Source: a virus
IMG/VR virus record: IMGVR_UViG_3300020419_000014
Location: 1-64,000 of that record
Direction: 5' to 3' (one strand)
DNA: 64,000 bases
Both the position numbers and the translations under genes were made by a program. Within the stretch, counting starts at the first letter, position 1. Each line of letters begins with the position of its first letter. The notes under the pieces were generated by a model. That model was not told the origin of the DNA, made no database searches, and was given only the letters and a program-made list of their open reading frames with translations. Below are positions 1 through 64,000 of the stretch, one piece after another.

Positions 1-732
1 GAACACGAATTATTAAGTAGCCCCTCTAGTAAGGGGTTTTTTTGTGTCTCCACTTCCTACAGACAAGAACCAAATGCTATACCAGGTAGACATGATATAA
101 TATTTCCTATGTTTGAATTTGAGATGCCAGGCACAATAGACGATCTTAAAGCAATGGAATACGAACTATGTGAATATCTTGGATTTGACGAACCTACCGA
201 AATGACTTACAAAGCATGGCAAGATTATTTTAAAATTGAGCATGATGTTGAAATGAATGCAGAACATGAAACTAAAATGTTTGAAGATTATGGTAGTACT
301 ATGATTACAGACTTTCCTGAGATGACATCACCGTTTTGGAATATGAGCAGAAGAGATGACGGCACTAGCAAAAAAATTGATGTTATTCTAGGAGGTATGG
401 AAACAATAGGATCAGCAGAACGTTCGACTGACAAAGAACAAATGAGAGATACCTTCCATACAATTACCGATGGTGCATATAGCGAATTACTTTACAAATT
501 ATTTTCAAAAGAAAGAGTAGAAGCAGAACTTGAAAAGTTTTTAGAGTTTGATTTCTTTCCTAGAACAGGCGGCGGCATAGGTATGACTCGTATGATAGCG
601 GCATTAGATGGTTTAAATAAACCTAAACCTATGGGGCTGATTCAAAAAGGAACATCTATTCCAGGTGCTTTAATGCAAGAGGATAAAGGAGAAACTTTAG
701 TTATAGACGGTAAGCATGTAATTGCACGTTAA
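1..732 (+). CDS. Class II aminoacyl-tRNA-synthetase-like protein (Asx type), 5'-truncated by the window edge
   Basis: The frame is open from base 1, and conserved sequence lies upstream of the first ATG at 109 (TSYRQEP then GRHDIIFPMFEFE, which fits class II motif 2 with its R-x-E). The true start is therefore left of the window. Later landmarks are ETIGSAERS and the glycine-rich motif 3 GGGIGMTRM near the C-terminus. These fit the catalytic domain of class IIb Asp/Asn-type synthetases or a synthetase-related amidoligase. No anticodon-binding domain is visible in this part. The stop is 4 bases before an unusual tRNA gene with a GUU anticodon, so a tRNA/enzyme pair is possible (inference). A hairpin with a T-run at 20-43 lies inside the reading frame. 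The fold call is good; the exact substrate is unknown. Confidence 0.75.
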   Translation, partial: EHELLSSPSSKGFFCVSTSYRQEPNAIPGRHDIIFPMFEFEMPGTIDDLKAMEYELCEYLGFDEPTEMTYKAWQDYFKIEHDVEMNAEHETKMFEDYGSTMITDFPEMTSPFWNMSRRDDGTSKKIDVILGGMETIGSAERSTDKEQMRDTFHTITDGAYSELLYKLFSKERVEAELEKFLEFDFFPRTGGGIGMTRMIAALDGLNKPKPMGLIQKGTSIPGALMQEDKGETLVIDGKHVIAR

Positions 733-736
733 CCAG

Positions 737-838
737 TTTGGGGTGATGGAATTGGTAGACATGCACGACTGTTTATCGTGTGGTAAAGTATACTGCAATA
801 TATTTACCGTGGAGGTTCGAGTCCTCCCCCCAAAGCCA
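737..838 (+). tRNA. Long-variable-arm (class II) tRNA with anticodon GUU
   Basis: A complete cloverleaf can be folded by eye. The acceptor stem is 737-743/828-834 (7 perfect pairs), the D-stem 746-748/760-762 with a GG-containing loop, the anticodon stem 764-768/776-780 (5 pairs), the variable arm 781-810 with a stem of at least 6 pairs (782-787/803-808), and the T-arm 811-827 with loop TTCGAGT. The discriminator is G835 and CCA is encoded at 836-838. The D-loop resembles tRNA-Leu. The anticodon loop CTGTTTA puts GUU (Asn) at 34-36 and an unusual U at position 37. The body is of the Leu/Ser/Tyr class, but the anticodon would read AAC/AAU. It may be a chimeric tRNA or a tRNA-like RNA. Confidence 0.85.
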
Positions 839-858
839 ACTTTTTTCAAAAAAAATAC

Positions 859-887
859 TTGACACTTATAAATATGTATGTTAAAGT
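859..887 (+). promoter_or_regulatory. Sigma70-like promoter for the leader/tRNA unit
   Basis: TTGACA at 859-864, a 17-bp spacer, then TAAAGT at 882-887 (4 of 6 matches to TATAAT). The predicted start is near 894. A T4-type late motif TATAAATA (867-874) lies inside the spacer, so the site could serve host-type and late transcription. Confidence 0.65.
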
Positions 888-909
888 ATACACATAATAA
901 GGAGTGAAC

Positions 910-972
910 ATGAACAAGATAATACTACAATTGATACAATGGTATCCGACAATAGGGAGGGGTATGTCTTGA
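910..972 (+). CDS. 20-aa leader peptide candidate
   Basis: A short ORF (MNKIILQLIQWYPTIGRGMS) with a good AAGGAG ribosome site at 899-904, five bases before the ATG. It has four ATA codons (919, 922, 934, 952), one TGG (940) and one CCG (946). The downstream tRNA genes read UGG (Trp), AUA (Ile-type UAU) and CCR (Pro). It lies between a promoter and a terminator hairpin, the layout of an amino-acid biosynthetic leader. Bases 958-963 (AGGGGT) inside the ORF can pair with 1001-1006 of the terminator 5' arm, as an antiterminator would. Translation and function are inferred. Confidence 0.5.
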   Translation: MNKIILQLIQWYPTIGRGMS

Positions 973-999
973 TCTAAGTTCAACGAATATTTTAAGACT

Positions 1000-1033
1000 A
1001 GCCCCTAGCAAGAAATTGTTTAGGGGCTTTTTT
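1000..1033 (+). terminator. Rho-independent terminator / attenuator hairpin
   Basis: The 8-bp stem AGCCCCTA (1000-1007) / TAGGGGCT (1021-1028) encloses a 13-base loop and runs into a T-run to 1033. tRNA-Trp starts at the next base. The hairpin sits 28 bases after the leader-peptide stop, so it may control read-through into the tRNA array. The 5' arm has an alternative partner at 958-963. Confidence 0.8.
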
Positions 1034-1108
1034 ATGGGTGAAGTGTCAATGGTTGCACGTCAGTCTCCAAAACTGAAAGACAGGGTTCGATTCCTTGCAC
1101 CTATGCCA
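1034..1108 (+). tRNA. tRNA-Trp (CCA anticodon)
   Basis: The acceptor ATGGGTG pairs with CACCTAT (one G-U). D-stem GTGT/GCAC, anticodon loop CTCCAAA giving CCA, T-arm CAGGG TTCGATT CCTTG, discriminator G, encoded CCA at 1106-1108. It has an ordinary class I shape and begins directly after the terminator T-run. Confidence 0.92.
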
Positions 1109-1112
1109 AAAT

Positions 1113-1206
1113 GGTCCTGTAGTTTAACGGTAAAACACCCGGCTTATACTCGGCACAGTCTCCAGATTAGAGAGCGATCCTGGTTCGAATCCAGGCGGGA
1201 CCACCA
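1113..1206 (+). tRNA. tRNA with UAU (Ile, AUA) anticodon and expanded variable region
   Basis: Acceptor GGTCCTG/CGGGACC (one G-U), D-stem GTTT/AAAC, T-arm CCTGG TTCGAAT CCAGG, discriminator A, encoded CCA at 1204-1206. The anticodon loop CTTATAC places UAU at 1145-1147, as in minor tRNA-Ile reading AUA. The anticodon stem has a C-C mismatch at its first pair (1138/1154). The variable region (1155-1178) is 24 bases, with a possible 4-bp stem (1159-1162/1170-1173), which is not normal for tRNA-Ile. Functional status is uncertain. Confidence 0.8.
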
Positions 1207-1207
1207 A

Positions 1208-1284
1208 CAGGGCATAGCTTAGTCTGGTAAAGCGCCTGCTTTGGGAGCAGGAGACCGGAGGTTCGAATCCTCCTGCCCTGACCA
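1208..1284 (+). tRNA. tRNA-Pro (UGG anticodon)
   Basis: Acceptor CAGGGCA/TGCCCTG is perfect. The anticodon arm CCTGC TTTGGGA GCAGG gives UGG. T-arm GGAGG TTCGAAT CCTCC, discriminator A, encoded CCA at 1282-1284. It is a normal class I tRNA and closes the three-gene cluster. Confidence 0.93.
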
Positions 1285-1389
1285 TTCTTTATCATCAGGA
1301 TGTTGATATTCTGGCGGAACTTTACCAATACCAACAGTTCTATCCCATTCTCGTTGTGTATAGTAATTCAGTTTGTCTTCCATATACAT
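1219..1389 (-). other. Doubtful small - strand ORF running into tRNA-Pro
   Basis: The - strand frame starts at 1389 (MYMEDKLNYYTQREW...) with AAGGAAT six bases upstream. It continues about 36 natural-looking residues (REWDRTVGIGKVPPEYQHPDD) before entering the antisense of tRNA-Pro, where it reads the usual tRNA-antisense sequence and stops. It may be the 5' remnant of a gene cut by the tRNA insertion. It overlaps only non-coding + strand sequence and tRNA-Pro. Confidence 0.25.
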
Positions 1390-1409
1390 ACTTATTCCTT
1401 AAATACAAC

Positions 1410-1991
1410 ATGCAATCATTAAATTTATTTCCAGAGCCAATATGGAAAGCAAAATTCCCAGGCAGGCTAGATAAGATACTATCAAGAGCTAAAGCATATA
1501 AGAAGAAACAAGATGTTGTTAACAATGAATTACTAGGAAAGACCGTTCAGAGATATAACTTTAAAGATAATCCTCATGAATGGGATGAACTAGAAGAATT
1601 TAATAAATGGTTTGCTCCTAATATGCAAAAAGTATGGAACAACTGGGAGTGTAATTTAGATGAATGGCAGGAAGTTAGATTTAAAAGCTGGATAAATTAC
1701 AGTAACAAAGGAAACTATCAGTTAGAACATACACACCCAGCTGACATAATGACTGTAATATTTTATGTTTACAAACCTGAAGGTACTGCAAGTTTACAAA
1801 TTCAAAATCCTTTAATGTATCATTGGAAAAATCATAGAGAAACACAGTTTTGGAAAGATGTACCTGCCGCCACAGGTGATGTAATCGTAATACCAGGATG
1901 GATGTTACATAGAGTAGATATAAATGAATCAAAAGAAGAAAGAATAAGCATAACTATAAATGCAACAGTAATAACAAAGGAAGGACACTAA
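1410..1991 (+). CDS. 2OG-Fe(II) oxygenase family protein (TIGR02466-like)
   Basis: About 193 aa. The start at ATG 1410 (MQSLNLFPEPIW) is chosen because it lines up with the same block in the next gene; the longer frame from 1356 adds unconserved residues. Motifs fit a double-stranded beta-helix dioxygenase: iron-binding region EHTHPAD, strand FYVYKPEG, distal iron ligand in PGWMLHR, and R-x-S-x-T-x-N near the end for 2-oxoglutarate. The substrate is unknown. A TTAAATA late-type motif ends 4 bases before the ATG and there is no clear Shine-Dalgarno. The stop overlaps the start of its paralogue, so the two were probably duplicated and are co-expressed. Confidence 0.78.
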   Translation: MQSLNLFPEPIWKAKFPGRLDKILSRAKAYKKKQDVVNNELLGKTVQRYNFKDNPHEWDELEEFNKWFAPNMQKVWNNWECNLDEWQEVRFKSWINYSNKGNYQLEHTHPADIMTVIFYVYKPEGTASLQIQNPLMYHWKNHRETQFWKDVPAATGDVIVIPGWMLHRVDINESKEERISITINATVITKEGH

Positions 1992-2683
1992 TGGATAAAG
2001 GTACAGTGAATTTAAATGAGATTAATCAAGAAGCTCAAAAGCTACATGCACAATCAATGGAGTCGTGGGTAACTGCTGATCTTTTTCCTGACCCATTGTG
2101 GCGAGGACATTATCCAGGAGACTTAACAGAACTACAAAAAAAGACGCACGATTTTTTAAAAAATAGTGACAAATTAAATGCAGGATTAGAAAGAGACGGT
2201 GGCGCAAGTTCGTCTAGCGATCCTGAGATGCCGCACATGTGGCAAGAATCACAAGATTTCTACAAATGGTGTGTAGGACCTAGCATTGAAATTTGGAACC
2301 ATTGGGGTTATAAGGATCCGCAACATATACAAATTGAAAGAAGTTGGGCAAACTATCATCCTAAGGGCGGTTGGACTGACGAGCATACACACGGTGCAGT
2401 TGATCAAGTTATTGTATTATACTTAGACGTACCAAAAGATAGTGGCAACCTAGAAGTACATAATCCGTTGTTTTATCATTGGGAAGGTACTCAACGAGGT
2501 TCCGGAACAAACGGGTGGCGACAATTACCAGTAACTACAGGTGATGTAATTATATTTCCAGGATGGTTATTGCATCGAACAGGCAAGAACTTTAATGACG
2601 ATGCAAGACTAACTATTAATACAAACCTTATGTCTGCACCCTATTCAATTACACCTAAAAATCCTAAACCAATTAGCGAATAA
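1991..2683 (+). CDS. 2OG-Fe(II) oxygenase family protein (paralogue)
   Basis: 230 aa, preceded by AAGGAAGG; its ATG overlaps the previous stop (TAATG). It shares block order with the upstream gene: a LFPDPLWRGHYPG start block, EHTHGAVDQ, PLFYHWEG, TTGDVIIFPGWLLHR and RLTINTN. The iron triad and the 2OG-binding Arg therefore look intact. There is an N-terminal extension of about 25 residues and an insertion (DGGASSSSD). In marine T4-like phages such enzymes are common and may hydroxylate phage or host proteins; no substrate can be read from the sequence. It is followed by a strong promoter for the ligase gene. Confidence 0.8.
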   Translation: MDKGTVNLNEINQEAQKLHAQSMESWVTADLFPDPLWRGHYPGDLTELQKKTHDFLKNSDKLNAGLERDGGASSSSDPEMPHMWQESQDFYKWCVGPSIEIWNHWGYKDPQHIQIERSWANYHPKGGWTDEHTHGAVDQVIVLYLDVPKDSGNLEVHNPLFYHWEGTQRGSGTNGWRQLPVTTGDVIIFPGWLLHRTGKNFNDDARLTINTNLMSAPYSITPKNPKPISE

Positions 2684-2699
2684 AAAGATAAAATAGTGG

Positions 2700-2727
2700 T
2701 TGACCTTTCCTAAATTTATGCTATAAT
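2700..2727 (+). promoter_or_regulatory. Sigma70-like promoter upstream of DNA ligase
   Basis: TTGACC (2700-2705), 16-bp spacer, TATAAT (2722-2727) preceded by TGC (extended -10). The predicted start is near 2734, giving a leader of about 25 bases. Confidence 0.8.
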
Positions 2728-2758
2728 ATAGTTATTAATTAGGCAAAAAGAGGCAAAA

Positions 2759-4075
2759 ATGAGAACACAACCACAAGAAGTTATTGCTAAACTAGAAGCA
2801 GATAATTCACGTCTTGCTAAAGAAGCAGTAATATTAGAAGCAATGGAAGAAGGACTAGATGAGTTCTTCGAAGGTGTCAAGATGGCACTTGATCCACTAT
2901 ACACATTTGGCGTAAAGCAAGTACCAGATTCAAAAGTTGACGGGCAAGGTCTTCCATGGGGAGTATTCCGAGAATTAGCTGATAAGCTACATAAAAGATG
3001 GCTTACTGGACATGATGCTAGAGATGCAATTATACTTACAAGAGATATTGCAACTATAGATCAATGGAATAACTTTTATAGAAGAATATTAATTAAAGAC
3101 TTACGTTGCGGAGTAAGTGAAAAGACTGTAAACAAAGTCGCTAAAAAATTTCCACAATATAAAATTCCTGTATTTACATGTCAACTAGCACATGATAGTG
3201 CTAATCATGAAAAGAAAATGACAGGTAAAAAAATGATTGAAGTAAAGTTAGATGGTGTAAGAGTTGTTACTGTTATTAAAGACGGCAAAGTAGAAATGTT
3301 TAGTCGTAATGGAAAACAGTTTCATAACTTTGGACATATCATTACTGAGATTGAAGAAGTACTTAAAACTAATCCTGCTCCATATCCATTAGTTTTGGAC
3401 GGAGAAGTAATGAGTGCAAACTTCCAAGACCTTATGAAACAAGTTCATAGGAAAGATGGTAAGCAGTCTACTGATGCAGTATTACACTTATTTGATGTAC
3501 TTCCATTAGATTGTTTTTTGGCTGGAAAATATGATAAACCACAAACCGAAAGAACATCTTTAGTATATCATTGGGTTGACCAAAATAAAGCTAATTTAAA
3601 GCACGTAGACGTCTTAGATCATCATATGGTAGACCTTAGTACTCCTGAGGGTGAAGAACGCTTTGTAGAGCTTAATAAAGCGGCTGTAGACGGTGGTTAT
3701 GAAGGTGTTATGATAAAAGATCCTGATGCACCATATGAATGTAAGCGAAGTCATGCTTGGCTTAAAGCAAAACCTTTTATAGAAATTACTTTGAAAGTCG
3801 TTGCTGTCGAAGAAGGCACAGGCCGTAACGTAGGAAGACTAGGTGCCGTAATAGTAGAAGGAGAAGATGATGGATACAATTATAGCCTTAACTGTGGGAG
3901 CGGTTTCACTGACGCTCAACGTGATCAGTTCTGGACTGAACGTACTAGTCTCATTGGTAACTTAATAGAAATAAGGGCAGATGCTAGAACGAAGTCGCAA
4001 GATTCTGAAACGTATAGTCTCAGGTTTCCAAGGTTCAAGTGCTTCAGAGGTTTCGAAGCAGGAGAAAAAATTTAA
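2759..4075 (+). CDS. 30: ATP-dependent DNA ligase (T4 gp30-like)
   Basis: 438 aa, close to T4 gp30. The adenylation motif KLDGVR places the catalytic Lys at about residue 163. Later come motif III (LVLDGEVMS), motif IV (GYEGVMIKDP) and motif V (WLKAKP), then an OB-fold region. It seals nicks in phage DNA in the host cytoplasm during replication and repair. It has its own promoter (2700-2727) and a weak ribosome site (AGAGGC). Small ORFs follow directly. Confidence 0.93.
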   Translation: MRTQPQEVIAKLEADNSRLAKEAVILEAMEEGLDEFFEGVKMALDPLYTFGVKQVPDSKVDGQGLPWGVFRELADKLHKRWLTGHDARDAIILTRDIATIDQWNNFYRRILIKDLRCGVSEKTVNKVAKKFPQYKIPVFTCQLAHDSANHEKKMTGKKMIEVKLDGVRVVTVIKDGKVEMFSRNGKQFHNFGHIITEIEEVLKTNPAPYPLVLDGEVMSANFQDLMKQVHRKDGKQSTDAVLHLFDVLPLDCFLAGKYDKPQTERTSLVYHWVDQNKANLKHVDVLDHHMVDLSTPEGEERFVELNKAAVDGGYEGVMIKDPDAPYECKRSHAWLKAKPFIEITLKVVAVEEGTGRNVGRLGAVIVEGEDDGYNYSLNCGSGFTDAQRDQFWTERTSLIGNLIEIRADARTKSQDSETYSLRFPRFKCFRGFEAGEKI

Positions 4076-4103
4076 TCCCCGTGAAAGAAAAGACGGAGAT
4101 AAG

Positions 4104-4181
4104 ATGACCGACATCGAAAAAATGGATGAAGGTTACAAAGGCAAAACTTTTACCATCAATGGAATTGATGGAGACTTTTAA
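4104..4181 (+). CDS. Small 25-aa ORF
   Basis: MTDIEKMDEGYKGKTF... 25 aa, preceded by ACGGAGATAAG. It lies between the ligase and the next small gene with short gaps, in the same direction. Acidic, no membrane segment, no recognisable domain. Kept because of spacing and ribosome site; it may not be expressed. Confidence 0.4.
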   Translation: MTDIEKMDEGYKGKTFTINGIDGDF

Positions 4182-4191
4182 GGAGAAGGAA

Positions 4192-4311
4192 ATGAAAAGT
4201 ACATTAGAAGCATTTAAAAAGAAGTACGGTGAAGGCACAGCCGCTGACTTAGATTACGGCAAACTAACTATTATTGCATTGTGCATTTACATTGCAGTTC
4301 AGGTATCTTAG
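4192..4311 (+). CDS. Small 39-aa membrane-anchored protein
   Basis: Starts at ATG 4192 after AAGGAGAAGG, a good ribosome site. The first 24 residues are charged and the rest is a hydrophobic segment (LTIIALCIYIAVQVS) that could anchor in the inner membrane. The next gene begins 9 bases after the stop. Unknown function; typical of small early phage proteins. Confidence 0.5.
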   Translation: MKSTLEAFKKKYGEGTAADLDYGKLTIIALCIYIAVQVS

Positions 4312-4320
4312 GAGAGTACT

Positions 4321-4701
4321 ATGAGAAAATGGATTTATGATTGTTGGAATCATGTAATGGATGCGGAGGTTAATCCTTTAAGGAATATCCCAGATTTACA
4401 AGTACGGCATATGATAATGCAAATTCTTGCATTTATGTGGTCGGCAGTTTTTGCATTATTAATTGCAGATAATGTTGCCGCATTTGGTATTAGTGCAATA
4501 GCCCACATAGCACTTGTTGCCGCAATAGTTATTACTGTTGGTACATTTAAAATTGCAGAACATAAACCTACATTGTTTGAATTTAGAAAAGGTTATCATT
4601 CTTACGGTAGAGGCAGACAATATACAATCTATCGTGACAAAGATGGTAATGCACACAAAGTAAAATTGCCTGCTGGAGATCCTGGCGGCGAACACGAATA
4701 A
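4321..4701 (+). CDS. Two-TM membrane protein, unknown
   Basis: 126 aa with ribosome site TAGGAGAG. Two adjacent hydrophobic stretches (about residues 30-50 and 55-75) flank a short loop. The C-terminal part is basic and Gly-rich (HSYGRGRQYTIYRDKDG) and ends in PGGEHE. It probably sits in the inner membrane with a cytoplasmic tail. It is last in the ligase operon, directly before another promoter. No family recognised. Confidence 0.6.
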   Translation: MRKWIYDCWNHVMDAEVNPLRNIPDLQVRHMIMQILAFMWSAVFALLIADNVAAFGISAIAHIALVAAIVITVGTFKIAEHKPTLFEFRKGYHSYGRGRQYTIYRDKDGNAHKVKLPAGDPGGEHE

Positions 4702-4713
4702 AGTCGAAAATAC

Positions 4714-4742
4714 TTGACTTTTTAATCAATCGACTATATAGT
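4714..4742 (+). promoter_or_regulatory. Sigma70-like promoter
   Basis: TTGACT (4714-4719), 17-bp spacer, TATAGT (4737-4742). The predicted start is near 4749, before the 431-aa gene at 4775. Confidence 0.7.
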
Positions 4743-4774
4743 AAATATATAACATCTTAAAATGGAAGAGTTTC

Positions 4775-6070
4775 ATGGGCTTAAAATCTATCAAGACTAC
4801 ACGGAAAAAGAAATCTAGGTCTCCTAGGATTAAAGTAAATAAATCTCAAAATCCCAAATGGGACGGTTGGGAAGAATGGACTGGTGAACAGTTTCATCGT
4901 CATAAAGGCATGGCTCGTGACTGGTACTACTCAAATTTTAAAGCCGCAGACTTATCCGCACATTTATATCAATGGATGTTAGAGCAAAAAGAATACTCTA
5001 AGTCTGATGTGCAAGCAATAAAGGCTTTGCCTAATTATAGAGTAAGTTCTACAGTATCTATTAGTGCTAAACTACTATTAGATGGTATGCCTGATTATAA
5101 TAAAAAAGAAGATGACTACTGGCAATCTCTTGCAGGGACTATGGGAAATTGTAAACCTACAACTGAATGGATGACCAAGATTATTGCAGAACTTATTGAT
5201 GAAGGTTCTAGAGTTGTAAAAGTAAAGAAGAAAGAAGAAAAAGCAAAATCAAATGTATATGTTCCTAGTATACAAGAACGTATCCGTGAACAAGCATATA
5301 AACAAAGTGAAGCCTTAGAAGAATGGCTAGAAGGTTGGTTAGTAGACCCAAAGTCGTTTGACCCTAAAGGGTTTGATTTTAAAAAGCATTTTCAAAGCAT
5401 GAATGTTACACAAGCACATGCTAGAAAATTAAAGTCTTTTTATGAAAATGCATTAGATGATTTTAAAGAACTAGATCGTTATCCTACTGCTGGGCAGTTG
5501 AAGAAAATGGACGAACATACACAGGATATGTGGTTACAGTTAAAAGAAGGATACGGACATTTTAAAAAAGCAGATATAAAAAATTATACACTTGCTATTG
5601 AAAATCTTATGGTTGCACTAGATTTTGTTATAGATAGTGCTAAGATTAACCGTAAGCCTCGAAAAGCAAAGCCAAAAAGTGCAACTAAACTAGTGGAAAA
5701 ATTAAAATACTGTAAGTCATATGACAAGTACAAAGTAGCTAGTATCTTACCAGATCAAATTATTAAAACTAACGAGTTGTGGGTGTTTAATACTAAAACA
5801 CGTAAGATAGGAAAATATATTGCAAAGAATATAGATCCACAAGGACAACAAAGAGATGGAACTGGATTAAGTGTAAAAGGTACTACAATTATAGGTTTTG
5901 ACGAAGATAAGAGTATTCAAAAAACACTTAGAAAACCTGATGATCAGTTGAAGGAATTTAAGGCGGCAGGTAAGGTTAAACTACGTACATTTATGGAAGA
6001 TATAAAAACTATAGATACTAAATTAAATGGTCGTTGTAATCCGGATACATTGCTTCTCAAAGCAAACTGA
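4775..6070 (+). CDS. Conserved-looking 431-aa protein, unknown
   Basis: It begins with a very basic stretch (KTTRKKKSRSPRIKVNKS), then a soluble, mixed-charge, helix-rich protein with many Lys and Trp. The C-terminal region (about 315-400) looks like a small beta-rich domain (LWVFNTKTRKIGKYIAKN...). No catalytic motif is evident. It has its own early-type promoter (4714-4742), which argues for an early or middle role, perhaps nucleic-acid binding given the basic N-terminus (inference). No family recognised. Confidence 0.65.
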   Translation: MGLKSIKTTRKKKSRSPRIKVNKSQNPKWDGWEEWTGEQFHRHKGMARDWYYSNFKAADLSAHLYQWMLEQKEYSKSDVQAIKALPNYRVSSTVSISAKLLLDGMPDYNKKEDDYWQSLAGTMGNCKPTTEWMTKIIAELIDEGSRVVKVKKKEEKAKSNVYVPSIQERIREQAYKQSEALEEWLEGWLVDPKSFDPKGFDFKKHFQSMNVTQAHARKLKSFYENALDDFKELDRYPTAGQLKKMDEHTQDMWLQLKEGYGHFKKADIKNYTLAIENLMVALDFVIDSAKINRKPRKAKPKSATKLVEKLKYCKSYDKYKVASILPDQIIKTNELWVFNTKTRKIGKYIAKNIDPQGQQRDGTGLSVKGTTIIGFDEDKSIQKTLRKPDDQLKEFKAAGKVKLRTFMEDIKTIDTKLNGRCNPDTLLLKAN

Positions 6071-6076
6071 TAAATA
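6069..6076 (+). promoter_or_regulatory. T4-type late promoter motif GATAAATA
   Basis: GATAAATA followed by CTT. It overlaps the stop of the previous gene. With normal late spacing the start site would fall on the ATG at 6082, so the message may be leaderless. Confidence 0.55.
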
Positions 6077-6081
6077 CTTAC

Positions 6082-7182
6082 ATGAGCGATAAGTTACACA
6101 AAATACTAGCAGAGCTAGGCGATACTATTAATCAAGAGATTATAGATGCGCCGGCCCCTGCACTAGACATTACAGATAGATCTATTAGCGGTAATAAAAT
6201 TAATGGCGGCAAAATTGCAAATTTTGCAAGTACCGGCATCAAAGATAATGCTACCTATGCAGGAGAACCTGTATTAACAGTCGAGAATGATAAGATCATT
6301 GTTGACTCTATTTCTACTAACAAAATTTTAAATCCGTTGCAGGTAGACGGTAATTTAAAAGTAAAAGGTGAAATAACTGCTCATAAACTTCATGTAGATG
6401 AGATCACTTCAGATGTAAGACACGAAAGAACAACTCCTTTAGAATTTAAAGGTGAAAATAATCAAGCTCCATATAACAAAGGTTTAATATGGTCAGGCGC
6501 AGGACCTACTAGACAACTTATGTTTAGAGAAGGTGAAGATAGATTTTTTAGTTCAGAGTCAATAGATCTTCAAACTGATAAAGACTACAAAATTAACAAT
6601 ACTACTGTTCTTTCTGAAACAGAATTAGGTACAGCAGTTGTTAAAAGTAACTTAAGACGTGTTGGTACATTACAAACATTGAAAGTTGCAGGCAATTTGA
6701 CTGTTGGCGAATACTTATTCTGGGATAATGATTCAATGAGATTAGGTATTGGCATTGATGCACCTAACGGCGATTTAAGTATTGGTTCTATGGACCATGA
6801 GTTTATTATTGCCGCTGACGAAAGAGAATTTAAAGTAGGCACATGGAGTACTTCTAATCTAAAAATAGTTACAGATGATACTACAAGAATAAGCATTGCC
6901 GCTGAAGGTAATATACAACTTAACGATAAAGTAAGTATTATCGGTACACTAGGGATTGGTGTGAAGAATTATGAAGAAGATGTTGCTTTAACAACAGCAG
7001 GTCCTATACGTATTCAAAATAAAAAGATGGAAGTAGGAGATCAAATTCCTACACAAGGCAACTATGCTAAAGGCGACATTATTTGGAATAACAATCCAGT
7101 AGCAACAAGCTACGTGGGTTGGATATGTATTAGAGGTGGAACTCCGGGCGAATGGAAAACGTTCGGGCAAATTTCTAGTTAG
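6082..7182 (+). CDS. Tail-fibre-like structural protein
   Basis: 366 aa. Repetitive beta-rich sequence with short phrases typical of phage fibres (SISGNKINGGKIANF, LQVDGNLKVKGEITAHKLHVDEI, LKVAGNLTVGEYL) and a C-terminal block ending in WICIRGGTPGEWKTFG, seen at the ends of marine phage structural proteins. Probably a virion adhesion or fibre component. A late promoter motif lies right at the start codon and no Shine-Dalgarno is present. It stands alone, away from the main fibre cluster at 13-33 kb. Confidence 0.7.
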   Translation: MSDKLHKILAELGDTINQEIIDAPAPALDITDRSISGNKINGGKIANFASTGIKDNATYAGEPVLTVENDKIIVDSISTNKILNPLQVDGNLKVKGEITAHKLHVDEITSDVRHERTTPLEFKGENNQAPYNKGLIWSGAGPTRQLMFREGEDRFFSSESIDLQTDKDYKINNTTVLSETELGTAVVKSNLRRVGTLQTLKVAGNLTVGEYLFWDNDSMRLGIGIDAPNGDLSIGSMDHEFIIAADEREFKVGTWSTSNLKIVTDDTTRISIAAEGNIQLNDKVSIIGTLGIGVKNYEEDVALTTAGPIRIQNKKMEVGDQIPTQGNYAKGDIIWNNNPVATSYVGWICIRGGTPGEWKTFGQISS

Positions 7183-7260
7183 GCCTTAACCTACCTACCC
7201 CATACATGTTAAATAGTAAATACTTGGCAAAAGGAATTTTGCAAAAGAAAGGGAGTTGTC

Positions 7261-7617
7261 TTGATTACGAATTTTAAGAAACAAATACAATATTGGAAAA
7301 CTGCATCTATTGCTATTCCGATTATTGCAGTATTTGCATTAATTATTTCTGACTTGCTTATGGAACATGATTCAGGAATACATGATAATATTATTAATTG
7401 TATACTAATTAGTTTTGCTTGTATTTCAGTAGGATTCTGGACATGGACAGTATGGCAAATGATTAACTTAACAAACTACCTTTCCGATGTTGAGAGTAAT
7501 TATCAAAAGATAGCAAAAGACATAGCTGAAACTAAAGAACTTTTAAGAGGTGAGCGAGAAAATGTGGGTACTAGGCAACGGAGAAAGTCGTCAAAAAGTA
7601 AACGTAAAAAATCTTAA
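7261..7617 (+). CDS. Two-TM membrane protein, unknown
   Basis: 118 aa with a TTG start at 7261 after GGGAG. Two hydrophobic segments (about 16-36 and 44-68) are followed by a coiled, charged tail ending in a very basic KSSKSKRKKS. The overall plan (small, two TM, basic tail) would suit a membrane modulator or holin-like protein, but it is far from the lysis genes. The next gene overlaps its end in another frame. Confidence 0.55.
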   Translation: MITNFKKQIQYWKTASIAIPIIAVFALIISDLLMEHDSGIHDNIINCILISFACISVGFWTWTVWQMINLTNYLSDVESNYQKIAKDIAETKELLRGERENVGTRQRRKSSKSKRKKS

Positions 7618-8155
7618 AGGCATAAAAGTAGGGTGTAATGCAATTATTAGAGACTACGAAGTTGATCATTTAATTTGTGTTGATCGCAGGATGGTTGAAG
7701 AAGCAATAGGTTATAACACAAAAATTTATACTCGCAAAGATTGGTTAGATACATACAAGACTTTAGGTGTAATGCATGTGCCAGATTTAATACACCAAGG
7801 TACAGAAAGATGGGACGAACCATTTCACTGGGGTAGCGGACCATATGCAGTTTTATTATCAGCTATACTAACCCAAGATAGAAACAAAGTAGATTATGAT
7901 TATAATATTATTAAACTAATTGGGTTTGATCTTTATAGTGAAACTACAACAGTAAATAACATATACAAAGATACTAAAAGCTACGATCCAAAAGATAAAA
8001 ATGCAGTAGATCCTAGATACTGGATACATCAAATTTCTAAAGTTTTTGAATGGTTTCCTAAAACGAATTTTATAATTTACCAAAAACCAAACTGGCAACT
8101 ACCAGAAAGTTGGAAAAAAGGTAATGTTTCACTTGACAACGTCGACAATTTATAA
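7562..8155 (+). CDS. Putative glycosyltransferase/sialyltransferase-like protein
   Basis: 197 aa from ATG 7562 (MWVLGNGESRQKV); a GTG at 7550 is possible but poorly spaced. The N-terminal VLGNGES, followed by conversion of an index to a residue (VGCNAIIRDYEVDHLICVD) and later IKLIGFDLY, resembles the nucleotide-sugar region of GT42 / DUF115-type enzymes of marine phages. The position before KdsA and a GT8-like gene supports a glycan role. The assignment is tentative. The gene overlaps the preceding one by 56 bases, and its end carries the promoter of queD. Confidence 0.5.
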   Translation: MWVLGNGESRQKVNVKNLKGIKVGCNAIIRDYEVDHLICVDRRMVEEAIGYNTKIYTRKDWLDTYKTLGVMHVPDLIHQGTERWDEPFHWGSGPYAVLLSAILTQDRNKVDYDYNIIKLIGFDLYSETTTVNNIYKDTKSYDPKDKNAVDPRYWIHQISKVFEWFPKTNFIIYQKPNWQLPESWKKGNVSLDNVDNL

Positions 8156-8161
8156 TATAAT
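8133..8161 (+). promoter_or_regulatory. Sigma70-like promoter upstream of queD-like gene
   Basis: TTGACA (8133-8138), 17-bp spacer, TATAAT (8156-8161), a perfect consensus. The predicted start is near 8168. It lies within the end of the preceding gene. Confidence 0.85.
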
Positions 8162-8196
8162 AAGTAAGTATAACATTAGATATCTACGGAGAATAT

Positions 8197-8649
8197 ATGA
8201 GTTACTTTAGTACAAAAACATACGGACACAACATTGGTTTGAGTGCTGTTTTTAGACAGCCAAATGCAGATCATTCTCATTGTAGTTTACTACATGGCTA
8301 TTCATTAGCATTTAAATTTACATTCGGTTGTGAAAAATTAGATGATAAAAATTGGGCTGTTGACTTTGGTGGGTTAAAACCATTAAAGGCTTGGTTAGAA
8401 GATAGCTTCGATCATAAACTTTGTTTGGACGAATCAGATCCTCAGTTACATCATTTTCATGTATTAGAAGATGCAGGATTATGTGAGATACGTTTCTTTG
8501 ATGGCGTAGGAGCAGAGAAGTTTGCTGAACATGCATTTAACTTTGCAGACAAACTTATTAAAGAAAAAACTAATAATAGATGTTTCGTTGTAGAAGTCGA
8601 ATGTATGGAACACGGAGCAAATAGTGCAATTTTTAGGAAAGAGTCTTAA
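8197..8649 (+). CDS. queD: QueD-like 6-pyruvoyl/6-carboxy-tetrahydropterin synthase family protein
   Basis: 150 aa; ribosome site ACGGAGAA. Family marks are TYGHNIGLSAVFRQ, C-x3-HGY (Cys29, His33, Tyr35), VDFGGLKPLKAWLEDSFDHKL and a late VEVECMEHGANSA. Classical QueD makes carboxytetrahydropterin in the 7-deazaguanine/queuosine pathway. Here the HGH zinc motif reads HGY and the usual first His is Phe, as in a bacterial subgroup, so the reaction may differ. No queC, queE or folE is visible in the window. It has its own strong promoter and heads an operon with a membrane protein and kdsA. Confidence 0.78.
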   Translation: MSYFSTKTYGHNIGLSAVFRQPNADHSHCSLLHGYSLAFKFTFGCEKLDDKNWAVDFGGLKPLKAWLEDSFDHKLCLDESDPQLHHFHVLEDAGLCEIRFFDGVGAEKFAEHAFNFADKLIKEKTNNRCFVVEVECMEHGANSAIFRKES

Positions 8650-8863
8650 AGAAGGGTTTATTAAAGCACTTATTGTTTTAGTACCTACATACATAACAGC
8701 ATATATCACAAATAAAATGATATATGTAATTCCAATGCTGGCGGCTGTATCTTTTATTGCCGCTGGAATTTTTGAACAAAAACATAAACGAAGGCTTGAC
8801 GAAGATGGTTACAAGAAAGATGCTAGTGGAAACGAATTCGGAAGTAGGAAGGACGAAGGATAA
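8624..8863 (+). CDS. Small two-TM membrane protein
   Basis: 79 aa. GTG start at 8624 with GGAG seven bases before, overlapping the queD-like gene by 26 bases. Two hydrophobic segments (about 13-30 and 33-50) precede a polar, charged tail (EQKHKRRLDEDGYKKD). No family recognised. Its stop abuts the kdsA ATG, so it is translationally coupled to kdsA. Confidence 0.55.
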   Translation: MQFLGKSLKEGFIKALIVLVPTYITAYITNKMIYVIPMLAAVSFIAAGIFEQKHKRRLDEDGYKKDASGNEFGSRKDEG

Positions 8864-9637
8864 ATGAGAATAATTGCAGGACCTTGTCAGCACGAATCAT
8901 ATCCTCAAAGTTTTGAAATCGCACAAGAATGCAAACGTGTATGTGAGGAACACGGGTTAGATTATTACTTTAAAGCAAGCTATGATAAGGCTAATCGTTC
9001 AAACATAAAAGGTACACGAGGCCTTGGAATGGGTGTTACAATGACAGCATTCCGTAAACTAAAAGAAGAATTAGATGTTAAAATATTAACCGATGTTCAT
9101 AGTGTGTTCGATGTACAACATGTAAAAAGATTAAATGTTGTCGATGTAATACAAATTCCTGCTTTCTTATGTAGGCAAACAGACATTGTAAAAGCGGCCT
9201 GTAAGACAGGAAAGATAGTTAATATTAAAAAAGGACAGTTTCTTGCACCGTGGGACGTTGAAAATATGTTATCAAAGACAGAAGGTGCTAAAGAAGTATG
9301 GATAACAGAGAGAGGAACTAGTTTTGGATACAATAGCCTTGTTGTTGACTTTACTGGCTTGGACTACATGCTTAGTAATTATGATACTCCTATTGTGCTT
9401 GATGCCACACACGCAGTACAGAAACCAGGCGGCCTTGGAAGCAGTAGCGGCGGCAACCGCGATTACGTTCCTGGCTTATGCAGGGCCGGCGTTGCTTTGG
9501 GTATTAGGAATTTCTTTTTAGAAGTACATCACGATCCAGACAATGCTCCAAGTGATGGACCTAATGCTTTGCATTTAAAAGATTTCGAAAACGTTATTAA
9601 AGATATTGTTAAAATAAAAGATGTTATGAGTGACTAG
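8864..9637 (+). CDS. kdsA: 3-deoxy-8-phosphooctulonate synthase (KDO-8-P synthase)
   Basis: 257 aa, near full family length. Strong family blocks: IAGPCQHES, FKASYDKANRS, ILTDVH, VIQIPAFLCRQTD, VNIKKGQFLAPWD, TERGTSFGYNSLVVD, VLDATHAVQ and LEVHHDPDNAPSDGP. It condenses arabinose-5-phosphate with PEP to KDO-8-P for lipopolysaccharide. Cys8 in GPC is the metal ligand of the metal-dependent class. In a phage it probably supports LPS or glycan remodelling with the nearby glycosyltransferases (inference). Ribosome site AGGACGAAGG. A GC-richer patch near 9420-9500 may reflect transfer. Confidence 0.95.
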   Translation: MRIIAGPCQHESYPQSFEIAQECKRVCEEHGLDYYFKASYDKANRSNIKGTRGLGMGVTMTAFRKLKEELDVKILTDVHSVFDVQHVKRLNVVDVIQIPAFLCRQTDIVKAACKTGKIVNIKKGQFLAPWDVENMLSKTEGAKEVWITERGTSFGYNSLVVDFTGLDYMLSNYDTPIVLDATHAVQKPGGLGSSSGGNRDYVPGLCRAGVALGIRNFFLEVHHDPDNAPSDGPNALHLKDFENVIKDIVKIKDVMSD

Positions 9638-9639
9638 CT

Positions 9640-10479
9640 ATGGCAAAGCTAGATAAAACTCAGCATACTAAACAAGAATATAGACGTCTCAAGGCTTTAG
9701 AAAAAGCTAAAAAAAGAGAAGCTAAAGCTGGCATTAAACAACCTGTTATACAACCAGTTAGTATATCAGACGATATTAATATACTATGTGTAAAGCACGG
9801 AACAAAATATTCAGCTGACTATGTTAACAAACTTTACAATATGATCAGTAGACATTGTAATTTACCTTTTAAGTTCTTTTGCTTGACTGATAATCCAAAC
9901 GATATTAATCCTAACGTACATACAATAGAGTTACCTAGATTTTTATCAGGTTGGTGGTGTAAGCCTTATATTTTTAGTGACAAACTTCCTATTCAAGGCA
10001 CAATACTTTATTTAGATTTAGATGTAGTTATATCTAGTAATATAGATAATATGTTTATATACAGCCCAGATGACTGGTGCATAATTAGAGATTTTACAAG
10101 ACACTTGAGACCCGATTGGAAAAAATATAATAGTTCAGTAATTAGATTTAGAAGTGGACAACTTGTAAAACTATGGCAAGATTACTCAAAAGACTATAAA
10201 GGAGTACAAGCAAGATTTTTCGGCGATCAGGATTGGTTGTACGAAGCATCAAACAAAGAAAATATGCCTGCAAAATTATTTCCTGATAATTGGGTTCGAA
10301 GTTGGAAATGGGAAATAAGACGTTCAAAAGAATTCGAGGCTGGTAGAGTAAAAGGTGAAAGGATGTTTAAGGAGATTGAACATGTAGAGCCTCCTAAAGA
10401 CTGTTTAATTGCTGTCTTTCACGGTGATCCCAATCCTCATAACTGTAAAGACCCATGGGTGGTAAATAATTGGCAATGA
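9640..10479 (+). CDS. GT8-like glycosyltransferase
   Basis: 279 aa. A basic coiled N-terminus (about 1-35) precedes a GT-A type domain with ILYLDLDVV, whose D-x-D (Asp126, Asp128) binds metal and nucleotide sugar. Later GDQDWLYE and AVFHGDPNPH fit the GT8 acceptor region and C-terminal His. Starts two bases after kdsA. Likely modifies host LPS or a phage glycan together with KdsA (inference); the sugar is unknown. Confidence 0.75.
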   Translation: MAKLDKTQHTKQEYRRLKALEKAKKREAKAGIKQPVIQPVSISDDINILCVKHGTKYSADYVNKLYNMISRHCNLPFKFFCLTDNPNDINPNVHTIELPRFLSGWWCKPYIFSDKLPIQGTILYLDLDVVISSNIDNMFIYSPDDWCIIRDFTRHLRPDWKKYNSSVIRFRSGQLVKLWQDYSKDYKGVQARFFGDQDWLYEASNKENMPAKLFPDNWVRSWKWEIRRSKEFEAGRVKGERMFKEIEHVEPPKDCLIAVFHGDPNPHNCKDPWVVNNWQ

Positions 10480-10997
10480 GCAAACTAGATAATTTAGAAA
10501 CTTACTTAACTAATTGGATCGATCAATTAGATGCAAAGATAGACCATCCTTTTATTAATAACCAAAGTTTACAACATTGTCCGTATGCAAAAGCGTCTTA
10601 TACAAATAATAGAACTAAAACTGTAAAAGTAACAAGATATACCTTAGACAATTTTTGGCGTACAGTATCACAAGAACTAATAGACTTCAACCCAGACGAA
10701 CATGATATTGTTTTTGTTGCGGCTGAAACAGATACAAATATAATGAACGGCATACAACTTAATGGAGGTTCAGATTCTATCAATACTTATTTAAATGTAC
10801 AAAAGCAAGATAAATGGTTACTGTCCTACTTTGGTGATGATTATACAATGGTTTTCATTCAAAAGATAACTGCCTTAGATGACGGTAGTAAAATATTAGA
10901 AAAGAAAGGCTACTATAATGGATTACATCCTTATTCATTTAATAAGAATGTTATACGTAGACGAAGAATGAGAAATAGACTTGACAACAGCAAATAA
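10476..10997 (+). CDS. Unknown 173-aa protein
   Basis: Start at ATG 10476 (MSKLDNLETYL) overlaps the previous stop as ATGA; an upstream in-frame TTG at 10470 is less likely. Soluble, with LQHCPYAKAS near residue 35 and a highly basic end (RRRRMRNRL). The CPYAK motif faintly resembles DUF1415-type proteins but this is not secure. Its 3' end contains the promoter for the UV endonuclease gene. Confidence 0.55.
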   Translation: MSKLDNLETYLTNWIDQLDAKIDHPFINNQSLQHCPYAKASYTNNRTKTVKVTRYTLDNFWRTVSQELIDFNPDEHDIVFVAAETDTNIMNGIQLNGGSDSINTYLNVQKQDKWLLSYFGDDYTMVFIQKITALDDGSKILEKKGYYNGLHPYSFNKNVIRRRRMRNRLDNSK

Positions 10998-11009
10998 AGG
11001 TGTTATTAT
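10981..11009 (+). promoter_or_regulatory. Sigma70-like promoter, leaderless transcript predicted
   Basis: TTGACA (10981-10986), 17-bp spacer, TATTAT (11004-11009). The start site seven bases after the -10 falls on the A of ATG 11016. No Shine-Dalgarno exists upstream of that ATG. Confidence 0.75.
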
Positions 11010-11015
11010 ACTAAC

Positions 11016-12107
11016 ATGATGAATCACAAACGCATAGGATTTGCATGTAAATACATGCATCCAGATCAAACACAGAAGAAAAAACTTCTTGAAGAAATTC
11101 AGCGTCCTCTGAATACTAAATGTACAACCGTACAATGGTTAAATAGACAAAGCAAAGAAGTTGCAGAACAAAGACTGTGGGACATCATGGTCCATAACAT
11201 AAAAAGTTATTACAACTTGATAGAGTACGTAGGAGGATTACCAAATGGGTTACGAATGGTTCGACTCGGCAGTGATGTTTTACCTGTTTATACTCAGCAT
11301 GAGTGGTCTTACTATTGGCGCAAGTCTGATGTGGTTGCCTATTGCGAAAGAGAGTTTGCGAAGGTCGGTGAAAGAGCAAGGGCCCTCGATGTCCGACTAT
11401 CGATGCACCCAGGCCAATTTACTGTACTTGCGAGCGACAACGAAGACATAGTTAGAAGGAGCATAGAAGAATTTGAATATCACACGGACGTCATCCGCTG
11501 GATGGGATACGGTAAGCAGTTTCAGGATTTCAAGTGCAACGTCCACATATCAGGACGCAAAGGTCCAGCCGGTATCAAAGACGCACTTAAAAGCCTCTCA
11601 CCGGAGGCAAGAAACTGTATTACAATCGAAAACGACGAAAACAAATGGGGACTCGAACACAGTCTTGAGCTTGGGAACGATCTCGCTCTGGTGTTAGATA
11701 TCCATCATCATTGGTGTAGAGAAGGAGAATACATTGAACCTACCGACGACAGATTTAAACGTGTTATTGATAGCTGGCGTGGTGTTAGGCCTGCTATCCA
11801 TTATAGTGTTAGTAGAGAGGATCTTCTCCCACTACACAATAAAACACATAGACCAGACTTTCAAACCCTTACTGAGCAAGGATACAAAAAAGCAAAACTA
11901 AGGGCACACAGTGATATGATGTGGAATGATGCAGTAAATGATTGGGCATTGAGCTTTTTAGACTATGCTGATATTATGGTAGAATCCAAATTTAAAAATC
12001 TAGCCAGCATCGATTTGCATAAATATTACAAAGGAAAACAGAATGACTTACTTAAACAAGATGTACGGCAACAAGAACAAAGACAGTTCGACTCAGCCTA
12101 CGTCTAG
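11016..12107 (+). CDS. uvsE: UV damage endonuclease (UvdE/UvsE)
   Basis: 363 aa TIM-barrel endonuclease. Signature blocks: RLSMHPGQFTVLAS, TIENDE, LVLDIHHHW, AIHYSVSR and RAHSDMMW, which carry the metal-binding His/Glu/Asp residues. It nicks DNA 5' of UV photoproducts and replaces the excision step of repair. ATG 11016 (or ATG 11019) is read from a predicted leaderless message. The stretch about 11240-11700 is clearly richer in GC, with different codon choice, than both ends of the gene, which suggests a recombined segment. The 3' end overlaps the next gene. Confidence 0.93.
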   Translation: MMNHKRIGFACKYMHPDQTQKKKLLEEIQRPLNTKCTTVQWLNRQSKEVAEQRLWDIMVHNIKSYYNLIEYVGGLPNGLRMVRLGSDVLPVYTQHEWSYYWRKSDVVAYCEREFAKVGERARALDVRLSMHPGQFTVLASDNEDIVRRSIEEFEYHTDVIRWMGYGKQFQDFKCNVHISGRKGPAGIKDALKSLSPEARNCITIENDENKWGLEHSLELGNDLALVLDIHHHWCREGEYIEPTDDRFKRVIDSWRGVRPAIHYSVSREDLLPLHNKTHRPDFQTLTEQGYKKAKLRAHSDMMWNDAVNDWALSFLDYADIMVESKFKNLASIDLHKYYKGKQNDLLKQDVRQQEQRQFDSAYV

Positions 12108-12336
12108 TAAAAACCCTAATAGAGTTACTGGCGGAATTAAAGGTCAGGGGGTTGACCATATTGTAATGGTAAGTGAAGACGGACTTGAGAATCAAGTCCC
12201 TACTCACAAGTATGTACAAAGTTTAGAGGAACAATTACGTAAACTACGTGCGACTATTTCGGTATTAGAACGTAAAGTGTCTAGAACTGATACTGCTATT
12301 ACAAATTTACAAACAAGGAGGATAAATCATGATTAA
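12043..12336 (+). CDS. Small coiled-coil protein, unknown
   Basis: 97 aa. ATG 12043 has AAGGAAAA upstream and overlaps the endonuclease gene by 65 bases. The N-terminal half is low-complexity (NKNKDSSTQPTSSKNP), followed by DHIVMVSEDGLENQVPTH and a C-terminal coiled coil with heptad hydrophobics (about 60-90). Probably an oligomeric phage protein of unknown role. Confidence 0.55.
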   Translation: MTYLNKMYGNKNKDSSTQPTSSKNPNRVTGGIKGQGVDHIVMVSEDGLENQVPTHKYVQSLEEQLRKLRATISVLERKVSRTDTAITNLQTRRINHD

Positions 12337-12496
12337 GAAATTTATCACAAGCAGATTAGAAGAAAGAACTTCATGGGATGGTGCAGCTATTATTGCACTA
12401 GGAGTTATTGTTCTTATTGCTGGTCCATTTGCAAAACTTGCAGCTTATGCGGCTATTGCATACGGTGCTTGGACAATCTACAAAAAAGAAGACTAA
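12329..12496 (+). CDS. 55-aa single-TM membrane protein
   Basis: MIKKFITSRLEERTSW then a long hydrophobic stretch and a short basic/acidic tail (YKKED). Start at 12329 overlaps the previous stop (ATGATTAA) and has a very good AAGGAGG ribosome site. Its stop overlaps by 4 bases the stop of the - strand zinc-ribbon gene. Function unknown; the Gly/Ala-rich TM resembles stress-type small membrane proteins. Confidence 0.65.
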   Translation: MIKKFITSRLEERTSWDGAAIIALGVIVLIAGPFAKLAAYAAIAYGAWTIYKKED

Positions 12497-12780
12497 AGTT
12501 TACCTATTGGTATATCACTGGAGGCAGATAAATTCCACATCTGCTTCCTTTCTACGCCTTTCTTTTGTGCAAAGGTTTTAGCATTACATTTATGACAAAC
12601 ATGGAAATAATTATTGGATAACCGTTTAGGATCCATTGTTCCCCTCTCACGACTAAATTCTGTATCACAATTATCACATCGCAAGACAACTATTGTTTTT
12701 GCACGTCTATAACTATGCTTTCTACCAGATTTAGATCTGCGTGTATGCCGTGTTTCTTCTTCAAATTCTCTAATATACAT
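12493..12780 (-). CDS. Zinc-ribbon protein, - strand
   Basis: 95 aa from ATG at 12780 (MYIREFEEETRHTRRSK); the frame is open further but the upstream part looks non-coding. Basic N-terminus, then LRCDNCDTEF and YFHVCHKCNAKTF, two C-x2-C knuckles about 30 residues apart, typical of a zinc ribbon that binds nucleic acid. One of only a few genes on this strand. A TATAAT on the - strand at 12799-12804 could be its -10. It converges on the 55-aa gene with a 4-base overlap. Confidence 0.65.
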   Translation of the reverse strand: MYIREFEEETRHTRRSKSGRKHSYRRAKTIVVLRCDNCDTEFSRERGTMDPKRLSNNYFHVCHKCNAKTFAQKKGVERKQMWNLSASSDIPIGKL

Positions 12781-12813
12781 AACTATATTTACATAAAGAT
12801 TATAGAATAAACT

Positions 12814-12821
12814 TATAAATA
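12814..12821 (+). promoter_or_regulatory. T4-type late promoter motif TATAAATA
   Basis: A perfect TATAAATA about 20 bases before the ATG of the Fe-S carrier gene, followed by ribosome site GAGGAG. It begins the large virion transcription unit. Confidence 0.65.
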
Positions 12822-12841
12822 CAGTATAACGAGGAGTCAAA

Positions 12842-13204
12842 ATGAACGTTTGTACACTTACAGAATCAGCAAAACAACAAATCAACACAATATGCAAAGA
12901 AAATAACTGTTATGGTATCAGTTTAAACCTTAAAGGTGGCGGTTGTGCAGGTTTTGAGTATGATTGGGGTACTGTACAATCAGCTGATGAAGTAAAACCG
13001 TTAGATATTACAATGGACGCAGGTGATGGAAAATTTGTAATAGGTAACGAAAGTATGATGTTCTTATTTGGCACAGAAATAGATTACGTAAAAACAATAA
13101 TAGGCTCTAATTTTGAAGTTAGAAATCCTAATGCCAAATCGTCATGCGGTTGTGGTATTAGTGTAAATTTTGATATGGATAAACTAGAAGAAGCAGCAAT
13201 ATAA
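12842..13204 (+). CDS. iscA: A-type iron-sulfur carrier (IscA/ErpA/HesB family)
   Basis: 120 aa, usual family length. The three conserved cysteines are present: Cys35 in GGGCAGFEYDW and Cys102/Cys104 in SSCGCGISV. Such proteins carry Fe-S clusters to target enzymes. T4-like marine phages often carry one. In this window possible clients are the radical SAM enzyme and the 7Fe ferredoxin. It is read from a late promoter and sits right before the giant fibre gene, so it may act late. Confidence 0.92.
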   Translation: MNVCTLTESAKQQINTICKENNCYGISLNLKGGGCAGFEYDWGTVQSADEVKPLDITMDAGDGKFVIGNESMMFLFGTEIDYVKTIIGSNFEVRNPNAKSSCGCGISVNFDMDKLEEAAI

Positions 13205-13218
13205 ACGGAGTGCAATAA

Positions 13219-16200
13219 ATGGCAAGACAAGAAGTAAACATTGGCGTAGAGGGTAACGACGGCACCGGTGATAGTATTAGAGAATCGTTTCGTAAAACTA
13301 ACGAAAACTTTTCAGAACTATATGCTGTATTCGGGCAAGGCGGTACTATTAATTTTACTGCATTAGCAGATACTCCAAACGAATTATCACCTAACACGGT
13401 TCCACTTGTAAACGATGCAGGTACAGCAATACAGTTAGCTACACTAGCTTCTAACTCGGCCTTAGGAGGCGGTGTGGCAGATACTATTGTGTTTAGTTAC
13501 AATGTAGCTGGTAAACTTATTATTTCAACTGCATTTACAGAAATGTCAGATGATTTGACTCCAACATTAGGTGGACCTTTATTAGCTAACGTCAATCCAA
13601 TAGCAAACGTTGAAGTATCAGACTCAGCCGCACAAAAATTTGCTACTAGTCACGGCGACAATACTATTACAATAGATGACCTTGTAATTAATAAAGGTTA
13701 CGCAGATAGTAGATACCTTATTAACGATACTACAGGTACTGCTCCAGTTCGTATAAGTGATGAGCCGGCAACAGTTACACAATATACTTTAACAATCAAC
13801 AGATATCTTAATAACAACATTGAAGTTCTTAATCACGGATTTGATTCTAGTATTAACGGTTCGGCATATAAATTTAGAGCAGAAGATACAGACCCATCGG
13901 GCTTAACAACTAATACAGTATATTATATTAGACGTGTTGACGCAAATAATTTTACTTTACATACAACTTCTTCTAGTGCAGCTGATGCTAATCTTGATAT
14001 TGCAAACGCAACTAAAGTAGCAGTATCAGGAACAATTGATGCAGCTGATACACATACATTAATTGATAATACATACGATGCTTCTTTAGCAGGAAACTTT
14101 TTAAGTAATGTAGCAATGCCACGTAAGAGTATTGTTCGCCGACAAGGTGACACAATGGCTGGAGAGTTATACTTAAACGATCATCCTGGTGAACTTGCAG
14201 GTTCTGGAAAACCTAACGGTAATGAAGATATGCAAGCGGCTACAAAATTTTATGTAGATAATACAGCATACTCTAGTTCAACTAATTTGTTTGTTGCTAC
14301 TAGCGGAGACGACTTAATGACAAGTGTTCCGCAAGGTAGAGAAGGAACAGGTTGGACTTACGCATACAGAACTATTAAAGGTGCAATGAAAAGGGCAGAA
14401 GAATTAGTTAAAGCTTCGGCTCCGGCAACAGCAGACTTATCACCATATAAACAAATTATTACACGAGATTCAGGAGCGGCTGATGCGGCTGTTACAATCG
14501 CAGATGTTGTTTCTCCTGTGTATGACCAAACAAGACTTATTATAGAATCAAATAGAGATTTTATTATTAAAGAACTTACAGGGTTTTTAAAGTTTACATA
14601 TCCTAATCATGTTTATGATATTGCACGTTGCGAATTAGATAGTCAATTAATTCTTGATAGTATTGCCTTAGACATTAATAGAGGACTAAACGCTAATACA
14701 CTAACAAGAGCGGCCGCAGAAAGATACTATTCAACTGCAAGTGCAAGAAAAGCAATTACAACACAATTAACGCAAACACTTGCGTCTATTACATTTAAGA
14801 AAGATTTAATAACAGCATTATTACAGCAACAGCTTTATAGGCAGAAAACAGTTGCAAGTATTTCAATTGCTTCAACAGCAGTAGTTGGAACAACAACTGA
14901 TCACGGTTTAGTTGATAAGAATCAAGTTACATTTGTTGTATCGGGAGGTATGACAGAGATTAACGGTAAGACTGCTTATATTAAAAAATTAACAGATCAA
15001 ACATTTGAATTGTTTACTGACGAAGGACTGACAACACCATTTAGTACTGCTGTAGGTTATTCTGCATTTACTACTGGTACAGTAGGTCCAATTTATCAAA
15101 CTGAAGTCAACAGATGGACTAACGTAGGCGGTGATGGTGATGCTACTGCTAGAGTTGCAGTAGGAGCAAAATTTGATTTAATTACAAACATTATTACAAA
15201 TGGTATAAATTCAGGATCAGATGAAGTGTTTGGTAGTAACTATAAAGTAGTACTAAACAACGGAGCGTTAGATTACGTAGACCAAGGTATAGCATCTAAT
15301 AATGATTTACTTCCTGGTAAGATTATAACTGGTAAGATATCAGGTGCAGTAGCTAAAATTGTAAGTTTGCTATCAAACGATGCAACAAACGGAAGCAATG
15401 ATACATTAGAAGTTCAATTACTATTTCCAAAAGATTTTGAAGTAGGTGAGAGCATACTTTATGGAAATACTAGTAAGAGTAAACAAATTACTGTTCATGT
15501 TGAATCAGGAGTATACGAAGAAGACTATCCTATTAAGGTACCTGAGAATGTAACCTTAAGAGGTGACGACTATAGACGAGTAATTATTAAACCAAAAGAT
15601 AGAGCTTCACAATCTCCTTGGGCAAGTACATATCTATATAGAGATATTGAATTTGATGGTTTAAGTACAGCAACAACAGGAACACCATTCTTTAATCAAT
15701 CAAATGTAAAGCAAGGATTTTTTGGTTACCATTATCTAGTTGATGCTGATAAGCCTGAATCAATTGGTACAGCAATTACTAATCCAGGAAAATATACTAC
15801 AGCCGCAGAGATTGTTAGACTAAACAAAAAATTTATACAAGAAGAAGTTATTGCATGGGTTGATGCAAATAAACCTAATATTACTTTTGATGAACCTACT
15901 TGGAGAACAAGAGTTGAATTAATCTTAAATGATATTGCTAACGATATGGCATTGAATACAAATTACAATGCAGTTAACAGAGGTTTGTATTATCAGCAAA
16001 CTCCGCAAGCTACAGCAGTTGGTGCAAATAAAGAAGCTACTATTAGCTCAATAAGATATATTGGATACTTAGTTAGAAACTTGGCCGCTGTTAAACTTAC
16101 ACCGCAAGGTATTGCAAGACTTGATGATTCAATTACAGAAATAGTTGATATTATTACAAACGGTAGTGTTAATACAGGTACTGGTGCAGGACCATTAGAA

Positions 16201-19200
16201 TTTGATTATCCTGTTAATTCAGCAGGCGTTGATGCAGATGCTGATGCTACAAAAGCAAGAAAACAATTACAAGCAAACAATGCATTTTTACAAGCTGAGA
16301 TTGCAGAATGGGTAAACACAAATCATTCTGGAGCATCACTTGATGCTACAAGATTAAAATTTGAAATTGGAAGAGTTATCGATGCTGCAAGTTACGATTT
16401 ACAATACGGTGGTAATAGTGCAGTAAGAAGAGTTGCTCTAAGTTTATATAATGGTGCAACAGAATTATGGACAGCTAGTGCCGCTCAAAGAACAGCAGTT
16501 GCTGGCGCACTAAATTACTTGTCAACCATAGGTGAAGTTGTATTAGTTGATAATGTTGTAACAAGTTTACAATCAGATGTTGCACAAAATATTACATTAG
16601 AAGCAGCATCAACTACAGAACAAGCAGAATTCAGTGGACTATTACAAGTAGTTGAAGATGTTGTAACAGCTAATAGTACATCAGGTATACCAGCAGAAAC
16701 ACTTCCAAGTGTTACATGGGCTGAGTCACAATTTACAACAGCAAGAACTGCTATAATAGGTGCATCAAATGTTACTACAATACAGAATAGTGTTATAAGT
16801 TTTGTTAATACTAACTTTGTTAACTACGTTCACGGAGTAGCAAAATGTAGAAGAGACGTTGGTTTAATTTTAGATTCTATAAGAAACGATTTAATAAGAG
16901 GTGGAGCAGAATTTACTACAGCTTCAGCAGGTGAGTATTATTACTATTACGTTGCCAAGTACGCAGAAGGTGGGTTCTTAGGACAAGAGGCAATCACAAG
17001 AGATTCAGTAAATCAAATTGGAACTATAATACAAACACTCTTAACTGGAGCATATCCTAACGGTAGTATTTTACAAAACCAAGCGGCGGCAAGTTATCAA
17101 CCTCCAGTACTTACAGGAGGCACTGGAGAATCTGGAACTGGTACTTTAGCTATTAACTTAGTTGGCAGAGTTACTTACGCATTCAATAACGATTATAATC
17201 CACCAAAAAGAAATAATCAAATGGATGTGTTCTTAATGAACGACGGTACAATTATTTCTAATGTAAGTTGTCAAGGACACGGTGGATTTATGACTGTGCT
17301 TGACCCAGCAGGACAAATATTAACAAAGTCACCTTACATATTTGCATGTTCTAGTTTTAGTAAAAGTGAAAACAAAAAAACATTTGCTGGAGGAATGTTC
17401 CTCGATGCTTATGTTGCTAACCTTCCAGTATATGTACCAGAAACAATTAATCCTGGTGCATCATTAGGAGGATTACAAAACGGTAAAATAAATAATTTTA
17501 CTCTTTGGATAAGAAGTTTGCCAGGAGAAGGTTTATTTTTAAGAGCACCGTTACTTCCATGTCCATTCTATGTTGAAGGACGTAGATATCAAATAAATGC
17601 TATTTCAGATTATGACAGTGGAAACGGTTGGTGTAAAATTTATCTTGATGCAGATTCAAACGGTGGTACAGGATATGATCAAACGCAGTTTGCAGATTCA
17701 AAATATTATAGGGACTTATTTTTACAAACCTCTGGAAACAGATCATTACTTGCACAAAACTTTACACAGATAAATGACTTAGGTTACGGACTTGTTTGTA
17801 ACAACGGTGCAGTATCTGAACAAGTGTCAACATTTACATACTACAACCATGCGGCATTTTATGCTTTCAATGGTTCAGAAATTAGAGCATTAAACTGTTC
17901 AAACGGATATGGTAACTTTGGTCTTGTTGCAGAAGGAGCAGATCCAAACGAAATTCCAGATCAAGTAACATTACGAGACAGGACTATGCAACCTGCTAAA
18001 ACTGTAACTACAGCAACATTTACAAATGCTGTTAATGATACAGACATTTATGTAACTGAACTTGGACAGGCACCGTTACCGAACTCACATGTAACTATCG
18101 CACACGGTGGATCAACGGGTACACTAAATTATCTTATTAATAATGTTGAGTGTATGAGTGATGCAGATAACGATCAAATTTTTGGTGAAATTGGTGATGT
18201 TCATGTAACTGGTGTTGAATCAGTTACTAGTATAGGCGGTGCTGATGGTTCACGTTCTGCAGGAACTTATACAAATGTACCAACCACAGGTGGTTCAGTT
18301 AAAAATATTAGCGGTGCAACACAGGCAAATCCAGTTGTAATAACGACTACTACAGATCATAATTTAAGAGACGGATCTAAAATTGTTATAGGTTCTGTTG
18401 CAGGCATGACGCAACTTAACGGTAACACATATTATTCTAAGAGTGTTAGTGATACAACATTCCAATTATATTCTGACTCAGCATTAACAACCACAGTTAA
18501 TGGTGCAGGATTTACAGCTTATACTTCAGGCGGTACAGTAACAGGTGGCGGAGCAACATTTAACATTACAGTTGATGGCACAGGAGCTGCAACTTCTGTA
18601 ACAGTTAGCCGTGGTGGACAAAATTATGTTACTGGTGAAACTCTTACAGTACTTGATGCTGACATTGGTAACGGTGGCGGTGCTGCATTAACATTTGATG
18701 TTGTAGCTGTTGCAAATGCATTAGGTGTAGGAAAAGTAAGTAACAGAATTTATAAATTAAGTATTGCAGTTGACTCTGCACAAGCAAACGACTTCTTTGA
18801 CAAGTTACAATTAACAGTACCAGGTGGTACTCTTATCAAATATAGAAATGTTAAATCACATGTATTAAACGGTATTACTGATCCGTCACAATTAAATGTT
18901 AGACCTAATACTGCTATTAACTTTGATGAAAGTGATACAGTTACATATAGAAGTATTGATTTTCAAAATACAGATCCATACGGTGTTGCTGTTGGTGCAA
19001 ATTCAATTTATACTACATTAGATTCTGGTTTTGAAACATTAGATATTAGTTCAACTGGTGATGTAAATTTACAAGGTGGTAATGGTAGTACACAAGGTGA
19101 TACAAAAATTGCTATTAACCAACTTACTAGAGCTAGTGATATAACAAGAATAACTAGAGACATTGCAGGATTACAACCAGGTGAAGGCGGTTATGCTGGC

Positions 19201-21936
19201 GGAATGTTATTTACACATGACGGTAAAATTCATCAGGTTACTAATTACGAAAGTGATTCAACAGTTGCATATATTACCATTGCTGACGTAGCAGATACTA
19301 ATATTAACGGCAGTTATTCAGGTACAGGATTAAACTCAGGATTATCAATAACAACAGGTGAAAACTTTAAACTAGGCATCAATGCAAATGCTACAGCTGA
19401 ACTCACTGTTTCGATATCACTTGTAAGAGCTACAGGACACGACTTTACACAGATTGGTACAGGTTCGTTTAATGACTCAAACTATCCAAACATTATTTTA
19501 GGTAAAGCAGAAAACTCACTTGCAGAATTTTATACTACAGATAATACTGCTTCTAAAGCACAGGTGTGGGAGCGAAGAAAAGGTAGAGTATTCTTTGTAA
19601 GTACTGACCAATTTGGTTTCTTCCGTGTAGGTAAATTCTTTAGTGTAGACCAAGCAACAGGACTTATTACATTCTCAGGAGAAATTGGATTATCAAATGC
19701 TAACGCACTTGGATTTACCAAAGGTGTTACAATTAACGAATTCTCAGCAGACGATTCAATGGGTGATGCTTCGGCTAGTGCAGTACCAACTGAGAAATCA
19801 GTTGTTGCCTATGTTGATAGACGACTTGGTAGCACACAAGGTGGCGCACAAGTTCAAGCATCTCCTTCAGGAAATAGAATTGGACAAGGCTTTGTACCAT
19901 TAAACGGTGTATTTCCAATGGAAGGCACATTGGTTATGGGTACTAATCAAATTACTGGTGTTGCTAATCCAGGTACTGATGGTACAGCGGCTACTAATAA
20001 AAATTACGTAGACGCAAGAGTTGGTGAATTTGATGAACTCAAAGATTTAAGAAGTGTTGAAACTAATAGTCAAACTAAAGATGATTTACTTGTTGCGACT
20101 GGTAAGAAAAGAATTTATGTATCTCCACCAAGTGGAGGAACATGGGTAGTAGGTGATACAATTCAATTAGTAGGTAACGCAGGTATTAATGGTACGATTG
20201 TAGACTTAGAGATAACAACAGATCAACTACTTGGCGATAACGGTAATGCTTATAGTGTAACTATTGTAACATATACTGTCGGCGCAGGAGCGTTTACTTT
20301 AAGTGACTCTTTGACTAACGGAACTGCAACAGCAACAGTACTTACTACTCCAATGGATGAATGGGCTAATGCCGCAGAAGCATCTGGTAGTGATATTAAT
20401 ATTACAGCAACTAGAACACAAACTGCAACCGAAGTTGATTTGCAAATTGCACCTGGAGCAATTATTAACGCAGATGTTAATAATAGTGCAGGTATTGTTC
20501 AAAGTAAATTATCTATGCAAAATGCAAATACATTTGATGAAGATGATGCGACAAGCGGTTGGAGCGGTTCAGCTAGTAAAGTACAAGCTGATTTAGGACT
20601 AGCTAAATTTAGTGATGAAAACTTTGAAACTGTAAGCGGTTATGTAAGAATTAAAGCTGGAGGTATTGCTGTTGCTGAACTACAAAATATTGTAACAGGT
20701 AATGTTCTAGGAAGAACTACAGCAGGTACAGGTTCAGTTGAAGAAATTTCATTTGCTGATGCACTATCTGCAGGTGGAGGTCTTGTTGATAGTGACTTTA
20801 CAAATACAATAATTTCAACAGATACAGGATATCCTGGATCAGCTTTAGTTAAATTATCAGCAGGTAATTACGGCGTAAGTGTGATATCAGATGCGTCAAC
20901 AGGTGATACTATTGCTAGAAGAAAAACTTCAGGAGCAATACAAGCAAACAGTTATATAATTGGTGGTACTGACACTTATGAAATTTTGTCAGAAAGTTCA
21001 GGTACACTTACATTAAAAACACCTGCTCAAGGTACAATACTTACAGCAGTTGGCGGAAGTGTAACTCCTTCAGTAACATATCCGGTTGTAAAGATTCCAG
21101 GAAACCTAGATGTTGGAGAAACTAATATTAGTACTGAATCAACATTCCATGCAGGTTCTAGTTATACAGGAGAATCATTTGTAGCAAGTGACTGGACATA
21201 TACAAACTTTATTGAAGCTAATGGTGAGAGAGATGCAACAGGTACTGGTATTGGTTTAGGTGCAGGAACAGGATTTACTGATGCGGCGGCAGATATTATA
21301 CAAATTGTTACAGGCGGTGCAGTAAGAGTACAAGTTGGAAATACTATTACAAAAGTAACAAACGGATTAACTGTAGAAGGAAACACTATACTAGGGAGTG
21401 ATAGTGCTGACACAGTTAACATAACAGGTAGAATTAGTGCAAATATTTTACCAAATGCAGACAATACTATTAACTTAGGACAAGGTGGCGGTACTCCGCT
21501 TAAATTTAATACTGTATACGCTACAACATTTTCAGGTACAGCAACTACAGCAAGATATGCTGACTTAGCTGAAAAATACTTAGCAGACGAAGCATACGAA
21601 GCTGGTACAGTAGTGGTACTTGGTGGCACAGAAGAAATTACAGTGACATCTACTAAAGACGATCATAGAGTAGTTGGTGTTGTTTCAACTAATCCAGCTT
21701 ACTTAATGAACTCAGAACTTGAAGGTAATTATCCAACAGATGTTGCAATGACTGGAAGAGTACCTTGTAAAGTAATTGGAATTACAGCAAAAGGTGACAT
21801 GTTAGTTGCTAGTGCTGTTCCAGGATATGCTGTTGTTAACAATGATCCTAAACCAGGAACAATAATAGGAAAGGCGCTAGAAAATAAACCAGATGGCGGC
21901 AAAGGAACTATTGAAATTATCGTAGGGAAAATATAA
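13219..21936 (+). CDS. Giant tail-fibre / adhesin-like structural protein (2905 aa)
   Basis: The N-terminus has the adapter-like motif NIG..NDGTGDSIR..F.K.N.NF.ELY shared with other fibre genes here. Landmarks in order: DTPNEL repeats; an FCCH-like beta module around TTDHGLVDKNQVTF; a beta-helix-like region from about residue 760 (VHVESGVYEEDYPIKVPENVTLRG); a second FCCH-like module (TTDHNLRDGSKI); Gly/Thr-rich shaft; C-terminus from YADLAEKYLADEAYEAGTVV, which resembles the IMC/peptidase G2 self-cleaving chaperone ends of phage appendages. Very likely a long virion fibre that binds the host surface. Ribosome site ACGGAG. The C-terminal call is tentative. Confidence 0.85.
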   Translation: MARQEVNIGVEGNDGTGDSIRESFRKTNENFSELYAVFGQGGTINFTALADTPNELSPNTVPLVNDAGTAIQLATLASNSALGGGVADTIVFSYNVAGKLIISTAFTEMSDDLTPTLGGPLLANVNPIANVEVSDSAAQKFATSHGDNTITIDDLVINKGYADSRYLINDTTGTAPVRISDEPATVTQYTLTINRYLNNNIEVLNHGFDSSINGSAYKFRAEDTDPSGLTTNTVYYIRRVDANNFTLHTTSSSAADANLDIANATKVAVSGTIDAADTHTLIDNTYDASLAGNFLSNVAMPRKSIVRRQGDTMAGELYLNDHPGELAGSGKPNGNEDMQAATKFYVDNTAYSSSTNLFVATSGDDLMTSVPQGREGTGWTYAYRTIKGAMKRAEELVKASAPATADLSPYKQIITRDSGAADAAVTIADVVSPVYDQTRLIIESNRDFIIKELTGFLKFTYPNHVYDIARCELDSQLILDSIALDINRGLNANTLTRAAAERYYSTASARKAITTQLTQTLASITFKKDLITALLQQQLYRQKTVASISIASTAVVGTTTDHGLVDKNQVTFVVSGGMTEINGKTAYIKKLTDQTFELFTDEGLTTPFSTAVGYSAFTTGTVGPIYQTEVNRWTNVGGDGDATARVAVGAKFDLITNIITNGINSGSDEVFGSNYKVVLNNGALDYVDQGIASNNDLLPGKIITGKISGAVAKIVSLLSNDATNGSNDTLEVQLLFPKDFEVGESILYGNTSKSKQITVHVESGVYEEDYPIKVPENVTLRGDDYRRVIIKPKDRASQSPWASTYLYRDIEFDGLSTATTGTPFFNQSNVKQGFFGYHYLVDADKPESIGTAITNPGKYTTAAEIVRLNKKFIQEEVIAWVDANKPNITFDEPTWRTRVELILNDIANDMALNTNYNAVNRGLYYQQTPQATAVGANKEATISSIRYIGYLVRNLAAVKLTPQGIARLDDSITEIVDIITNGSVNTGTGAGPLEFDYPVNSAGVDADADATKARKQLQANNAFLQAEIAEWVNTNHSGASLDATRLKFEIGRVIDAASYDLQYGGNSAVRRVALSLYNGATELWTASAAQRTAVAGALNYLSTIGEVVLVDNVVTSLQSDVAQNITLEAASTTEQAEFSGLLQVVEDVVTANSTSGIPAETLPSVTWAESQFTTARTAIIGASNVTTIQNSVISFVNTNFVNYVHGVAKCRRDVGLILDSIRNDLIRGGAEFTTASAGEYYYYYVAKYAEGGFLGQEAITRDSVNQIGTIIQTLLTGAYPNGSILQNQAAASYQPPVLTGGTGESGTGTLAINLVGRVTYAFNNDYNPPKRNNQMDVFLMNDGTIISNVSCQGHGGFMTVLDPAGQILTKSPYIFACSSFSKSENKKTFAGGMFLDAYVANLPVYVPETINPGASLGGLQNGKINNFTLWIRSLPGEGLFLRAPLLPCPFYVEGRRYQINAISDYDSGNGWCKIYLDADSNGGTGYDQTQFADSKYYRDLFLQTSGNRSLLAQNFTQINDLGYGLVCNNGAVSEQVSTFTYYNHAAFYAFNGSEIRALNCSNGYGNFGLVAEGADPNEIPDQVTLRDRTMQPAKTVTTATFTNAVNDTDIYVTELGQAPLPNSHVTIAHGGSTGTLNYLINNVECMSDADNDQIFGEIGDVHVTGVESVTSIGGADGSRSAGTYTNVPTTGGSVKNISGATQANPVVITTTTDHNLRDGSKIVIGSVAGMTQLNGNTYYSKSVSDTTFQLYSDSALTTTVNGAGFTAYTSGGTVTGGGATFNITVDGTGAATSVTVSRGGQNYVTGETLTVLDADIGNGGGAALTFDVVAVANALGVGKVSNRIYKLSIAVDSAQANDFFDKLQLTVPGGTLIKYRNVKSHVLNGITDPSQLNVRPNTAINFDESDTVTYRSIDFQNTDPYGVAVGANSIYTTLDSGFETLDISSTGDVNLQGGNGSTQGDTKIAINQLTRASDITRITRDIAGLQPGEGGYAGGMLFTHDGKIHQVTNYESDSTVAYITIADVADTNINGSYSGTGLNSGLSITTGENFKLGINANATAELTVSISLVRATGHDFTQIGTGSFNDSNYPNIILGKAENSLAEFYTTDNTASKAQVWERRKGRVFFVSTDQFGFFRVGKFFSVDQATGLITFSGEIGLSNANALGFTKGVTINEFSADDSMGDASASAVPTEKSVVAYVDRRLGSTQGGAQVQASPSGNRIGQGFVPLNGVFPMEGTLVMGTNQITGVANPGTDGTAATNKNYVDARVGEFDELKDLRSVETNSQTKDDLLVATGKKRIYVSPPSGGTWVVGDTIQLVGNAGINGTIVDLEITTDQLLGDNGNAYSVTIVTYTVGAGAFTLSDSLTNGTATATVLTTPMDEWANAAEASGSDINITATRTQTATEVDLQIAPGAIINADVNNSAGIVQSKLSMQNANTFDEDDATSGWSGSASKVQADLGLAKFSDENFETVSGYVRIKAGGIAVAELQNIVTGNVLGRTTAGTGSVEEISFADALSAGGGLVDSDFTNTIISTDTGYPGSALVKLSAGNYGVSVISDASTGDTIARRKTSGAIQANSYIIGGTDTYEILSESSGTLTLKTPAQGTILTAVGGSVTPSVTYPVVKIPGNLDVGETNISTESTFHAGSSYTGESFVASDWTYTNFIEANGERDATGTGIGLGAGTGFTDAAADIIQIVTGGAVRVQVGNTITKVTNGLTVEGNTILGSDSADTVNITGRISANILPNADNTINLGQGGGTPLKFNTVYATTFSGTATTARYADLAEKYLADEAYEAGTVVVLGGTEEITVTSTKDDHRVVGVVSTNPAYLMNSELEGNYPTDVAMTGRVPCKVIGITAKGDMLVASAVPGYAVVNNDPKPGTIIGKALENKPDGGKGTIEIIVGKI

Positions 21937-22868
21937 TGGCAAAGAAAATAATTAACATTGGTAAGTCACAAAATAAAGGTGATGGCGATCCGTTACGTAC
22001 AGCTTTTTCTAAAGTAAACGATAACTTCGATGAACTTTACAGCGGTACATTTACAGATACAACAAACTTTGGTACTGATATTATTCCAGGTACGGATAAT
22101 AACATTGCATTAGGATCTTCAACTAAACGCTGGTCAGATTTATATGTTGCAGATTTTATTTTTATCAACGGTGTACGATTAAGTGGATCAGCGGCAGGCG
22201 ATCTTGTTGTAGGCGGAAACGTTGTACAAGCAAAAGATATAGTAGGAAGTATATTTGCTGACGATTCAAAACTAATGATGGACGGACTTACTGGAACATT
22301 ATACGGTCCTATGATCGGAGATGTTACAGGAAGTGTGTTTGCAGACAACAGTACTATATTAGTTGATGGTGTATCAGGAAAAATTACATTAGGAAATAAT
22401 ACAACAGACGATTTACCAGAAGGAAGTACAAATAAATATATCAATGGTAAAACAACAGACGATTTACCAGAAGGTTCATCAAATGAATATTATACAAATG
22501 CTAAATTCGATACTCAGCTTTCTACAAAAAATACAGACAACCTTTCAGAAGGTGCTTCAAACAAATATTATTCTAGTACACTTGCAAACGCAGATATTGA
22601 TGCAAGAGTAACTCAATCTTTTGTTAACAATTTAAGTATTACAGCTACACAAGTTGGAAATATTACAGCTATAGCAAGTGTGATAGATACAGATGATAGC
22701 AGTACAATAACATTTACTCCAGCGGTAACAATGAATAGCGATTTAACTGTAGAAAATAATATAATACCAAATAACATTATTGGATATATTAGCAATGTCG
22801 AACTTAAAAATATAGTAGCGGCAAGCACAGATTTTGCTGACTTCAAAACAAGGATAGCGACACTATAA
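21936..22868 (+). CDS. Tail-fibre-like protein with TTDDLPEG repeats
   Basis: 310 aa; its ATG overlaps the stop of the giant gene (TAATG). The N-terminal INIGKSQNKGDGDPLR..F.KVNDNFDELY matches the shared adapter motif. Residues about 150-220 hold tandem TTDDLPEGSxNxY repeats, a standard phage fibre shaft repeat. The end (ASTDFADFKTRIATL) is short and may be an assembly tip. Virion structural. Confidence 0.82.
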   Translation: MAKKIINIGKSQNKGDGDPLRTAFSKVNDNFDELYSGTFTDTTNFGTDIIPGTDNNIALGSSTKRWSDLYVADFIFINGVRLSGSAAGDLVVGGNVVQAKDIVGSIFADDSKLMMDGLTGTLYGPMIGDVTGSVFADNSTILVDGVSGKITLGNNTTDDLPEGSTNKYINGKTTDDLPEGSSNEYYTNAKFDTQLSTKNTDNLSEGASNKYYSSTLANADIDARVTQSFVNNLSITATQVGNITAIASVIDTDDSSTITFTPAVTMNSDLTVENNIIPNNIIGYISNVELKNIVAASTDFADFKTRIATL

Positions 22869-22876
22869 TGACTTAC

Positions 22877-22884
22877 GATAAATA
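22877..22884 (+). promoter_or_regulatory. T4-type late promoter motif GATAAATA
   Basis: GATAAATA in the short gap between two fibre genes, 20 bases before ATG 22905, with AGGA in between as a possible ribosome site. Confidence 0.55.
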
Positions 22885-22904
22885 TACAAAACAGGATGTA
22901 ACTA

Positions 22905-25226
22905 ATGGCAAATAGATTTCCAATTATACTTGATACAAATGATAATAACCGTCTAAAGGAATTGCCAAATGGTGACAGCTTAGACTTAGCTAATGGCGGT
23001 ATTAGAAATGCTACATTTATAGAAGCAACACAATTAATTTTAGCAGGAACTACACTAACACCTTTTAGCGGATCGTATACTGACTTAACTAACAAACCTA
23101 CTATTCCATCAGATATAAATGAACTAACTGATACACAAAATTTACTAACTGGTACTACCTTTGCTACTATTACAGGTAAGCCAACTACATTATCAGGTTA
23201 TGGAATCACAGATGGATTTGATGGCAAGTATTCAAGTCTAACACTAGTACCTAATTTTGCTCCAGTAGCTACAGCAGGTACATTTACTAGCCTGTCAGGG
23301 AAACCAACTACAGTATCCGGATACGGAATAACAGATGCACTTACAGGTACATCTAATCTAGCAGATTTAGCAAATGTAAATAATGCAACTCCTACAGATG
23401 GACAATTACTATCTTGGGATAACGCAAACAGTTATTGGAAACCAATAACAGCATCAGGAACTGGTACTGTTACAAGCGTTATAGCTAGTACAGGACTTAC
23501 TGGTGGTACTATTACAGCATCAGGAACAATAGCAGTTGACGTTGGTACCGGTGCTAATCAAATTGTTCAACTAGACTCTAGTGGTAAACTTCCTAATGTA
23601 GACGGTGTACAACTTTTTAATGTTAATATTACATCTTTAAATAACTCAGCAGATGTTACATATGCAAATCCGCAAGTAGGACAAGTATTAAAGTATGACG
23701 GAGCGAAATGGACTAATGCTAGTGATACTGGTGGCGGTGGATCAATTACTTTTGTAGGTGATGATTCTACAGGTACAACAGTTGACGGAAGCGAAACATT
23801 TAAAATAGCGGGTGGTACTGGAATTACAACAGCAGTATCAGGAGACACATTAACAATTACAGCAAGTGCTTCTTTAACTGATGTTGTCAACGATACAACA
23901 CCACAACTTGGTGGCGATTTAGATGGACAAGCATTTAACATTACAACTACAGGAAAAATATTATTTGCAAACAAGTATGATAACCTAGTTGATTTACCAA
24001 ACGCAACAACCTATCACGGTATGTTCGCACACGTACATGCAACAGGCAAAGCATATTTTGCTCATGGCGGTGTATGGCTACCTCTTGCTAACGAAAGTGC
24101 TTTAGCTGATTACCAAACCACATCTGGCTTAAACGCAGCCATTGATTCACATTTAAACCAAACTAGCCCTACAGCCGGATATGTTTTAAGTTGGTCTGGA
24201 ACTGATTATGCATGGGTTTCAAATGCAGGTGGAGGAGGTGGCGGATCTCTCGGTAACTTCACGTTTGGCTCAAGTAATATGGACACAGATGATTCAAGTG
24301 GTATTAATATTATTCCACAGGTTACAGTTCAATCTGATTTAATTGTTGAAAATGATCTTACTGTAAACAACACAGTGACAGCTACAGAATTTATTAGTAC
24401 TTCAGCAGGAACTCCAGAAATACGTTCAGCAACTAATTTAGATTTATACGCAAATGGTTCAGTAGTAATAAAAGACGGAGCTCTAAGATTATTCAGTGCA
24501 ATCACTACTGTTAGAGATGCATTATCTGCATCAGCAGGTGATACAATTTATAATTCAACTGTAAACAGAACACAAGTATACAACGGAAGTGCTTGGGTTA
24601 GTCAAGCATTAAGTACAGATATTCCAACAAATACTAACCAACTAACTAACGGTGCGGGATTTGCTACACTTGCAAGTCCAACTTTTACAGGAACAGTAAA
24701 TGGTATTACATCTACAATGGTTGGCCTAGGCAATGTAACAAACGAATCTAAAACTTCAATGTTTACTGATCCATCTTTTTCAGGAACAGTAGCAGGTGTT
24801 ACAAAATCTATGGTTGGACTTAGTAATGTAGATAATCAATCCAAAGCAACTATGTTTACAGACCCAACATTCACAGGAACAATGTCAGGAACATTTGGTG
24901 GCACAGTACAAAATACATTTACAGTTACTAACAACGGAGCAAGTGACTATACATACGCACAAGATAATAAATTTTTTACAGCAAACAAAAACGATCCAAT
25001 TTTATATTTAAGACGGGGAGAAACCTATAAATTTGTTATTTCAGCATCAGGACATCCTTTTGAAATTAGAGTTTCAAACGGTGGATCTGCTTATTCAGAT
25101 GGAATCACAAACAACTCAATAGCTTCAGGTACGCTTACATTTGTAGTTCCAATGGATGCTCCAGCAACTTTATATTATCAATGTACAGCTCACAGTGGTA
25201 TGGGCAACACTATTAACATAGTTTAG
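22905..25226 (+). CDS. Tail-fibre-like protein with cupredoxin-like C-terminal domain
   Basis: 773 aa. It contains several classic fibre repeats (GKPTTLSGYGITD, SLSGKPTTVSGYGITD, MVGLGNVTNESKTSMF). The last about 100 residues differ: ILYLRRGETYKFVISASGHPFEIRV ... LYYQCTAHSGMGNTI. This resembles a plastocyanin-like domain with His (SGHPF), Cys, His and Met in the type-1 copper ligand order. It may be a metal-stabilised receptor-binding tip (inference). Virion structural. Confidence 0.83.
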   Translation: MANRFPIILDTNDNNRLKELPNGDSLDLANGGIRNATFIEATQLILAGTTLTPFSGSYTDLTNKPTIPSDINELTDTQNLLTGTTFATITGKPTTLSGYGITDGFDGKYSSLTLVPNFAPVATAGTFTSLSGKPTTVSGYGITDALTGTSNLADLANVNNATPTDGQLLSWDNANSYWKPITASGTGTVTSVIASTGLTGGTITASGTIAVDVGTGANQIVQLDSSGKLPNVDGVQLFNVNITSLNNSADVTYANPQVGQVLKYDGAKWTNASDTGGGGSITFVGDDSTGTTVDGSETFKIAGGTGITTAVSGDTLTITASASLTDVVNDTTPQLGGDLDGQAFNITTTGKILFANKYDNLVDLPNATTYHGMFAHVHATGKAYFAHGGVWLPLANESALADYQTTSGLNAAIDSHLNQTSPTAGYVLSWSGTDYAWVSNAGGGGGGSLGNFTFGSSNMDTDDSSGINIIPQVTVQSDLIVENDLTVNNTVTATEFISTSAGTPEIRSATNLDLYANGSVVIKDGALRLFSAITTVRDALSASAGDTIYNSTVNRTQVYNGSAWVSQALSTDIPTNTNQLTNGAGFATLASPTFTGTVNGITSTMVGLGNVTNESKTSMFTDPSFSGTVAGVTKSMVGLSNVDNQSKATMFTDPTFTGTMSGTFGGTVQNTFTVTNNGASDYTYAQDNKFFTANKNDPILYLRRGETYKFVISASGHPFEIRVSNGGSAYSDGITNNSIASGTLTFVVPMDAPATLYYQCTAHSGMGNTINIV

Positions 25227-25235
25227 GAGACTATT

Positions 25236-25502
25236 ATGGCCGCGAACGGAATATCAACACTAACACTCAAAGCAACTAGACAAGACACTAAACTTGCAAA
25301 AGCAACAGCAAAACGTGAAGGCAAAACTGTAGCGGCAGATGGAACAATTAGCGGAAGCACTGATCCCAGTGCAGTAGCATACAGAGAAAGAAATACTCTT
25401 AATCTTAGCCAATTACCAACTAGATATAACGCTTCAAGTAACACAGGTGCTTTAGTAGATAATGCCGGTACACTTGTTGTTGGCAGGCCATGGACAGCAT
25501 AG
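25236..25502 (+). CDS. Small virion-associated protein candidate
   Basis: 88 aa; ribosome site TAGGAGA. Lys-rich coiled N-terminus (TLKATRQDTKLAKATAKREGK), then AADGTISGSTDPSAVAYRERNTLNL and VVGRPW at the end. It sits between a fibre gene and the protease gene, and its stop abuts the protease start. I do not recognise a characterised family; a structural role is inferred from context. Confidence 0.6.
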   Translation: MAANGISTLTLKATRQDTKLAKATAKREGKTVAADGTISGSTDPSAVAYRERNTLNLSQLPTRYNASSNTGALVDNAGTLVVGRPWTA

Positions 25503-28268
25503 ATGGCAGAAAAAGAATACATTGTAAGTCTTAATAGAGGCGTTGACTATGACGCCTTTAATTCTGAAATGATTGCATCAACAGGTGCAGGCGACATTCC
25601 TAATAGAACAGTAGCAGTAGAAAACGCTAGACCTTTAAGTCAGCGTAATACTCATTATATGTTAACAGATGCAGAAGCAGAAACTTTAAAAAGTGACAGC
25701 AGAGTATATGGTGTAGAATTAAGACCAGAAGATAGAGATGATGTTCAAATCGGTTACAATGCTCAACAATTTGGAGAGTGGCGTAAAACGTCAGCTGATT
25801 CTCAAAATGACCTAAACTGGGGCATGATGCGAGGTATTCATCGAGCTGATGTATGGAATCAAGAAGTTTCAACTACACTTCCATTTAATTATAATTTAAC
25901 AGGCAAAGGTGTAGATGTTGTAATACAAGATACAGGACTTGACATAGGACATATTGAGTTTACAGATAGCGATGGTGCATCAAGAGTACAACAGATAGAT
26001 TGGTATTCAGCTAGTGGTGTAGCAGGAGGACAAGCTGCAACTCATGATAGAGACTATGATGGTCATGGAACACACGTTGGTGGTACTGTAGCAGGTCGCA
26101 CAATGGGCTGGGCTAAAGATGCAAAAATTTATGCAGTAAAAGTACAAGGATTAGAAGGATCAGGTGATAGCGGTGGCATACCAGTTTCAGATTGTTTTGA
26201 TGTTATTAAAGGTTGGCATAACAATAAACCTGTGGATCCAGAAACTGGTTACAAAAGACCAACAGTAGTAAACATGAGTTGGGGATATAGTTTTAGTTCT
26301 AGTGCAACTCCAACTGTAGGAAACTATAGAGGTAATGCATGGACTTATGGTGATTCAGGTTATGCATCTAGTGCTGAACTATATGCAAATGCTGGTATAG
26401 TTCCAGCATATTTTTCTGGCTCAACAAGAAAGATTGGCTCAAGATTAACAAGTGTCGATACAGACGTACAAGAAATGATTGATGCAGGAATACACATATG
26501 TATAGCCGCAGGTAATAGTTTTTATTATATAGATAATGCTAACGGACAGGACTATAACAATACTGTTACTATAAGCGGTAGTACACGATCTTATAATCAA
26601 GGATCAAGTCCATTTGATGACGAAGCATTTATAGTTGGTAATATAGACATAGACTATACAAATAATTTAGAAAACAAAGCTGGAAGCAGTTGTTGTGGTC
26701 CTGGCGTTAACATCTACGCACCGGGCACACAGATAATGAGTGCAAGTTCTAATGATAATACTAGTGGTACAAACGACCTTGCTGCTTATTATGGAAATAG
26801 ACAAAATCATTTGCTAGATGCTAGTCAATACATATTTAAAATTTCTGGTACTAGTATGGCATCACCTAATGTTGCAGGTTTATTAGCGTGTGCTTTAGAA
26901 AAAGAACCTGGATGGACACCTGCTGAAGCAAAAAAATGGATGATTAAAAATTCAACATCTGGCAAACTATATAACGGAACAACTGACGACTGGGACGACA
27001 GTGACAGTATTAACCTTATAGGTAACAGCGTAAATTATTCATCAGGTAGTGTAACTACAATAGATGACCGTCCTCCTTTTACAAAAGAATTAAATGTTCG
27101 AGGAATTAAACTTCTTGGACACGGACCATATGATATAACGTTTCAAGGAATTAGTAATACGTTTATGGAAAAAACAGCACGAACAATAGAACTAATGTTA
27201 GACCCAGAAGCAGCAGGCATAGATAAATCAAAACAAATGATTACAATAGATGCAATGGCTGATGAAACTAAAGGCGATAACACGTGGGGCAAAGGACCTG
27301 TTGCTCAAAGAATTGGATACATTAACGGTGATCAATATACTAGATCAATATTAAACAGTCCCGAAACTTATTATCCGGGATATAGTGAAACATCATATTC
27401 TTATAGAGCTGTTGACTATGTTTGGGAATATCCAGACGATAATGCATCAGGATCTGGCGTAGAAAATTGGAATGGATACACAGCTGGTGGACAAATTACA
27501 GAAATAATTGAACACGTATTGCATACAATATGTCAATACGGATTACCATATGCTTACCCTTATGAAATGAATATTCTAAATGGACAGATAGGCAGTCCAT
27601 TAATGACTGCAATGCAAGAGGCTATTGACAATAATGTATTCGACGTGTCAGGATATTCTGGATTGTATACTCCAGATTCAACACCAGATCTTGATGAACT
27701 TTACGCAGGAATACTTGCTGTTGCTCAAGGTACGCCACACAAATATGCGGAATATCTAAATGAAGTTGTTAGTGGTCGCAAAAGAGGTGACATTAATAAC
27801 AATGGCGTCATTAACATTGACGATGTTATGGCGTTTCTATCATTTAAGAATGGATCATCAAATGCTTACATTACAGATACTATTATTACACCATTAAGTT
27901 ATAATGGATATTATGCCGCTATTGCAAGAGAATATCAATACTTGTTAATTTTTGCAATGTGGGAATATATAACTGTATACATTTCAGGAGGAAGTTTATC
28001 ACCAGAATGGAACGATAACTCAAGAACACAAGCAGGAGTACAAACAAATAATCCATTAGGATATGCATTATATAATAATTTTATTAGTAAAGTTATATCA
28101 AAACCCACACAAGCTACGTTAGATGCAATGTTTGCTGTCAGTGGTGCTTCGGGATATATTCCTGTAGAAAATACCAATAGAATTTTATATACACCGTTTA
28201 ATAAAAAGGATACTTTGACAGTAGGTAACTTTACTGCAACAGGTTCAGTTAGCGTTGCAAACAAATAA
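25503..28268 (+). CDS. Subtilisin-like serine protease (S8), virion-associated candidate
   Basis: 921 aa. The N-terminal ~75 residues look like an inhibitor I9-type propeptide (EYIVSLNRGVDYDAF ... DAEAETLKSDSRVYGVE). Catalytic triad Asp143 (IQDTG), His188 (GHGTH), Ser451 (GTSMASP), with oxyanion Asn338 (AAGN). All conserved, so probably active. Around residue 762 a dockerin-like, EF-hand type repeat (GDINNNGVINIDDVMAFL) suggests Ca2+ binding or a protein-protein contact. The C-terminal third is unknown. Set among fibre genes with no clear own ribosome site, so coupled to the gene before; it may mature fibres or digest host surface proteins. Confidence 0.9.
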   Translation: MAEKEYIVSLNRGVDYDAFNSEMIASTGAGDIPNRTVAVENARPLSQRNTHYMLTDAEAETLKSDSRVYGVELRPEDRDDVQIGYNAQQFGEWRKTSADSQNDLNWGMMRGIHRADVWNQEVSTTLPFNYNLTGKGVDVVIQDTGLDIGHIEFTDSDGASRVQQIDWYSASGVAGGQAATHDRDYDGHGTHVGGTVAGRTMGWAKDAKIYAVKVQGLEGSGDSGGIPVSDCFDVIKGWHNNKPVDPETGYKRPTVVNMSWGYSFSSSATPTVGNYRGNAWTYGDSGYASSAELYANAGIVPAYFSGSTRKIGSRLTSVDTDVQEMIDAGIHICIAAGNSFYYIDNANGQDYNNTVTISGSTRSYNQGSSPFDDEAFIVGNIDIDYTNNLENKAGSSCCGPGVNIYAPGTQIMSASSNDNTSGTNDLAAYYGNRQNHLLDASQYIFKISGTSMASPNVAGLLACALEKEPGWTPAEAKKWMIKNSTSGKLYNGTTDDWDDSDSINLIGNSVNYSSGSVTTIDDRPPFTKELNVRGIKLLGHGPYDITFQGISNTFMEKTARTIELMLDPEAAGIDKSKQMITIDAMADETKGDNTWGKGPVAQRIGYINGDQYTRSILNSPETYYPGYSETSYSYRAVDYVWEYPDDNASGSGVENWNGYTAGGQITEIIEHVLHTICQYGLPYAYPYEMNILNGQIGSPLMTAMQEAIDNNVFDVSGYSGLYTPDSTPDLDELYAGILAVAQGTPHKYAEYLNEVVSGRKRGDINNNGVINIDDVMAFLSFKNGSSNAYITDTIITPLSYNGYYAAIAREYQYLLIFAMWEYITVYISGGSLSPEWNDNSRTQAGVQTNNPLGYALYNNFISKVISKPTQATLDAMFAVSGASGYIPVENTNRILYTPFNKKDTLTVGNFTATGSVSVANK

Positions 28269-28271
28269 ATA
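28264..28271 (+). promoter_or_regulatory. T4-type late promoter motif AATAAATA
   Basis: The motif overlaps the end of the protease gene, 20 bases before ATG 28292, with AAGGAAA between. Confidence 0.55.
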
Positions 28272-28291
28272 CATACGTAAGGAAAAATGAT

Positions 28292-29002
28292 ATGACAGTG
28301 AAAAAAATTAATATAGGACAGTTAGCAAACGACGGTACAGGCGATGATATTAGAACCGCGTTTGATAAAGTTAACGATAATTTTGAAGACTTAAACGGAA
28401 GATTCCCTACGGCAGCAAGTGGTGAAAACTTAGGTGCAATCGGCGAAGGTATATTTGAAAGTGCTACAAATTCTAAATTAAGTTTTAAGAAGATTATTGG
28501 TGGTGACAATATTACACTTACTTCTTCTATAACTGGCATTACAATTACATCACCATCAAGTTTAGATCAATTAATTGCTGTTTCTGATAACGGTACTGTA
28601 ACTGTTACTAGAGGGCAGACAATGTCTATTCAAGGCTCTAACGGAATAACTACTTCTGTTACAGGGCAAAATTTATTTGTAAGTGCTACAAATGGTGTAT
28701 TAGAAGCAGACGGTGCTCCTAAATTATCCACACAATTAGATGCAAATAATAATAATATTATTAACGGTGGTAGCATTACAGCAAGTGCGTTTAATGGTCC
28801 GATAGAAGGACTTGTATATGGTGTTGATGTACGAGATCTGCAAGCAGCGGCTGGTAATAACGCATTTGACTTTGGAAAATTAAGTCAACGTTATACTAAT
28901 TTACTAGACTTCCTGCAAAGAGAAACAGATGTCGATATGGGTAAATTTATAAATCCTGGTGTTTCAACTGCAATAATAGACCTAGAGACGATCGCATCAT
29001 AA
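28292..29002 (+). CDS. Fibre-like structural protein with shared adapter N-terminus
   Basis: 236 aa. The N-terminal INIGQLANDGTGDDIR..F.KVNDNFEDL is the clearest match to the adapter motif of the 2905-aa protein. Then beta-rich Ser/Thr/Gly sequence, and a C-terminal helical part (LSQRYTNLLDFLQRETDVDMG). Probably a baseplate- or fibre-attached virion protein. Read from a late motif at 28264. Confidence 0.75.
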   Translation: MTVKKINIGQLANDGTGDDIRTAFDKVNDNFEDLNGRFPTAASGENLGAIGEGIFESATNSKLSFKKIIGGDNITLTSSITGITITSPSSLDQLIAVSDNGTVTVTRGQTMSIQGSNGITTSVTGQNLFVSATNGVLEADGAPKLSTQLDANNNNIINGGSITASAFNGPIEGLVYGVDVRDLQAAAGNNAFDFGKLSQRYTNLLDFLQRETDVDMGKFINPGVSTAIIDLETIAS

Positions 29003-29007
29003 ATTCC

Positions 29008-29015
29008 GATAAATA
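29008..29015 (+). promoter_or_regulatory. T4-type late promoter motif GATAAATA
   Basis: GATAAATACTT, the same 11 bases as at 6069, 21 bases before ATG 29036, with TAGGAA as the ribosome site. Confidence 0.6.
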
Positions 29016-29035
29016 CTTAAAAGTTAGGAATTAAA

Positions 29036-32000
29036 ATGGCAGTATTTTGGACACAGTTTTCTGGGCAAACATTACAAACATTAACTGAAGGCGTTTCTAC
29101 TACAGTAGATTTACCTTTAGATTTGAGTATTGTATCAGAAGATTCTAGTCTCTATACTGTTACACACATAAGTGGCGACTTACCACTAGGTATGGTATTA
29201 CAGGATAATTCAATAACAGGTACACCAAGAGAAGTTACTAGAGATACAGAATATAAGTTTGTATTAAGAGCTTCCTACAATAATCAAATAAGTGATAGAA
29301 CATTTATAATAAAAGTAATCGGGCCAGATACACCTACATGGAAAACAGCAGAAGGATTACTTCCAGTAGGTCAAAACGATATGTTCTTTATTTTGGACAA
29401 TACACCTATTGACTTTCAACTAATAGCTGAAGATTCAGATCAATTAGCAGGACAAAAGCTAGAATACTTTGTAGGTTCAGGCGATGGGGAACTTCCACCA
29501 GGTATTACTTTAACTACAGACGGAAAGCTAGTTGGTATAGTTGATCCAATACTTGCTATTGAAAAACGATTAGATACAGGAAATTACGATGGTATACAAT
29601 ATGATGCTGTTGGATACGACTTTGGTTTAAGAAGTAATAACGGATTTGATAGTTTCTTCTATGATACTACAATTTATGATTTATCAGTTCCTACAAGGTC
29701 ACCAAGAAAATTAAATAGAAATTATGAATTTATTGTTTCTGTAAACGATGGTGATACTATTGCAAGAAGAAAATTTAAAATTTTTGTAGTAGGAGATGAC
29801 TTTGTAAGATCTGACAATACAATAATGCAAGTTGACACTGGTGTGTTTACAGCAGACAATACACACATAAGAGTACCAATATGGCTAACTCCAAGAAACT
29901 TTGGTTATCGAAGAGCTAACAATTATGTAACATTATTTTTAGATGTATTAGATACTAACGAATTATTAGGAGTTCTTACTTATACGCTACAAGAAGTAAA
30001 CGACGATGGAAGTACAAGCACACTACCTGAAGGTTTATACTTAGATAGTACTACAGGAGAGATTGCTGGTCGAGTACCTTACCAACCAAATGTTACAAAA
30101 GAATATAAGTTTACAATAAAGGCTAGTAGATTTGGACCTGCAACAAATAAGCAATATGTAAATTTAGCTATTCACGAAGATATTCCTGTAGGATCTAATA
30201 CCTTAAAGGTTACAAAAAACCAAGATGTGTCTTTACTAGTTGGTAGACAAATTGAAATTGATGAAAGATCATTTACAATTACAAAAGTTGATACAACAGA
30301 ATCAGCTGATTACGATGTAATTTACTTAGGTCAAAATATAACTGTTACAGTATTTGAAAATGCATTACCAAATCAAACAGAAATTAAAATTAACAAAATA
30401 GGAAATCCTTATCTTACAAATATTATAGGAAAACAACTTACGTTTGGTGATTTTACTTATACTGTTGCTACTGTTGATCCGAACGAAAAAGTTTACAGAT
30501 GTAGAATGAATCATACTTCAAGCACATTTGCTTCAGATTTTAATAAAACTCGTTGGGAAGAAGTTGTTGGAGCATCAACTACTGGTGTAACAACTTGGAA
30601 TTCAGAAGCTGAATATGTTGTAGATCAACAAGTAAAATACAATGCAACAAACTTTGAAAAAATAACTGTTAGTACAAATATAGCAACAACTGTTTATGCT
30701 GGTGCTGTTACTCCAATTGAATTGATACCGTTATATACAACAAGAATAGTAAAAGAAAACGAACCTTTTGAATTTAATTTATATAATGCTCTTGAAAATG
30801 AAAGGGCAGAAGCTAATAAAACTTTTACAGTTAGTACACTAGGTGATGTAGATTCTACAATAACTTGGAAGACTCCTGCAAAATTTGAAAGTATAAGTGC
30901 TAATTATGTTTCGAACTTATCAGTAATAGCATCAAGTAATGTTCCAAACGCAAAATTAATTTATGCGTTATCTGGAGGGAAACTTCCACCAGGATTAACT
31001 TTATTACTTGACGGATCTATATCAGGTAAAATTACAACCTTTGGAAGTAATGCACTAACACAATTTGACACAGGGACTTTTATACTAGATGGTAATACAT
31101 CAACTATAGATAGAAAATTTACATTTGAAGTTTCTGTACAAGATCAATTTAAATATAGCGTAACTAAAAAAGAATTTAACATTACTATAGGTGATCCTGA
31201 TAATAAAACATATAGTAATATATTTGCTAGACCAATGTTAAAGCAAACGCAAAGAACAGCCTTTAATACTTTTATTAGTAATACTGAAGTGTTTAATCCA
31301 GAATACATTTATAGACCAGATGATCCAAATTTTGGAATACAGAGAAAAATTAACATGCTTGTGTATTCAGGAATTGAAACTAAAACAATAGATCATTACG
31401 TTGCAGCAATAGCTAAGAATCATAAAAGAAAAAGTTTTAAATTAGGTTCTGTAAAAACAGCGGTGGCGAAACTTCCAGGAACACAAGATATTGTTTACGA
31501 AGTTGTATACTTAGAAGTATTAGATCCTTACTTACCTGCAAAAGGCAATGTAAAGAAACACATCAAAATAGATAACAAAACAAAACTATTAGCAAGCGAA
31601 TCTCAGTTTGGTGATAAGCCTTCACCGTTTATCAGCTTTAGCTTACAATCAAGAACACTAGGTGATAGCACAGAAGGAGTTGTAAATGTTATTCCAAGTC
31701 AAGGAAATATTTCTGTGTTACAAAGATCTGGCATTGAAGTAATATCTGGTACTAATAATGAATTACAGGTAGGCTTGCGAGATTTATCTACAGTAACTTT
31801 CCCTGCAACAATAAGTTCATATATTGCAGACGAAACAGCTACTAGTCCTTGGTATTTAGAATCAGTTAACACTAATACTATCAAAGTAGACTCTAATGCA
31901 ATTAGTAGTGATCAAAGAAATGATACTAAAAAATACATATCAAATATAAAAAATATGAGAGATAATATTGCCGAAAGTGGTGCTACTGTAAGAAACTTTT

Positions 32001-32239
32001 TACCGCTTTGGATGAGAACTGCTCAAGAAGGACAGTTACAAGAATTAGGTTATGTGGCCGCTATACCACTATGTTACACAATATCTGGTAAAAGTAAAAT
32101 TGTTAAAAATGCAATAGACTTCCAAAATTTTAACTTTACACAGCTAGATTTTGATATAGATCGCTATATAATAGACAATACAACAGGAAATACAAATGAG
32201 CAATACTTACTATTCGCAAATTACCAGTTTAACATATAA
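29036..32239 (+). CDS. Ig/He_PIG-rich virion adhesin or baseplate protein
   Basis: 1067 aa. At least four putative-Ig type repeats with the LPPGL-x-L-...-G-x-I-x-G signature: GDLPLGMVLQDNSITG, GELPPGITLTTDGKLVG, LPEGLYLDSTTGEIAG and GKLPPGLTLLLDGSISG. Such domains occur in surface adhesins and long phage fibres. The C-terminal about 300 residues (from FARPMLKQTQRTAF) are non-repetitive and may be the attachment part. Virion structural by context. Confidence 0.8.
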   Translation: MAVFWTQFSGQTLQTLTEGVSTTVDLPLDLSIVSEDSSLYTVTHISGDLPLGMVLQDNSITGTPREVTRDTEYKFVLRASYNNQISDRTFIIKVIGPDTPTWKTAEGLLPVGQNDMFFILDNTPIDFQLIAEDSDQLAGQKLEYFVGSGDGELPPGITLTTDGKLVGIVDPILAIEKRLDTGNYDGIQYDAVGYDFGLRSNNGFDSFFYDTTIYDLSVPTRSPRKLNRNYEFIVSVNDGDTIARRKFKIFVVGDDFVRSDNTIMQVDTGVFTADNTHIRVPIWLTPRNFGYRRANNYVTLFLDVLDTNELLGVLTYTLQEVNDDGSTSTLPEGLYLDSTTGEIAGRVPYQPNVTKEYKFTIKASRFGPATNKQYVNLAIHEDIPVGSNTLKVTKNQDVSLLVGRQIEIDERSFTITKVDTTESADYDVIYLGQNITVTVFENALPNQTEIKINKIGNPYLTNIIGKQLTFGDFTYTVATVDPNEKVYRCRMNHTSSTFASDFNKTRWEEVVGASTTGVTTWNSEAEYVVDQQVKYNATNFEKITVSTNIATTVYAGAVTPIELIPLYTTRIVKENEPFEFNLYNALENERAEANKTFTVSTLGDVDSTITWKTPAKFESISANYVSNLSVIASSNVPNAKLIYALSGGKLPPGLTLLLDGSISGKITTFGSNALTQFDTGTFILDGNTSTIDRKFTFEVSVQDQFKYSVTKKEFNITIGDPDNKTYSNIFARPMLKQTQRTAFNTFISNTEVFNPEYIYRPDDPNFGIQRKINMLVYSGIETKTIDHYVAAIAKNHKRKSFKLGSVKTAVAKLPGTQDIVYEVVYLEVLDPYLPAKGNVKKHIKIDNKTKLLASESQFGDKPSPFISFSLQSRTLGDSTEGVVNVIPSQGNISVLQRSGIEVISGTNNELQVGLRDLSTVTFPATISSYIADETATSPWYLESVNTNTIKVDSNAISSDQRNDTKKYISNIKNMRDNIAESGATVRNFLPLWMRTAQEGQLQELGYVAAIPLCYTISGKSKIVKNAIDFQNFNFTQLDFDIDRYIIDNTTGNTNEQYLLFANYQFNI

Positions 32240-32243
32240 AAGC

Positions 32244-32262
32244 AATAAATACTATATAAATA
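32244..32262 (+). promoter_or_regulatory. Tandem T4-type late promoter motifs
   Basis: AATAAATA (32244-32251) and TATAAATA (32255-32262) lie 11 bases apart before ATG 32282, followed by TAGGAGAG. Confidence 0.65.
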
Positions 32263-32281
32263 AAGATAGGAGAGATCATTA

Positions 32282-32842
32282 ATGGCTAGTAACATACTTA
32301 CAAGTGATATAAACGAATTATATCCAGTCGCCGGTGCTGATAACGACAGTCAGGGATTTAGAGATAACTTCCGTCTAGTTAAAACAGGGTTAGCAACAGC
32401 GGCTACAGAAATAACCAGCTTGCAAACCACTACCGCAAAGTTAAACGCTAGTAACGACTTTAACGGAAACGTAATAAGAGAAGCAAATTTTATTGCTAAT
32501 TCTGAAGAAGTTTATGTAACAGACGAGATTGTATCAAGTCAAAACATAAGATTTGTAAACGGTAATTATCAAATTATTACAGTCGGTGCTGATGTAACAC
32601 TCACATTAACTGACTGGCCTGCTACAGGTAAATTAGGTAAAATACGTTGTGCAGTAAAAGGCGATGGAACTTCAAGGTTAGTAGAATTTTCCGCTGGCCC
32701 AAATAACGTGTTTAAGAAAGATTCTAATTGGCCTGCAAGTTTTCTAGCTGTTAGTACTACAGATCCAATTTTCATTGACTTATGGTCAAGTGATGGTGGA
32801 CTAACTGTATACGGACAGTATCATGGCCAGTTTACCGCTTAA
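32282..32842 (+). CDS. Virion structural protein candidate
   Basis: 186 aa. The N-terminus (SDINELYPVAGADNDSQGFRDNF) is a divergent form of the adapter motif seen in the other fibre genes. The rest is a compact beta-rich domain ending in GGLTVYGQYHGQFTA. It closes the fibre cluster and has two late promoter motifs. Role inferred from context. Confidence 0.7.
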   Translation: MASNILTSDINELYPVAGADNDSQGFRDNFRLVKTGLATAATEITSLQTTTAKLNASNDFNGNVIREANFIANSEEVYVTDEIVSSQNIRFVNGNYQIITVGADVTLTLTDWPATGKLGKIRCAVKGDGTSRLVEFSAGPNNVFKKDSNWPASFLAVSTTDPIFIDLWSSDGGLTVYGQYHGQFTA

Positions 32843-33077
32843 TCCATTTGTAGACGATTTATCAGATATTTCTACTAACGATCTATCTGACAAAATAAAC
32901 GACCTTTCTAAAAAGTATTTCATGACTACGAATCCTGAAGTACAAAATCAAATTAGAGTAGTTTTGGAAATGTATAGAGCCGAAGCTGTAACAAGACAAG
33001 CCAAAGAAACATTAAATCAATCATCTGATAAAGAAAATGGCGAAAATAGTCTTGACAATTTGATTAATATCAGTTAA
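32823..33077 (+). CDS. Small helical protein, unknown
   Basis: 84 aa; it overlaps the previous gene by 20 bases. Sequence begins MASLPLNPFVDDLSDIS, then amphipathic helices (DKINDLSKKYFMTTNPEVQNQIRVVLEMY). No catalytic motif. The 3' end contains the promoter for the DnaE-like gene. Similar small proteins accompany late genes in marine T4-like phages, but I cannot name it. Confidence 0.6.
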   Translation: MASLPLNPFVDDLSDISTNDLSDKINDLSKKYFMTTNPEVQNQIRVVLEMYRAEAVTRQAKETLNQSSDKENGENSLDNLINIS

Positions 33078-33080
33078 TAT
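33052..33080 (+). promoter_or_regulatory. Sigma70-like promoter, leaderless transcript predicted
   Basis: TTGACA (33052-33057), 17-bp spacer, TAATAT (33075-33080). The predicted start is the A of ATG 33087; no ribosome site is present. Confidence 0.75.
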
Positions 33081-33086
33081 ATAAAG

Positions 33087-33644
33087 ATGCTTATGAAAAC
33101 AGATTCTCTTGGTATACCCAGATTCTCAAATAAAGATCTAGTCGATATGATCTATAGTGGCCATATTGACAAGTGTCATGTAGTTCTGTGCGACCCAAAT
33201 GATGATGTCTATAAATTTAATGAAGCTATGCGTGAAGAAGGGTTAACTGAACTTACAACTTATATTCCTTTAGATGTTGACGAAAAGACTTTTGACGGAG
33301 TATGTCAAGGTGAATGGTTTATGACAGATGAGTATAAACAACTAAATGTACTAAACTGGCTAGAAGCAAAATTAATGGAAAAGATGCAAACAACTAGTAC
33401 TGCAACTGTACATCTTTCCAAACAATGGGCAAGAGTTAATAAAGAATTTGAAGAATACAAAAAACGAGATATGTTACATTTACTACAATATATGATATAT
33501 CTAGTAGATTTTATGCGAAAAAACAATATTGTATGGGGTGTAGGAAGAGGATCTAGTGTAGCATCGTATGTATTATACTTAATTGGTGTACATAAGATAG
33601 ATTCAATCCACTTTGCCCTGGACTACCAGGAGTTCCTGAGATAA
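33087..33644 (+). CDS. DnaE-like (DNA polymerase III alpha) fragment protein
   Basis: 185 aa. The C-terminal block WGVGRGSSVASYVLYLIGV (residues 150-168) followed by IHFALDYQEFLR is very like the GRGS motif of bacterial C-family polymerases just before the palm domain. The PHP domain and the catalytic aspartates of the full enzyme are absent, so it cannot be a polymerase by itself. It could act as a decoy or nucleotide/DNA-binding module (inference). It has its own host-type promoter and probably a leaderless start; ATG 33096 is an alternative. Confidence 0.65.
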   Translation: MLMKTDSLGIPRFSNKDLVDMIYSGHIDKCHVVLCDPNDDVYKFNEAMREEGLTELTTYIPLDVDEKTFDGVCQGEWFMTDEYKQLNVLNWLEAKLMEKMQTTSTATVHLSKQWARVNKEFEEYKKRDMLHLLQYMIYLVDFMRKNNIVWGVGRGSSVASYVLYLIGVHKIDSIHFALDYQEFLR

Positions 33645-33672
33645 GTAAGTATATAACTAAGGAGGTATCATT

Positions 33673-34092
33673 ATGCCAATGAAACAACAAGGTCGAACAA
33701 TTTACAAATCAATGCAAGGTAAGCAAATTGATATGGACCTATTACGTCAAAGAAACGAACTTACTCCAGCAGTAGGTAATGCACAAGTTAATGCACGTGG
33801 TGACGAATTAGGCCCAGGTGGTAAAATTATTCGAAAAAAAGAGGATGTACTAAAAGATTACTATGAAAATTCTTCTAGTATGCCAGAAGAGATAGCAGTC
33901 AAACGTGCTCCAAAACAAGAGGCGGCGCCGGAAACTGTTACTGAAAAAAAAACTAAAACTAGAACTGCAACACCAAAAATATCTGATGTTGCTTCTGTTG
34001 TGCCAGAAGGTAAAGACCTAACTGATGATTGGGTTGAAGACGATGACGGCAATTTTGTAAAACCTGAAGATTTAGCTAAGAAAGAAGACTAA
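33673..34092 (+). CDS. Conserved T4-like marine phage protein, unknown
   Basis: 139 aa with strong ribosome site AAGGAGG. The N-terminal half has IDMDLLRQRNELTPAVGNAQVNARGDELGPGG, a type of block I associate with conserved marine T4-like proteins. The C-terminal half is acidic, Lys/Glu/Thr-rich and probably disordered (APETVTEKKTKTRTATP). Likely virion- or assembly-related, but no function is shown. First of a run of close genes with GroES and MazG. Confidence 0.6.
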   Translation: MPMKQQGRTIYKSMQGKQIDMDLLRQRNELTPAVGNAQVNARGDELGPGGKIIRKKEDVLKDYYENSSSMPEEIAVKRAPKQEAAPETVTEKKTKTRTATPKISDVASVVPEGKDLTDDWVEDDDGNFVKPEDLAKKED

Positions 34093-34094
34093 AA

Positions 34095-34529
34095 ATGGCA
34101 AACCATTTAAAAACTTATAAAGGAAAGCCGCGGGCAGTTGGTAATCGAGTTCTTGTAAGTGATATGTATTTTGGAGAACAAAAAACCGCAGGCGGAATTA
34201 TTCTAAATAATGATGACGGTAAAGTACATGGGATCTATCCTAGATGGGGGAAAGTGTTTTCAAAAGGTCCTCGAAATAAAGATGACTATAATGTAGGCGA
34301 TTGGATCTTAATCGAACATGGTCGTTGGACTAGGAGTATGCAGGTAGAATTTGACGATGAAACACACGAACTACGTATGATTGAATCTGAAAGTATATTA
34401 GCATACTCTAACGAAAGACCAAACGATACTTACATTGGAAAAGAATACGGTAACGGTGATGCAGTCGATACTGGGTTTGGTGCTCATACTGCTCCATTAA
34501 ACGAAATGGCAGCAATGTCAAATAACTAA
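34095..34529 (+). CDS. GroES-like co-chaperonin (T4 gp31 functional analogue)
   Basis: 144 aa. The mobile loop EQKTAGGIIL is almost the GroES loop that docks on GroEL, and AVGNRVLV, GKV..KGPR and GDWILIEHG fit the GroES beta-barrel. The C-terminal about 45 residues are an extension beyond usual GroES length. It probably replaces or competes with host GroES so that GroEL can fold the large phage capsid protein, as T4 gp31 does. It starts two bases after the previous gene. Confidence 0.82.
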   Translation: MANHLKTYKGKPRAVGNRVLVSDMYFGEQKTAGGIILNNDDGKVHGIYPRWGKVFSKGPRNKDDYNVGDWILIEHGRWTRSMQVEFDDETHELRMIESESILAYSNERPNDTYIGKEYGNGDAVDTGFGAHTAPLNEMAAMSNN

Positions 34530-34542
34530 TAGGGAGGATTAC

Positions 34543-34953
34543 GTGGCTGATATTGATTTAAACAAATATAAAGAATTCGTAGATACAGTAACATCTGACG
34601 AAAGTAAAAATAATAACGACTTCCAAAATCGTTGGACACATTTAGAAAATCAACGAGATGTAAACATGCCACGATTGCTTACGGCCGCTTTAGGACTAGG
34701 AGCAGAAGCAGGCGAGTTTACTGAAATAATTAAAAAAATTGTCCTACAAGGAAAGCCACTAGACAAAGATAACATTTATCACATGCAACGTGAGCTAGGT
34801 GATGTTATTTGGTATTGGATGCAAGGATGTATGGCACTTAACATAGATCCAAATGATGTTATCCAAATGAACATAGATAAACTAAAGTCTAGATACCCCG
34901 GCGGCAACTTCTTTGCCCATTATTCCGAAAATAGAAAAGACGGCGATATTTAA
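34543..34953 (+). CDS. mazG: MazG-like nucleotide pyrophosphohydrolase
   Basis: 136 aa with GTG start and GGGAGGA ribosome site. The all-alpha NTP-pyrophosphatase marks are GLGAEAGEFTEIIKK (E-x2-E metal site) and ELGDVIWYWMQ (second Glu/Asp site), then DVIQMNIDKLKSRYP. It may hydrolyse dNTPs or alarmone-type nucleotides. MazG genes are frequent in marine phages. It ends just before the dexA promoter. Confidence 0.85.
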   Translation: MADIDLNKYKEFVDTVTSDESKNNNDFQNRWTHLENQRDVNMPRLLTAALGLGAEAGEFTEIIKKIVLQGKPLDKDNIYHMQRELGDVIWYWMQGCMALNIDPNDVIQMNIDKLKSRYPGGNFFAHYSENRKDGDI

Positions 34954-34966
34954 CCAAAAAAAACTC

Positions 34967-34995
34967 TTGACCTTTTAGTAATTTTACGTTATAAT
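34967..34995 (+). promoter_or_regulatory. Sigma70-like promoter upstream of dexA
   Basis: TTGACC (34967-34972), 17-bp spacer, TATAAT (34990-34995). The predicted start is near 35002, followed by AAGGAG. Confidence 0.82.
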
Positions 34996-35019
34996 AAACA
35001 TAAAGTTAAGGAGTATATT

Positions 35020-35559
35020 TTGGCTACACATGGAATGATCGATTTGGAAACACTAGGCGTTGAGCCTGATAGTGTTATTGTCACCTTAGGTGCAATTAAA
35101 TTTAACCCTTTCAGTGATGATGAACCAGATAAAGGATTATATCTTCGTGGTGATATAGAAGAACAATCAGAAAAATATAATCGAACTATTGATAACAACA
35201 CACTAGAATGGTGGAGCAAACAACCTCAAAAAATACAAGACGAGGCATTTGGAGATCATGACAGAGTTACTGTAACAGAAATGTTGCGACAACTTAATAA
35301 ATGGTGTGTAGGGTTAGATTATATTTGGTGTCAAGGTCCTACATTTGATTTTGTAATGCTTCAACACTTGTACAAAAGTGCAGAAACTCCTGTGCCTTGG
35401 AACTATTGGCAGATACGTGATTCTCGAACATTATTTAAAATGATGCCTCAGGATCCGCGTAAAGCTATTCAAGAACAGCTACATAATGCATTAGCTGATT
35501 GTTATTATCAAGCAAAATGTGTACAACAATCATATAAACACTTTGGAGTTAAAAAATGA
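35020..35559 (+). CDS. dexA: DexA-like 3'-5' exonuclease (DEDD family)
   Basis: 179 aa. TTG start at 35020 is well spaced from AAGGAG; ATG 35035 inside MIDLETLG would cut into the motif spacing. ExoI D-x-E in MIDLETLG, then WCQGPTFDFVML (second Asp motif) and HNALADCYYQA (H-x4-D). T4 DexA degrades single-stranded and host DNA. It begins the operon with the clamp loader gene. Confidence 0.85.
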   Translation: MATHGMIDLETLGVEPDSVIVTLGAIKFNPFSDDEPDKGLYLRGDIEEQSEKYNRTIDNNTLEWWSKQPQKIQDEAFGDHDRVTVTEMLRQLNKWCVGLDYIWCQGPTFDFVMLQHLYKSAETPVPWNYWQIRDSRTLFKMMPQDPRKAIQEQLHNALADCYYQAKCVQQSYKHFGVKK

Positions 35560-35774
35560 ACAGTATAGTATTAGTAACCGTTATTGCAGGACAAATTGTA
35601 AGCTCGGCAACATTTGCAGACCTTAATGCTTGTAAACAAGCAAGAGAGCAAATTGTAGATCAAAAAGATGTTAGTGCTTACTGTATCTATAAAGAAGTTA
35701 AACCTGATCGCAGTAAAGAGATGTTTAAGATCTTTGCCGATATGATTAAAGAACTAGGAGAATTAGAACAGTAA
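35556..35774 (+). CDS. Small protein with signal-like N-terminus
   Basis: 72 aa; ATGA overlap with dexA. Hydrophobic N-terminus (SIVLVTVIAGQIVSSATF) then a soluble part with two Cys about 17 residues apart (NACKQA, SAYCIYKE), which could form a disulfide. Its plan resembles the small protein at 56733. Possibly exported to the periplasm; function unknown. The stop overlaps the next ATG. Confidence 0.55.
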   Translation: MNSIVLVTVIAGQIVSSATFADLNACKQAREQIVDQKDVSAYCIYKEVKPDRSKEMFKIFADMIKELGELEQ

Positions 35775-36688
35775 TGAAAGACTTATGGGTAGAAAAATAC
35801 CGTCCAACAACGGTAAAAGGATATGTGTTCAGAGATGATGCACAAAGGAATCAAGTAAATAACTGGATAAAAGAAAAGACTATTCCTCATTTGTTGTTTA
35901 GTGGTAATGCAGGTATTGGTAAAACAACACTTGCAAAACTTTTGTTAAACGAACTAGATGTAAACGACTTAGACATATTAGAAATAAATGCTAGTCGTAC
36001 AAATAGTGTAGATGACGTAAGGGATAAGATTGTAAACTTTGTTCAAATGATACCATTTGGAGATTTTAAATGTGTACTACTTGATGAGGCTGATTATCTT
36101 AGTCCTAGTGCCCAAGCGGCTTTACGAGGTGTTATGGAAGAATATCACACCACTGCAAGGTTTATTCTTACTTGTAATTACCCCAACCGTATTATCCCTG
36201 CTCTGCACAGTCGTTGTCAAGGTTTTCATATTGCTAAAATAGATCAAACAGAGTTTACTGCTCGTGTAGCAGAAATATTAATAGCTGAAGGTGTCACTCC
36301 AAATATAGATATATTAGACACTTATGTAAAAGCAACTTATCCAGACTTGCGTAAATGTATTAATACTGTACAAATGAATGTGCAAGACAATAGTTTACTT
36401 AAACCAAACGAAGGGGATACAGGCGAAACAGACTGGAAACTTGAAATGGTTGAACTATTTAAAGCAGGTAAAATACAAGCCGCACGTAAATTACTTTGCG
36501 GAGCAGTTAGGCCGGAAGAGATGGAAGAAATTTATCGTTGGTTATACGACAATATTGAACTGTTCGGTGATGATGAAAAACAAGACACAGCCGTACTAAC
36601 AATTAAACAAGGACTTGTTGATCATACACTTGTAGCAGATCCAGAAATAAATTTGGCAGCTACATTAATTCGACTTGCGAGAATCTAA
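35774..36688 (+). CDS. 44: Sliding-clamp loader ATPase (T4 gp44-like)
   Basis: 304 aa AAA+ protein. The N-terminal WVEKYRPTTVKGYV is the RFC/gp44 signature; Walker A is GNAGIGKTT (44-52), Walker B VLLDEADYL, then the SRC motif in HSRCQGF. With its small subunit (gp62, not in the window) it loads the phage clamp for DNA replication. It overlaps the upstream small gene by one base. An identical layout with dexA nearby is expected for a T4-like replication module. Confidence 0.93.
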   Translation: MKDLWVEKYRPTTVKGYVFRDDAQRNQVNNWIKEKTIPHLLFSGNAGIGKTTLAKLLLNELDVNDLDILEINASRTNSVDDVRDKIVNFVQMIPFGDFKCVLLDEADYLSPSAQAALRGVMEEYHTTARFILTCNYPNRIIPALHSRCQGFHIAKIDQTEFTARVAEILIAEGVTPNIDILDTYVKATYPDLRKCINTVQMNVQDNSLLKPNEGDTGETDWKLEMVELFKAGKIQAARKLLCGAVRPEEMEEIYRWLYDNIELFGDDEKQDTAVLTIKQGLVDHTLVADPEINLAATLIRLARI

Positions 36689-36694
36689 AAAAAA

Positions 36695-37048
36695 ATGACT
36701 TATCTAGTAAACGATAATTGCATTAAGTGCAAACACATGGATTGTGTGGAAGTATGCCCAGTAGATTGTTTCTATGAAGGCGAAAACATGCTAGTTATTC
36801 ATCCCGACGAATGCATTGATTGTGGCGTTTGTGAACCTGAGTGTCCTGTTGATGCTATTGTACCAGACAATGCTTATCAAGGTAGTGAATTAGAAAAATG
36901 GTTAGACTTAAATACAAAGTATTCTAATATCTGGCCTAACATTACAGAAGCCCGACCAGAAGATGTTCCGTCTGATGCAAAAGAATGGGACGGAGTTGCA
37001 AATAAATTAGAGGAGCACTTTAGTGATAAACCAGGAAAAGGTAGCTAG
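36695..37048 (+). CDS. fdxA: 7Fe ferredoxin (FdxA type, [3Fe-4S][4Fe-4S])
   Basis: 117 aa, the full length of Azotobacter ferredoxin I-type proteins. All nine cysteines sit at Cys9, 12, 17, 21, 25, 40, 43, 46 and 50, exactly the family spacing ([18 protein letters not shown] ... [16 protein letters not shown]). The C-terminal NIWPNITE and EWDGV segments are also kept. It transfers electrons in the cytoplasm; possible partners here are ThyX, the radical SAM enzyme or host enzymes. It sits 6 bases after gp44 in the replication operon. A bacterial-type FdxA in a phage is uncommon. Confidence 0.93.
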
Positions 37049-37217
37049 TAAATCTCTTATTAATGACATCATAAGAATAGATGTGTTACAAGAAGAAATA
37101 GAATACTACAAAACCCTGTTACGTGAACACGACACAGGACATATACACACAACAATAGGTTTTTTAAGAAGAAGAATAGAAGATTTAAAAGGAGAAGCGC
37201 CATGGCCGTTAGATTAA
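37023..37217 (+). CDS. Small helical protein, unknown
   Basis: 64 aa; GTG start at 37023 inside the end of fdxA, with GAGGAG about eight bases before. Predicted amphipathic helices ([30 protein letters not shown]). It overlaps thyX by 16 bases, so it is part of the coupled fdxA-thyX operon. No family recognised. Confidence 0.55.
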
Positions 37218-37873
37218 TTTCATATAGTAAAGCATCAGAATTTGCAGTCTGGGGGGATGATACGCCATTGAATTGTCAAGATTTAATTGCTTTCTGTGCT
37301 AGAGTAAGTAATCCAAGTAACCAAATGAATACAGAGACTAGTGCAAAACTAATTAAGTATCTTGTAAAGAATGCACACTGGTCACCTTTAGAAATGGTTA
37401 ACGCATGTCTTGAAATAGAAACTACAAGAGATATTGCACATCAAATTGTAAGGCATAGAAGTTTTAGCTTTCAAGAATTTAGCCAGAGATATGCAAATCC
37501 AGAAGATATGGCAGATACTTTTCAAACCCGTGAAGCTAGACTACAAGATTCTAAAAATAGACAGAACAGTATAGAGATAGACATAGACAGTGACTTACAT
37601 GACGAGTGGAGTCGTCAGCAAAGGAAAGTTATTGATCAAGCACGTATTGCTTACGAATGGGCTATACACAATGGTATTGCAAAAGAACAAGCTCGTGTAG
37701 TTCTTCCTGAAGGCTGTACTAAAACAAGATTGTATATGAACGGCACTCTTAGAAGTTGGATACATTATATTGAATTAAGAAGTGCAAATGGTACACAAAA
37801 AGAACATATGGATATTGCGAAAGAATGTGCTTTAGTCATAGCAAAAATATTTCCATTAATGAGTGAGCTTTGA
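37202..37873 (+). CDS. thyX: Flavin-dependent thymidylate synthase
   Basis: 223 aa. The ThyX motif RHRSFSFQEFSQRY (residues 84-97) is complete, as are the later VLPEGCTKTRLYMNGTLRSWIHYIELR substrate and FAD contacts. It makes dTMP from dUMP with FAD and methylene-THF, feeding phage DNA synthesis. Start ATG 37202 has AAGGAGAAG upstream. It overlaps the methyltransferase-like gene by TTGA. The flavin is reduced by NAD(P)H in known enzymes; the nearby ferredoxin is only a possible donor. Confidence 0.95.
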   Translation: MAVRLISYSKASEFAVWGDDTPLNCQDLIAFCARVSNPSNQMNTETSAKLIKYLVKNAHWSPLEMVNACLEIETTRDIAHQIVRHRSFSFQEFSQRYANPEDMADTFQTREARLQDSKNRQNSIEIDIDSDLHDEWSRQQRKVIDQARIAYEWAIHNGIAKEQARVVLPEGCTKTRLYMNGTLRSWIHYIELRSANGTQKEHMDIAKECALVIAKIFPLMSEL

Positions 37874-38991
37874 TAAAGGACTTACATACAACTTGGAATA
37901 TAGAATCCCATAATATCCATGGTGAAGAATTTACAGGGTATGAACCTGTTTATGACCAATTAGATCAACTTGACAAGCCTGCGTTTAACAAGGATCCAGA
38001 AGGAACTGTAAATAAAGTATTTGATATTTACAGATCTATTAATATTGTACCTATTCTTTATTATACTGAAAAAGGGTTAATTAATGCTATTAGAGATTTT
38101 AGATCAATTAGCTACAATTCAGTTAAAGACGGAAGAATAAGTTTAGGCAATAATAGAGGTCAGCCTTTAAGTAGATTTTTGTTTCCAAATATGATGACTG
38201 CTGAACCTAAAGGTAGAGGTAGTAATAGTTTAAAAGATAGATTCTATAACGATACAAAACTTAAAAGAGCTATACGCATTTGTTATGAAATGCGTGAAGG
38301 GCACAAATTAGTTTATCCTACGGCTCTACGTAGAGCTTTAGAGTTAGTTACAGGCGAAAATATACAAAACTTTAAACCACAAAATGCTAGAGCTATTGTT
38401 GAACATTTATGTCCTGTGCTTTGGGGTAATGTATATGATTATAGTGCAGGTTATGGTGGTAGGCTTTTAGGCATTAGTTGTAGTAACATGAACTATAGCT
38501 ATACAGGAATAGATCCTAACACTGAAACAGTAAAATACTTAAATTATTTTAATGATTTATTAGAAGAAGCAGTTGGCGTAAAAGGCAATATAATACAGGA
38601 CGTGAGTGAAGAATATCAGCCAACAGATATTGACTTAGCTTTTAGCTCTCCTCCTTATTTTAACTTGGAGAAATATTCAGATGAAGATACACAATGTATG
38701 GTACGTTATAGCACCCTTGACGAATGGTTTAGTGGATATGCTGAGCCTACTATTAAACGCATTTATAAGAGTCTTAACGCAGATGGAATATTCGCTACAA
38801 ACATTGCGGATTACAAAACCTACGGAAAAAAAGAATACGAAGTCGTCGATGACTGGATTCAAATATCTAAACGAATAGGTTTTAAACATGTAAGTACAAT
38901 AAAGATGATGTTGAATACAAGGCCGGGAGTAGGTAATCAAAAACTTGCTGGTCGAGAAAAATGGGAAGGCGTATATGTCTTTGCCAAGTAG
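37870..38991 (+). CDS. DNA-methyltransferase-like protein (N4/N6 amino-MTase fold)
   Basis: 373 aa; TTG start overlapping the thyX stop. The SAM-binding motif I is seen in VYDYSAGYGGRLLG (about 195-208) and motif IV in AFSSPPYFNLEKYS, the S/D-PPY type of amino-methyltransferases acting on DNA. The N-terminal about 180 residues could be a target-recognition part. No cognate restriction enzyme is near. It could methylate phage DNA against host restriction or be part of the modification cassette that follows. Confidence 0.75.
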   Translation: MIKDLHTTWNIESHNIHGEEFTGYEPVYDQLDQLDKPAFNKDPEGTVNKVFDIYRSINIVPILYYTEKGLINAIRDFRSISYNSVKDGRISLGNNRGQPLSRFLFPNMMTAEPKGRGSNSLKDRFYNDTKLKRAIRICYEMREGHKLVYPTALRRALELVTGENIQNFKPQNARAIVEHLCPVLWGNVYDYSAGYGGRLLGISCSNMNYSYTGIDPNTETVKYLNYFNDLLEEAVGVKGNIIQDVSEEYQPTDIDLAFSSPPYFNLEKYSDEDTQCMVRYSTLDEWFSGYAEPTIKRIYKSLNADGIFATNIADYKTYGKKEYEVVDDWIQISKRIGFKHVSTIKMMLNTRPGVGNQKLAGREKWEGVYVFAK

Positions 38992-38999
38992 GAGGTAGA

Positions 39000-39806
39000 A
39001 TGAAATTTGATAATATACCAGAGTGGGATTGGCGTAATCTAAAAACAAAAGACCCTGTGGACTATAAAAATTACGACAGTCTATTTGAATTTTGTAAAGC
39101 TACAAGTAACTATCATTTTGATGAAACACGTGACGATACTGTGGGAGAAGTTCCTACACATATTCCTGTTTGTGAATTTGAAGGTGACTGGGAGCAAGAA
39201 ACTGCAGAATTGATACAAAGCACAACTCCTGCTACATTTAATTATCGATCAGATATTAGAATGGATAATAATAACAAGTTAGAATACAATGACTTTAAAA
39301 AATGGGGATATGATATTGATTCTGATGAAAACAGTTATGCAGTATTAAACAGATATATGCAAAAAGACTTTCCTAGAGTTTTCAAAAAAATGGCAAAACT
39401 ATTTTGTTTTGATCATCCTGCTGGAAAGAAAAATGGTAGACCAAATATAAAATTTGATGTGCAGATACCTGGGCAGATGTTTTATTGGCATTTAGATAAC
39501 TTTGGTGGATTACTACAAAGTCAAAGAGAAGACTATAATAAGTTTGCCGCATGCGATTATGACCAAAGACTAATAATGAGAGTAATTATATTTTTAGATA
39601 ACCAAAAACAAGGACAAGTTTGGAAACAAGGTAATAACTTTTTAACTTGGAAAAAAGGTGATTGTTTTACATGGCCCTGGAGAGATATTCCACACGGTAC
39701 AGCAAACTTTGGACATGACCCTAGGCCTACATTAAATATTACAGGCGAAGTTACAGAAGAAACATACGAATTTTTAAAAACATGCCCAAGGAGAATTAAT
39801 GTATGA
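39000..39806 (+). CDS. 2OG-Fe(II) oxygenase-like protein
   Basis: 268 aa from ATG 39000 (ribosome site AGGAGG); an upstream in-frame ATG at 38961 lies inside the previous gene and is rejected. The C-terminal half has an iron site WHLDNFGG (H-x-D), RVIIFLDNQKQGQ, a distal His in DIPHGTANFG and Arg in RPTLNITGE. It belongs to the double-stranded beta-helix dioxygenases. The N-terminal half is unknown. It may oxidise a nucleobase, amino acid or small molecule; its position between two methyltransferases suggests a shared substrate (inference). Confidence 0.7.
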   Translation: MKFDNIPEWDWRNLKTKDPVDYKNYDSLFEFCKATSNYHFDETRDDTVGEVPTHIPVCEFEGDWEQETAELIQSTTPATFNYRSDIRMDNNNKLEYNDFKKWGYDIDSDENSYAVLNRYMQKDFPRVFKKMAKLFCFDHPAGKKNGRPNIKFDVQIPGQMFYWHLDNFGGLLQSQREDYNKFAACDYDQRLIMRVIIFLDNQKQGQVWKQGNNFLTWKKGDCFTWPWRDIPHGTANFGHDPRPTLNITGEVTEETYEFLKTCPRRINV

Positions 39807-40423
39807 CCCCGGAATTAAAAGAGTATTTAAATACTTTTTTTAGATACAGACCCGAAGGTAATGGAAATCTCCGCAAATTAAATAGACCATTTAAATGGCA
39901 AAACGTAAAAAAAGACCTTGATTTAATTAATTCATTAAATCCTACTTTAGTTTTAGACATTGGATGCGGCGATAATAGATATAAGTCATTAGTTAATAAT
40001 TTAATAGGTATTGACATTGTATATAAGCCTCTGGTTGACATTGTAGGAGATTTTACTAATTTAGATTTCGAAGATAATAGTGTTGATGCTATAATAGCGT
40101 ATGGATCAATTAATTTTGGAGATGAAGAATTAATTGTCAAACAATTACAAGAAGTTTATAGGGTTTTACGTAAAGATGGTATTATTTGTTTTAGAGGTTA
40201 TCATGGAGAAAGACAATTTACTTATAACTGGACTGAAAAAAAATGCTATAAATTTACAAAACAATTTAACTTTAAACTATTAGAAAAACCTCAACTTATT
40301 TTTAGACTTAATAATAAAGGAGAACTTAACGAGAAATGGGAAGATAGAAGATTTCAGAGAAATCAAAACAATCCAACTGTTAGTCGACCACTTACCAGAC
40401 TCTGGTGGATATGGCAAAAATAA
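39803..40423 (+). CDS. Class I SAM-dependent methyltransferase
   Basis: 206 aa, ATGA overlap with the oxygenase. Motif I LVLDIGCGDNRYKS (about 50-63), then acidic motif II at IGIDIV and motif IV-like VDAIIAYGSINFG, VYRVLRKDGIICFRG. A compact small-molecule-type methyltransferase. The C-terminal part is basic. Substrate unknown; it forms a tightly linked set with the oxygenase and the radical SAM gene. Confidence 0.82.
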   Translation: MTPELKEYLNTFFRYRPEGNGNLRKLNRPFKWQNVKKDLDLINSLNPTLVLDIGCGDNRYKSLVNNLIGIDIVYKPLVDIVGDFTNLDFEDNSVDAIIAYGSINFGDEELIVKQLQEVYRVLRKDGIICFRGYHGERQFTYNWTEKKCYKFTKQFNFKLLEKPQLIFRLNNKGELNEKWEDRRFQRNQNNPTVSRPLTRLWWIWQK

Positions 40424-40426
40424 AAT

Positions 40427-41488
40427 ATGTACGGACTAAAAGACATTAAGATTGTACACTTGGAAGTTACACAAAACTGCCAGGCCGCATGTCCTATGTG
40501 CGAAAGGAATATTAGAGGCGAAGGGCTTAATCCTCATCTTAATTTAGACGAACTTAGTTTACAAGACTGTAAACAAATTTTTACTCCCTCATTTATAAAA
40601 CAATTAGATACGATGTATATGTGCGGTAATTACGGTGATCCTATTATTGCTAAAGATACATTAGAAATTTTTAGATATTTTAGAAAGCATAATCATAATA
40701 TATGGCTTAGTATGAATACTAATGCAGGAGCAAGAAGTGAAACATGGTGGTACGATCTTGCACAAATATTTGGAAGAAATGGTAGAGTAATTTTTAGTGT
40801 TGACGGCTTAGAAGATACTAATCATATCTATAGACAAAATGTTAATTGGGGGTTAGTAGAAAGATCCATGGATTCATTTATTGAAAGTGGAGGTAGAGCA
40901 CAATGGGACTTTTTAGTATTTAAACATAATGAGCATCAAGTTGAAGAAGCAAAAAAATTATCTGTAAAAAAAGGATTTGAAAAATTTACTGCTAAAAAAA
41001 CAGGTAGGTTTATTAAGTCTAAAGGAGAAAAGAAAGATCAACGTGTTTATAAAGATGGAAAAGTTCTTAAAAAACCTAGTATAGCCTATACAAATACTGC
41101 ATCAACTTCACAAGACAAACTGCTAGAAAAATATAATACAATGGCAGATTACTATAATAAAACAGAAATACAATGTAGAGTTAAAGATAAAGGTGAAATT
41201 TTTGTAACAGCAGAAGGTATAGTTTTGCCTTGCTGTTGGACAGCAGGACGTATGTATAAATGGAAACATAAAGATCCTTATGTAGAACAAATATGGGACC
41301 ACATTAATTTAGCTGGAGGGAAACAAGCACTAGATGCTAGAAAAGGAATACATAAAGTATTTGAAACTGGAATATTTAATTCTATAGAACAAAGTTGGAA
41401 TATTCCATCTTGTGATGACGGTAAATTAAAAATTTGTACAAGACAATGCGGAAAAGAATTTAAACAATTTGAAGGACAGTTTATATAA
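40427..41488 (+). CDS. Radical SAM protein with SPASM-like C-terminal Cys cluster
   Basis: 353 aa. Radical SAM motif C-x3-C-x2-C at Cys18/22/25 (NCQAACPMC), then MCGNYGDPI, MNTNAGAR and FSVDGLEDTNHIYR, typical of the barrel. In the C-terminal part, QCRVKDKGEIFVTAEGIVLPCCW and ICTRQCGK are the extra cysteines expected for SPASM auxiliary clusters. SPASM enzymes often modify peptides or proteins. A ferredoxin (36695) and Fe-S carrier (12842) in the same genome could support it. The target is unknown. Confidence 0.88.
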   Translation: MYGLKDIKIVHLEVTQNCQAACPMCERNIRGEGLNPHLNLDELSLQDCKQIFTPSFIKQLDTMYMCGNYGDPIIAKDTLEIFRYFRKHNHNIWLSMNTNAGARSETWWYDLAQIFGRNGRVIFSVDGLEDTNHIYRQNVNWGLVERSMDSFIESGGRAQWDFLVFKHNEHQVEEAKKLSVKKGFEKFTAKKTGRFIKSKGEKKDQRVYKDGKVLKKPSIAYTNTASTSQDKLLEKYNTMADYYNKTEIQCRVKDKGEIFVTAEGIVLPCCWTAGRMYKWKHKDPYVEQIWDHINLAGGKQALDARKGIHKVFETGIFNSIEQSWNIPSCDDGKLKICTRQCGKEFKQFEGQFI

Positions 41489-41850
41489 TGAAATATAGAA
41501 CTAGAAAAATGGTAACTCCTAAAGACTTAAATGCAATAGGTACATTATTTGGTGGTCGCGTATTAGATTGGATTGATGAAGAAGCATACATTTATACAAC
41601 TTGTCAATTAGATTCAATGTCTGTTGTAACTAGAAGCATTGGTAGAATAGACTTTAAAGCAAGTGCTAAACACGGTGACTTAATAGAAATTGGTATGGAT
41701 ACTATAAACTTAGGCAAAACTAGTATAACACTTAAAGCTACTATTAGGAACATGAAAACAGGTGATATAATTACAGAAGTAAATGATATTGTCTTTGTAA
41801 ATGTAAAAGATGGTAAACCTTATCCGCATGGAAAACTAAAAAATGAATAA
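41488..41850 (+). CDS. Hotdog-fold acyl-CoA thioesterase (YciA/BACH type)
   Basis: 120 aa. MVTPKDLNAIGTLFGGRVLDWIDEEA carries the family's N-x2-G-x2-FGG and the catalytic Asp/Glu helix; GRIDFKASAKHGDLIEI and VFVNVKDGKP match the rest. It hydrolyses acyl-CoAs, releasing free acids, in the cytoplasm. Its ATG overlaps the radical SAM stop. In a phage it may redirect fatty acyl pools or membrane lipids; a link to the modification cassette is possible. No known T4 counterpart. Confidence 0.82.
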   Translation: MKYRTRKMVTPKDLNAIGTLFGGRVLDWIDEEAYIYTTCQLDSMSVVTRSIGRIDFKASAKHGDLIEIGMDTINLGKTSITLKATIRNMKTGDIITEVNDIVFVNVKDGKPYPHGKLKNE

Positions 41851-42058
41851 AGAAGATTATAGAGTAGACCCTGGGTCAATTAAAGTAGATCAACGTAAAA
41901 AAGATACACGCAGAGATGCTTGGGATAGGGATTATATGGGTTCAAATTATATAAAGTCTGAACCAGTTAGTAATAAACAAATATCTAATGCAACACCAGT
42001 TTTTATATTTGCTTTATTCTATGTTGCAATACTGGTAATGATTGGTAGTATTAAATAA
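41843..42058 (+). CDS. Single-TM small protein
   Basis: 71 aa, overlapping the thioesterase by 8 bases. A polar, Asp/Arg/Lys-rich N-terminal part (KVDQRKKDTRRDAWDRDY) and one C-terminal TM (VFIFALFYVAILVMIGSI), so it is tail-anchored-like. It ends the + strand operon just before a hairpin and the convergent phoH. Confidence 0.55.
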   Translation: MNKEDYRVDPGSIKVDQRKKDTRRDAWDRDYMGSNYIKSEPVSNKQISNATPVFIFALFYVAILVMIGSIK

Positions 42059-42085
42059 AAAAGTAGAGGAATAAATCCCCTACTT
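42050..42085 (-). terminator. Terminator of phoH (- strand)
   Basis: A 9-bp stem (42061-42069/42077-42085) with one G-U on the - strand and a 7-base loop, followed on the - strand by TTTTATTTAA. It separates the convergent phoH and + strand genes. On the + strand no T-run follows, so it mainly serves phoH. Confidence 0.75.
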
Positions 42086-42096
42086 CTCATTAAAGA

Positions 42097-42819
42097 CTAT
42101 TCGTCTCCATATACTTGTAACACTTCTTTCACTGCATTATGCCTTTCAATATCTCTTTGCCCAAACCGGACTATGTCCAAGTGTGTTGCATTGCCTGCAG
42201 AATTAAGTAGATCAACAAAGTTGATTAACCCATTATCTCGCATGCGATCTGCCTGTGCTAGATCTCCGGTAACCGCCATCTTAGAGTTTTCGCCTAAACG
42301 TGTAAGTAACATTTTCATTTGACTAGCAGTTGCATTTTGCATTTCATCTGCTAATATAAAACTATTTTTAAATGTTCTACCACGCATATAAGCCAGTGGA
42401 GCGATCTCAATTATACCTTCATTTATCATTCCTTCTATTTCTTTAGCATTAAAATACTCCCTTAATACGTCAAATATAGGCCTTGTCCATGGAGCCATTT
42501 TTTGTTCTAATGTACCTGGTAAGAAGCCTAAATCTTCGTCAACTGACACAGCTGGTCTTGTGACTATGATTTTATCAAGTGTGCCTTCTTTAAATAACTT
42601 AACCGCTACCTGCACAGCCAATAATGTTTTGCCTGTTCCTGCTGGACCAATACCGAAGACTATATCTTTTTGTTGGTCAAGTAGTTTTAACACGTATGTT
42701 TCTTGGTTTTTATTTCGTGGAAGAATATTTACTTGTTTCTGTTGTTTTTGGAATTGTTTGATTTCAACTACGTTATTATAGTTGTTTATTGAGTTGTTAC
42801 GCCTGCGTTTTGCACCCAT
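42097..42819 (-). CDS. phoH: PhoH-like ATPase
   Basis: 240 aa on the - strand from ATG 42819, chosen because AGGAGG lies just upstream; an earlier ATG at 42846 lacks a good site. Walker A GIGPAGTGKT, then VTRPAVSVDEDLGFLPGTL, Walker B ILADEMQNAT and VTGDLAQADR. PhoH proteins are ATPases with a helicase/RNase-related role and are a common marine phage marker. It is one of the few reverse-strand genes and probably has its own control (hairpin at 42857). Confidence 0.93.
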   Translation of the reverse strand: MGAKRRRNNSINNYNNVVEIKQFQKQQKQVNILPRNKNQETYVLKLLDQQKDIVFGIGPAGTGKTLLAVQVAVKLFKEGTLDKIIVTRPAVSVDEDLGFLPGTLEQKMAPWTRPIFDVLREYFNAKEIEGMINEGIIEIAPLAYMRGRTFKNSFILADEMQNATASQMKMLLTRLGENSKMAVTGDLAQADRMRDNGLINFVDLLNSAGNATHLDIVRFGQRDIERHNAVKEVLQVYGDE

Positions 42820-42856
42820 TAAGTGTCCTCCTGTGGATATTGACATAAGGCCGCAT

Positions 42857-42873
42857 TTCCTATGGTATAGGAA
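42857..42873. promoter_or_regulatory. Perfect hairpin in the phoH leader region
   Basis: TTCCTAT / ATAGGAA with a 3-base loop, 38-54 bases upstream of the phoH start codon. No T-run follows on either strand, so a terminator is unlikely. It could be an operator or an RNA control hairpin; function unknown. Confidence 0.4.
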
Positions 42874-42939
42874 GCTGGTCCCTACAAAGTATTTACCTTT
42901 AAGACTGTATTAAAAAATAGTCTGTTATCTTTTTGATAC

Positions 42940-42947
42940 GATAAATA
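42940..42947 (+). promoter_or_regulatory. T4-type late promoter motif GATAAATA
   Basis: GATAAATA about 31 bases before ATG 42979. It begins the + strand unit after phoH. Confidence 0.55.
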
Positions 42948-42978
42948 AGTATAGTAGAATTTAGAACAGGATTTAACC

Positions 42979-43554
42979 ATGCAAGATATATACGATGTCA
43001 TAGAAAACGTAAACAATATCTATGATAGTAACTCTGCATTCGAAGTACTTAAAGACTTTGAACGAGTTATTGATGAATTAGATATTTACGTTTACGATAA
43101 CTGGAAGGACGGAGAACTAGTTTCCGGACCTAAAATCACTAGACATTGGGTGTCTTGCTCATTTATGTGGCCTTTAAAAAGCATGCCAGATCCAATGGGC
43201 GGCAAGCGTTTGCTAGACTATGATTGCAAAGTAAGAATGGGTAAAGATTTCATAATTAAACCTAGAAAAATTCGTAAACCTGACGATATCAGACCTGGAA
43301 CTAAAAAAGGTAAATTAGACAAAATAGCAATTTGGTTAGTACAAATTGATATGCCTAAAAAATTAATCCAGACCATTTACAGTGGATACGACGAATTACA
43401 AAACTTCGAGCAAGAACCAGCTACAGGAGGGCAATCACAAGAACTAGGACAGAGCGAAGCAGATCAAGCAGTGGCTGCACCAGGAGCGCCACCGGCACCG
43501 CCGGCAGACGCAGCACCAGCTCCTGAAACACCACCAGCTGAAGGAGCAGTATAA
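42979..43554 (+). CDS. Conserved T4-like marine phage protein, unknown
   Basis: 191 aa. Globular N-terminal about 145 residues (FERVIDELDIYVYDNWKDGEL, HWVSCSFMWPLKSMPDPMGGKRLLDY, RKPDDIRPGTKKGKLD) and a low-complexity Ala/Pro tail (APPAPPADAAPAP). The core looks like a family I associate with marine T4-like myoviruses, close to structural or lysis genes. Late promoter upstream. The next gene overlaps its stop. Probably virion assembly, unproven. Confidence 0.65.
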   Translation: MQDIYDVIENVNNIYDSNSAFEVLKDFERVIDELDIYVYDNWKDGELVSGPKITRHWVSCSFMWPLKSMPDPMGGKRLLDYDCKVRMGKDFIIKPRKIRKPDDIRPGTKKGKLDKIAIWLVQIDMPKKLIQTIYSGYDELQNFEQEPATGGQSQELGQSEADQAVAAPGAPPAPPADAAPAPETPPAEGAV

Positions 43555-44279
43555 TGGGATTACAAAAAGCTGACTTAAAAGATATGGTAGATCATATTTT
43601 TGAAATTGATAGTTTCAAAAGTAAAATGGGTGAAGATAATAACATTGTTACATTAAGTTTTAGTACTAAAACAAACGAAACTGCAAAAGATCTTGTTAAT
43701 TTTTTAGAAAAAGGTTATCCATTTATTTTAGATGCTGACGCAACGTCAGGAGAACAAAGAGATGGAACATACAAAGTTTTTGTAGAAATGGAACGTAACG
43801 ATTCTGTTCCAGATCAAATTTTAGAAATAATTGATGGTGTAAGCAAACTAGCAGGACATGACAGATTTAAATTTCGTTATTATAAAAACTTTAGGTCTAT
43901 GGAAGCTACATTAGATAACTTACAGGAAAATATTCCTGCTGACCCAGATGACTATGGAATTAAAATCCAAAACGTTGCATTAGAAAGTTATTCTAACTTC
44001 TTTAACAAGAGCTTTTTAGAGTCTGTAGAAATGCATAACAATATATTAGCTATTAAAAAGATCCACGGAGATCCTTTGTACTTTAATTTTATAGATATAG
44101 GTGATAAGGATTATATACTAAACAGTATTAATGAAACTATATCTGTTGACGACAACAACTTTGCTGAAATAATATATTTGAGCAAGTATTTAGGCGACTA
44201 CAATATTACAAAGTTTGGCAACAAACTTACTTTCGAAAACAAAAATAAAGTTCTTGTGTTAACCCGTATTAACACTTAA
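43554..44279 (+). CDS. Conserved T4-like marine phage protein, unknown
   Basis: 241 aa. It starts inside the preceding stop (TAATG). Blocks such as HIFEIDSFKSKMG, VNFLEKGYPFILDADATSGEQRDGTYKVFVEMERN and RFKFRYYKNF look like a conserved protein that pairs with the gene before it. Soluble, acidic. Followed by the endolysin, so it is transcribed with the lysis genes. No function assigned. Confidence 0.65.
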   Translation: MGLQKADLKDMVDHIFEIDSFKSKMGEDNNIVTLSFSTKTNETAKDLVNFLEKGYPFILDADATSGEQRDGTYKVFVEMERNDSVPDQILEIIDGVSKLAGHDRFKFRYYKNFRSMEATLDNLQENIPADPDDYGIKIQNVALESYSNFFNKSFLESVEMHNNILAIKKIHGDPLYFNFIDIGDKDYILNSINETISVDDNNFAEIIYLSKYLGDYNITKFGNKLTFENKNKVLVLTRINT

Positions 44280-44296
44280 AAAATAGGAGATGTAAC

Positions 44297-45145
44297 TTGG
44301 GTAAAGAACACTTTAAATTTGACTTTGACGAATGGATGGCTGAAGAGCTTATTCATCGTGATGATTGGAAAGATTGGTACGAAGCAATGTGCGAAATCTT
44401 ACCATTATGGGAAGTCGATACTATAGAAAGAGTAGCAGGATTTATTGCTCAATGTGGACACGAGTCCGGCGGCTTTAGAGTATTAAGTGAAAACTTAAAC
44501 TATAGCGCCAAAGCATTGAATACAATATTTCCTAAATACTTTAAACGAGCAGGAAGGGAAGCAAATGAATATCATAGACAACCTGAAAAAATTGCGAACG
44601 TTATTTACGCAAATAGAATGGACAACGGCGATGCATCATCCGGTGACGGGTGGACATTCAGAGGCGGCGGCATTCTTCAGCTTACCGGTAGATACAACTA
44701 CACAGAATTCGGCAAAGCAGTCGACAAAACGCCGGAAGAAGCGGTCGAGTACGTCAGGACCAAAGCAGGCGCATTAGATAGTGCATGCTGGTTTTGGGAT
44801 ACAAATAACATTAATAAATATTGCGACAATCAAGATATTGTTGGAATGACTAAACGTATTAACGGTGGTACTATTGGTTTAGACGATCGTAAGAAACATT
44901 ACTTACATGCATTAGATGTGTTTGGTGGAGATTATGAAGAACCAGAAACAGATTACAATCAAACTATTCGTCAAGGATCACGTGGTCCGTTAGTCGCAGA
45001 AGTACAAGAAAAATTAGATATAACACCAGCTGATGGAATATTTGGTCCAGGTACAGCAAAAATTGTTAAACATTGGCAAAGTTCAAACGGACTTGTTGCT
45101 GATGGTATTGTAGGACCTAAGACGCTGGGAAAGTTACTAGGGTAG
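44297..45145 (+). CDS. Endolysin: GH19 chitinase-type muramidase with peptidoglycan-binding domain
   Basis: 282 aa; TTG start with AGGAG. The catalytic Glu pair of GH19 is in AQCGHESGGF (Glu56) and SENLNYS (Glu65); GDGWTFRGGGILQLTGRYNY and RINGG are further signatures. Residues about 220-282 form a PG_binding_1 domain (LVAEVQEKLDI ... ADGIVGPKTLGKLL). It cleaves peptidoglycan at lysis and begins a cassette with i-spanin, o-spanin and TM proteins. Bases about 44640-44780 are GC-richer than the surrounding gene. Confidence 0.92.
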   Translation: MGKEHFKFDFDEWMAEELIHRDDWKDWYEAMCEILPLWEVDTIERVAGFIAQCGHESGGFRVLSENLNYSAKALNTIFPKYFKRAGREANEYHRQPEKIANVIYANRMDNGDASSGDGWTFRGGGILQLTGRYNYTEFGKAVDKTPEEAVEYVRTKAGALDSACWFWDTNNINKYCDNQDIVGMTKRINGGTIGLDDRKKHYLHALDVFGGDYEEPETDYNQTIRQGSRGPLVAEVQEKLDITPADGIFGPGTAKIVKHWQSSNGLVADGIVGPKTLGKLLG

Positions 45146-45153
45146 GTAGGACA

Positions 45154-45618
45154 GTGGGATTAAAACTTGCAGGTATAATGTTAGTTGTGATGTGTGCCAT
45201 GGGCGGACTAGGATACTGGTATTATAATGACACACAAGAAAAACTCGCAACTCTTCATGAAAATAATGCAAAGTTAGAAACGGCAGTAGCTATAAGCGAA
45301 GAGACCGTTTCGACTTTGAGAGCAGACTATGCCAAAGCAACTGAAGAGTTACAAAAAGTAAACGAAGAATTTGCAAACATTAGAGCACAAAATAACGTGT
45401 TAAGTAAAAAACTTGCAAAGCACGATCTTTCTGTACTAGGTGCTGGTAAGCCTGGACTAGTTGGAAAAATAATAAACAATGCTAGTGAAAAAGCAGGTCG
45501 CTGTTTTGAAATATTAAGCGGTGCAGAATTAAATGAAAAAGAAAAAGGAGCAAAAAATGGTAAAGCATTCAATAGCGAGTGTCCTTGGCTGTGGCCTGGC
45601 AATACTGCTACTAAGTAG
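45154..45618 (+). CDS. Inner-membrane spanin (i-spanin, Rz-like)
   Basis: 154 aa; GTG start after TAGGACA. One N-terminal TM (AGIMLVVMCAMGGLGYWYY), then a long periplasmic coiled coil (about 30-95) and a C-terminal globular part with two Cys. Its 3' end contains the start of an o-spanin lipoprotein gene in another frame, the standard overlapping Rz/Rz1 layout, right after the endolysin. It would link inner and outer membranes for the last lysis step. Confidence 0.75.
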   Translation: MGLKLAGIMLVVMCAMGGLGYWYYNDTQEKLATLHENNAKLETAVAISEETVSTLRADYAKATEELQKVNEEFANIRAQNNVLSKKLAKHDLSVLGAGKPGLVGKIINNASEKAGRCFEILSGAELNEKEKGAKNGKAFNSECPWLWPGNTATK

Positions 45619-46030
45619 TTGTTCAACACCCGTACAAAAAATTGAAGTTACTGCTAAACCTATTGAGAAGCCTCAGTTGACTCTGCCACCTGTTGATAAA
45701 GTAGAAATGAAAGAAGTTAAGTGGGTTATTATTACTGAAAAAAATTACAAGGAAGTTTTTGCTGAATTAAAAAAGAACGGCAGACCATTAGCAATTTTTG
45801 GATTAACTGATAAAGGATACGCTAATTTAGGATTAAATTTTAGTGATATTAGAGCATTAGTACAGCAACAAAAAACTATCATTGCAGCATACGAAGCATA
45901 CTATAAAAATGCTGAAAAAGCATTAGAAAATGCAAATAAACAAGTTGATGAAGTAAATCAAGAAGTAAAAGAGTTAAATAGTAAGCAACCAAAGGAATCA
46001 ACATTGCAAAAATTTAACCCTTTTAATTAG
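45557..46030 (+). CDS. Outer-membrane lipoprotein spanin (o-spanin, Rz1-like)
   Basis: 157 aa from ATG 45557 with AAGGAG upstream. The signal peptide (MVKHSIASVLGCGLAILL) ends in lipobox LSSC, so it should be lipidated and sorted to the outer membrane. The mature part is Pro-rich at first (IEKPQLTLPPVDK) and coiled at the end. It overlaps the i-spanin gene by 62 bases in another frame. Longer than classical Rz1. Confidence 0.75.
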   Translation: MVKHSIASVLGCGLAILLLSSCSTPVQKIEVTAKPIEKPQLTLPPVDKVEMKEVKWVIITEKNYKEVFAELKKNGRPLAIFGLTDKGYANLGLNFSDIRALVQQQKTIIAAYEAYYKNAEKALENANKQVDEVNQEVKELNSKQPKESTLQKFNPFN

Positions 46031-46038
46031 GAAGACAT

Positions 46039-46335
46039 ATGTGGGAAATGATAGAAAGAATGGCAACTGATAGGCTATGGATCTATACAGGTATAGGTGG
46101 TAGTTTATTTGGTGCTGCTTTTCTTATGTATTTCAAAGACACTAGAGCAGGACTTTGGTGCTACGCAAAATTTGATATGACTCTTGATTATCTAGTCGAA
46201 AGATGGGGGTTAACTTGGTTTGAACAACCAACAGATGCATGGAGGAAAAAATATCCTTACGTTACTAAGAAAATTGACGAGCTAGAAAAACGGATAAAAC
46301 AATTGGAGGGCAAAAATGCCAAGAAAAAGTCCTGA
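46039..46335 (+). CDS. Single-TM protein in the lysis cluster
   Basis: 98 aa; ribosome site AGGAAG. One TM near the N-terminus (IYTGIGGSLFGAAFLMYF), then an amphipathic region and a C-terminal coiled coil (ELEKRIKQLEGKNAKKKS). It overlaps the next TM gene by 20 bases. Possible holin or antiholin by position only. Confidence 0.5.
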   Translation: MWEMIERMATDRLWIYTGIGGSLFGAAFLMYFKDTRAGLWCYAKFDMTLDYLVERWGLTWFEQPTDAWRKKYPYVTKKIDELEKRIKQLEGKNAKKKS

Positions 46336-46681
46336 AGAATTAAATGCAAAACCAGCACCTAAAAAAGTAGATGCTGAAGTAGTTGTGCCTGCATCAAGCA
46401 CTGGTACAACTAAAAAAGTAAAATTAGATTTAGAAGTAGATACAAGTGTAAAAGACTTAGGACCAAATCCTTTTGCTAAAATTATACACATGGCAAGAGC
46501 TGTAGATGCTTGGAGAATTTTTCCAAGAATCTTTATTACTACATATATAATTTTATTATATAAATGTGTGATTTGGTATATGGACCTCCCCAACCCAACC
46601 ATGGAGCAGTCAGGATTGATATCAATTGTTGTTGGTGCTGGTGCTGCATGGTTCGGCCTTTATACCAGCTCTCGTAAATAG
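46316..46681 (+). CDS. Holin candidate
   Basis: 121 aa. The N-terminal half is charged and flexible; two TM segments follow (RIFITTYIILLYKCVIWYM and SGLISIVVGAGAAWFGLYTSS) with a short loop. The second TM, with its GAGAAWFGLY core, is typical of small phage holin-like proteins from marine phages. It ends the lysis cassette. The holin role is inferred from topology and position. Confidence 0.6.
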   Translation: MPRKSPEELNAKPAPKKVDAEVVVPASSTGTTKKVKLDLEVDTSVKDLGPNPFAKIIHMARAVDAWRIFPRIFITTYIILLYKCVIWYMDLPNPTMEQSGLISIVVGAGAAWFGLYTSSRK

Positions 46682-46690
46682 ACCCTGTTT

Positions 46691-46698
46691 TTTAAATA
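46691..46698 (+). promoter_or_regulatory. Late-promoter-like motif TTTAAATA
   Basis: TTAAATAAGT variant of the late motif, 10 bases before ATG 46708. No Shine-Dalgarno is visible before this start. Weak match. Confidence 0.35.
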
Positions 46699-46707
46699 AG
46701 TACTAGT

Positions 46708-47571
46708 ATGGACTACTATGACATACTAGGTGTATCAAAATCAGCCTCAGATAAAGAACTAAAGTCAGCATATAAGCGTAAAAGTATGGAGCATCACCCT
46801 GATCGCACAGGAGGCAGTGATGAAAAGTTTAAAGAAATAAATGAAGCATATAGTGCGTTAAGTGATCCTGAAAAACGTCAAATGTACGACCAGTTTGGTA
46901 CAACTAATCCTCAACAAACAGGGCCACAAGGCTTCCAAGATTTTCATTTTACAGCAAATGGATTTCAAGGTGGGATTGATATTAATGATTTAATGAGGCA
47001 GTTTGGAATGGGAGGTTCACCGTTTGGACAAAGACAACCGCCAATGAAAAACCAAGATATTACAGTAATAGTGCCATTAGGATTAGATGAAGTATATACA
47101 GGAAAAACAATAAGACTTAGTTATGAGCTACAAAAAGGCGGTGTGCAAACACATGAAATAACTATTCCTCCAGGGATACATGATGTTATTAAATATAGAG
47201 GATTAGGTAATAACGGTATAGACGGAATACCAAGAGGTGATTTATTTGCTAAAATAAAAGTAAATGATAGTAGTAATTGGAAGAGATCTGGTTTAGATTT
47301 ACATACTGTTGTTCCTGTAAATATATTTGATTTAATACTGGGTACAGAAATACAAGTTACTACACCAGAAGGAAAAAATTTATCTGTAAAAGTTCCAAAA
47401 GGAAGCCAACCTACAGTAATTTTTAGTATACATGGTTACGGAATACCTGATATGCGTACAGGTGCTAGAGGAATAATATTTGTAAGACTCAAAACAACTG
47501 TGCCTCAGATCGACGATCAAGACATTTTAGATCGAATAACTACAATAAAGAAAGACTTGACAAACAACTAA
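46708..47571 (+). CDS. dnaJ: DnaJ/CbpA-type co-chaperone
   Basis: 287 aa. J-domain with HPD at residues 30-32 (EHHPDRTGG), then a Gly/Phe region and two C-terminal beta domains (QDITVIVPLGLDEVYTG, RGLGNNGI, RGDLFAKIKV). No zinc-finger cysteines, so it is the CbpA-like class B. It would stimulate host DnaK. In T4-like marine phages DnaJ is found occasionally. It precedes the ClpA-type gene, forming a proteostasis pair. Confidence 0.92.
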   Translation: MDYYDILGVSKSASDKELKSAYKRKSMEHHPDRTGGSDEKFKEINEAYSALSDPEKRQMYDQFGTTNPQQTGPQGFQDFHFTANGFQGGIDINDLMRQFGMGGSPFGQRQPPMKNQDITVIVPLGLDEVYTGKTIRLSYELQKGGVQTHEITIPPGIHDVIKYRGLGNNGIDGIPRGDLFAKIKVNDSSNWKRSGLDLHTVVPVNIFDLILGTEIQVTTPEGKNLSVKVPKGSQPTVIFSIHGYGIPDMRTGARGIIFVRLKTTVPQIDDQDILDRITTIKKDLTNN

Positions 47572-47585
47572 GAAATATATATAAT
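47557..47585 (+). promoter_or_regulatory. Sigma70-like promoter upstream of clpA-like gene
   Basis: TTGACA (47557-47562), 17-bp spacer, TATAAT (47580-47585): a perfect consensus. The predicted start is near 47592, then AAGGAAA before ATG 47630. Confidence 0.85.
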
Positions 47586-47629
47586 GTATGTAATAACACA
47601 CTTTCAAGAAACAAGGAAAATAAGATAGA

Positions 47630-49882
47630 ATGGTAGAACCTAACGAAGAACTACAACTAGTTTTTGATAAAGCTATTAAAGATGCTAAGAAGCTGAACCA
47701 CGAATATGTTACATTAGAGCATCTATTATTTTCAATGCTGTGTTCAGAAAACTTTTATAATCTTTTAAAAGGTTATGGATGTACTATTGATGATATGAAA
47801 ACACAGTTAGAAAACTATTTAAAAACAGGGCTAGACGAAATAAGCATGGAAAAAGGTGCTCGTTATAAACCTAAGAAAACACAAACTGTTGAAAGAGTTT
47901 TAAATAGAGCTTTTACACAAGTACTATTTGCTGGTCGTCCGCATATTACACTAAGTGATGTTTTGTTAAGTATACTATCTGAAAAGAAATCGCATGCGGC
48001 TTTTTACTTAGATCAAAGTGGAGTTGATAAGGATAAATTTGCTGAATATGTTAGTTCAGAATTAGGTCAAGATGATGCAGAAAATGCCAGTGCAAGTCAA
48101 CGGGCATTAAACGCATTTACTACAAACTTAAATGAAGAAGTTGCAAGAAATAAAGTAGATCCTGTTATTGGTAGGATTGATGAACTTGAATCCATATCAT
48201 TAGCCTTAGGAAGACGCACAAAAAATAATGTTTTACTTGTAGGTGATCCTGGAGTTGGAAAAACTGCTATTGCAGAAGGACTTGCATGGAATATTGTAAA
48301 CGGTGCAGTACCCGAATTCCTTAAAGAATATAATGTTTATATGTTAGACATTGGTGCTATGTTAGCTGGAAGTAAGTATCGTGGAGACTTTGAAGAAAGA
48401 TTTAAATTAGTACTTGCAGGGCTACGTCGAAAAGGTAAGACAATTATGTTTATCGACGAGGCACATATGATTAGTGGTGCAGGTACAGCAGGAGCAGGCG
48501 GTTCTAATGATCTTGCAAACATGTTAAAGCCTGCATTAAGTAAAGGAAATATTAAAGTAGTTGCTTCAACTACATGGGAAGAATATAGAAAATTCTTCGA
48601 AAGCGATCGTGCATTAATGCGTAGATTCCAACGTGTTAGTGTTGACGAACCTACTACTTCTGTAACAAAAGATATCTTACTAGGAATTAAGAAATATTAT
48701 GAAGATTATCACGGTACTGAAATTACAGAATCAGCAATTGATGAAGCAATAAAATTAAGTGTAAAATATCAACCTGATAAAAAGTTACCAGACAAAGCTA
48801 TTGACTTAATTGACTTAGCGTGTTCAAGATTTAATTTAAGTTTGCCTAAAAACAAAATTGTAGAAGCAAGCCAGATTCAGTTTGAACTGTCAAAAGTAGT
48901 TAAAATTCCTGCAGAACAAGTAGCAGAAAGAGAAACAGAAAACTTAGCAAATTTAGAACATAATATTAAACAAGAAGTGTATGGGCAAGATAAAGCAATT
49001 ATTTCTATAGTTGATAAAATTCTAATCGCACAGGCTGGGTTGAAAGCAGATGATAAACCTGTAGGTAGTTTTGTGTTTATGGGTCCAACTGGAACAGGTA
49101 AGACTGAAACTGCAAAGCAACTAGCTAAACATTTAGGTGTCAATCTTGTAAGATTTGATATGAGTGAATATCAAGAAAGGCATAGTGTAGCTAAGTTAAT
49201 TGGTTCTCCTCCTGGTTATGTAGGACACGAAGAAAAAGGTGGTTTGTTAATTGAAAAGTTACAAGAAAACCCAAACTGTGTTTTATTACTAGATGAAATT
49301 GAAAAAGCACACCCTGATGTATCACAATTACTTTTACAAGTAATGGATAATGGTAAGATTACAGGGTCTAACGGTAAAGAAGCAGATGCAAGAAATTGTA
49401 TTTTAATATTAACAACTAATCTTGGATCTAAGGATGCTGAAAAGAATAACTTAGGATTCGGTAATGAACTAGAAAGAAAGTATGAAGATGCTGATCTTAA
49501 AAAATTCTTTGCACCAGAATTTAGAAATAGACTAGATGCAACAATTACGTTTTCAAAACTTTCTAAAGAAACAATGATGAAAATTGTAGGGAAGTTCTTA
49601 GTAGCATTAAAGGATATGGTGAAAGATAAAAATATTAAAATTACTATAGCAGATGAAGCTCTTGACTATTTGGTAGATAAAGGTTTTGATGAAAAATTAG
49701 GAGCTAGACCATTACAAAGAGTTATTGATCAAGATATTAAACGTCCTCTATCAAAAGAACTATTATTTGGAAACTTAAAAGATGGTGGTGCTGTTCATAT
49801 TGACGTAAAAGATCAAGATTTAATCTTTGAATCTAAACCAAGCAAAAAAACAAAAGTGAAAGAGGTTAATGAAGAAGGCTAA
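47630..49882 (+). CDS. clpA: ClpA-type AAA+ unfoldase
   Basis: 750 aa, full ClpA length. Clp_N repeats at about 1-140; D1 with Walker A GDPGVGKT (205-212) and Walker B FIDEAH; D2 with Walker A GPTGTGKT (485-492) and LLLDEIEKAHPD. It lacks the ClpB middle coiled coil. NNLGFGNEL holds LGF (608-610) at the place of the IGL/IGF loop that docks on ClpP. So it probably unfolds proteins for host ClpP, redirecting proteolysis (inference). Strong host-type promoter. Full ClpA is rare in phages. Confidence 0.93.
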   Translation: MVEPNEELQLVFDKAIKDAKKLNHEYVTLEHLLFSMLCSENFYNLLKGYGCTIDDMKTQLENYLKTGLDEISMEKGARYKPKKTQTVERVLNRAFTQVLFAGRPHITLSDVLLSILSEKKSHAAFYLDQSGVDKDKFAEYVSSELGQDDAENASASQRALNAFTTNLNEEVARNKVDPVIGRIDELESISLALGRRTKNNVLLVGDPGVGKTAIAEGLAWNIVNGAVPEFLKEYNVYMLDIGAMLAGSKYRGDFEERFKLVLAGLRRKGKTIMFIDEAHMISGAGTAGAGGSNDLANMLKPALSKGNIKVVASTTWEEYRKFFESDRALMRRFQRVSVDEPTTSVTKDILLGIKKYYEDYHGTEITESAIDEAIKLSVKYQPDKKLPDKAIDLIDLACSRFNLSLPKNKIVEASQIQFELSKVVKIPAEQVAERETENLANLEHNIKQEVYGQDKAIISIVDKILIAQAGLKADDKPVGSFVFMGPTGTGKTETAKQLAKHLGVNLVRFDMSEYQERHSVAKLIGSPPGYVGHEEKGGLLIEKLQENPNCVLLLDEIEKAHPDVSQLLLQVMDNGKITGSNGKEADARNCILILTTNLGSKDAEKNNLGFGNELERKYEDADLKKFFAPEFRNRLDATITFSKLSKETMMKIVGKFLVALKDMVKDKNIKITIADEALDYLVDKGFDEKLGARPLQRVIDQDIKRPLSKELLFGNLKDGGAVHIDVKDQDLIFESKPSKKTKVKEVNEEG

Positions 49883-50558
49883 AAGAAGACAGATATATGA
49901 TGTAAATAATGTAGATTTGGCTACAGTTTCTGACGAATTGTCTTTGCTTAATATAGGTGATACAGAAGCATTAAATGTAAAAATCCATACACCAAACTTC
50001 CACGAAGAAATAAAACAATTAGACGACCAATGGGTAGACTACTTACCTAGGCCTGACAGAACAAACAATAGGCAAGGATTAGCATTATATAATCTTCCAG
50101 GATTTACACATCAACAGAACCCATCACTAAGAGAAGCAAGTAAAGAAGCAGGCAGAAGATTAAGTGAAGTAGAATTTAATCAGCCTACAGAAATTGTTGA
50201 GAAGCTTCCATCTTTACACCCTATACTTAATATGTTTGATTCCTTAGGTAGAACATTTTTAGTTAAATGTAATATTGGTGGGTATTTTCCACCACATAGA
50301 GATCATCCTGTAATGCCAAGGGAAACTTTTAGATTAATTGTATTCTTAAAGAATTGTGGTACAATGGAATATGATTGGATAATGGGACAAAGTGATAAAA
50401 TGGAAATAGACGAAGGAAGAGTTTATTATATTAATACTAGAAAAGTCCATCGTACTATGAGCTATACTAACGAATCTATTCATTTAATTATGAATATACC
50501 TATGACAACACATAATGTTGCTACTGTTCTTGATAACCTGTTATACACTCATGGTTAA
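49869..50558 (+). CDS. Aspartyl/asparaginyl hydroxylase-like 2OG-Fe(II) oxygenase
   Basis: 229 aa, overlapping the clpA end by 14 bases. Iron site GGYFPPHRDHPV (H-x-D), then RLIVFLKNCGT, distal His in YINTRKVHRTM and IHLIMNI. The PPHRD-...-VHR pattern fits the aspartyl beta-hydroxylase-type dioxygenases. Substrate unknown; it is the fourth 2OG enzyme in the window. Confidence 0.75.
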   Translation: MKKAKRRQIYDVNNVDLATVSDELSLLNIGDTEALNVKIHTPNFHEEIKQLDDQWVDYLPRPDRTNNRQGLALYNLPGFTHQQNPSLREASKEAGRRLSEVEFNQPTEIVEKLPSLHPILNMFDSLGRTFLVKCNIGGYFPPHRDHPVMPRETFRLIVFLKNCGTMEYDWIMGQSDKMEIDEGRVYYINTRKVHRTMSYTNESIHLIMNIPMTTHNVATVLDNLLYTHG

Positions 50559-50578
50559 GAGTGAAAGAAACCCCCTAA

Positions 50579-51256
50579 ATGACTACAAATTACTTTATAC
50601 GTGAACTTGAAACTACTAAATTATTTTACAACAAATACCTTTACAAACTTTTATTGCATAATCCTTTAGTTGCAATTTTTAGAGATAAAAATTTTACATA
50701 TGCTAGACAGCAACTTGATGCACTCCAACTAAGATACGAATCTGGTGACAAACTAAGAATAAACAAACACAGAGAAGTAGTATCTGTAGAACAGTTTGTA
50801 GGTGCAAAGTTTTTACTAACAGAACTAGATACACAAACTGACTTTAAATTACGAATAGAATCTCCAAGAATGGCAATCTATTCTAATGACAAAAAGTGGT
50901 TAGATTACATGAAAACTAAGCCGTTAAAGTTTTTTGAATTCTGGTCTCCTAATACAGATTACGTACATCTTTTACAGAAAAATACTATACTTACAAGTGA
51001 TATAAATTTTGGATATGCATACAAAGTTACTTTTGCTGATAAAATAGATCCTAACTTCTACAAATGGATTGTGAATAACCCTTTTAAAGTAAAGGTAGGT
51101 GATACCTGTTTAGAAAGCATTAAAAAAGGTCAATATGTTAGGGGGTTTTACTGCTATATCAAAGATGATAAAATATTATCATTAATTCACCTTATGATAG
51201 GAGCTCAAATTGCTCGTATAGACAATATAGTATACAAAGCGGTTAAGGATAAATAA
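50579..51256 (+). CDS. Unknown 225-aa protein
   Basis: Soluble, Lys/Tyr/Phe-rich, mixed alpha/beta (YFIRELETTKLFYNKYLYK, KLRIESPRMAIYSNDKKWLDYM, FEFWSPNTDYVHLL). No catalytic motif or TM. The start at 50579 has no clear ribosome site (upstream AAACCCCC). Encoded just before a late promoter and virion genes; its own role is unknown. Confidence 0.55.
   Translation: MTTNYFIRELETTKLFYNKYLYKLLLHNPLVAIFRDKNFTYARQQLDALQLRYESGDKLRINKHREVVSVEQFVGAKFLLTELDTQTDFKLRIESPRMAIYSNDKKWLDYMKTKPLKFFEFWSPNTDYVHLLQKNTILTSDINFGYAYKVTFADKIDPNFYKWIVNNPFKVKVGDTCLESIKKGQYVRGFYCYIKDDKILSLIHLMIGAQIARIDNIVYKAVKDK
51248..51255 (+). promoter_or_regulatory. T4-type late promoter motif GATAAATA, leaderless start predicted
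   Basis: GATAAATA ends 5 bases before ATG 51261, the same distance as at 6069-6076/6082. The start would fall on or near the ATG. Confidence 0.55.
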
Positions 51257-51260
51257 TAGT

Positions 51261-51602
51261 ATGCCGAGTTATAGCGAAATAATATTATCAAATCAAGTAC
51301 ATCCAGGAGACAGTACCAGTGAGACTGTAACTGGAACTAAGTATAAAGGCGATGGATACTATGGTAGATCCGACGGTTTTCATACTGTACAATACAATGT
51401 TTCTGGTTTTAGTGGAACAATTAAGATGCAAGGAACGTTAGCTACTGTTCCTGCAGAAGCAGACTATTTCGATATTACTGGCTCAGAAAGTACAAGCTCA
51501 AATGGCTCATTTTTTAAAAATTTTACAGGAAATTATGTATGGGTTAGAGCTGTTGTAACATATACAGACGGAACAGTACAAAGTATACTATTAAATCATT
51601 AA
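51261..51602 (+). CDS. Small beta-rich virion protein candidate
   Basis: 113 aa of beta-strand-rich Gly/Ser/Thr sequence (KYKGDGYYGRSDGFHTVQYNVSGFSGTI, NYVWVRAVVTYTDGTVQS). It looks like a small Ig- or fibre-head-type domain, as seen in phage decoration or tail proteins. Read from a late motif without Shine-Dalgarno. Starts the terminal virion operon. Confidence 0.55.
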   Translation: MPSYSEIILSNQVHPGDSTSETVTGTKYKGDGYYGRSDGFHTVQYNVSGFSGTIKMQGTLATVPAEADYFDITGSESTSSNGSFFKNFTGNYVWVRAVVTYTDGTVQSILLNH

Positions 51603-51612
51603 GGACGGAATT

Positions 51613-54600
51613 ATGGAAAATTTTATTAGTGTTTCAATACCAAGCAGAAGAGCAAAAAAATCAGTTTTAGAAAAAATGATTGCATCAGCTGGTATTCACT
51701 TAAACGAAGGCGAACCAAACTACGGTGTGTTTCAAGGAGAAGATAAAAATATTATTCTTAAACTTGAACTGCCACAAGAACTGAATAGCAAAGATTCAGA
51801 TATTGTTGCACACAACTTATCTGAAAATTTATTTGATTTAGGTTATGACGATTTTGATATAGAGATTAGTTCTGATCCGTCCGACGAAACTACTCTAGAA
51901 AATACTGACTGGCACACAATTGATGAAGCACCTATACAGATTGTACAAATTGGTCCAAACGGAGAATATGTCAACTTTAACATAGACAAAAGTTTACCTT
52001 CTATAGAGGTCAAAGGCCCAACAGGAAAACCAAGAAGAATTCATGGCACTCCTGCTCAACTTGCTAAAGCACAAGCTGATCTAAAGAAAAAAGGCTCACA
52101 AATTACAAAGCCAATTAAAGCACAAGGCGGTGTACAAGGTGCAACGTTTAACAAAGACGGAAGTATAAACACCGGTGAACCTAAAGATAAAGAAGTAACA
52201 AAAAAACAACCAGGATCAGGTCCTGCACCAGGTAGCGAAGAAGCACTAATGGCTATTGTAAATCAATATGCAAAACCTGGAATGACACTAGCTGATGTTG
52301 ACTCAATGGAAAGAGCCGCAGTTGCTAGTGAAGTACAATCAGCACCTGATGATGCAAATATTTTTAGCAAAGCATTCAAAGGGTTTATGCGGTTTGCAAA
52401 AAGCAAAGATTGGCGTGTAAAGTTTGTCCTAGCAAACGCAGCTGAAAAAATGGAATTACCAGGATTATTTAATTCTCGAGGTAGTTTTATATACATGGCT
52501 GAACAAAGTACCGACGACGAAAGTGGAAACTTTGATGCAGGAGGTCCATCTTCTGCTGCTGGAACAAGTCTAAAAGATTACATGACTCTTGCTAAAGTAG
52601 GACTTTTACCAGCAAGCAAAATAGAAAAAATTCAAAAAGCATTTGCGAATCGACCCGATGATATGAAAACAGTAAATGCTATTGTTGCCGCACAAAAAGC
52701 AGCAACAACTAAAGCACCATCAGGTGACTTACCAGGTGACGGCATGACTGATGTTGAAAGACAAGCTAAACAGGGCGTTGATGCTGCGAAAGCAGGAGTA
52801 GATTCTCCAGGTGCCGATGCAGGTAAGTTTGATAATCTTTCTCAGAAAGAAGCAAGTCAATTACTATTTGATAAGTTAAAACAACTTAGAGAGTTGATGC
52901 GTAACAATCCTGAGCCACGCAGTGGTATTGCAGAAAATAATAAAAAAATATTGATGCGTAGACTACACGGTAATCATATATTTGAAGATGCGGCCGCAGA
53001 CAAGGCTATTGCAGAGTTAATAGCAGACATTGAATTGCTTATGCCGAAAGTAAGTGATGCTAATCAACGTATTGCGGCAGATGCAGTACGTAAAGCTAGT
53101 CCATATGTAAAACGTCACCAAGCTGTTTCAGCTGCAAAACCAGATCTTAAAAAAGCTGATAAAATTAGTAGTGCAGATGATAGAGTTAAAAGACTTAACA
53201 TACCTGGAAATCCATTAGCTGACTTTGCTAAATCAGGTAAAGGTGGATTAGCTAATGATCCTGATGAACAACTAGCAATTGATGAATTACAGTCATATTT
53301 AGGTGTTCCTGTAACAGGAAAATATGACCAAGCAACAAAAGATGCAGTAGCAAAATACCAAAAAGAAAATGGTTTGAAAGTAGACGGCGATGCTGGTCCA
53401 AACACTATAGCAAAAATGATGGGTGTAGATCCACAAGATCTTACAGATCCTAACAGAAGTGATGCAAAACAAAAATCCAAAGAAAAGTCAGCAGCTGATC
53501 AACGTAAAGCAGATGCTAAGAAAGATTTAAAGAACGGTGTTGCTCCAGAGGAAGAACAAACTTTAGAAAATGCAATTAAGTTTAATTGGAAAAAGAAAAG
53601 CTACTATGTAAGTACAACCAAAGTAGAAAAGAATGAAGCAAACAATAATATTGCTTGGGTATTTTATAAAGATGAAGAACTTAAACAAGGACAAAAAGTT
53701 GCTACACTAGGAAGTCACTGGGAAGCACAACTAGAAAAAGAATTAGAGAGAAGAGCGGCAGCAGGAAGTAAAAAAGCTAAAGATGCTTTAGAAATTATTA
53801 ATCCTGAAGGCAAAGATGATCCTAAATTTGCTCCAGCACAAACAGGCGGAGAAGCTGATACAGATGCTGATGTAGATGCTGGTATTGTCGAGGATATATA
53901 TGATGCTGTTAAAACTCTTACAGGAACAGATGAAAAACAGTTATTTGATGCAATTGGCGCTATTAGAGATAATGCACACTACAAGACAATAGCAAGAATG
54001 TTTAAGAAAGAATACCCAAATGCAATCGGCGGAAAATATCCAACACTAGCTATTTGGATGCGAGACGATTTAGAAGGGTGGTTCTTTACAGCAGATGACC
54101 TTAAGAAGTTTGATAGAGAAATGAATAGACTCGGTGTCAACATTAAGAAACCTATTCCAGCAGAAAAAGTTGCAAAAGGTGAAACAGTTAAATCTGGTAA
54201 TAAAACAGTTGTAGGTACAGGTGAACCAAAAGACAAACCAAAAGATGGTGGTAATCCAGGTGGTAATCAATCAACAGCTAAGAAAGATGATAGCACGACA
54301 ACTGATAAGAAAGATGATAGCACAACAACTGATAAGAAAGATGATAGCACAACAACTGATAAGAAAGATGATGGTGGCGAAACAGCTAGTGATGATTCAA
54401 AAGCAAAAAAACCAGAAAAGTTTAGTGCTGAGCAAGAAACTTATATGGGTAAACTAGCAGAAAAAATAATGAGAGCTGGCGACTTTGGTATTACAACAGG
54501 TGGTACAGATGAAAAAGCTATTCAATCTGCATTAAGTATGATAAAAACACCAGGACAATACAAGAAAGTTGATCAATACTTTAAGGACTTAGAAGATAAT

Positions 54601-54846
54601 GAAAAAGGCGTAGATCTTGATACATGGCTCCGTAGTGAATTAAACATGAATACAAGAGACATGAATAGATATTACTGGGCAGAATTACGTAGAATAAAAG
54701 TGCCACATAATATAGGATCTAACGAATTACGAAGACTTAAATCAGATATGGGCGGTAGGGTATTTGATGAAAAAATTGCTCCTTTCTATGATGACAAAGG
54801 TAAGTTTTTACCTAAAGGTAAACCTAAAGCGGACGCGAAAAAATGA
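51613..54846 (+). CDS. 1077-aa multidomain virion protein with peptidoglycan-binding and annexin-like regions
   Basis: Helical, Ala/Lys-rich protein. A PG_binding_1 domain lies at about 552-602 (DELQSYLGVPVTGKYD ... DGDAGPNTIAKMMG). Two related regions, about 757-840 and 940-1065, carry a GTDEK loop and helices (LTGTDEKQLFDAIGAI; GGTDEKAIQSALSMI) that resemble annexin repeats, though homology is not proven. Between them are three 9-aa repeats KKDDSTTTD, a likely flexible linker. It may be an internal or tail protein that touches the cell wall. Ribosome site AAGGACGG; the next gene overlaps by ATGA. Confidence 0.7.
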   Translation: MENFISVSIPSRRAKKSVLEKMIASAGIHLNEGEPNYGVFQGEDKNIILKLELPQELNSKDSDIVAHNLSENLFDLGYDDFDIEISSDPSDETTLENTDWHTIDEAPIQIVQIGPNGEYVNFNIDKSLPSIEVKGPTGKPRRIHGTPAQLAKAQADLKKKGSQITKPIKAQGGVQGATFNKDGSINTGEPKDKEVTKKQPGSGPAPGSEEALMAIVNQYAKPGMTLADVDSMERAAVASEVQSAPDDANIFSKAFKGFMRFAKSKDWRVKFVLANAAEKMELPGLFNSRGSFIYMAEQSTDDESGNFDAGGPSSAAGTSLKDYMTLAKVGLLPASKIEKIQKAFANRPDDMKTVNAIVAAQKAATTKAPSGDLPGDGMTDVERQAKQGVDAAKAGVDSPGADAGKFDNLSQKEASQLLFDKLKQLRELMRNNPEPRSGIAENNKKILMRRLHGNHIFEDAAADKAIAELIADIELLMPKVSDANQRIAADAVRKASPYVKRHQAVSAAKPDLKKADKISSADDRVKRLNIPGNPLADFAKSGKGGLANDPDEQLAIDELQSYLGVPVTGKYDQATKDAVAKYQKENGLKVDGDAGPNTIAKMMGVDPQDLTDPNRSDAKQKSKEKSAADQRKADAKKDLKNGVAPEEEQTLENAIKFNWKKKSYYVSTTKVEKNEANNNIAWVFYKDEELKQGQKVATLGSHWEAQLEKELERRAAAGSKKAKDALEIINPEGKDDPKFAPAQTGGEADTDADVDAGIVEDIYDAVKTLTGTDEKQLFDAIGAIRDNAHYKTIARMFKKEYPNAIGGKYPTLAIWMRDDLEGWFFTADDLKKFDREMNRLGVNIKKPIPAEKVAKGETVKSGNKTVVGTGEPKDKPKDGGNPGGNQSTAKKDDSTTTDKKDDSTTTDKKDDSTTTDKKDDGGETASDDSKAKKPEKFSAEQETYMGKLAEKIMRAGDFGITTGGTDEKAIQSALSMIKTPGQYKKVDQYFKDLEDNEKGVDLDTWLRSELNMNTRDMNRYYWAELRRIKVPHNIGSNELRRLKSDMGGRVFDEKIAPFYDDKGKFLPKGKPKADAKK
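54280..54375 (+). repeat. Tandem 27-bp repeat (three copies plus a partial fourth)
   Basis: Units at 54280-54306, 54307-54333 and 54334-54360, then a partial one; copy 1 differs from the others at one base. In frame they encode KKDDSTTTD. A likely site of repeat-number variation and a disordered linker between two similar domains. Confidence 0.9.
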
Positions 54847-55229
54847 AAATTTTTGAAATAACAGAAACACGTATTACTACAAAGCCAGTTAAAAAAGATG
54901 GTCGTACATATTATAAACATGACTATTCAGATACATTGTTTGCTAGTGAAAAGATGGCTAGAGATGATGAAAAAAGGAAGAAACCTGTTACTACACAAAA
55001 ATTAAGAACATTCGGTGGTAAATCTAGTGACGTTCAAGATTTTAAAGAAGTCACTCCAGAAGAACTTAAAAAAAGGTTAGCTGATATACTTGGTGCGTTA
55101 GGCAACAGTGGTGCTTTACAAAATTTAGAAAAAAACTTTAATCATATGCTAAAACAATTCAAAGGCGATATGGATAACATGGATCAAATGTTAAAGAAAA
55201 AAGAAGATGAACTAGGGTTATCGATATGA
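54843..55229 (+). CDS. Head/internal protein candidate with capsid-targeting-like N-terminus
   Basis: 128 aa; ATGA overlap. It starts MKIFEITET, with an I-T-E that fits a T4-type prohead-protease cleavage site (L/I-x-E). The rest is charged, helical (EELKKRLADILGALGNSGAL ... MLKKKEDEL), without catalytic motifs. Probably packaged in the head and trimmed (inference). Confidence 0.6.
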   Translation: MKIFEITETRITTKPVKKDGRTYYKHDYSDTLFASEKMARDDEKRKKPVTTQKLRTFGGKSSDVQDFKEVTPEELKKRLADILGALGNSGALQNLEKNFNHMLKQFKGDMDNMDQMLKKKEDELGLSI

Positions 55230-55555
55230 GAATCGGTGAATTTACAGATAAAGAAGAATTACCATTTGACGTAGTTGAAGATACACTTGTATTCATGCGT
55301 AATGATCCTATATTTTATCGCAAATATTATTATCCAAGTGTTTGTGAACTAGCAGACTGCCAACGTGCAGGTAAAGATGCAGATCCAAAAAAATATCTTA
55401 CAGCAATGATCGAAATGGGTTGCGATAACTATGTTAAAAAATATAATGTAGGACGTAATTCTGAAGAGGTTTTTACAGCAGAGGATAGATCAAATTTACT
55501 TCAAAGAATTAACGACGAAGAAACAGAGAATATTCGAAAAGGCGACTACACGTGA
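55226..55555 (+). CDS. Small protein with capsid-targeting-like N-terminus
   Basis: 109 aa; ATGA overlap. It begins MRIGEFTDKEE and contains FRKYYYPSVCELADCQ and DNYVKKYNVGRNSEEVFTAEDR. The N-terminus is like its neighbours but the cleavage match is weaker. Two nearby Cys (CELADC) may bind metal. Function unknown. Confidence 0.55.
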   Translation: MRIGEFTDKEELPFDVVEDTLVFMRNDPIFYRKYYYPSVCELADCQRAGKDADPKKYLTAMIEMGCDNYVKKYNVGRNSEEVFTAEDRSNLLQRINDEETENIRKGDYT

Positions 55556-56514
55556 AAATCTATGAAGTTACAGGAACAAACAAAACAGCTTCTTTTGCAC
55601 TAGGTAGGTTAAATCCAGCAACAATTGGACATGAATTACTTGTAAAAGCAATTAAAAAAGAAGAAGGTGATTCTTTCCTGTTCCTTACTGATAGAGCTCC
55701 TAAACTTCCCAAAGATCCACTTACATCACAAGATAAATTAGACTGGGCTCGTAAGAGTTTTAATGGTATAAGTATTGGTCTTGCAAAGACTGTATTAATT
55801 GCGGCTGATAGATTATATAAAATGGGGTACAGAGACGTAGTATATTTAGAAGGCGTTGATCCTGAAAAGCCATTTCCTCTTTCAAAGCTAATTAAAGACT
55901 ACAATGGTGTTGCTAAAGAGTTACATGATTATAATTTTGATAGTATACGGGTAGTTCAACTACCAAGAGATGCAAGTGCGGCTGATGCAACTGGTATGAG
56001 TGGTACAAAGATGCGTGAATATGTAACTAATAATGATCTAGAAGGATTCAAAAAAGGTGTTACACAACTAGCACAACCATATGCAGAAGATGTATTTAAA
56101 AAACTACAAGGCATAATGGGTGTTGACTCTGTAGATAATACAGATATACAAGAAACCGAAATGAAAGATTTTTTCGGTAATACTATTGATCAAAAGGTAT
56201 TAGATCATCCTAATTGGCATCCTGATTTAGCTCCGTTCTTTAAACCTGACGCTTTTGAAAATCACAGACGGGCTATTAAAAAAGCTATTATGAGAGCAAA
56301 GGCTTCTAAAAAGAATGAAGGTGTTTTTGATTTTTTAAACTTCTCAGGTGATGAAATGGAAAAGCAATACATTCCATTTGTAATTAAAAATATACGTCGA
56401 TATGGAGATCGAAGAACAAAGACAATGTTAGTTAAGAAATTTCCTGACATTAAACCCGTTGATGTTAACCGAGCAATAAAACAAGCATTAGAAATTATAC
56501 ACAAGCGAGGTTAG
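55552..56514 (+). CDS. Nucleotidylyltransferase-superfamily protein with targeting-like N-terminus
   Basis: 320 aa; GTG start in a GTGA overlap. After MKIYEVTGT comes SFALGRLNPATIGHELL (18-32), whose T-x-G-H is the nucleotidyltransferase active site, and SGTKMREYV near 150, the second T/S-x-x-R motif. Family members transfer a nucleotide to phosphates (NMN adenylyl- or cytidylyl-transferases). The C-terminal ~120 residues are basic and helical. It may be an NAD- or lipid-type enzyme; the substrate cannot be told. Its N-terminus suggests head packaging. Confidence 0.75.
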   Translation: MKIYEVTGTNKTASFALGRLNPATIGHELLVKAIKKEEGDSFLFLTDRAPKLPKDPLTSQDKLDWARKSFNGISIGLAKTVLIAADRLYKMGYRDVVYLEGVDPEKPFPLSKLIKDYNGVAKELHDYNFDSIRVVQLPRDASAADATGMSGTKMREYVTNNDLEGFKKGVTQLAQPYAEDVFKKLQGIMGVDSVDNTDIQETEMKDFFGNTIDQKVLDHPNWHPDLAPFFKPDAFENHRRAIKKAIMRAKASKKNEGVFDFLNFSGDEMEKQYIPFVIKNIRRYGDRRTKTMLVKKFPDIKPVDVNRAIKQALEIIHKRG

Positions 56515-56517
56515 TCA

Positions 56518-56736
56518 ATGGATGAACTAGAACACATCAAAAAACTAGCTGGTGTTAACGAATTCAAAGGTTATACAGAATATCAAATAGATGAAAATCC
56601 TAGTATAACAGCAGCAGGAATCAAAAAGAAAGAAAAGAAATTAGGGCTTAAACCAGGAGATCCTGATTGGTTTAAATTATGGTTCAGTAAACCATACATG
56701 ACAGGGGCAGCACAATTTAGAGGAAGAAAAAAATGA
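56518..56736 (+). CDS. Small protein with KLAGVNE motif
   Basis: 72 aa. It starts MDELEHIKKLAGVNEF; a near copy (FAKLAGLNEKQ) occurs in the 194-aa protein at 62529. The C-terminal part is basic. It may be a small head-associated protein. Ribosome site weak (GCGAGGT). Confidence 0.5.
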   Translation: MDELEHIKKLAGVNEFKGYTEYQIDENPSITAAGIKKKEKKLGLKPGDPDWFKLWFSKPYMTGAAQFRGRKK

Positions 56737-56972
56737 AAATGTTTCTAATAGTAATTGCAATGATTGCTACTCCGGGTGCGGCAGATACTGATCTATATGT
56801 AATTCAAGAGCCAAACTTTACCCATCCTCAACAATGCTTACAATTTGTTCAAACAAATACGTTTACATTAATAAGTAAAGCAAAATCAGTTTATCCTACA
56901 CAAGAAGTAGAAAATATATACTGTATTACTGAAGAAAAGTTAAAAGTTTTAATTAGTGGAACGCAAGCATGA
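56733..56972 (+). CDS. Small secreted-type protein
   Basis: 79 aa in ATGA overlaps at both ends. N-terminal signal-like stretch (MKMFLIVIAMIATPGAADT), possible cleavage after GAA, then a small domain with two Cys (PQQCLQF, IYCITEE). Its plan is like the 72-aa protein at 35556. Likely periplasmic; function unknown. Confidence 0.55.
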   Translation: MKMFLIVIAMIATPGAADTDLYVIQEPNFTHPQQCLQFVQTNTFTLISKAKSVYPTQEVENIYCITEEKLKVLISGTQA

Positions 56973-59900
56973 AATTTAACGACTTCAAAATTGTAGAAAA
57001 AACTACTGGAAAAAGAGATTTTTCAGCAGATCTTAAACACGGTGAAAAACTGGGCTTGGTTAAAAAACATCGCAGTGGTGAGATTCGTAGTATACAAACT
57101 CCTAAGATTGGTGGCGTACAAGCAAAGCAAACTTTTAGACCTGACAGTACTCCTGGATATCAACAAGTAACATATGATAATCCTAAACAAGGTACAAATA
57201 TTGATGTAAAAGGTTCACCTGAAACAGGCTATTCAACCAGTGCGACACAAAAGGTAGGCGACGTAACACTTGGAGCAAAGCAGAAGTATAGTGGTCAAAA
57301 TACATTTACGGCACAGCACAAAAAGAAAAAATTTAGTAAATCGTTCGACAAAGAAGGCAATCCGATAAAAGAAGACGGACGTATAGTTAAAGGTGTTAAC
57401 ACTACTGCTGATGTTGGCGTTAATGCTATCAAGAAACAAGCGGCCAAGTTTGGAAACAAAGTAGACAAAGACGGTCGTCCACCTACACTTAGTAAAAAAG
57501 TTAAAGGTAAAAGTACAAACGTACTGTTTAATTTAGGATTAGCTGAAAGTAATCGCCAACGTAATTTAATAGATTTTGTAAAGTTTTGTAAAGAGCAATT
57601 AGATCTTAAGTCTAGCCCGCCAATTAAATTTGTAAGTGATACAGAAGATACTACGTTTGGTTATTTTGATAACGACAATAAGAATATTGTAATACAAAAT
57701 ACTGGTAGACATCAAATGGATGTAATGCGTACTGTTGCTCACGAACTAGTACACTATAAACAAGATAAAGTATACAATAGAGAGCTTAACGGAGAAGATG
57801 GCAGTCCAGATGAAAACCAAGCAAATGCACTTGCAGGAGTAATTCTTAGACGATGGGGGCAAAAGAATCCAACATTGTTTACCGAATCGGTTGACGAAAA
57901 CACCCAAAGTAGTGTATACTTTACTAATATGCAAGAACAATTAGGAGAAATTGCTAAAACTACAGAAATATACGTAGATATGGACGGAGTGTTGGCTGAC
58001 TTCTTTGGAGAGTGGACAAAGCTGATGAACGTAGATCATTGGTCAAAAATTGACAATGATGGTCTTCCACAAGCATTACAAAAAATTAGAGATACAGACG
58101 AATTTTGGTTGAAATTGCCGTTGTTACCGCAAGCGAAAGAATTACTGACTTTAATTAAAAATATAAAAGGTGAATACAATATTTGCTCAAGTCCACTAGC
58201 AGATGATCCTAATTCAGAACCACACAAACGTGAATGGATTAAAAAGAATTTAAGTTTCTTTCCGCCAAAAAATGTTTATATTACACATGACAAACCGCAG
58301 TTTGCGAAAAATGCAGATGGCACATCTAATATATTAATAGACGACTTTGGTAGAAATGTTAAGCAATGGGAAGATGCCGGTGGTATAGGGTTTAAGTATA
58401 AAGACCATAAATTTGAACGTACAGCAAAGCAATTACAAAAACACATAGCTGAAGAAAAAATGAGTAAGTCTGATATTAAATCAGCACATAAAAAAGCTGA
58501 CAAACTTAAAAGTAAACCTAAAGCAAAAAAGTCTATATCAAACTGGGCTAAAGAAAAAGGAATGGATCCTGAAGGTGCTATTTACGCAATAGCTATGAAT
58601 CAACAAAAGAAAAAAGCATCTGAATCTTATGCAAGAAGTGAACTTCCACAAATTACAAAAAAACATTTAAAAACATTTCCACATGTTATAGAAACAGCTT
58701 TATTAAAAAAAATTATTCCTGTACAAAAAGAAAGACTAAAAGAAAATTTTCATAAACAATTAAAAAGAATACATAAAGGAATATATAATCCTATTGTTGT
58801 TGATAGTAATTATAAAATAGTTAACGGTCATCATAGATATGATATTATGAAATTAATTGAAATGAAAAAAATTACTGTTGCTAAACTTCCTTTTACTTTA
58901 GAACGTCTTTTAGAAGTGTTAGATCAAAAAAAAAATCTTGACGGTTTACTAACACCACAGCTAAAATCATTACACAAAATTTTTAAACAAAATAAACATG
59001 AGCTACGTGTCGTAGGTGGTGCAGTTCGTGATATTGCTTTAGGTAAACAACCTAAAGATATCGATCTTGCTACTGATGCTACACCTGAGGAGATGATTAA
59101 TATATTTAAAAAAGCAAGTATTAGACATATACCAACAGGAATAGAACATGGTACTATTACCGCAGTTATAGATAAAGAACCATATGAAATTACCACATTA
59201 AGATCAGATGTTGAAACAGATGGTAGACGAGCTAAAGTAAAATTTGTAAGAAACTGGAAAGCAGACGCACAACGTAGAGACTTAACCTATAATGCAATGA
59301 GTTTAGACTTCGATGGAAAGATACATGACTATTTTAACGGCATGGACGACTTGCAAAACAAAGTTAGTAAGTTTGTTGGAGATCCTGAGGAACGCATTAA
59401 AGAAGACTATTTGCGTATACTACGTTATTTTAGATTTCAAGGACGATTAACAAGTCCAAATTGGGAAGAAAATGTAATTAGTGCTGTAAAGAAAAACTCT
59501 AGTGGACTAAAAAATATTAGTTCAGAAAGAGTTTGGCTAGAAATGAGCAAAATACTATCCGGTAGAAATATAAAAGACATTTTAAAATACATGGGCAAAA
59601 CAGGTGTTGCTAAAAATATAGATTTGCCTATAAAAAATGCTAATAAAGTTGTTGACAATGATAACTCAATAATAAACCTAGCAAGACTAGTAGATGACGC
59701 TTCTTTAGCAAAAAAATGGAAGTTTAGTAAAGAAGAACATACTACATTACTTACATTAGTTAATAATAAAGATACTAAACTTACACAAAAATCTGCAGAG
59801 AACTTATTAGTAGACGGCAAGAATAAAGAAATACTTGCTAAACTTGCATTATTACAGGGCGATAAACAACTAGCAATATATATTAATAACTTTGAAGTAC

Positions 59901-60619
59901 CTGTATTTCCAGTCACTGGTAATGACTTAATAGCTATGGGATATAAAAGCGGGCCTGAACTAGGACAAACACTTAACAAAGTAAAATCTGCGTGGAAACA
60001 AAGTAACTTTACAGCAAACAAAGACGATCTTTTGCAAAACTTAAATGAAGATATAAAACCTACTAAACCTAATTTTGAATTTGAGTGGGGTGAAGCTCAA
60101 CGATATCCAGAATTCAGAGAATTAGGCAAAGACGAATGGATTAAACTAGCAAAAAAAGGTAAAATATACACCTTAACTAAAAAAGATATAAAAGATATCC
60201 ATAATACAGATGCTGGCAATATGGGCAGTTTTGAAAAATTAGAAATAGCTAAACAAATAAGAGTATTAGATAAACTTAAAAAAGGCGAATACGAATTACC
60301 AATAGTTGCTATGTATAGCGATGGTTGGTTAGAGTTAGTTGGTGGAAACACACGTCTTACTGCTATGATGGGCATGCAAGGACAAGCTAAGATATGGGTA
60401 TTTAAAGTACCAGACAAGGTTGCAAATTTAGCAATTAAAGAAAACTTTGCAGATGGTAAGAAAAAAGGCAAATCACGTCCTGGCAGAGTCAAACGTTCTG
60501 GTGCAAGTTGCAAAGGATCAGTTACAAGTCTAAGAGCAAAGGCTAAAAAAGCAAGCGGTGAACGTGCTAAGATGTATCATTGGTGTGCTAACATGAAAAG
60601 TGGTCGTAAGAAATCTTAA
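56969..60619 (+). CDS. 1216-aa multi-enzyme protein: metalloprotease, HAD nucleotidase, ParB-like, CCA/poly(A)-transferase, ParB-like
   Basis: Starts MKFNDFKIVEK (I-V-E fits a prohead cleavage site). Domains: HExxH peptidase, HELVH 258-262; HAD-type 5'(3')-nucleotidase, DMDG with Asp337/Asp339 and IDDFG 457-461; ParB/sulfiredoxin-like, NPIVVD and GHHRYD 620-625; class II CCA/poly(A) polymerase, VVGGAVRD 681-688, D-x-D 697/699, RRDLTYNAM 769-777; second ParB-like, LVGGNTRLTAMM 1123-1134; then a basic C-terminal block with two Cys (SGASCKGSVTSLR, MYHWCANMK). It may be packaged, cleaved and injected (inference). ATGA overlap with the gene before. Confidence 0.85.
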   Translation: MKFNDFKIVEKTTGKRDFSADLKHGEKLGLVKKHRSGEIRSIQTPKIGGVQAKQTFRPDSTPGYQQVTYDNPKQGTNIDVKGSPETGYSTSATQKVGDVTLGAKQKYSGQNTFTAQHKKKKFSKSFDKEGNPIKEDGRIVKGVNTTADVGVNAIKKQAAKFGNKVDKDGRPPTLSKKVKGKSTNVLFNLGLAESNRQRNLIDFVKFCKEQLDLKSSPPIKFVSDTEDTTFGYFDNDNKNIVIQNTGRHQMDVMRTVAHELVHYKQDKVYNRELNGEDGSPDENQANALAGVILRRWGQKNPTLFTESVDENTQSSVYFTNMQEQLGEIAKTTEIYVDMDGVLADFFGEWTKLMNVDHWSKIDNDGLPQALQKIRDTDEFWLKLPLLPQAKELLTLIKNIKGEYNICSSPLADDPNSEPHKREWIKKNLSFFPPKNVYITHDKPQFAKNADGTSNILIDDFGRNVKQWEDAGGIGFKYKDHKFERTAKQLQKHIAEEKMSKSDIKSAHKKADKLKSKPKAKKSISNWAKEKGMDPEGAIYAIAMNQQKKKASESYARSELPQITKKHLKTFPHVIETALLKKIIPVQKERLKENFHKQLKRIHKGIYNPIVVDSNYKIVNGHHRYDIMKLIEMKKITVAKLPFTLERLLEVLDQKKNLDGLLTPQLKSLHKIFKQNKHELRVVGGAVRDIALGKQPKDIDLATDATPEEMINIFKKASIRHIPTGIEHGTITAVIDKEPYEITTLRSDVETDGRRAKVKFVRNWKADAQRRDLTYNAMSLDFDGKIHDYFNGMDDLQNKVSKFVGDPEERIKEDYLRILRYFRFQGRLTSPNWEENVISAVKKNSSGLKNISSERVWLEMSKILSGRNIKDILKYMGKTGVAKNIDLPIKNANKVVDNDNSIINLARLVDDASLAKKWKFSKEEHTTLLTLVNNKDTKLTQKSAENLLVDGKNKEILAKLALLQGDKQLAIYINNFEVPVFPVTGNDLIAMGYKSGPELGQTLNKVKSAWKQSNFTANKDDLLQNLNEDIKPTKPNFEFEWGEAQRYPEFRELGKDEWIKLAKKGKIYTLTKKDIKDIHNTDAGNMGSFEKLEIAKQIRVLDKLKKGEYELPIVAMYSDGWLELVGGNTRLTAMMGMQGQAKIWVFKVPDKVANLAIKENFADGKKKGKSRPGRVKRSGASCKGSVTSLRAKAKKASGERAKMYHWCANMKSGRKKS

Positions 60620-60635
60620 AGTGTAGCAAAATCAG

Positions 60636-60642
60636 CTAAATA
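60636..60642 (+). promoter_or_regulatory. Late-promoter-like motif CTAAATA
   Basis: CTAAATA, 18 bases before ATG 60661, with AGAGAGG between. A variant of the late motif; moderate support. Confidence 0.4.
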
Positions 60643-60660
60643 TTAAGAGAGGTAATAACT

Positions 60661-61572
60661 ATGAGATTCAGTGAAATAATAGCAGAAGTTAAATTAGAAG
60701 AAAAATTTAAACTTCAACGTAAAGGTTCTAAAGGGCCAGCAGTTAAAGAAATGCAAAAAATGCTGATTTCTTTAGGTTATTTAAAACCAACATGGACTAG
60801 TAAACGCTCTGGCAAAGAATTTCCTAGCGACGACGGAAACTTTGGTAGCGGAACTGCAAGAGCAGTCAAAGCATTCCAACAAGCAGAAGGACTAAAAGTA
60901 GATGGGCTAGTAGGTGGAAATACTATAAAAGCTATGATGAAGATTGCTGATCGTAAAGAAAAAGATGAATTAGTTTCAAAAAGAGACGCAACAGTAGGCA
61001 AGTCTAAAGCAGAATTAGATAGTATGATTGGCAAAGTTTTAAAGAAAAGAGAAGATAAAAAAATTGCAGATTTAGTTGATCAAAAGATTAAAGGAAAAAT
61101 GCGTAATCCAGAAATGTACGATGATTTAAAAGCATTAATATCTGCCAAAGGCAAAGTAAGTGGCGAAGAATTTGGTAAACTTGCAAGGCAATATGTAAAT
61201 AAAGACCTCGCAAAATACGTAAAAAAATTAGACTTTTCAGGTGCTTTAGATTTTATGCTACAAAAAACAACTATGTTGCCGCCGGCTGAAAGAAAAAATG
61301 TTGTAGGACAAGTTATGGCAATGCGGAATGAAATATTAGCAGTCAAAAAAATGACTCCTGATCAAGCTGTTGCTAAACATGGAGATGATAAACAAAAAGC
61401 TAAAATGGCAGGGTTAAACAAAGAATTAGATAGATTAAACAAAAGAGAAAAAGAAATTGATAACAGAACATTAGACGGTGTACCTGTTGGAGACAAAGCA
61501 AAAAAAGATTTTGAAAAGAAAGTGACACCAAGAACACCATACGATATGGCAAAACAAGGGATGTCAACATGA
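60661..61572 (+). CDS. Peptidoglycan-binding protein with capsid-targeting-like N-terminus
   Basis: 303 aa. The N-terminus MRFSEIIAEVKLEE is very like the T4 internal-protein signal (MKTYQEFIAEA), with I-A-E and L-E-E cleavage candidates. A PG_binding_1 domain follows at about 22-100 (GPAVKEMQKMLISLGYL ... DGNFGSGTARAVKAF ... VDGLVGGNTIKAM). The rest is helical and Lys-rich (100-300). It may be a head-internal protein that meets the cell wall on injection, or a tail protein. Confidence 0.7.
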   Translation: MRFSEIIAEVKLEEKFKLQRKGSKGPAVKEMQKMLISLGYLKPTWTSKRSGKEFPSDDGNFGSGTARAVKAFQQAEGLKVDGLVGGNTIKAMMKIADRKEKDELVSKRDATVGKSKAELDSMIGKVLKKREDKKIADLVDQKIKGKMRNPEMYDDLKALISAKGKVSGEEFGKLARQYVNKDLAKYVKKLDFSGALDFMLQKTTMLPPAERKNVVGQVMAMRNEILAVKKMTPDQAVAKHGDDKQKAKMAGLNKELDRLNKREKEIDNRTLDGVPVGDKAKKDFEKKVTPRTPYDMAKQGMST

Positions 61573-62453
61573 ACATAAGAGATCTTACAGAAGAAGCAAG
61601 TGGAATGGGTACGGCAAGTATTGCTGTAGCACCAGTAGGAGTTGGTGGTATGCAAAAACGTAACCCTGATGGTACGGCCGTAAATGCACTTGATCAAGAT
61701 AATTTACTGGGTGGTACTAAAAAGAAAAAGAAGAAGAAAAAACTCAGTGAACATGAAGGCATAAATACAATAGCAGAAGGAAAAAAGCCGTGGTTTAAGG
61801 ACGGTGTTCCAATGTGCAGTAAAGAATGTTGTGGCACACCTGTTATGGAGTGTACATGCGATGATAACTGTAAACATTGTAATTGTAGTGAGCTTAAAAA
61901 AATGATGAAGGAAAATAATATGTCAGACACTAATAAAAAGGGTTCTTCAATCAAAGAGGGTTTAGCAGATCTAGCACAGGTCGCAGAACGTGATCATGAA
62001 GTGCAAATGGCTAGGGCAGACCTTTATAAAATAGCCAAATATTCAATCAAATTACATGAAATGCTGAAAACAGTATCTGAACAAGAAGGTTTAGAAGGCT
62101 GGGTACAATCAAAAATTACTAAAGCAGCAGACTACATGGGTAGTGTATATCATCACTTAGATTATGATATGAAATTCGCAGAAGAAGTTGTATCAGAAAA
62201 AGCAGTTAAAGAAGGTGACGGTATCTATCATGATTGTGCAAAAAGTTTTAAACACCCTACATACGGTGAGTGTACAGTAATTCCTGGAGAACATACTTTA
62301 TTTGAAGATGGAACAGTTACACACTATAATGCAACATTTACTAGTTGTGGTCAAGAATATATTGTAAACAATGTTCCTATTAATAGAATGACAGACATAG
62401 TATACGAAGGTCATTCACATATGCCAATGAAAAAGAAAAAAGGGAAAAAATAA
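61569..62453 (+). CDS. Cys-rich head/internal protein candidate
   Basis: 294 aa; ATGA overlap. It starts MNIRDLTEEA (L-T-E cleavage candidate), then a Gly/Ala-rich stretch and a long Lys run (KKKKKKKK). Residues about 80-110 are Cys-rich (MCSKECCGTPVMECTCDD, CKHCNC), likely metal-binding. The C-terminal part has EGWVQSKITKAADYMGSVYHHLDYD, a block I associate with marine phage structural proteins, and several further Cys/His. Confidence 0.65.
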   Translation: MNIRDLTEEASGMGTASIAVAPVGVGGMQKRNPDGTAVNALDQDNLLGGTKKKKKKKKLSEHEGINTIAEGKKPWFKDGVPMCSKECCGTPVMECTCDDNCKHCNCSELKKMMKENNMSDTNKKGSSIKEGLADLAQVAERDHEVQMARADLYKIAKYSIKLHEMLKTVSEQEGLEGWVQSKITKAADYMGSVYHHLDYDMKFAEEVVSEKAVKEGDGIYHDCAKSFKHPTYGECTVIPGEHTLFEDGTVTHYNATFTSCGQEYIVNNVPINRMTDIVYEGHSHMPMKKKKGKK

Positions 62454-62455
62454 AA

Positions 62456-62515
62456 ATGTGTAATAATCCAAATTGTAAATGCGACAAATGCACTTGCGAC
62501 GACTGCGGGTGTTAA
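62456..62515 (+). CDS. 19-aa Cys-rich metallothionein-like peptide
   Basis: MCNNPNCKCDKCTCDDCGC has 7 Cys in 19 residues with repeated C-x-C and C-x2-C, and starts three bases after the previous stop; AGGGA lies about 12 bases before the ATG. It resembles the CTCDDNCKHCNC patch of the gene just before it, so it may be a duplicated mini metal-binding unit. Too short for usual gene callers. Confidence 0.5.
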   Translation: MCNNPNCKCDKCTCDDCGC

Positions 62516-62528
62516 ACAGGAGATTAAC

Positions 62529-63113
62529 GTGAGTGATTTTTATGACATAAGTGCAAAGATGAAACAATTATTTCCGTCTAATCCAGCCGCAGATTTAGCA
62601 GCACTACAAGAAATGGCCGGCGCTCCAGTAAAAGAAGATATTAAAGTAGATCAGATTAACGAAAGTGCATCTGTTAAAAAAGGTAGCTTACCAATAGATT
62701 TAGATTTAGAAAGTTTTGCAAAACTAGCAGGACTAAATGAAAAACAAAAAGATGCTGATCAAGTAAGAGGATCAGAACCAGCACCAAGCATGTCTAAACC
62801 AGGTGGTAATGAAACACCACATCCTATGAAGGATAGACTTGTAGGTGATAGCACTGAGAATGACGAAGATGCCGTAGAAGCTATTGTAATTCCATCATCA
62901 GATCCTAGTAAACCTTTTGATCAATTAAAAATACAACTAGCTAAAGGTATGGAACTTGTAGAAGAAGGTTCGAAATTAATAGAAGAAGCACAAACCAAAA
63001 TGCAAGAGATTGCAAGTGATATGATGTCCAAAATGCCAACAGAGCATGTTGGTGAATCTACAAAAAATTCAATCAAAGAAGAACTACTAGCAAAACTTAA
63101 AGCGAGTAAGTGA
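62529..63113 (+). CDS. Acidic head/internal protein candidate
   Basis: 194 aa; GTG start after CAGGAG. MSDFYDISAKMKQLF..., then ESFAKLAGLNEKQ (shared with the protein at 56518) and a long acidic helical region (DQLKIQLAKGMELVEEGSKLIEEAQTK). It resembles scaffolding/core-type phage proteins in composition. No enzyme motif. The stop overlaps the next ATG (TGATG). Confidence 0.6.
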   Translation: MSDFYDISAKMKQLFPSNPAADLAALQEMAGAPVKEDIKVDQINESASVKKGSLPIDLDLESFAKLAGLNEKQKDADQVRGSEPAPSMSKPGGNETPHPMKDRLVGDSTENDEDAVEAIVIPSSDPSKPFDQLKIQLAKGMELVEEGSKLIEEAQTKMQEIASDMMSKMPTEHVGESTKNSIKEELLAKLKASK

Positions 63114-64000
63114 TGCGAGTACTTGAGGTATTAAAGGAAGAAGATAAACCTTTAAGACTTATCAATCCTGATGAGTTAGATATTGTAAATCCAGACGAAA
63201 AACAATTAAAGATTAATAATCCAGAAATTAAAAAAGCCTCTGCACAAGGATATAATGATACTTTTATAAAAAAAGCAAAACGTTTTGGTATGTCAGATGA
63301 CGATATCAAAAAGTTACAGAAAAAATCGACAGCTAAACATGCAGACGGAACACAGAAAAAATGGACTGACCAGTTTAGTACTGCTTCTTGGTATTTAATT
63401 TTTTATGTATCTAATTATCAAAGGTTTAGAAAACTTACAGAAAGTGATATAAAATATTTCTTAGAAGATTATCACCAATCACTTGTAGAAAGAACAACAT
63501 TTAAAACTCCTATGGCTGCTTGGATTATGACCGCTTCTACTGTAGCAAACCTTTTTACAACAAGTCAAAAACCAGAAGGTATTATCAAAGAGTTAAAAGG
63601 TAGAGTACAAAATACATTTGGTATTACTATAGGACCTAGATGGGTGCCTAGCAAACGAGATCAACCAAATCCAAACCATAGAAGTGACTACGAAAAATTT
63701 TTACAGGCTTATGGAGCAAAAGCACTAGCTCCAGGAATTCAAACTATTGCTGAGCCAATTAAGGCTGGAGATATTAAAAAAGATGAAGAATATGTGATTA
63801 TTAATCCTGGAGATACCGACTTTACTAAAATCGGTGCTGAAAACAACTTTAAAGATACTGTTTTTATAGCAACTGGTCCAGGTGAGGGAACAGGTACTGT
63901 TAGACCTACAGCACAATCTAGTGTCTCTACTACTGTGCAGAAAGATCAAACAAAACCATTAACTACATCTGAAGCAAATGCTATTGCACAACAGTTGTAC
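63113..64000 (+). CDS. Virion protein candidate, 3'-truncated by the window edge
   Basis: 296 aa visible, open to the edge. It starts MRVLEVLKEED (L-K-E cleavage candidate), like its neighbours. Middle part helical (YLIFYVSNYQRFRKLTESD ...). From about residue 225 comes EEYVIINPGDTDFTKIGA and VFIATGPGEGTGTV, a small beta module common in marine phage fibre and baseplate proteins. Start overlaps the previous stop. Confidence 0.65.
   Translation, partial: MRVLEVLKEEDKPLRLINPDELDIVNPDEKQLKINNPEIKKASAQGYNDTFIKKAKRFGMSDDDIKKLQKKSTAKHADGTQKKWTDQFSTASWYLIFYVSNYQRFRKLTESDIKYFLEDYHQSLVERTTFKTPMAAWIMTASTVANLFTTSQKPEGIIKELKGRVQNTFGITIGPRWVPSKRDQPNPNHRSDYEKFLQAYGAKALAPGIQTIAEPIKAGDIKKDEEYVIINPGDTDFTKIGAENNFKDTVFIATGPGEGTGTVRPTAQSSVSTTVQKDQTKPLTTSEANAIAQQLY

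Follow-up and report, generated by a model that had tools for sequence, protein, structure and literature searches.

Why does a viral tRNA array stand behind a 20-codon reading frame and an intrinsic terminator? We consider it very probable that transcription of a phage tRNA operon is controlled here by a ribosome-mediated attenuator of the trp/his type; the mechanism is inferred, no transcript data being available. The DNA in question, here called the window, comprises bases 1–64000 of a 66,192-base viral record. Its phage proteins include a T4-type clamp loader and baseplate-type proteins, and its tRNA-ligase matches Prochlorococcus phages P-SSM2 and P-SSM7. These features point to a T4-like marine myovirus as the putative source.

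All elements of the locus lie on the + strand. The sigma70-type promoter (859–887) consists of TTGACA (859–864), a 17-nt spacer, and TAAAGT (882–887); its spacer is overlapped by TATAAATA (867–874), an octamer that resembles T4 late promoters and was recognized from motif counts. The Shine-Dalgarno sequence AGGAG, at approximately 900–904, precedes the leader ORF (910–972), which extends from ATG at 910 to TGA at 970–972 and encodes the 20-codon peptide MNKIILQLIQWYPTIGRGMS. The ORF contains ATA at 919, 922, 934, and 952, TGG at 940, and CCG at 946. It is followed by the intrinsic terminator (3:4; 1000–1033), with arms at 1000–1007 and 1021–1028 and a T-run to 1033, which folds at about -16 kcal/mol. 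A simple terminator scan of the window did not detect this terminator, probably owing to its bulge and loop. The end of the T-run abuts tRNA-Trp(CCA) (1034–1108), with no second promoter between them; tRNA-Ile(UAU) (1113–1206, 94 nt) and tRNA-Pro(UGG) (1208–1284) complete the arrangement. The promoter, ribosome site, ORF, terminator, and three tRNA genes are each found where the preliminary description had placed them, as are the four ATA, one TGG, and one CCG codons counted there.

Several segments of the transcript can pair in mutually exclusive ways. The ORF-start strand (915–919) has as its partner in untranslated RNA, judging by covariation, the stop-codon region (967–971), and the codon strand, or region 1 (942–947), is able to pair with 960–965. 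Region 2 (958–972) combines the G-run AGGGGT (958–963) with GTCTTGA (966–972). Region 3 (992–1006), which forms the antiterminator with region 2, combines TTAAGAC (992–998) with the 5′ arm of the terminator, GCCCCT (1001–1006). In this antiterminator, the 966–972/992–998 helix is stacked below the 958–963/1001–1006 helix. The latter pairing, already proposed in the preliminary description, is indeed present and is part of a longer helix (-17.9 kcal/mol, z = -2.76); neither the start/stop helix nor the late-promoter motif had been mentioned there.

The proposed sequence of events is as follows. RNA polymerase would start at approximately 881–895, and a ribosome would start translating the leader of 20 codons. 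A shortage of charged tRNA for UGG or AUA (elsewhere in the family, also for UGY, UAY, CAR, GGN, or CGY) would make the ribosome stall before the G-run. Region 2 would then pair with region 3, the terminator would be blocked, and the polymerase would proceed into the tRNA genes that supply the scarce anticodons. A ribosome that has reached the stop codon would cover the G-run. In untranslated RNA, two helices would form, one between the ORF start and the stop region and one between the codon strand and the G-run, and these should favor the terminator as well. Stalling, antitermination, and read-through into the operon are inferences made without RNA data.

Relatives of the locus were collected by scanning IMG/VR with two complementary patterns, one of which fixed only the 3′ arm of the terminator and the Trp anticodon loop, and the other only the end of the leader and the 5′ arm of the terminator. 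Both patterns gave the same arrangement. Since the first pattern did not contain the leader and the second did not contain the array, leader and array were each found unsought. After removal of duplicates, 81 leaders from marine phage contigs remained, 76 of them with readable arrays. In every relative, a promoter, an ORF of 15–22 codons, and a terminator precede the tRNA array. The first tRNA of the array is Trp in 71/74 cases of one compilation; among the three others, two contigs end inside tRNA-Trp and one has a degenerate tRNA-Trp. TGG is present in nearly all leaders, which fall into start/stop classes ATG...TGA, GTG...TAA, and ATG...TAG, while the sequence of the leader peptide varies widely. 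Three leader regions, used as queries against 50,697 phage records, returned tRNA bodies or nothing, i.e., no leader of a cultured phage; a fourth query of these records, with poorly chosen coordinates, returned tRNA bodies only. A scan of genome contigs gave almost exclusively chance matches, the sole true member being a 335-kb contig (L353) binned in a Neomarinimicrobiota MAG. In one relative (L245:306-427), the leader is retained next to a degenerate-looking tRNA-Trp with an altered anticodon loop and no ARAGORN call, possibly a decaying array.

Comparison of relatives for conserved leader codons and for compensatory changes had been suggested in the preliminary description. As to the codons, the content of the leader tracks the content of the array in reading frame 0, down to the choice between AUA and AUU. 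Thus, AUA occurs in the leaders of 19/19 arrays that hold tRNA-Ile(UAU) or a CAU-anticodon tRNA, compared with 5/57 of those without (p=1e-13); the leaders that lack AUA use AUU. Analogously, a cognate leader codon is present wherever the array holds the tRNA for Cys (42/42), Pro (32/32), Tyr (6/6), Gln (6/6), Gly (7/7), and Ser(UGA) (9/9), and CGY is found in 3/3 leaders of Arg(ACG) arrays vs 2/73 others. The leaders themselves illustrate the rule: those of Trp-only arrays read MSQTNTTYITCWPPSGGMS, with AUU; those of Ile(UAU) arrays read MIKTNTICIICWPPNGGMF, with three AUA; those of Tyr arrays contain ...YLYWCPP... or ...FYWYPP...; those of Arg(ACG) arrays contain ...KCWRR... (CGC CGC) or ...FRWC... 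(CGU); and those of Trp-Gly arrays contain GGA...GGU UGG. Frames 1 and 2 carry no codon/tRNA signal for AUA, Tyr, or Cys.

Because kinship among sequences inflates such tests, independent pairs were drawn on a tree of the non-ORF sequence. These pairs agree with the rule for Ile (13/13), Tyr (5/5), Arg (3/3), and Cys (9 vs 1), but Pro, Gln, Gly, and Ser are each non-significant alone, and the Pro and Ser signals fail. Four held-out leaders obtained with other patterns kept the AUA rule (4/4), with one Ser tRNA lacking its codon. Other exceptions are Arg(GCG), with a leader codon in 0/5 cases, and several isolated tRNAs for Glu, Ala, or Ser(GCU) that have none in their leaders. Genome-wide codon preference was considered as the cause of leader AUA and rejected, as the genome-wide AUA share differs little between the two groups (0.37 vs 0.30; in leaders, 62/69 vs 7/62). 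The choice between AUA and AUU is synonymous; for this reason, the signal is that of decoding, and a signal borne by the peptide is unlikely. It should be noted that CCG in the leader of the window is weaker evidence than ATA or TGG, since Pro codons have a second role, in the C-rich strand opposite the G-run, and are also present in the leaders of arrays that lack tRNA-Pro.

Every array with a CAU-anticodon tRNA has AUA in its leader. The eight distinct CAU tRNA sequences share a C at position 4, and none has an anticodon stem of the initiator type. This suggests, as far as sequence features can, that they are Ile2 tRNAs reading AUA rather than Met tRNAs. Ile2 tRNAs are substrates of TilS. 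The tRNA-Ile(UAU) of the window has a long variable arm, unusual for Ile tRNAs, that is kept in relatives. One leader (L202:639-787) has three AUA codons before an array of Trp and Cys only, without an Ile tRNA; a nearly identical leader (L173) is accompanied by Ile(UAU) as well, suggesting that the former may have lost its Ile tRNA recently.

Compensatory changes were assessed in an alignment of 62 distinct leaders and were found to keep the pairing between the G-run and the 5′ arm of the terminator. In this pairing, 94.7% of the cells are paired, with low values when the partner is slid, and eight cells of the antiterminator are changed on both sides vs 1.9 in shuffled data, as exemplified by GAGGGC with GCCCTC in the leaders of Gly arrays. 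The G-run pairs better with its own than with a swapped terminator arm (0/2000). The 958–963/1001–1006 pairing is thus more than a chance match, insofar as sequence comparison can decide, for it recurs in approximately 80 distinct leaders with covarying pairings. The terminator helix is likewise backed by compensatory changes. The ORF start (ATGnTCAAGAC or GTGTTAAGA) and the stop-codon region (GTCTTGACGT or TCTTAACGC) are the two strands of a third helix. In 62/62 sequences, a start base A is accompanied by T, and G by C, at the partner column; the helix has 37 double-changed cells vs 10.2 in shuffled data and an energy of -10.1 with its own partner vs -8.0 with swapped ones (0/5000). The C-rich codons past TGG are able to pair with the G-run (mean z of the hairpin, -1.0), which would account for the Pro and Cys codons that are also found in arrays without those tRNAs.

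The distance from the start of TGG to the G-run is at least 12 nt in 68/69 arrays, and that from the G-run to the stop codon is 11–12 nt in 72/77. A ribosome protects roughly 12 nt past the start of its A-site codon; hence, a ribosome at or before TGG leaves the G-run free, while one at the stop codon covers it. The earlier claim that a ribosome stalled at the control codons leaves 958–963 free fits this spacing, the stalling itself being inferred. In masked folding, the probability of the antiterminator is 0.98 with a ribosome at UGG and 0.00 with a ribosome at the stop codon. At equilibrium, the full-length RNA contains the terminator in all states, the stalled one included; therefore, the switch must be kinetic and operate while the RNA is still being transcribed, like that of the trp model (PMC1183508). 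In pre-terminator RNA without a ribosome, the antiterminator is predicted to form (P=0.93) unless the upstream helices form first.

A sigma70-type site is present upstream of 64/72 leaders, and the TAAATA core of T4-type late promoters, usually 10 nt downstream of TTGAC, is present upstream of 67/72, compared with 24% in shuffles. In three relatives (L118, L241, and L251), the late-type motif occurs without a recognized sigma70 match. Both types of promoter could drive the leader. In the window, TATAAATA is strongly under-represented (3 copies vs 11 expected), and the copies, at 867, 12814, and 32255, are each located just upstream of a Shine-Dalgarno sequence and ATG, which is consistent with putative T4-type late promoters.

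Other explanations of the locus have to be weighed against these data. If the ORF were a small-protein gene of the usual kind, ended by its own terminator, transcription of the tRNAs would be separate and the codon match would be accidental or inherited. In favor of this, no transcripts are known, and some arrays of related phages lack a leader, tRNA-Trp being immediately preceded by a promoter (e.g., L018). We nevertheless regard it as very unlikely, because the peptide varies widely and yet its codons follow the array, because even the synonymous choice between AUA and AUU follows the Ile tRNA content, and because the terminator abuts the tRNA (1033/1034) with no promoter between. The synonymous codons speak in the same way against a nascent peptide that senses something by arrest, as TnaC or ErmL, or that acts in trans. 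The conserved C-terminal end (G-G/R-G-M-S) would be expected of such a peptide, but this conservation is accounted for by the RNA pairings of the G-run and GTCTTGA, and two leaders (L042 and L150) stop before reaching it; the odds of this explanation seem to us slimmer still.

The position before tRNA genes, together with a terminator and an antiterminator, might also suggest an element to which tRNA binds directly, as in a T-box, with no need of translation. The codon signal, however, is frame-specific inside an ORF with a Shine-Dalgarno sequence and a start codon, and one leader serves several tRNAs at once. Moreover, a search of Rfam at gathering score gave tRNA matches only, with no T-box and no other leader family, so that the conserved T-box sequence and specifier loop required of a T-box are not found. 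We can hardly give this possibility any credence. T-box riboswitches share with the element the sensing of tRNA charging and the control by terminator and antiterminator, but they bind uncharged tRNA directly, whereas the sensor here is likely the translating ribosome.

The structural criteria of a ribosome-mediated attenuator are met by a short ORF with Shine-Dalgarno sequence and start codon between promoter and operon; by control codons that match the products of the operon (apart from Arg(GCG) and a few single tRNAs); by an intrinsic terminator between the ORF and the first operon gene; by an alternative antiterminator helix that excludes the terminator; by a protective 1:2 helix in untranslated RNA, although its kinetic priority over the antiterminator has not been demonstrated; and by spacing that frees region 2 at the control codons and masks it at the stop codon. 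The attenuator with leader peptide envisaged in the preliminary description is thus supported by the ORF, the pairing, and the conservation of leader codons in relatives, its mechanism still being inferred.

The closest known systems are the attenuators of amino-acid operons (trp, his, ilv, leu, thr, and pheA leaders; Elf & Ehrenberg, PMC1183508). Unlike these, the phage element regulates tRNA genes and not biosynthetic enzymes, its codons specify several amino acids at once in accordance with the array, the regions of its start and stop codons form a covarying helix, and its sigma70 and T4-late-like promoters overlap. As the criterion of biosynthesis genes is not met and no Rfam leader family is matched, the element is a variant by target and not a member of the amino-acid-operon leader families. 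Theta ribozymes next to phage tRNAs (PMC10879173) are likewise RNA elements tied to phage tRNAs, but they are ribozymes with a part in tRNA-based recoding and do not attenuate by reading codons. Phage tRNAs that evade anticodon nucleases or retron effectors (PMC10264068, PMC11555353) replace depleted host tRNAs, as is proposed here. In the main text of PMC10264068, the reason why phages carry tRNAs appears as a matter disputed for decades, and attenuation and promoter terms led to no regulatory element in that text. No attenuator of phage tRNA genes was found in the open-access literature; a report elsewhere is not excluded, subscription journals being largely uncovered. Within these bounds, supply-on-demand control of viral tRNAs appears not to have been described before.

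Such control would extend attenuation from amino-acid synthesis to tRNA supply in the form of a compact multi-input sensor. The codons that, when decoded slowly, should turn on the matching tRNAs can be read from each leader, so that codon compensation, tRNA depletion, and counter-defence become testable. The cause of the scarcity is an inference that sequence cannot settle: codon demand, decay of host tRNAs, or anticodon nucleases (PMC10264068, PMC11555353) may each be responsible. We suggest only tentatively, and with more doubt than conviction, that in this lineage the tRNA arrays serve as an inducible reserve for emergencies: the leader would sense in real time, codon by codon, the destruction of host tRNAs, whether through host anticodon nucleases or phage-driven shut-off, and only then would the replacement set be released. 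If this were true, the leader codons would be a direct record of the host tRNAs depleted during infection.

Two further observations were made in passing. In an unrelated phage contig (L133:9112-9280), a short ORF (MKLLNIHQWPNQF...) stands directly after a TATACTTG box and is followed by a terminator and an array of Trp, Pro, Gln, His, Arg, and Ile(UAU) tRNAs, with matching leader codons ATA, CAT, CAG, TGG, and CCC. It is possibly a second attenuator, but this is only a hint from a single example, a search for its relatives having returned the contig itself only. In the window, within 1–838 and upstream of the leader, a gene similar to class II aminoacyl-tRNA synthetases (PF00152, D/K/N type) is cut by the contig start and is followed, at approximately 737–838, by a tRNA whose D-arm is Leu-like, whose variable arm is long, and whose anticodon loop is CUGUUUA, with anticodon GUU (Asn). 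This pairing of a synthetase-like gene with tRNA-Asn recurs in many of 80 related loci; it would be unusual for a phage synthetase-like gene to have a class II tRNA-Asn of its own.

Follow-up and report, generated by a model that had tools for sequence, protein, structure and literature searches.

We identified a short N-terminal tag shared by seven proteins encoded in one operon of the window (the whole 64,000-nucleotide stretch of viral DNA analysed), and this tag is likely a T4-type capsid-targeting sequence. The tagged enzymes would then be packaged in the head, cut by a gp21-type protease where a site is present and injected; for this phage, both steps of delivery (packaging and injection) are inferred, with no virion data. 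Observed directly are the tag, its locus specificity, the unrelated bodies behind it, the enrichment of the cut-site residue and, in relatives, gp21, gp22 and gp23 with a conserved gp23 site.

Seven tagged proteins in one operon

The operon lies on the + strand and is headed by a T4-type late-promoter-like box, GATAAATA (51248..51255). The first gene past the box encodes an untagged 113-aa protein (51261..51602) with 39 homologues among the collected loci. Next comes a protein of 1077 aa (51613..54846), likewise untagged and with a peptidoglycan-binding domain; its gene shares 4 bp with the first tagged gene. That gene encodes a 128-aa protein (54843..55229) starting MKIFEITE↓T, with MKIFEITE↓D as its counterpart in the 165-kb relative G001. 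The next two tagged proteins, of 109 aa (55226..55555; MRIGEFTDKE) and a nucleotidylyltransferase of phrog_3041 (55552..56514; MKIYEVTGT), have the targeting core without a clear cut site. Homologues of the 109-aa protein keep the body and exchange the tag (MKIFEVTEP, MRMDEFSQS, MRLDEFYTD). In a 72-aa protein starting MDELEHIKKLAGVNE (56518..56736) a scaffold-like KLAG peptide replaces the tag, and an untagged 79-aa protein (56733..56972) has a hydrophobic N-terminus. The tag reappears on a 1216-aa multi-enzyme protein, a candidate polyprotein (56969..60619), on a peptidoglycan-binding protein (60661..61572; MRFSEIIAE↓V) with the T4-like spacing in full, and on a 294-aa protein (61569..62453; MNIRDLTE↓E), whose counterpart in G001 is two ORFs, the first of them tagged MKLREIYKE↓E. 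A 194-aa protein (62529..63113) carries the scaffold-like peptide FAKLAGLNE internally. The last tagged protein, of 476 aa (63110..64000; MRVLEVLKE↓E), starts at a GTG one codon ahead of the MRVLEVL ATG, and its ORF extends out of the window as far as window coordinate 64540. A T4-like gp43 polymerase lies immediately downstream of the operon.

A preliminary description of this DNA had listed seven similar N-terminal peptides, all of which were found as quoted in the window ORFs; the cargo types it had named (nucleotidylyltransferase, 1216-aa multi-enzyme protein and peptidoglycan-binding protein) were likewise recovered as family or domain matches. It also stated that the genes mostly overlap by ATGA. 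Six of the seven tagged starts overlap the preceding gene by 4 bp, the start at 60661 does not, and the overlaps at 55552 and 63110 are GTGA because both genes start with GTG. Pfam at E 0.01 gave no family for 6/10 tagged representatives, and with the nucleotidylyltransferase as query a PDB sequence search gave no match and a viral sequence scan no relative.

The tag was searched for as ^M{1,2}[KRNQ]h.[DE]h, where h is ILVFMYW. It was present in 7/10 operon ORFs and 0/63 other ORF calls of the window (Fisher 7e-8), and in 7/11 operon ORFs versus 1/168 others in G001 (2e-9). Within the first 12 residues, [LI].E occurred in 7/10 operon ORFs of the window versus 8/63 others (3e-4). The ORFs counted are uncurated longest-ORF calls and include some spurious ones. 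The pattern was written post hoc, with the peptides already seen; the independent tests are 80 other loci and a Glu at position 8 or 9 that played no part in selection.

The tag is enriched at related marine viral loci

These loci are the best 80 of 596 from marine viral contigs, retrieved as relatives of the 1216-aa gene by six peptide patterns, among them MKFNDFKI, the tag of the window protein itself. In these best 80 loci, 135/923 distinct ORFs within 5 kb of the 1216-aa relatives were tagged, versus 3/496 farther away. On contigs collected for the scaffold gene gp22, the tag was found on 1/433 distinct ORFs. Counted by body cluster, the figures were 21/144 versus 4/136 (P=4e-4).

The 138 tagged proteins from the best 80 of 596 loci fall into 29 body clusters, in a clustering that omitted proteins shorter than 60 aa. 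Glu occupies position 8 or 9 in 92/138 of them, compared with 10/138 for position 10 and 11/138 for position 11, and the sites [ILVFM]xE8 or hxE9 are present in 89/138. The same set holds 133 distinct DNA 27-mers and 129 distinct 9-aa tags, and bodies of the same family bear differing tags of one pattern. The early codons are A/T-rich, and the hydrophobic positions are encoded by I, L, F, Y, V and M codons. The tag is thus conserved at the protein level and not at the DNA level. Chance resemblance of the N-termini was ruled out by the enrichment in the window and G001, the 80-locus counts, the Glu at 8/9 and the cluster-level count.

The tag resembles the T4 capsid-targeting sequence

In T4 IPIII, targeting depends on residues 4 and 7 and processing on residues 8 and 10, according to the available portion of PMC9026906. 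The window tags have hydrophobic residues at positions 3 and 6 in 7/7 cases (T4: 4 and 7), and often at 7 too. Judged from sequence, it matches the T4 capsid-targeting sequence minus one residue after M-K, the Glu lying at 8 or 9. The earlier comparison with T4 holds at the positions relevant to targeting, and it is supported by the 29 body clusters, the enrichment of the unselected Glu and the detection of one cargo family in virions of other T4-like marine phages. In particular, MRFSEIIAE had been called very close to T4, and homologues of the 60661 protein in loci L004 and L005 start MRYHEFITEA, compared with MKTYQEFIAEA in T4.

The peptides had been proposed to direct both targeting and cleavage. 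The targeting core is present in 7/7, but the proteins at 55226 and 55552 have no usable L/IxE past it. Counting I3-x-E5, all seven have [L/I]xE within 12 residues; the five reported earlier agree with the sites that follow the core (E8, E10, E9, E8 and E9). T4 IPI, which is cleaved at TITE↓A, resembles the two exceptions: it starts MKTFKEFTST, and its first TITE↓A lies farther inward.

T4 IPI-IPIII and Alt resemble the window proteins in having, ahead of unrelated bodies, a short N-terminal peptide that contains a hydrophobic pair, acidic residues and [L/I]-x-E, and in coming from phages with gp21, gp22 and gp23. They differ in that the window tag is one residue shorter and its cut site is not evident in 2/7. 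Moreover, T4 internal proteins are mostly small and basic, whereas the window tag sits on seven adjacent genes, including that of a 1216-aa multi-enzyme protein. As a positive control, the T4-type pattern recovered IPII, IPIII and gp61.1 among 278 T4 ORF calls.

Homologous enzymes are found in virions of other phages

The T4-GC190 (cytidylyltransferase) family has been detected by mass spectrometry in S-SM1, S-SCSM1 and S-CREM2 virions, according to the portions of those reports available. The nucleotidylyltransferase at 55552 is homologous to S-SCSM1 gp91 and S-CREM2 gp154, both virion proteins with exact T4-type tags (MKSFLQFLKE and MKNFSSFLTE, respectively). In S-CREM2, 5/6 ORFs with the strict T4 motif are among the 52 virion proteins that its published table lists (5/52 versus 1/167 others, P=0.003). 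S-SCSM1 showed no such enrichment of the strict motif (1/48 virion proteins versus 1/234 others, P=0.31), its virion proteins gp89, 90, 92, 93 and 97 lacking it, and the T4-type pattern was found in 0/19 of the homologous block of HTVC008M. Pooled over three phages, this pattern gave 3/53 versus 0/157 (P=0.015). In the RaK2-like phage CBB, the MS-detected CBB_299 and CBB_210 start MRFSQITED and MNKLQKILTE. They are among four motif-bearing annotated starts; the other two are CBB_458, which has not been reported from virions, and CBB_321, only annotated as structural. This count excludes the last 22 kb, a repeat copy, and a fifth match at 16235 that would require a start different from the one annotated.

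The cyanophage virion enzymes comprise T4-GC190 and, in S-SCSM1/S-CREM2, NMNAT, a SAM hydrolase, a kinase and a Cas9-like nuclease. The likeness to our operon lies in the homologous nucleotidylyltransferase, detection there in purified virions, and the strict T4-type tag on several of them. In the accessible text of the S-SCSM1/S-CREM2 literature, host entry of these enzymes is proposed and a targeting sequence is not mentioned; the S-CREM2 authors, in the same partial text, caution that such virion enzymes could be contaminants.

Head genes and a second shared peptide

Relative G001 encodes gp21 and gp22; the window record, which is a fragment, gave no match to gp21 and shows neither gene. 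Y[LIM]xE is present at the gp23 junction in 31/31 distinct gp23 N-termini of relatives. The untagged proteins at 56518 and 62529 have a peptide in common with the conserved C-terminus of scaffold gp22 (RLAG[IL]), as seen against a gp22 set of the best 80 of 595, 78/80 of them usable; one search pattern for this set (DESNVIDM) sits immediately ahead of the RLAG motif. The set of seven proposed earlier was confirmed as tagged and proved too small: the packaged set would exceed seven genes, because two further operon proteins carry this scaffold-shared peptide. A tblastn search of annotated phages with the 72-aa KLAG protein gave no match.

The late-promoter-like box is at the same distance in 10/20 listed homologues of the 51261 gene, L007 and L117 being a single record. 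For the remaining 10 the box site cannot be judged, because the piece is truncated or the start was called farther upstream. The operon is probably transcribed late, in the absence of expression data.

Alternative explanations

The tag could be a docking peptide that gathers proteins into an infected-cell complex unrelated to the head, such as one for replication or nucleotide supply near gp43. We consider this unlikely. The operon is indeed directly upstream of a T4-like gp43 polymerase, 2/7 tags lack a clear cut site and virion data for this phage are absent, but docking leaves unexplained the Glu at 8/9, a gp21-like site, in the best 80 of 596 loci, the same-kind tag on virion-detected S-CREM2 proteins and the late-promoter-like box that heads the operon. 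Moreover, the direct gp43 neighbours (L003 14620-15161) are untagged.

It is quite improbable that these are ordinary structural or tail-associated parts, with the motif a general virion assembly peptide and not a tag of injected cargo. Apparently intact enzymes are found among the bodies (CCA-adding enzyme, nucleotidase and nucleotidylyltransferase), for which we know of no structural role. Peptidoglycan-binding domains could act at the cell wall, and part of the 63110 protein matches a segment of a 223-aa gene near head genes; yet the T4 proteins bearing such a tag are internal and ejected, as far as the available portions of PMC9026906 and PMC12373910 indicate.

Very improbable is that the shared N-terminus is no sorting signal and stems from gene duplication or from translation, through overlapping starts and early codons rich in A: this reading would fit the A/T-rich early codons and the 4-bp overlaps at 6/7 starts, but the untagged 56733 gene of the same operon has the same overlap, the hydrophobic codons vary, and both duplication and artefact are ruled out by the body clusters, the tag diversity and the exchange of same-pattern tags on homologous bodies.

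The 1216-aa protein as a candidate polyprotein

The modules of the 1216-aa protein are, in order, HExxH metallopeptidase-like, 5'-nucleotidase (NT5C), ParB-like, CCA-adding enzyme (residues 655-1027, apparently intact), second ParB-like and a basic C-terminus. PolyA_pol and NT5C scored above the Pfam cut-off, and Peptidase_M78 below it (E=0.006). Candidate cuts flank the nucleotidase, past E327 ahead of it (QLGE↓IAKT, 57947..57949, + strand; the [LI]xE is kept in G001) and past E495 behind it (HIAE↓EKMSK, 58451..58453, +). Others lie past E649 ahead of the CCA-adding domain (RLLE↓VLDQ, 58913..58915, +), past E1027 behind it (NLNE↓DIKP, 60047..60049, +) and past E1158 ahead of the basic C-terminal module (AIKE↓NFADG, 60440..60442, +).

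At module boundaries of tagged multi-domain proteins, [LIVM]xE is about 2-fold enriched; the reversed motif E.[LIVM] is enriched too (1.6-fold), and other residue-x-E classes reach 1.02-1.24-fold. This test started from 80 tagged proteins with a length of at least 250 aa; 58 remained after dereplication, and 43 of these gave boundaries. The enrichment at junctions suggests that the tagged multi-domain proteins may be polyproteins cut in the prohead, an inference from motifs only. Scanning the starts of 'AHK' modules for a motif revealed none, and an [LI]-x-E ahead of the nucleotidase module (23/27 deduplicated) was set aside as weak evidence, because the LGEI block resembles part of the domain.

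Discussion

Taken together, our data suggest that a marine phage carries an in-particle enzyme kit delivered with its DNA, presence in virions and injection being inferred. In the proposed mechanism, a tag of consensus M-[K/R]-Φ-x-[E/D]-Φ-(Φ)-x-E would bind the gp22-type scaffold core during prohead formation, so that the tagged enzymes are trapped inside. A gp21-type protease would then remove the tag where [L/I]-x-E follows and free the cargo: the nucleotidylyltransferase, the CCA-adding/nucleotidase/metallopeptidase polyprotein, the peptidoglycan-binding protein and others. The cargo would be retained in the head and enter the next host with the DNA. Binding, cleavage, injection and function in the cell are all inferred.

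Propeptides of giant-phage ejection proteins are larger and their cut motif is different. The likeness is that phiKZ and SPN3US have a gp21-like protease and numerous internal proteins with propeptides, processed after Glu, according to the part of PMC9026906 available. The 1216-aa protein also resembles the polyvalent proteins encoded by phages and conjugative elements, multi-domain proteins that combine a metallopeptidase with ParB-like and nucleic-acid enzymes. The available part of Iyer et al. 2017 (PMC5512222) predicts these to be packaged and delivered and ascribes their release to the embedded metallopeptidase; a T4-type tag is not described in that part, whereas the 1216-aa protein has such a tag and prohead-protease-like [LIVM]-x-E junctions.

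We offer, as a tentative hypothesis that may well prove wrong, that in a large marine T4-like lineage the prohead serves as a chamber for loading and processing, with two codes for entry: the CTS-type tag and, on untagged proteins, a copy of the scaffold C-terminus ([KR]LAG[ILV]). Polyvalent proteins would be polyproteins with prohead-protease sites between modules, one tag importing an enzyme set that the capsid-maturing protease cuts before injection. If module junctions are prohead-protease sites, polyvalent proteins gain a second release mechanism, which is directly testable.

Injected phage proteins are usually identified only via virion proteomics of cultured phages. With a readable address tag, injected cargo could be listed from sequence alone, uncultured marine viruses included. 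The tag would give a delivery route to nucleotidylyltransferases, CCA-adding enzymes, nucleotidases, a PARP-like protein, the S-CREM2 Cas9-like nuclease and other enzymes now regarded as "hypothetical" or "auxiliary metabolic". Delivered in this way, such enzymes would be at work from the very start of infection, when counter-defence or tRNA/NAD repair matters most.

Results

A shared N-terminal tag marks one operon

The operon lies on one strand from 51613 to window coordinate 64540, immediately upstream of the T4-like gp43 DNA polymerase, in a viral record of 66,192 bases of which the window covers 1-64000. As the preliminary description held, seven of its genes start with similar peptides, of the form M-[KR/N]-Φ-x-[ED]-Φ (Φ, hydrophobic). 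The relative G001 (IMGVR_UViG_3300020442_000007; 165,479 bases) shares both the gene order and the tags, which there read MKIFEITEDR, MRLNEFTDKE, MKIYEVTGAN, MKFKDIKVKE, MRFSEIIAED, MKLREIYKEE and MRVLEVLEE. The pattern M-[KRNQ]-Φ-x-[DE]-Φ was found in 7/10 operon ORFs versus 0/63 other ORFs of the window, and in 7/11 versus 1/168 in G001. The sole G001 exception (MQILEVTAKK; record coordinates 133916-135301, loci L018/L019) encodes 461 residues with hydrophobic stretches, lies a few genes ahead of the head genes and portal gene, and is preceded at a distance of 30 bases by a CATAAATA box.

In the tagged 476-aa protein (window 63110-64540; 13110-14540 of locus L003), residues 217-285 match a 223-aa structural-region gene located near gp23 (10860-11531 of viral locus L037; 49% identity). 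The untagged 1077-aa protein (51613-54846) carries a lysine/aspartate/threonine-rich repeat, TTTDKKDDS, and its C-terminal part is unlike its G001 counterpart. The protein at 44297-45145 contains a peptidoglycan-binding segment (weak match at 45020-45139) and, at about residues 9-15, FDEWMAE (FEEWMAE and FEPWMAE in relatives), the same hydrophobic/Glu core as in the T4 capsid-targeting sequence (CTS).

The tag recurs on unrelated protein bodies in other marine viruses

In 80 marine viral contigs encoding relatives of the 1216-aa multi-enzyme protein (56969-60619; the best 80 of 596), the tag was present on 135/923 distinct ORFs within 5 kb of those relatives, against 3/496 farther away on the same contigs and 1/433 in contigs found through the scaffold protein gp22 (the best 80 of 595). 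Counted by body cluster, the difference was 21/144 versus 4/136 (P=4e-4). The 138 tagged proteins fall into 29 body clusters. Relatives of the gene starting at 55226 have homologous bodies and differing tag letters with the pattern kept (MRLNEFTDKE, MKIFEVTEP, MRMDEFSQS, MRLDEFYTD). The tag DNA comprised 133 distinct 27-mers among 138; selection therefore acts at the peptide level. One tagged protein, at 4613-5497 of locus L127 (MRFSEIVFVHLNERQ...), has a weak, below-cut-off PARP match (PF00644, E=1.6e-4); possibly it is packaged and acts as an ADP-ribosyltransferase, like Alt, which T4 injects.

The tag resembles the T4 capsid-targeting and cleavage peptide

According to the available text of PMC9026906, ten residues of T4 IPIII suffice for packaging, targeting depends on positions 4 and 7 and processing on positions 8 and 10, and the prohead protease gp21 cleaves after L/I-x-E. 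The hydrophobic residues of our tags are at positions 3 and 6. Positions 8 and 9 played no part in choosing the tags; Glu nevertheless occupies one or the other in 92/138. By comparison, position 10 has 10 and position 11 has 11, and positions 12-20 average 6.4 each. Relatives of the peptidoglycan-binding protein (60661, MRFSEIIAE) in loci L004/L005 begin MRYHEFITEA (T4 IPIII, MKTYQEFIAEA). Five of the seven tags have a usable L/I-x-E, in agreement with the preliminary description; those at 55226 and 55552 have none, and T4 IPI (MKTFKEFTST) likewise lacks Glu there.

G001 encodes gp21 (PF03420, E=4e-29), and Y[LIM]xE directly precedes the conserved shell part in 31/31 distinct gp23 N-termini of the lineage. 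Its counterpart in T4 gp23 is FLTE followed by A, the T4 cut site. As a control, the T4-type pattern retrieved only IPII, IPIII and gp61.1 from 278 T4 ORF calls. The product of gene 61.1 (NC_000866, 18966-19130, minus strand) begins MKTFKEFIKED, a strict CTS match; the gene sits between genes 61 and 41, just where cyanophages encode virion proteins.

Some virion proteins of related phages carry similar N-termini

The 55552 nucleotidylyltransferase is homologous to S-SCSM1 gp91 (MKSFLQFLKE) and S-CREM2 gp154 (MKNFSSFLTE). In the accessible parts of the respective papers, both are reported in purified virions (PMC9602691; PMC10665884), and S-SM1 virions likewise contain a member of their family, T4-GC190 (PMC3037559). 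Other virion-detected S-CREM2 proteins start similarly: SAM hydrolase MKDFDSFLEE, kinase MKRFDAFLTE, gp13 MKDLHSFLTE and gp136 MQTFSMFFSE. The Cas9-like nuclease gp12 (OR473000.1, 7704-10313, minus strand; also locus L029) has RFASFMAEA at about residue 20 and is possibly a head-packaged Cas9-like enzyme. This nuclease is reported in S-CREM2 virions, and its C-terminal end is a second CTS-like peptide, KTFRDFLN.

The strict motif occurs in 5/52 S-CREM2 virion proteins versus 1/167 others (P=0.003). No strict-motif enrichment was detected in S-SCSM1 (1/48 virion proteins versus 1/234, P=0.31), where most virion proteins of the same gene block lack it. Within the homologous block of HTVC008M, S-ShM2 and Melnitz pooled, the T4-type pattern was found in 3/53 versus 0/157, with 0/19 in HTVC008M.

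By gp22 and gp23, the closest isolates are jumbo T4-superfamily phages (gp23 identity up to 70.5%). In the RaK2-like CBB, one of these isolates, we examined 588 ORF calls, leaving out the last 22 kb (repeat copy); the tag-type pattern was loosened to admit Q/N at position 5 after CBB_299 had been seen. The motif-bearing annotated starts are CBB_299 (MRFSQITED), CBB_210 (MNKLQKILTE), CBB_321 and CBB_458. CBB_299 and CBB_210 are both in the mass-spectrometry table of 55 in PMC5259590; CBB_321, annotated as structural, is missing from that table, and CBB_458 is not a reported virion protein.

The 1216-aa protein may be a polyprotein

The 1216-aa protein contains a metallopeptidase-like HELVH together with an NT5C nucleotidase and ParB-like regions. 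It also has a CCA-adding enzyme, with residues 655-1027 aligning to a mitochondrial CCA tRNA nucleotidyltransferase (E=6e-83). Among its [LI]xE sites, E327, E495, E649, E1027 and E1158 each fall at a module edge, and G001 retains [LIVM]xE at 5/5. At 227 module boundaries in 43 tagged proteins, [LI].E was counted 79 times (33.6 at randomly chosen places) and [VM].E 58 times (24.1), with [FYW].E, [AGST].E, [KRNQ].E and [DE].E at 1.02-1.07 times random. After deduplication (138 boundaries), [LIVM].E stood at 63 versus 32.0, a count reached in 0/300 random sets, and other residue classes at 1.06-1.24 times random. The reversed motif E.[LIVM] was raised too (63 versus 39.1), so composition explains part of the effect. 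The boundaries themselves, drawn by aligning related proteins locally, are not wholly independent. Of 33 deduplicated sequences upstream of the NFADG junction, 25 have L/I/V/M at P3; at P2, P4-P8 and P10, the remaining positions that were tested, the count is 3-12. We hypothesize from these sequence patterns that the tagged protein is a polyprotein that may be cut at [LI]xE sites at module edges.

A scaffold-like peptide occurs on untagged operon proteins

The gp22 C-terminus is RLAG[IL], or has it nearly at the end, and LAG[ILVM] falls within the final ten residues of 78/78 usable gp22 relatives. Besides gp22, three G001 proteins contain [KR]LAG[ILV]: the 72-aa protein (window 56518), that of 62529 and a membrane-like protein at 22571. 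In the contigs with 1216-aa relatives, [KR]LAG[ILVM] occurred 62 times versus 5.4 in shuffled proteins, mainly in the 72-aa and 62529 families, and is therefore conserved there. These two operon genes lack the tag; the 79-aa protein (56733) has neither. We infer that the LAG peptide brings the 56518 and 62529 proteins to the scaffold's partner.

Discussion

The T4 tag and its use for spotting T-even internal proteins are already known (PMC9026906; PMC12373910), as are virion-borne cytidylyltransferases of cyanophages, for which cell entry was proposed without mention of a tag in the text examined, and polyvalent proteins, whose release the available text of PMC5512222 attributes to their own metallopeptidases. 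We found no paper in the open-licence literature joining tag, virion enzymes and polyvalent proteins in marine T4-like phages.

Taken together, we propose a pathway in which the operon would be transcribed late from the GATAAATA box at 51248, the position of which is conserved among relatives. The tag would then allow the cargo to co-assemble with the scaffold, a gp21-type protease would cut it, DNA would be packaged around it in the head, and it would finally be ejected into the host. The GATAAATA box (51248-51261 region) ends just 5 bases ahead of the 51261 ATG; thus, transcription from it would give an mRNA with almost no leader. Only the sequence-level steps have been demonstrated; scaffold co-assembly, cutting and ejection remain proposals. 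Guessing from its domains, the cargo may serve tRNA end repair (CCA-adding enzyme), nucleotide/NAD metabolism and envelope passage.
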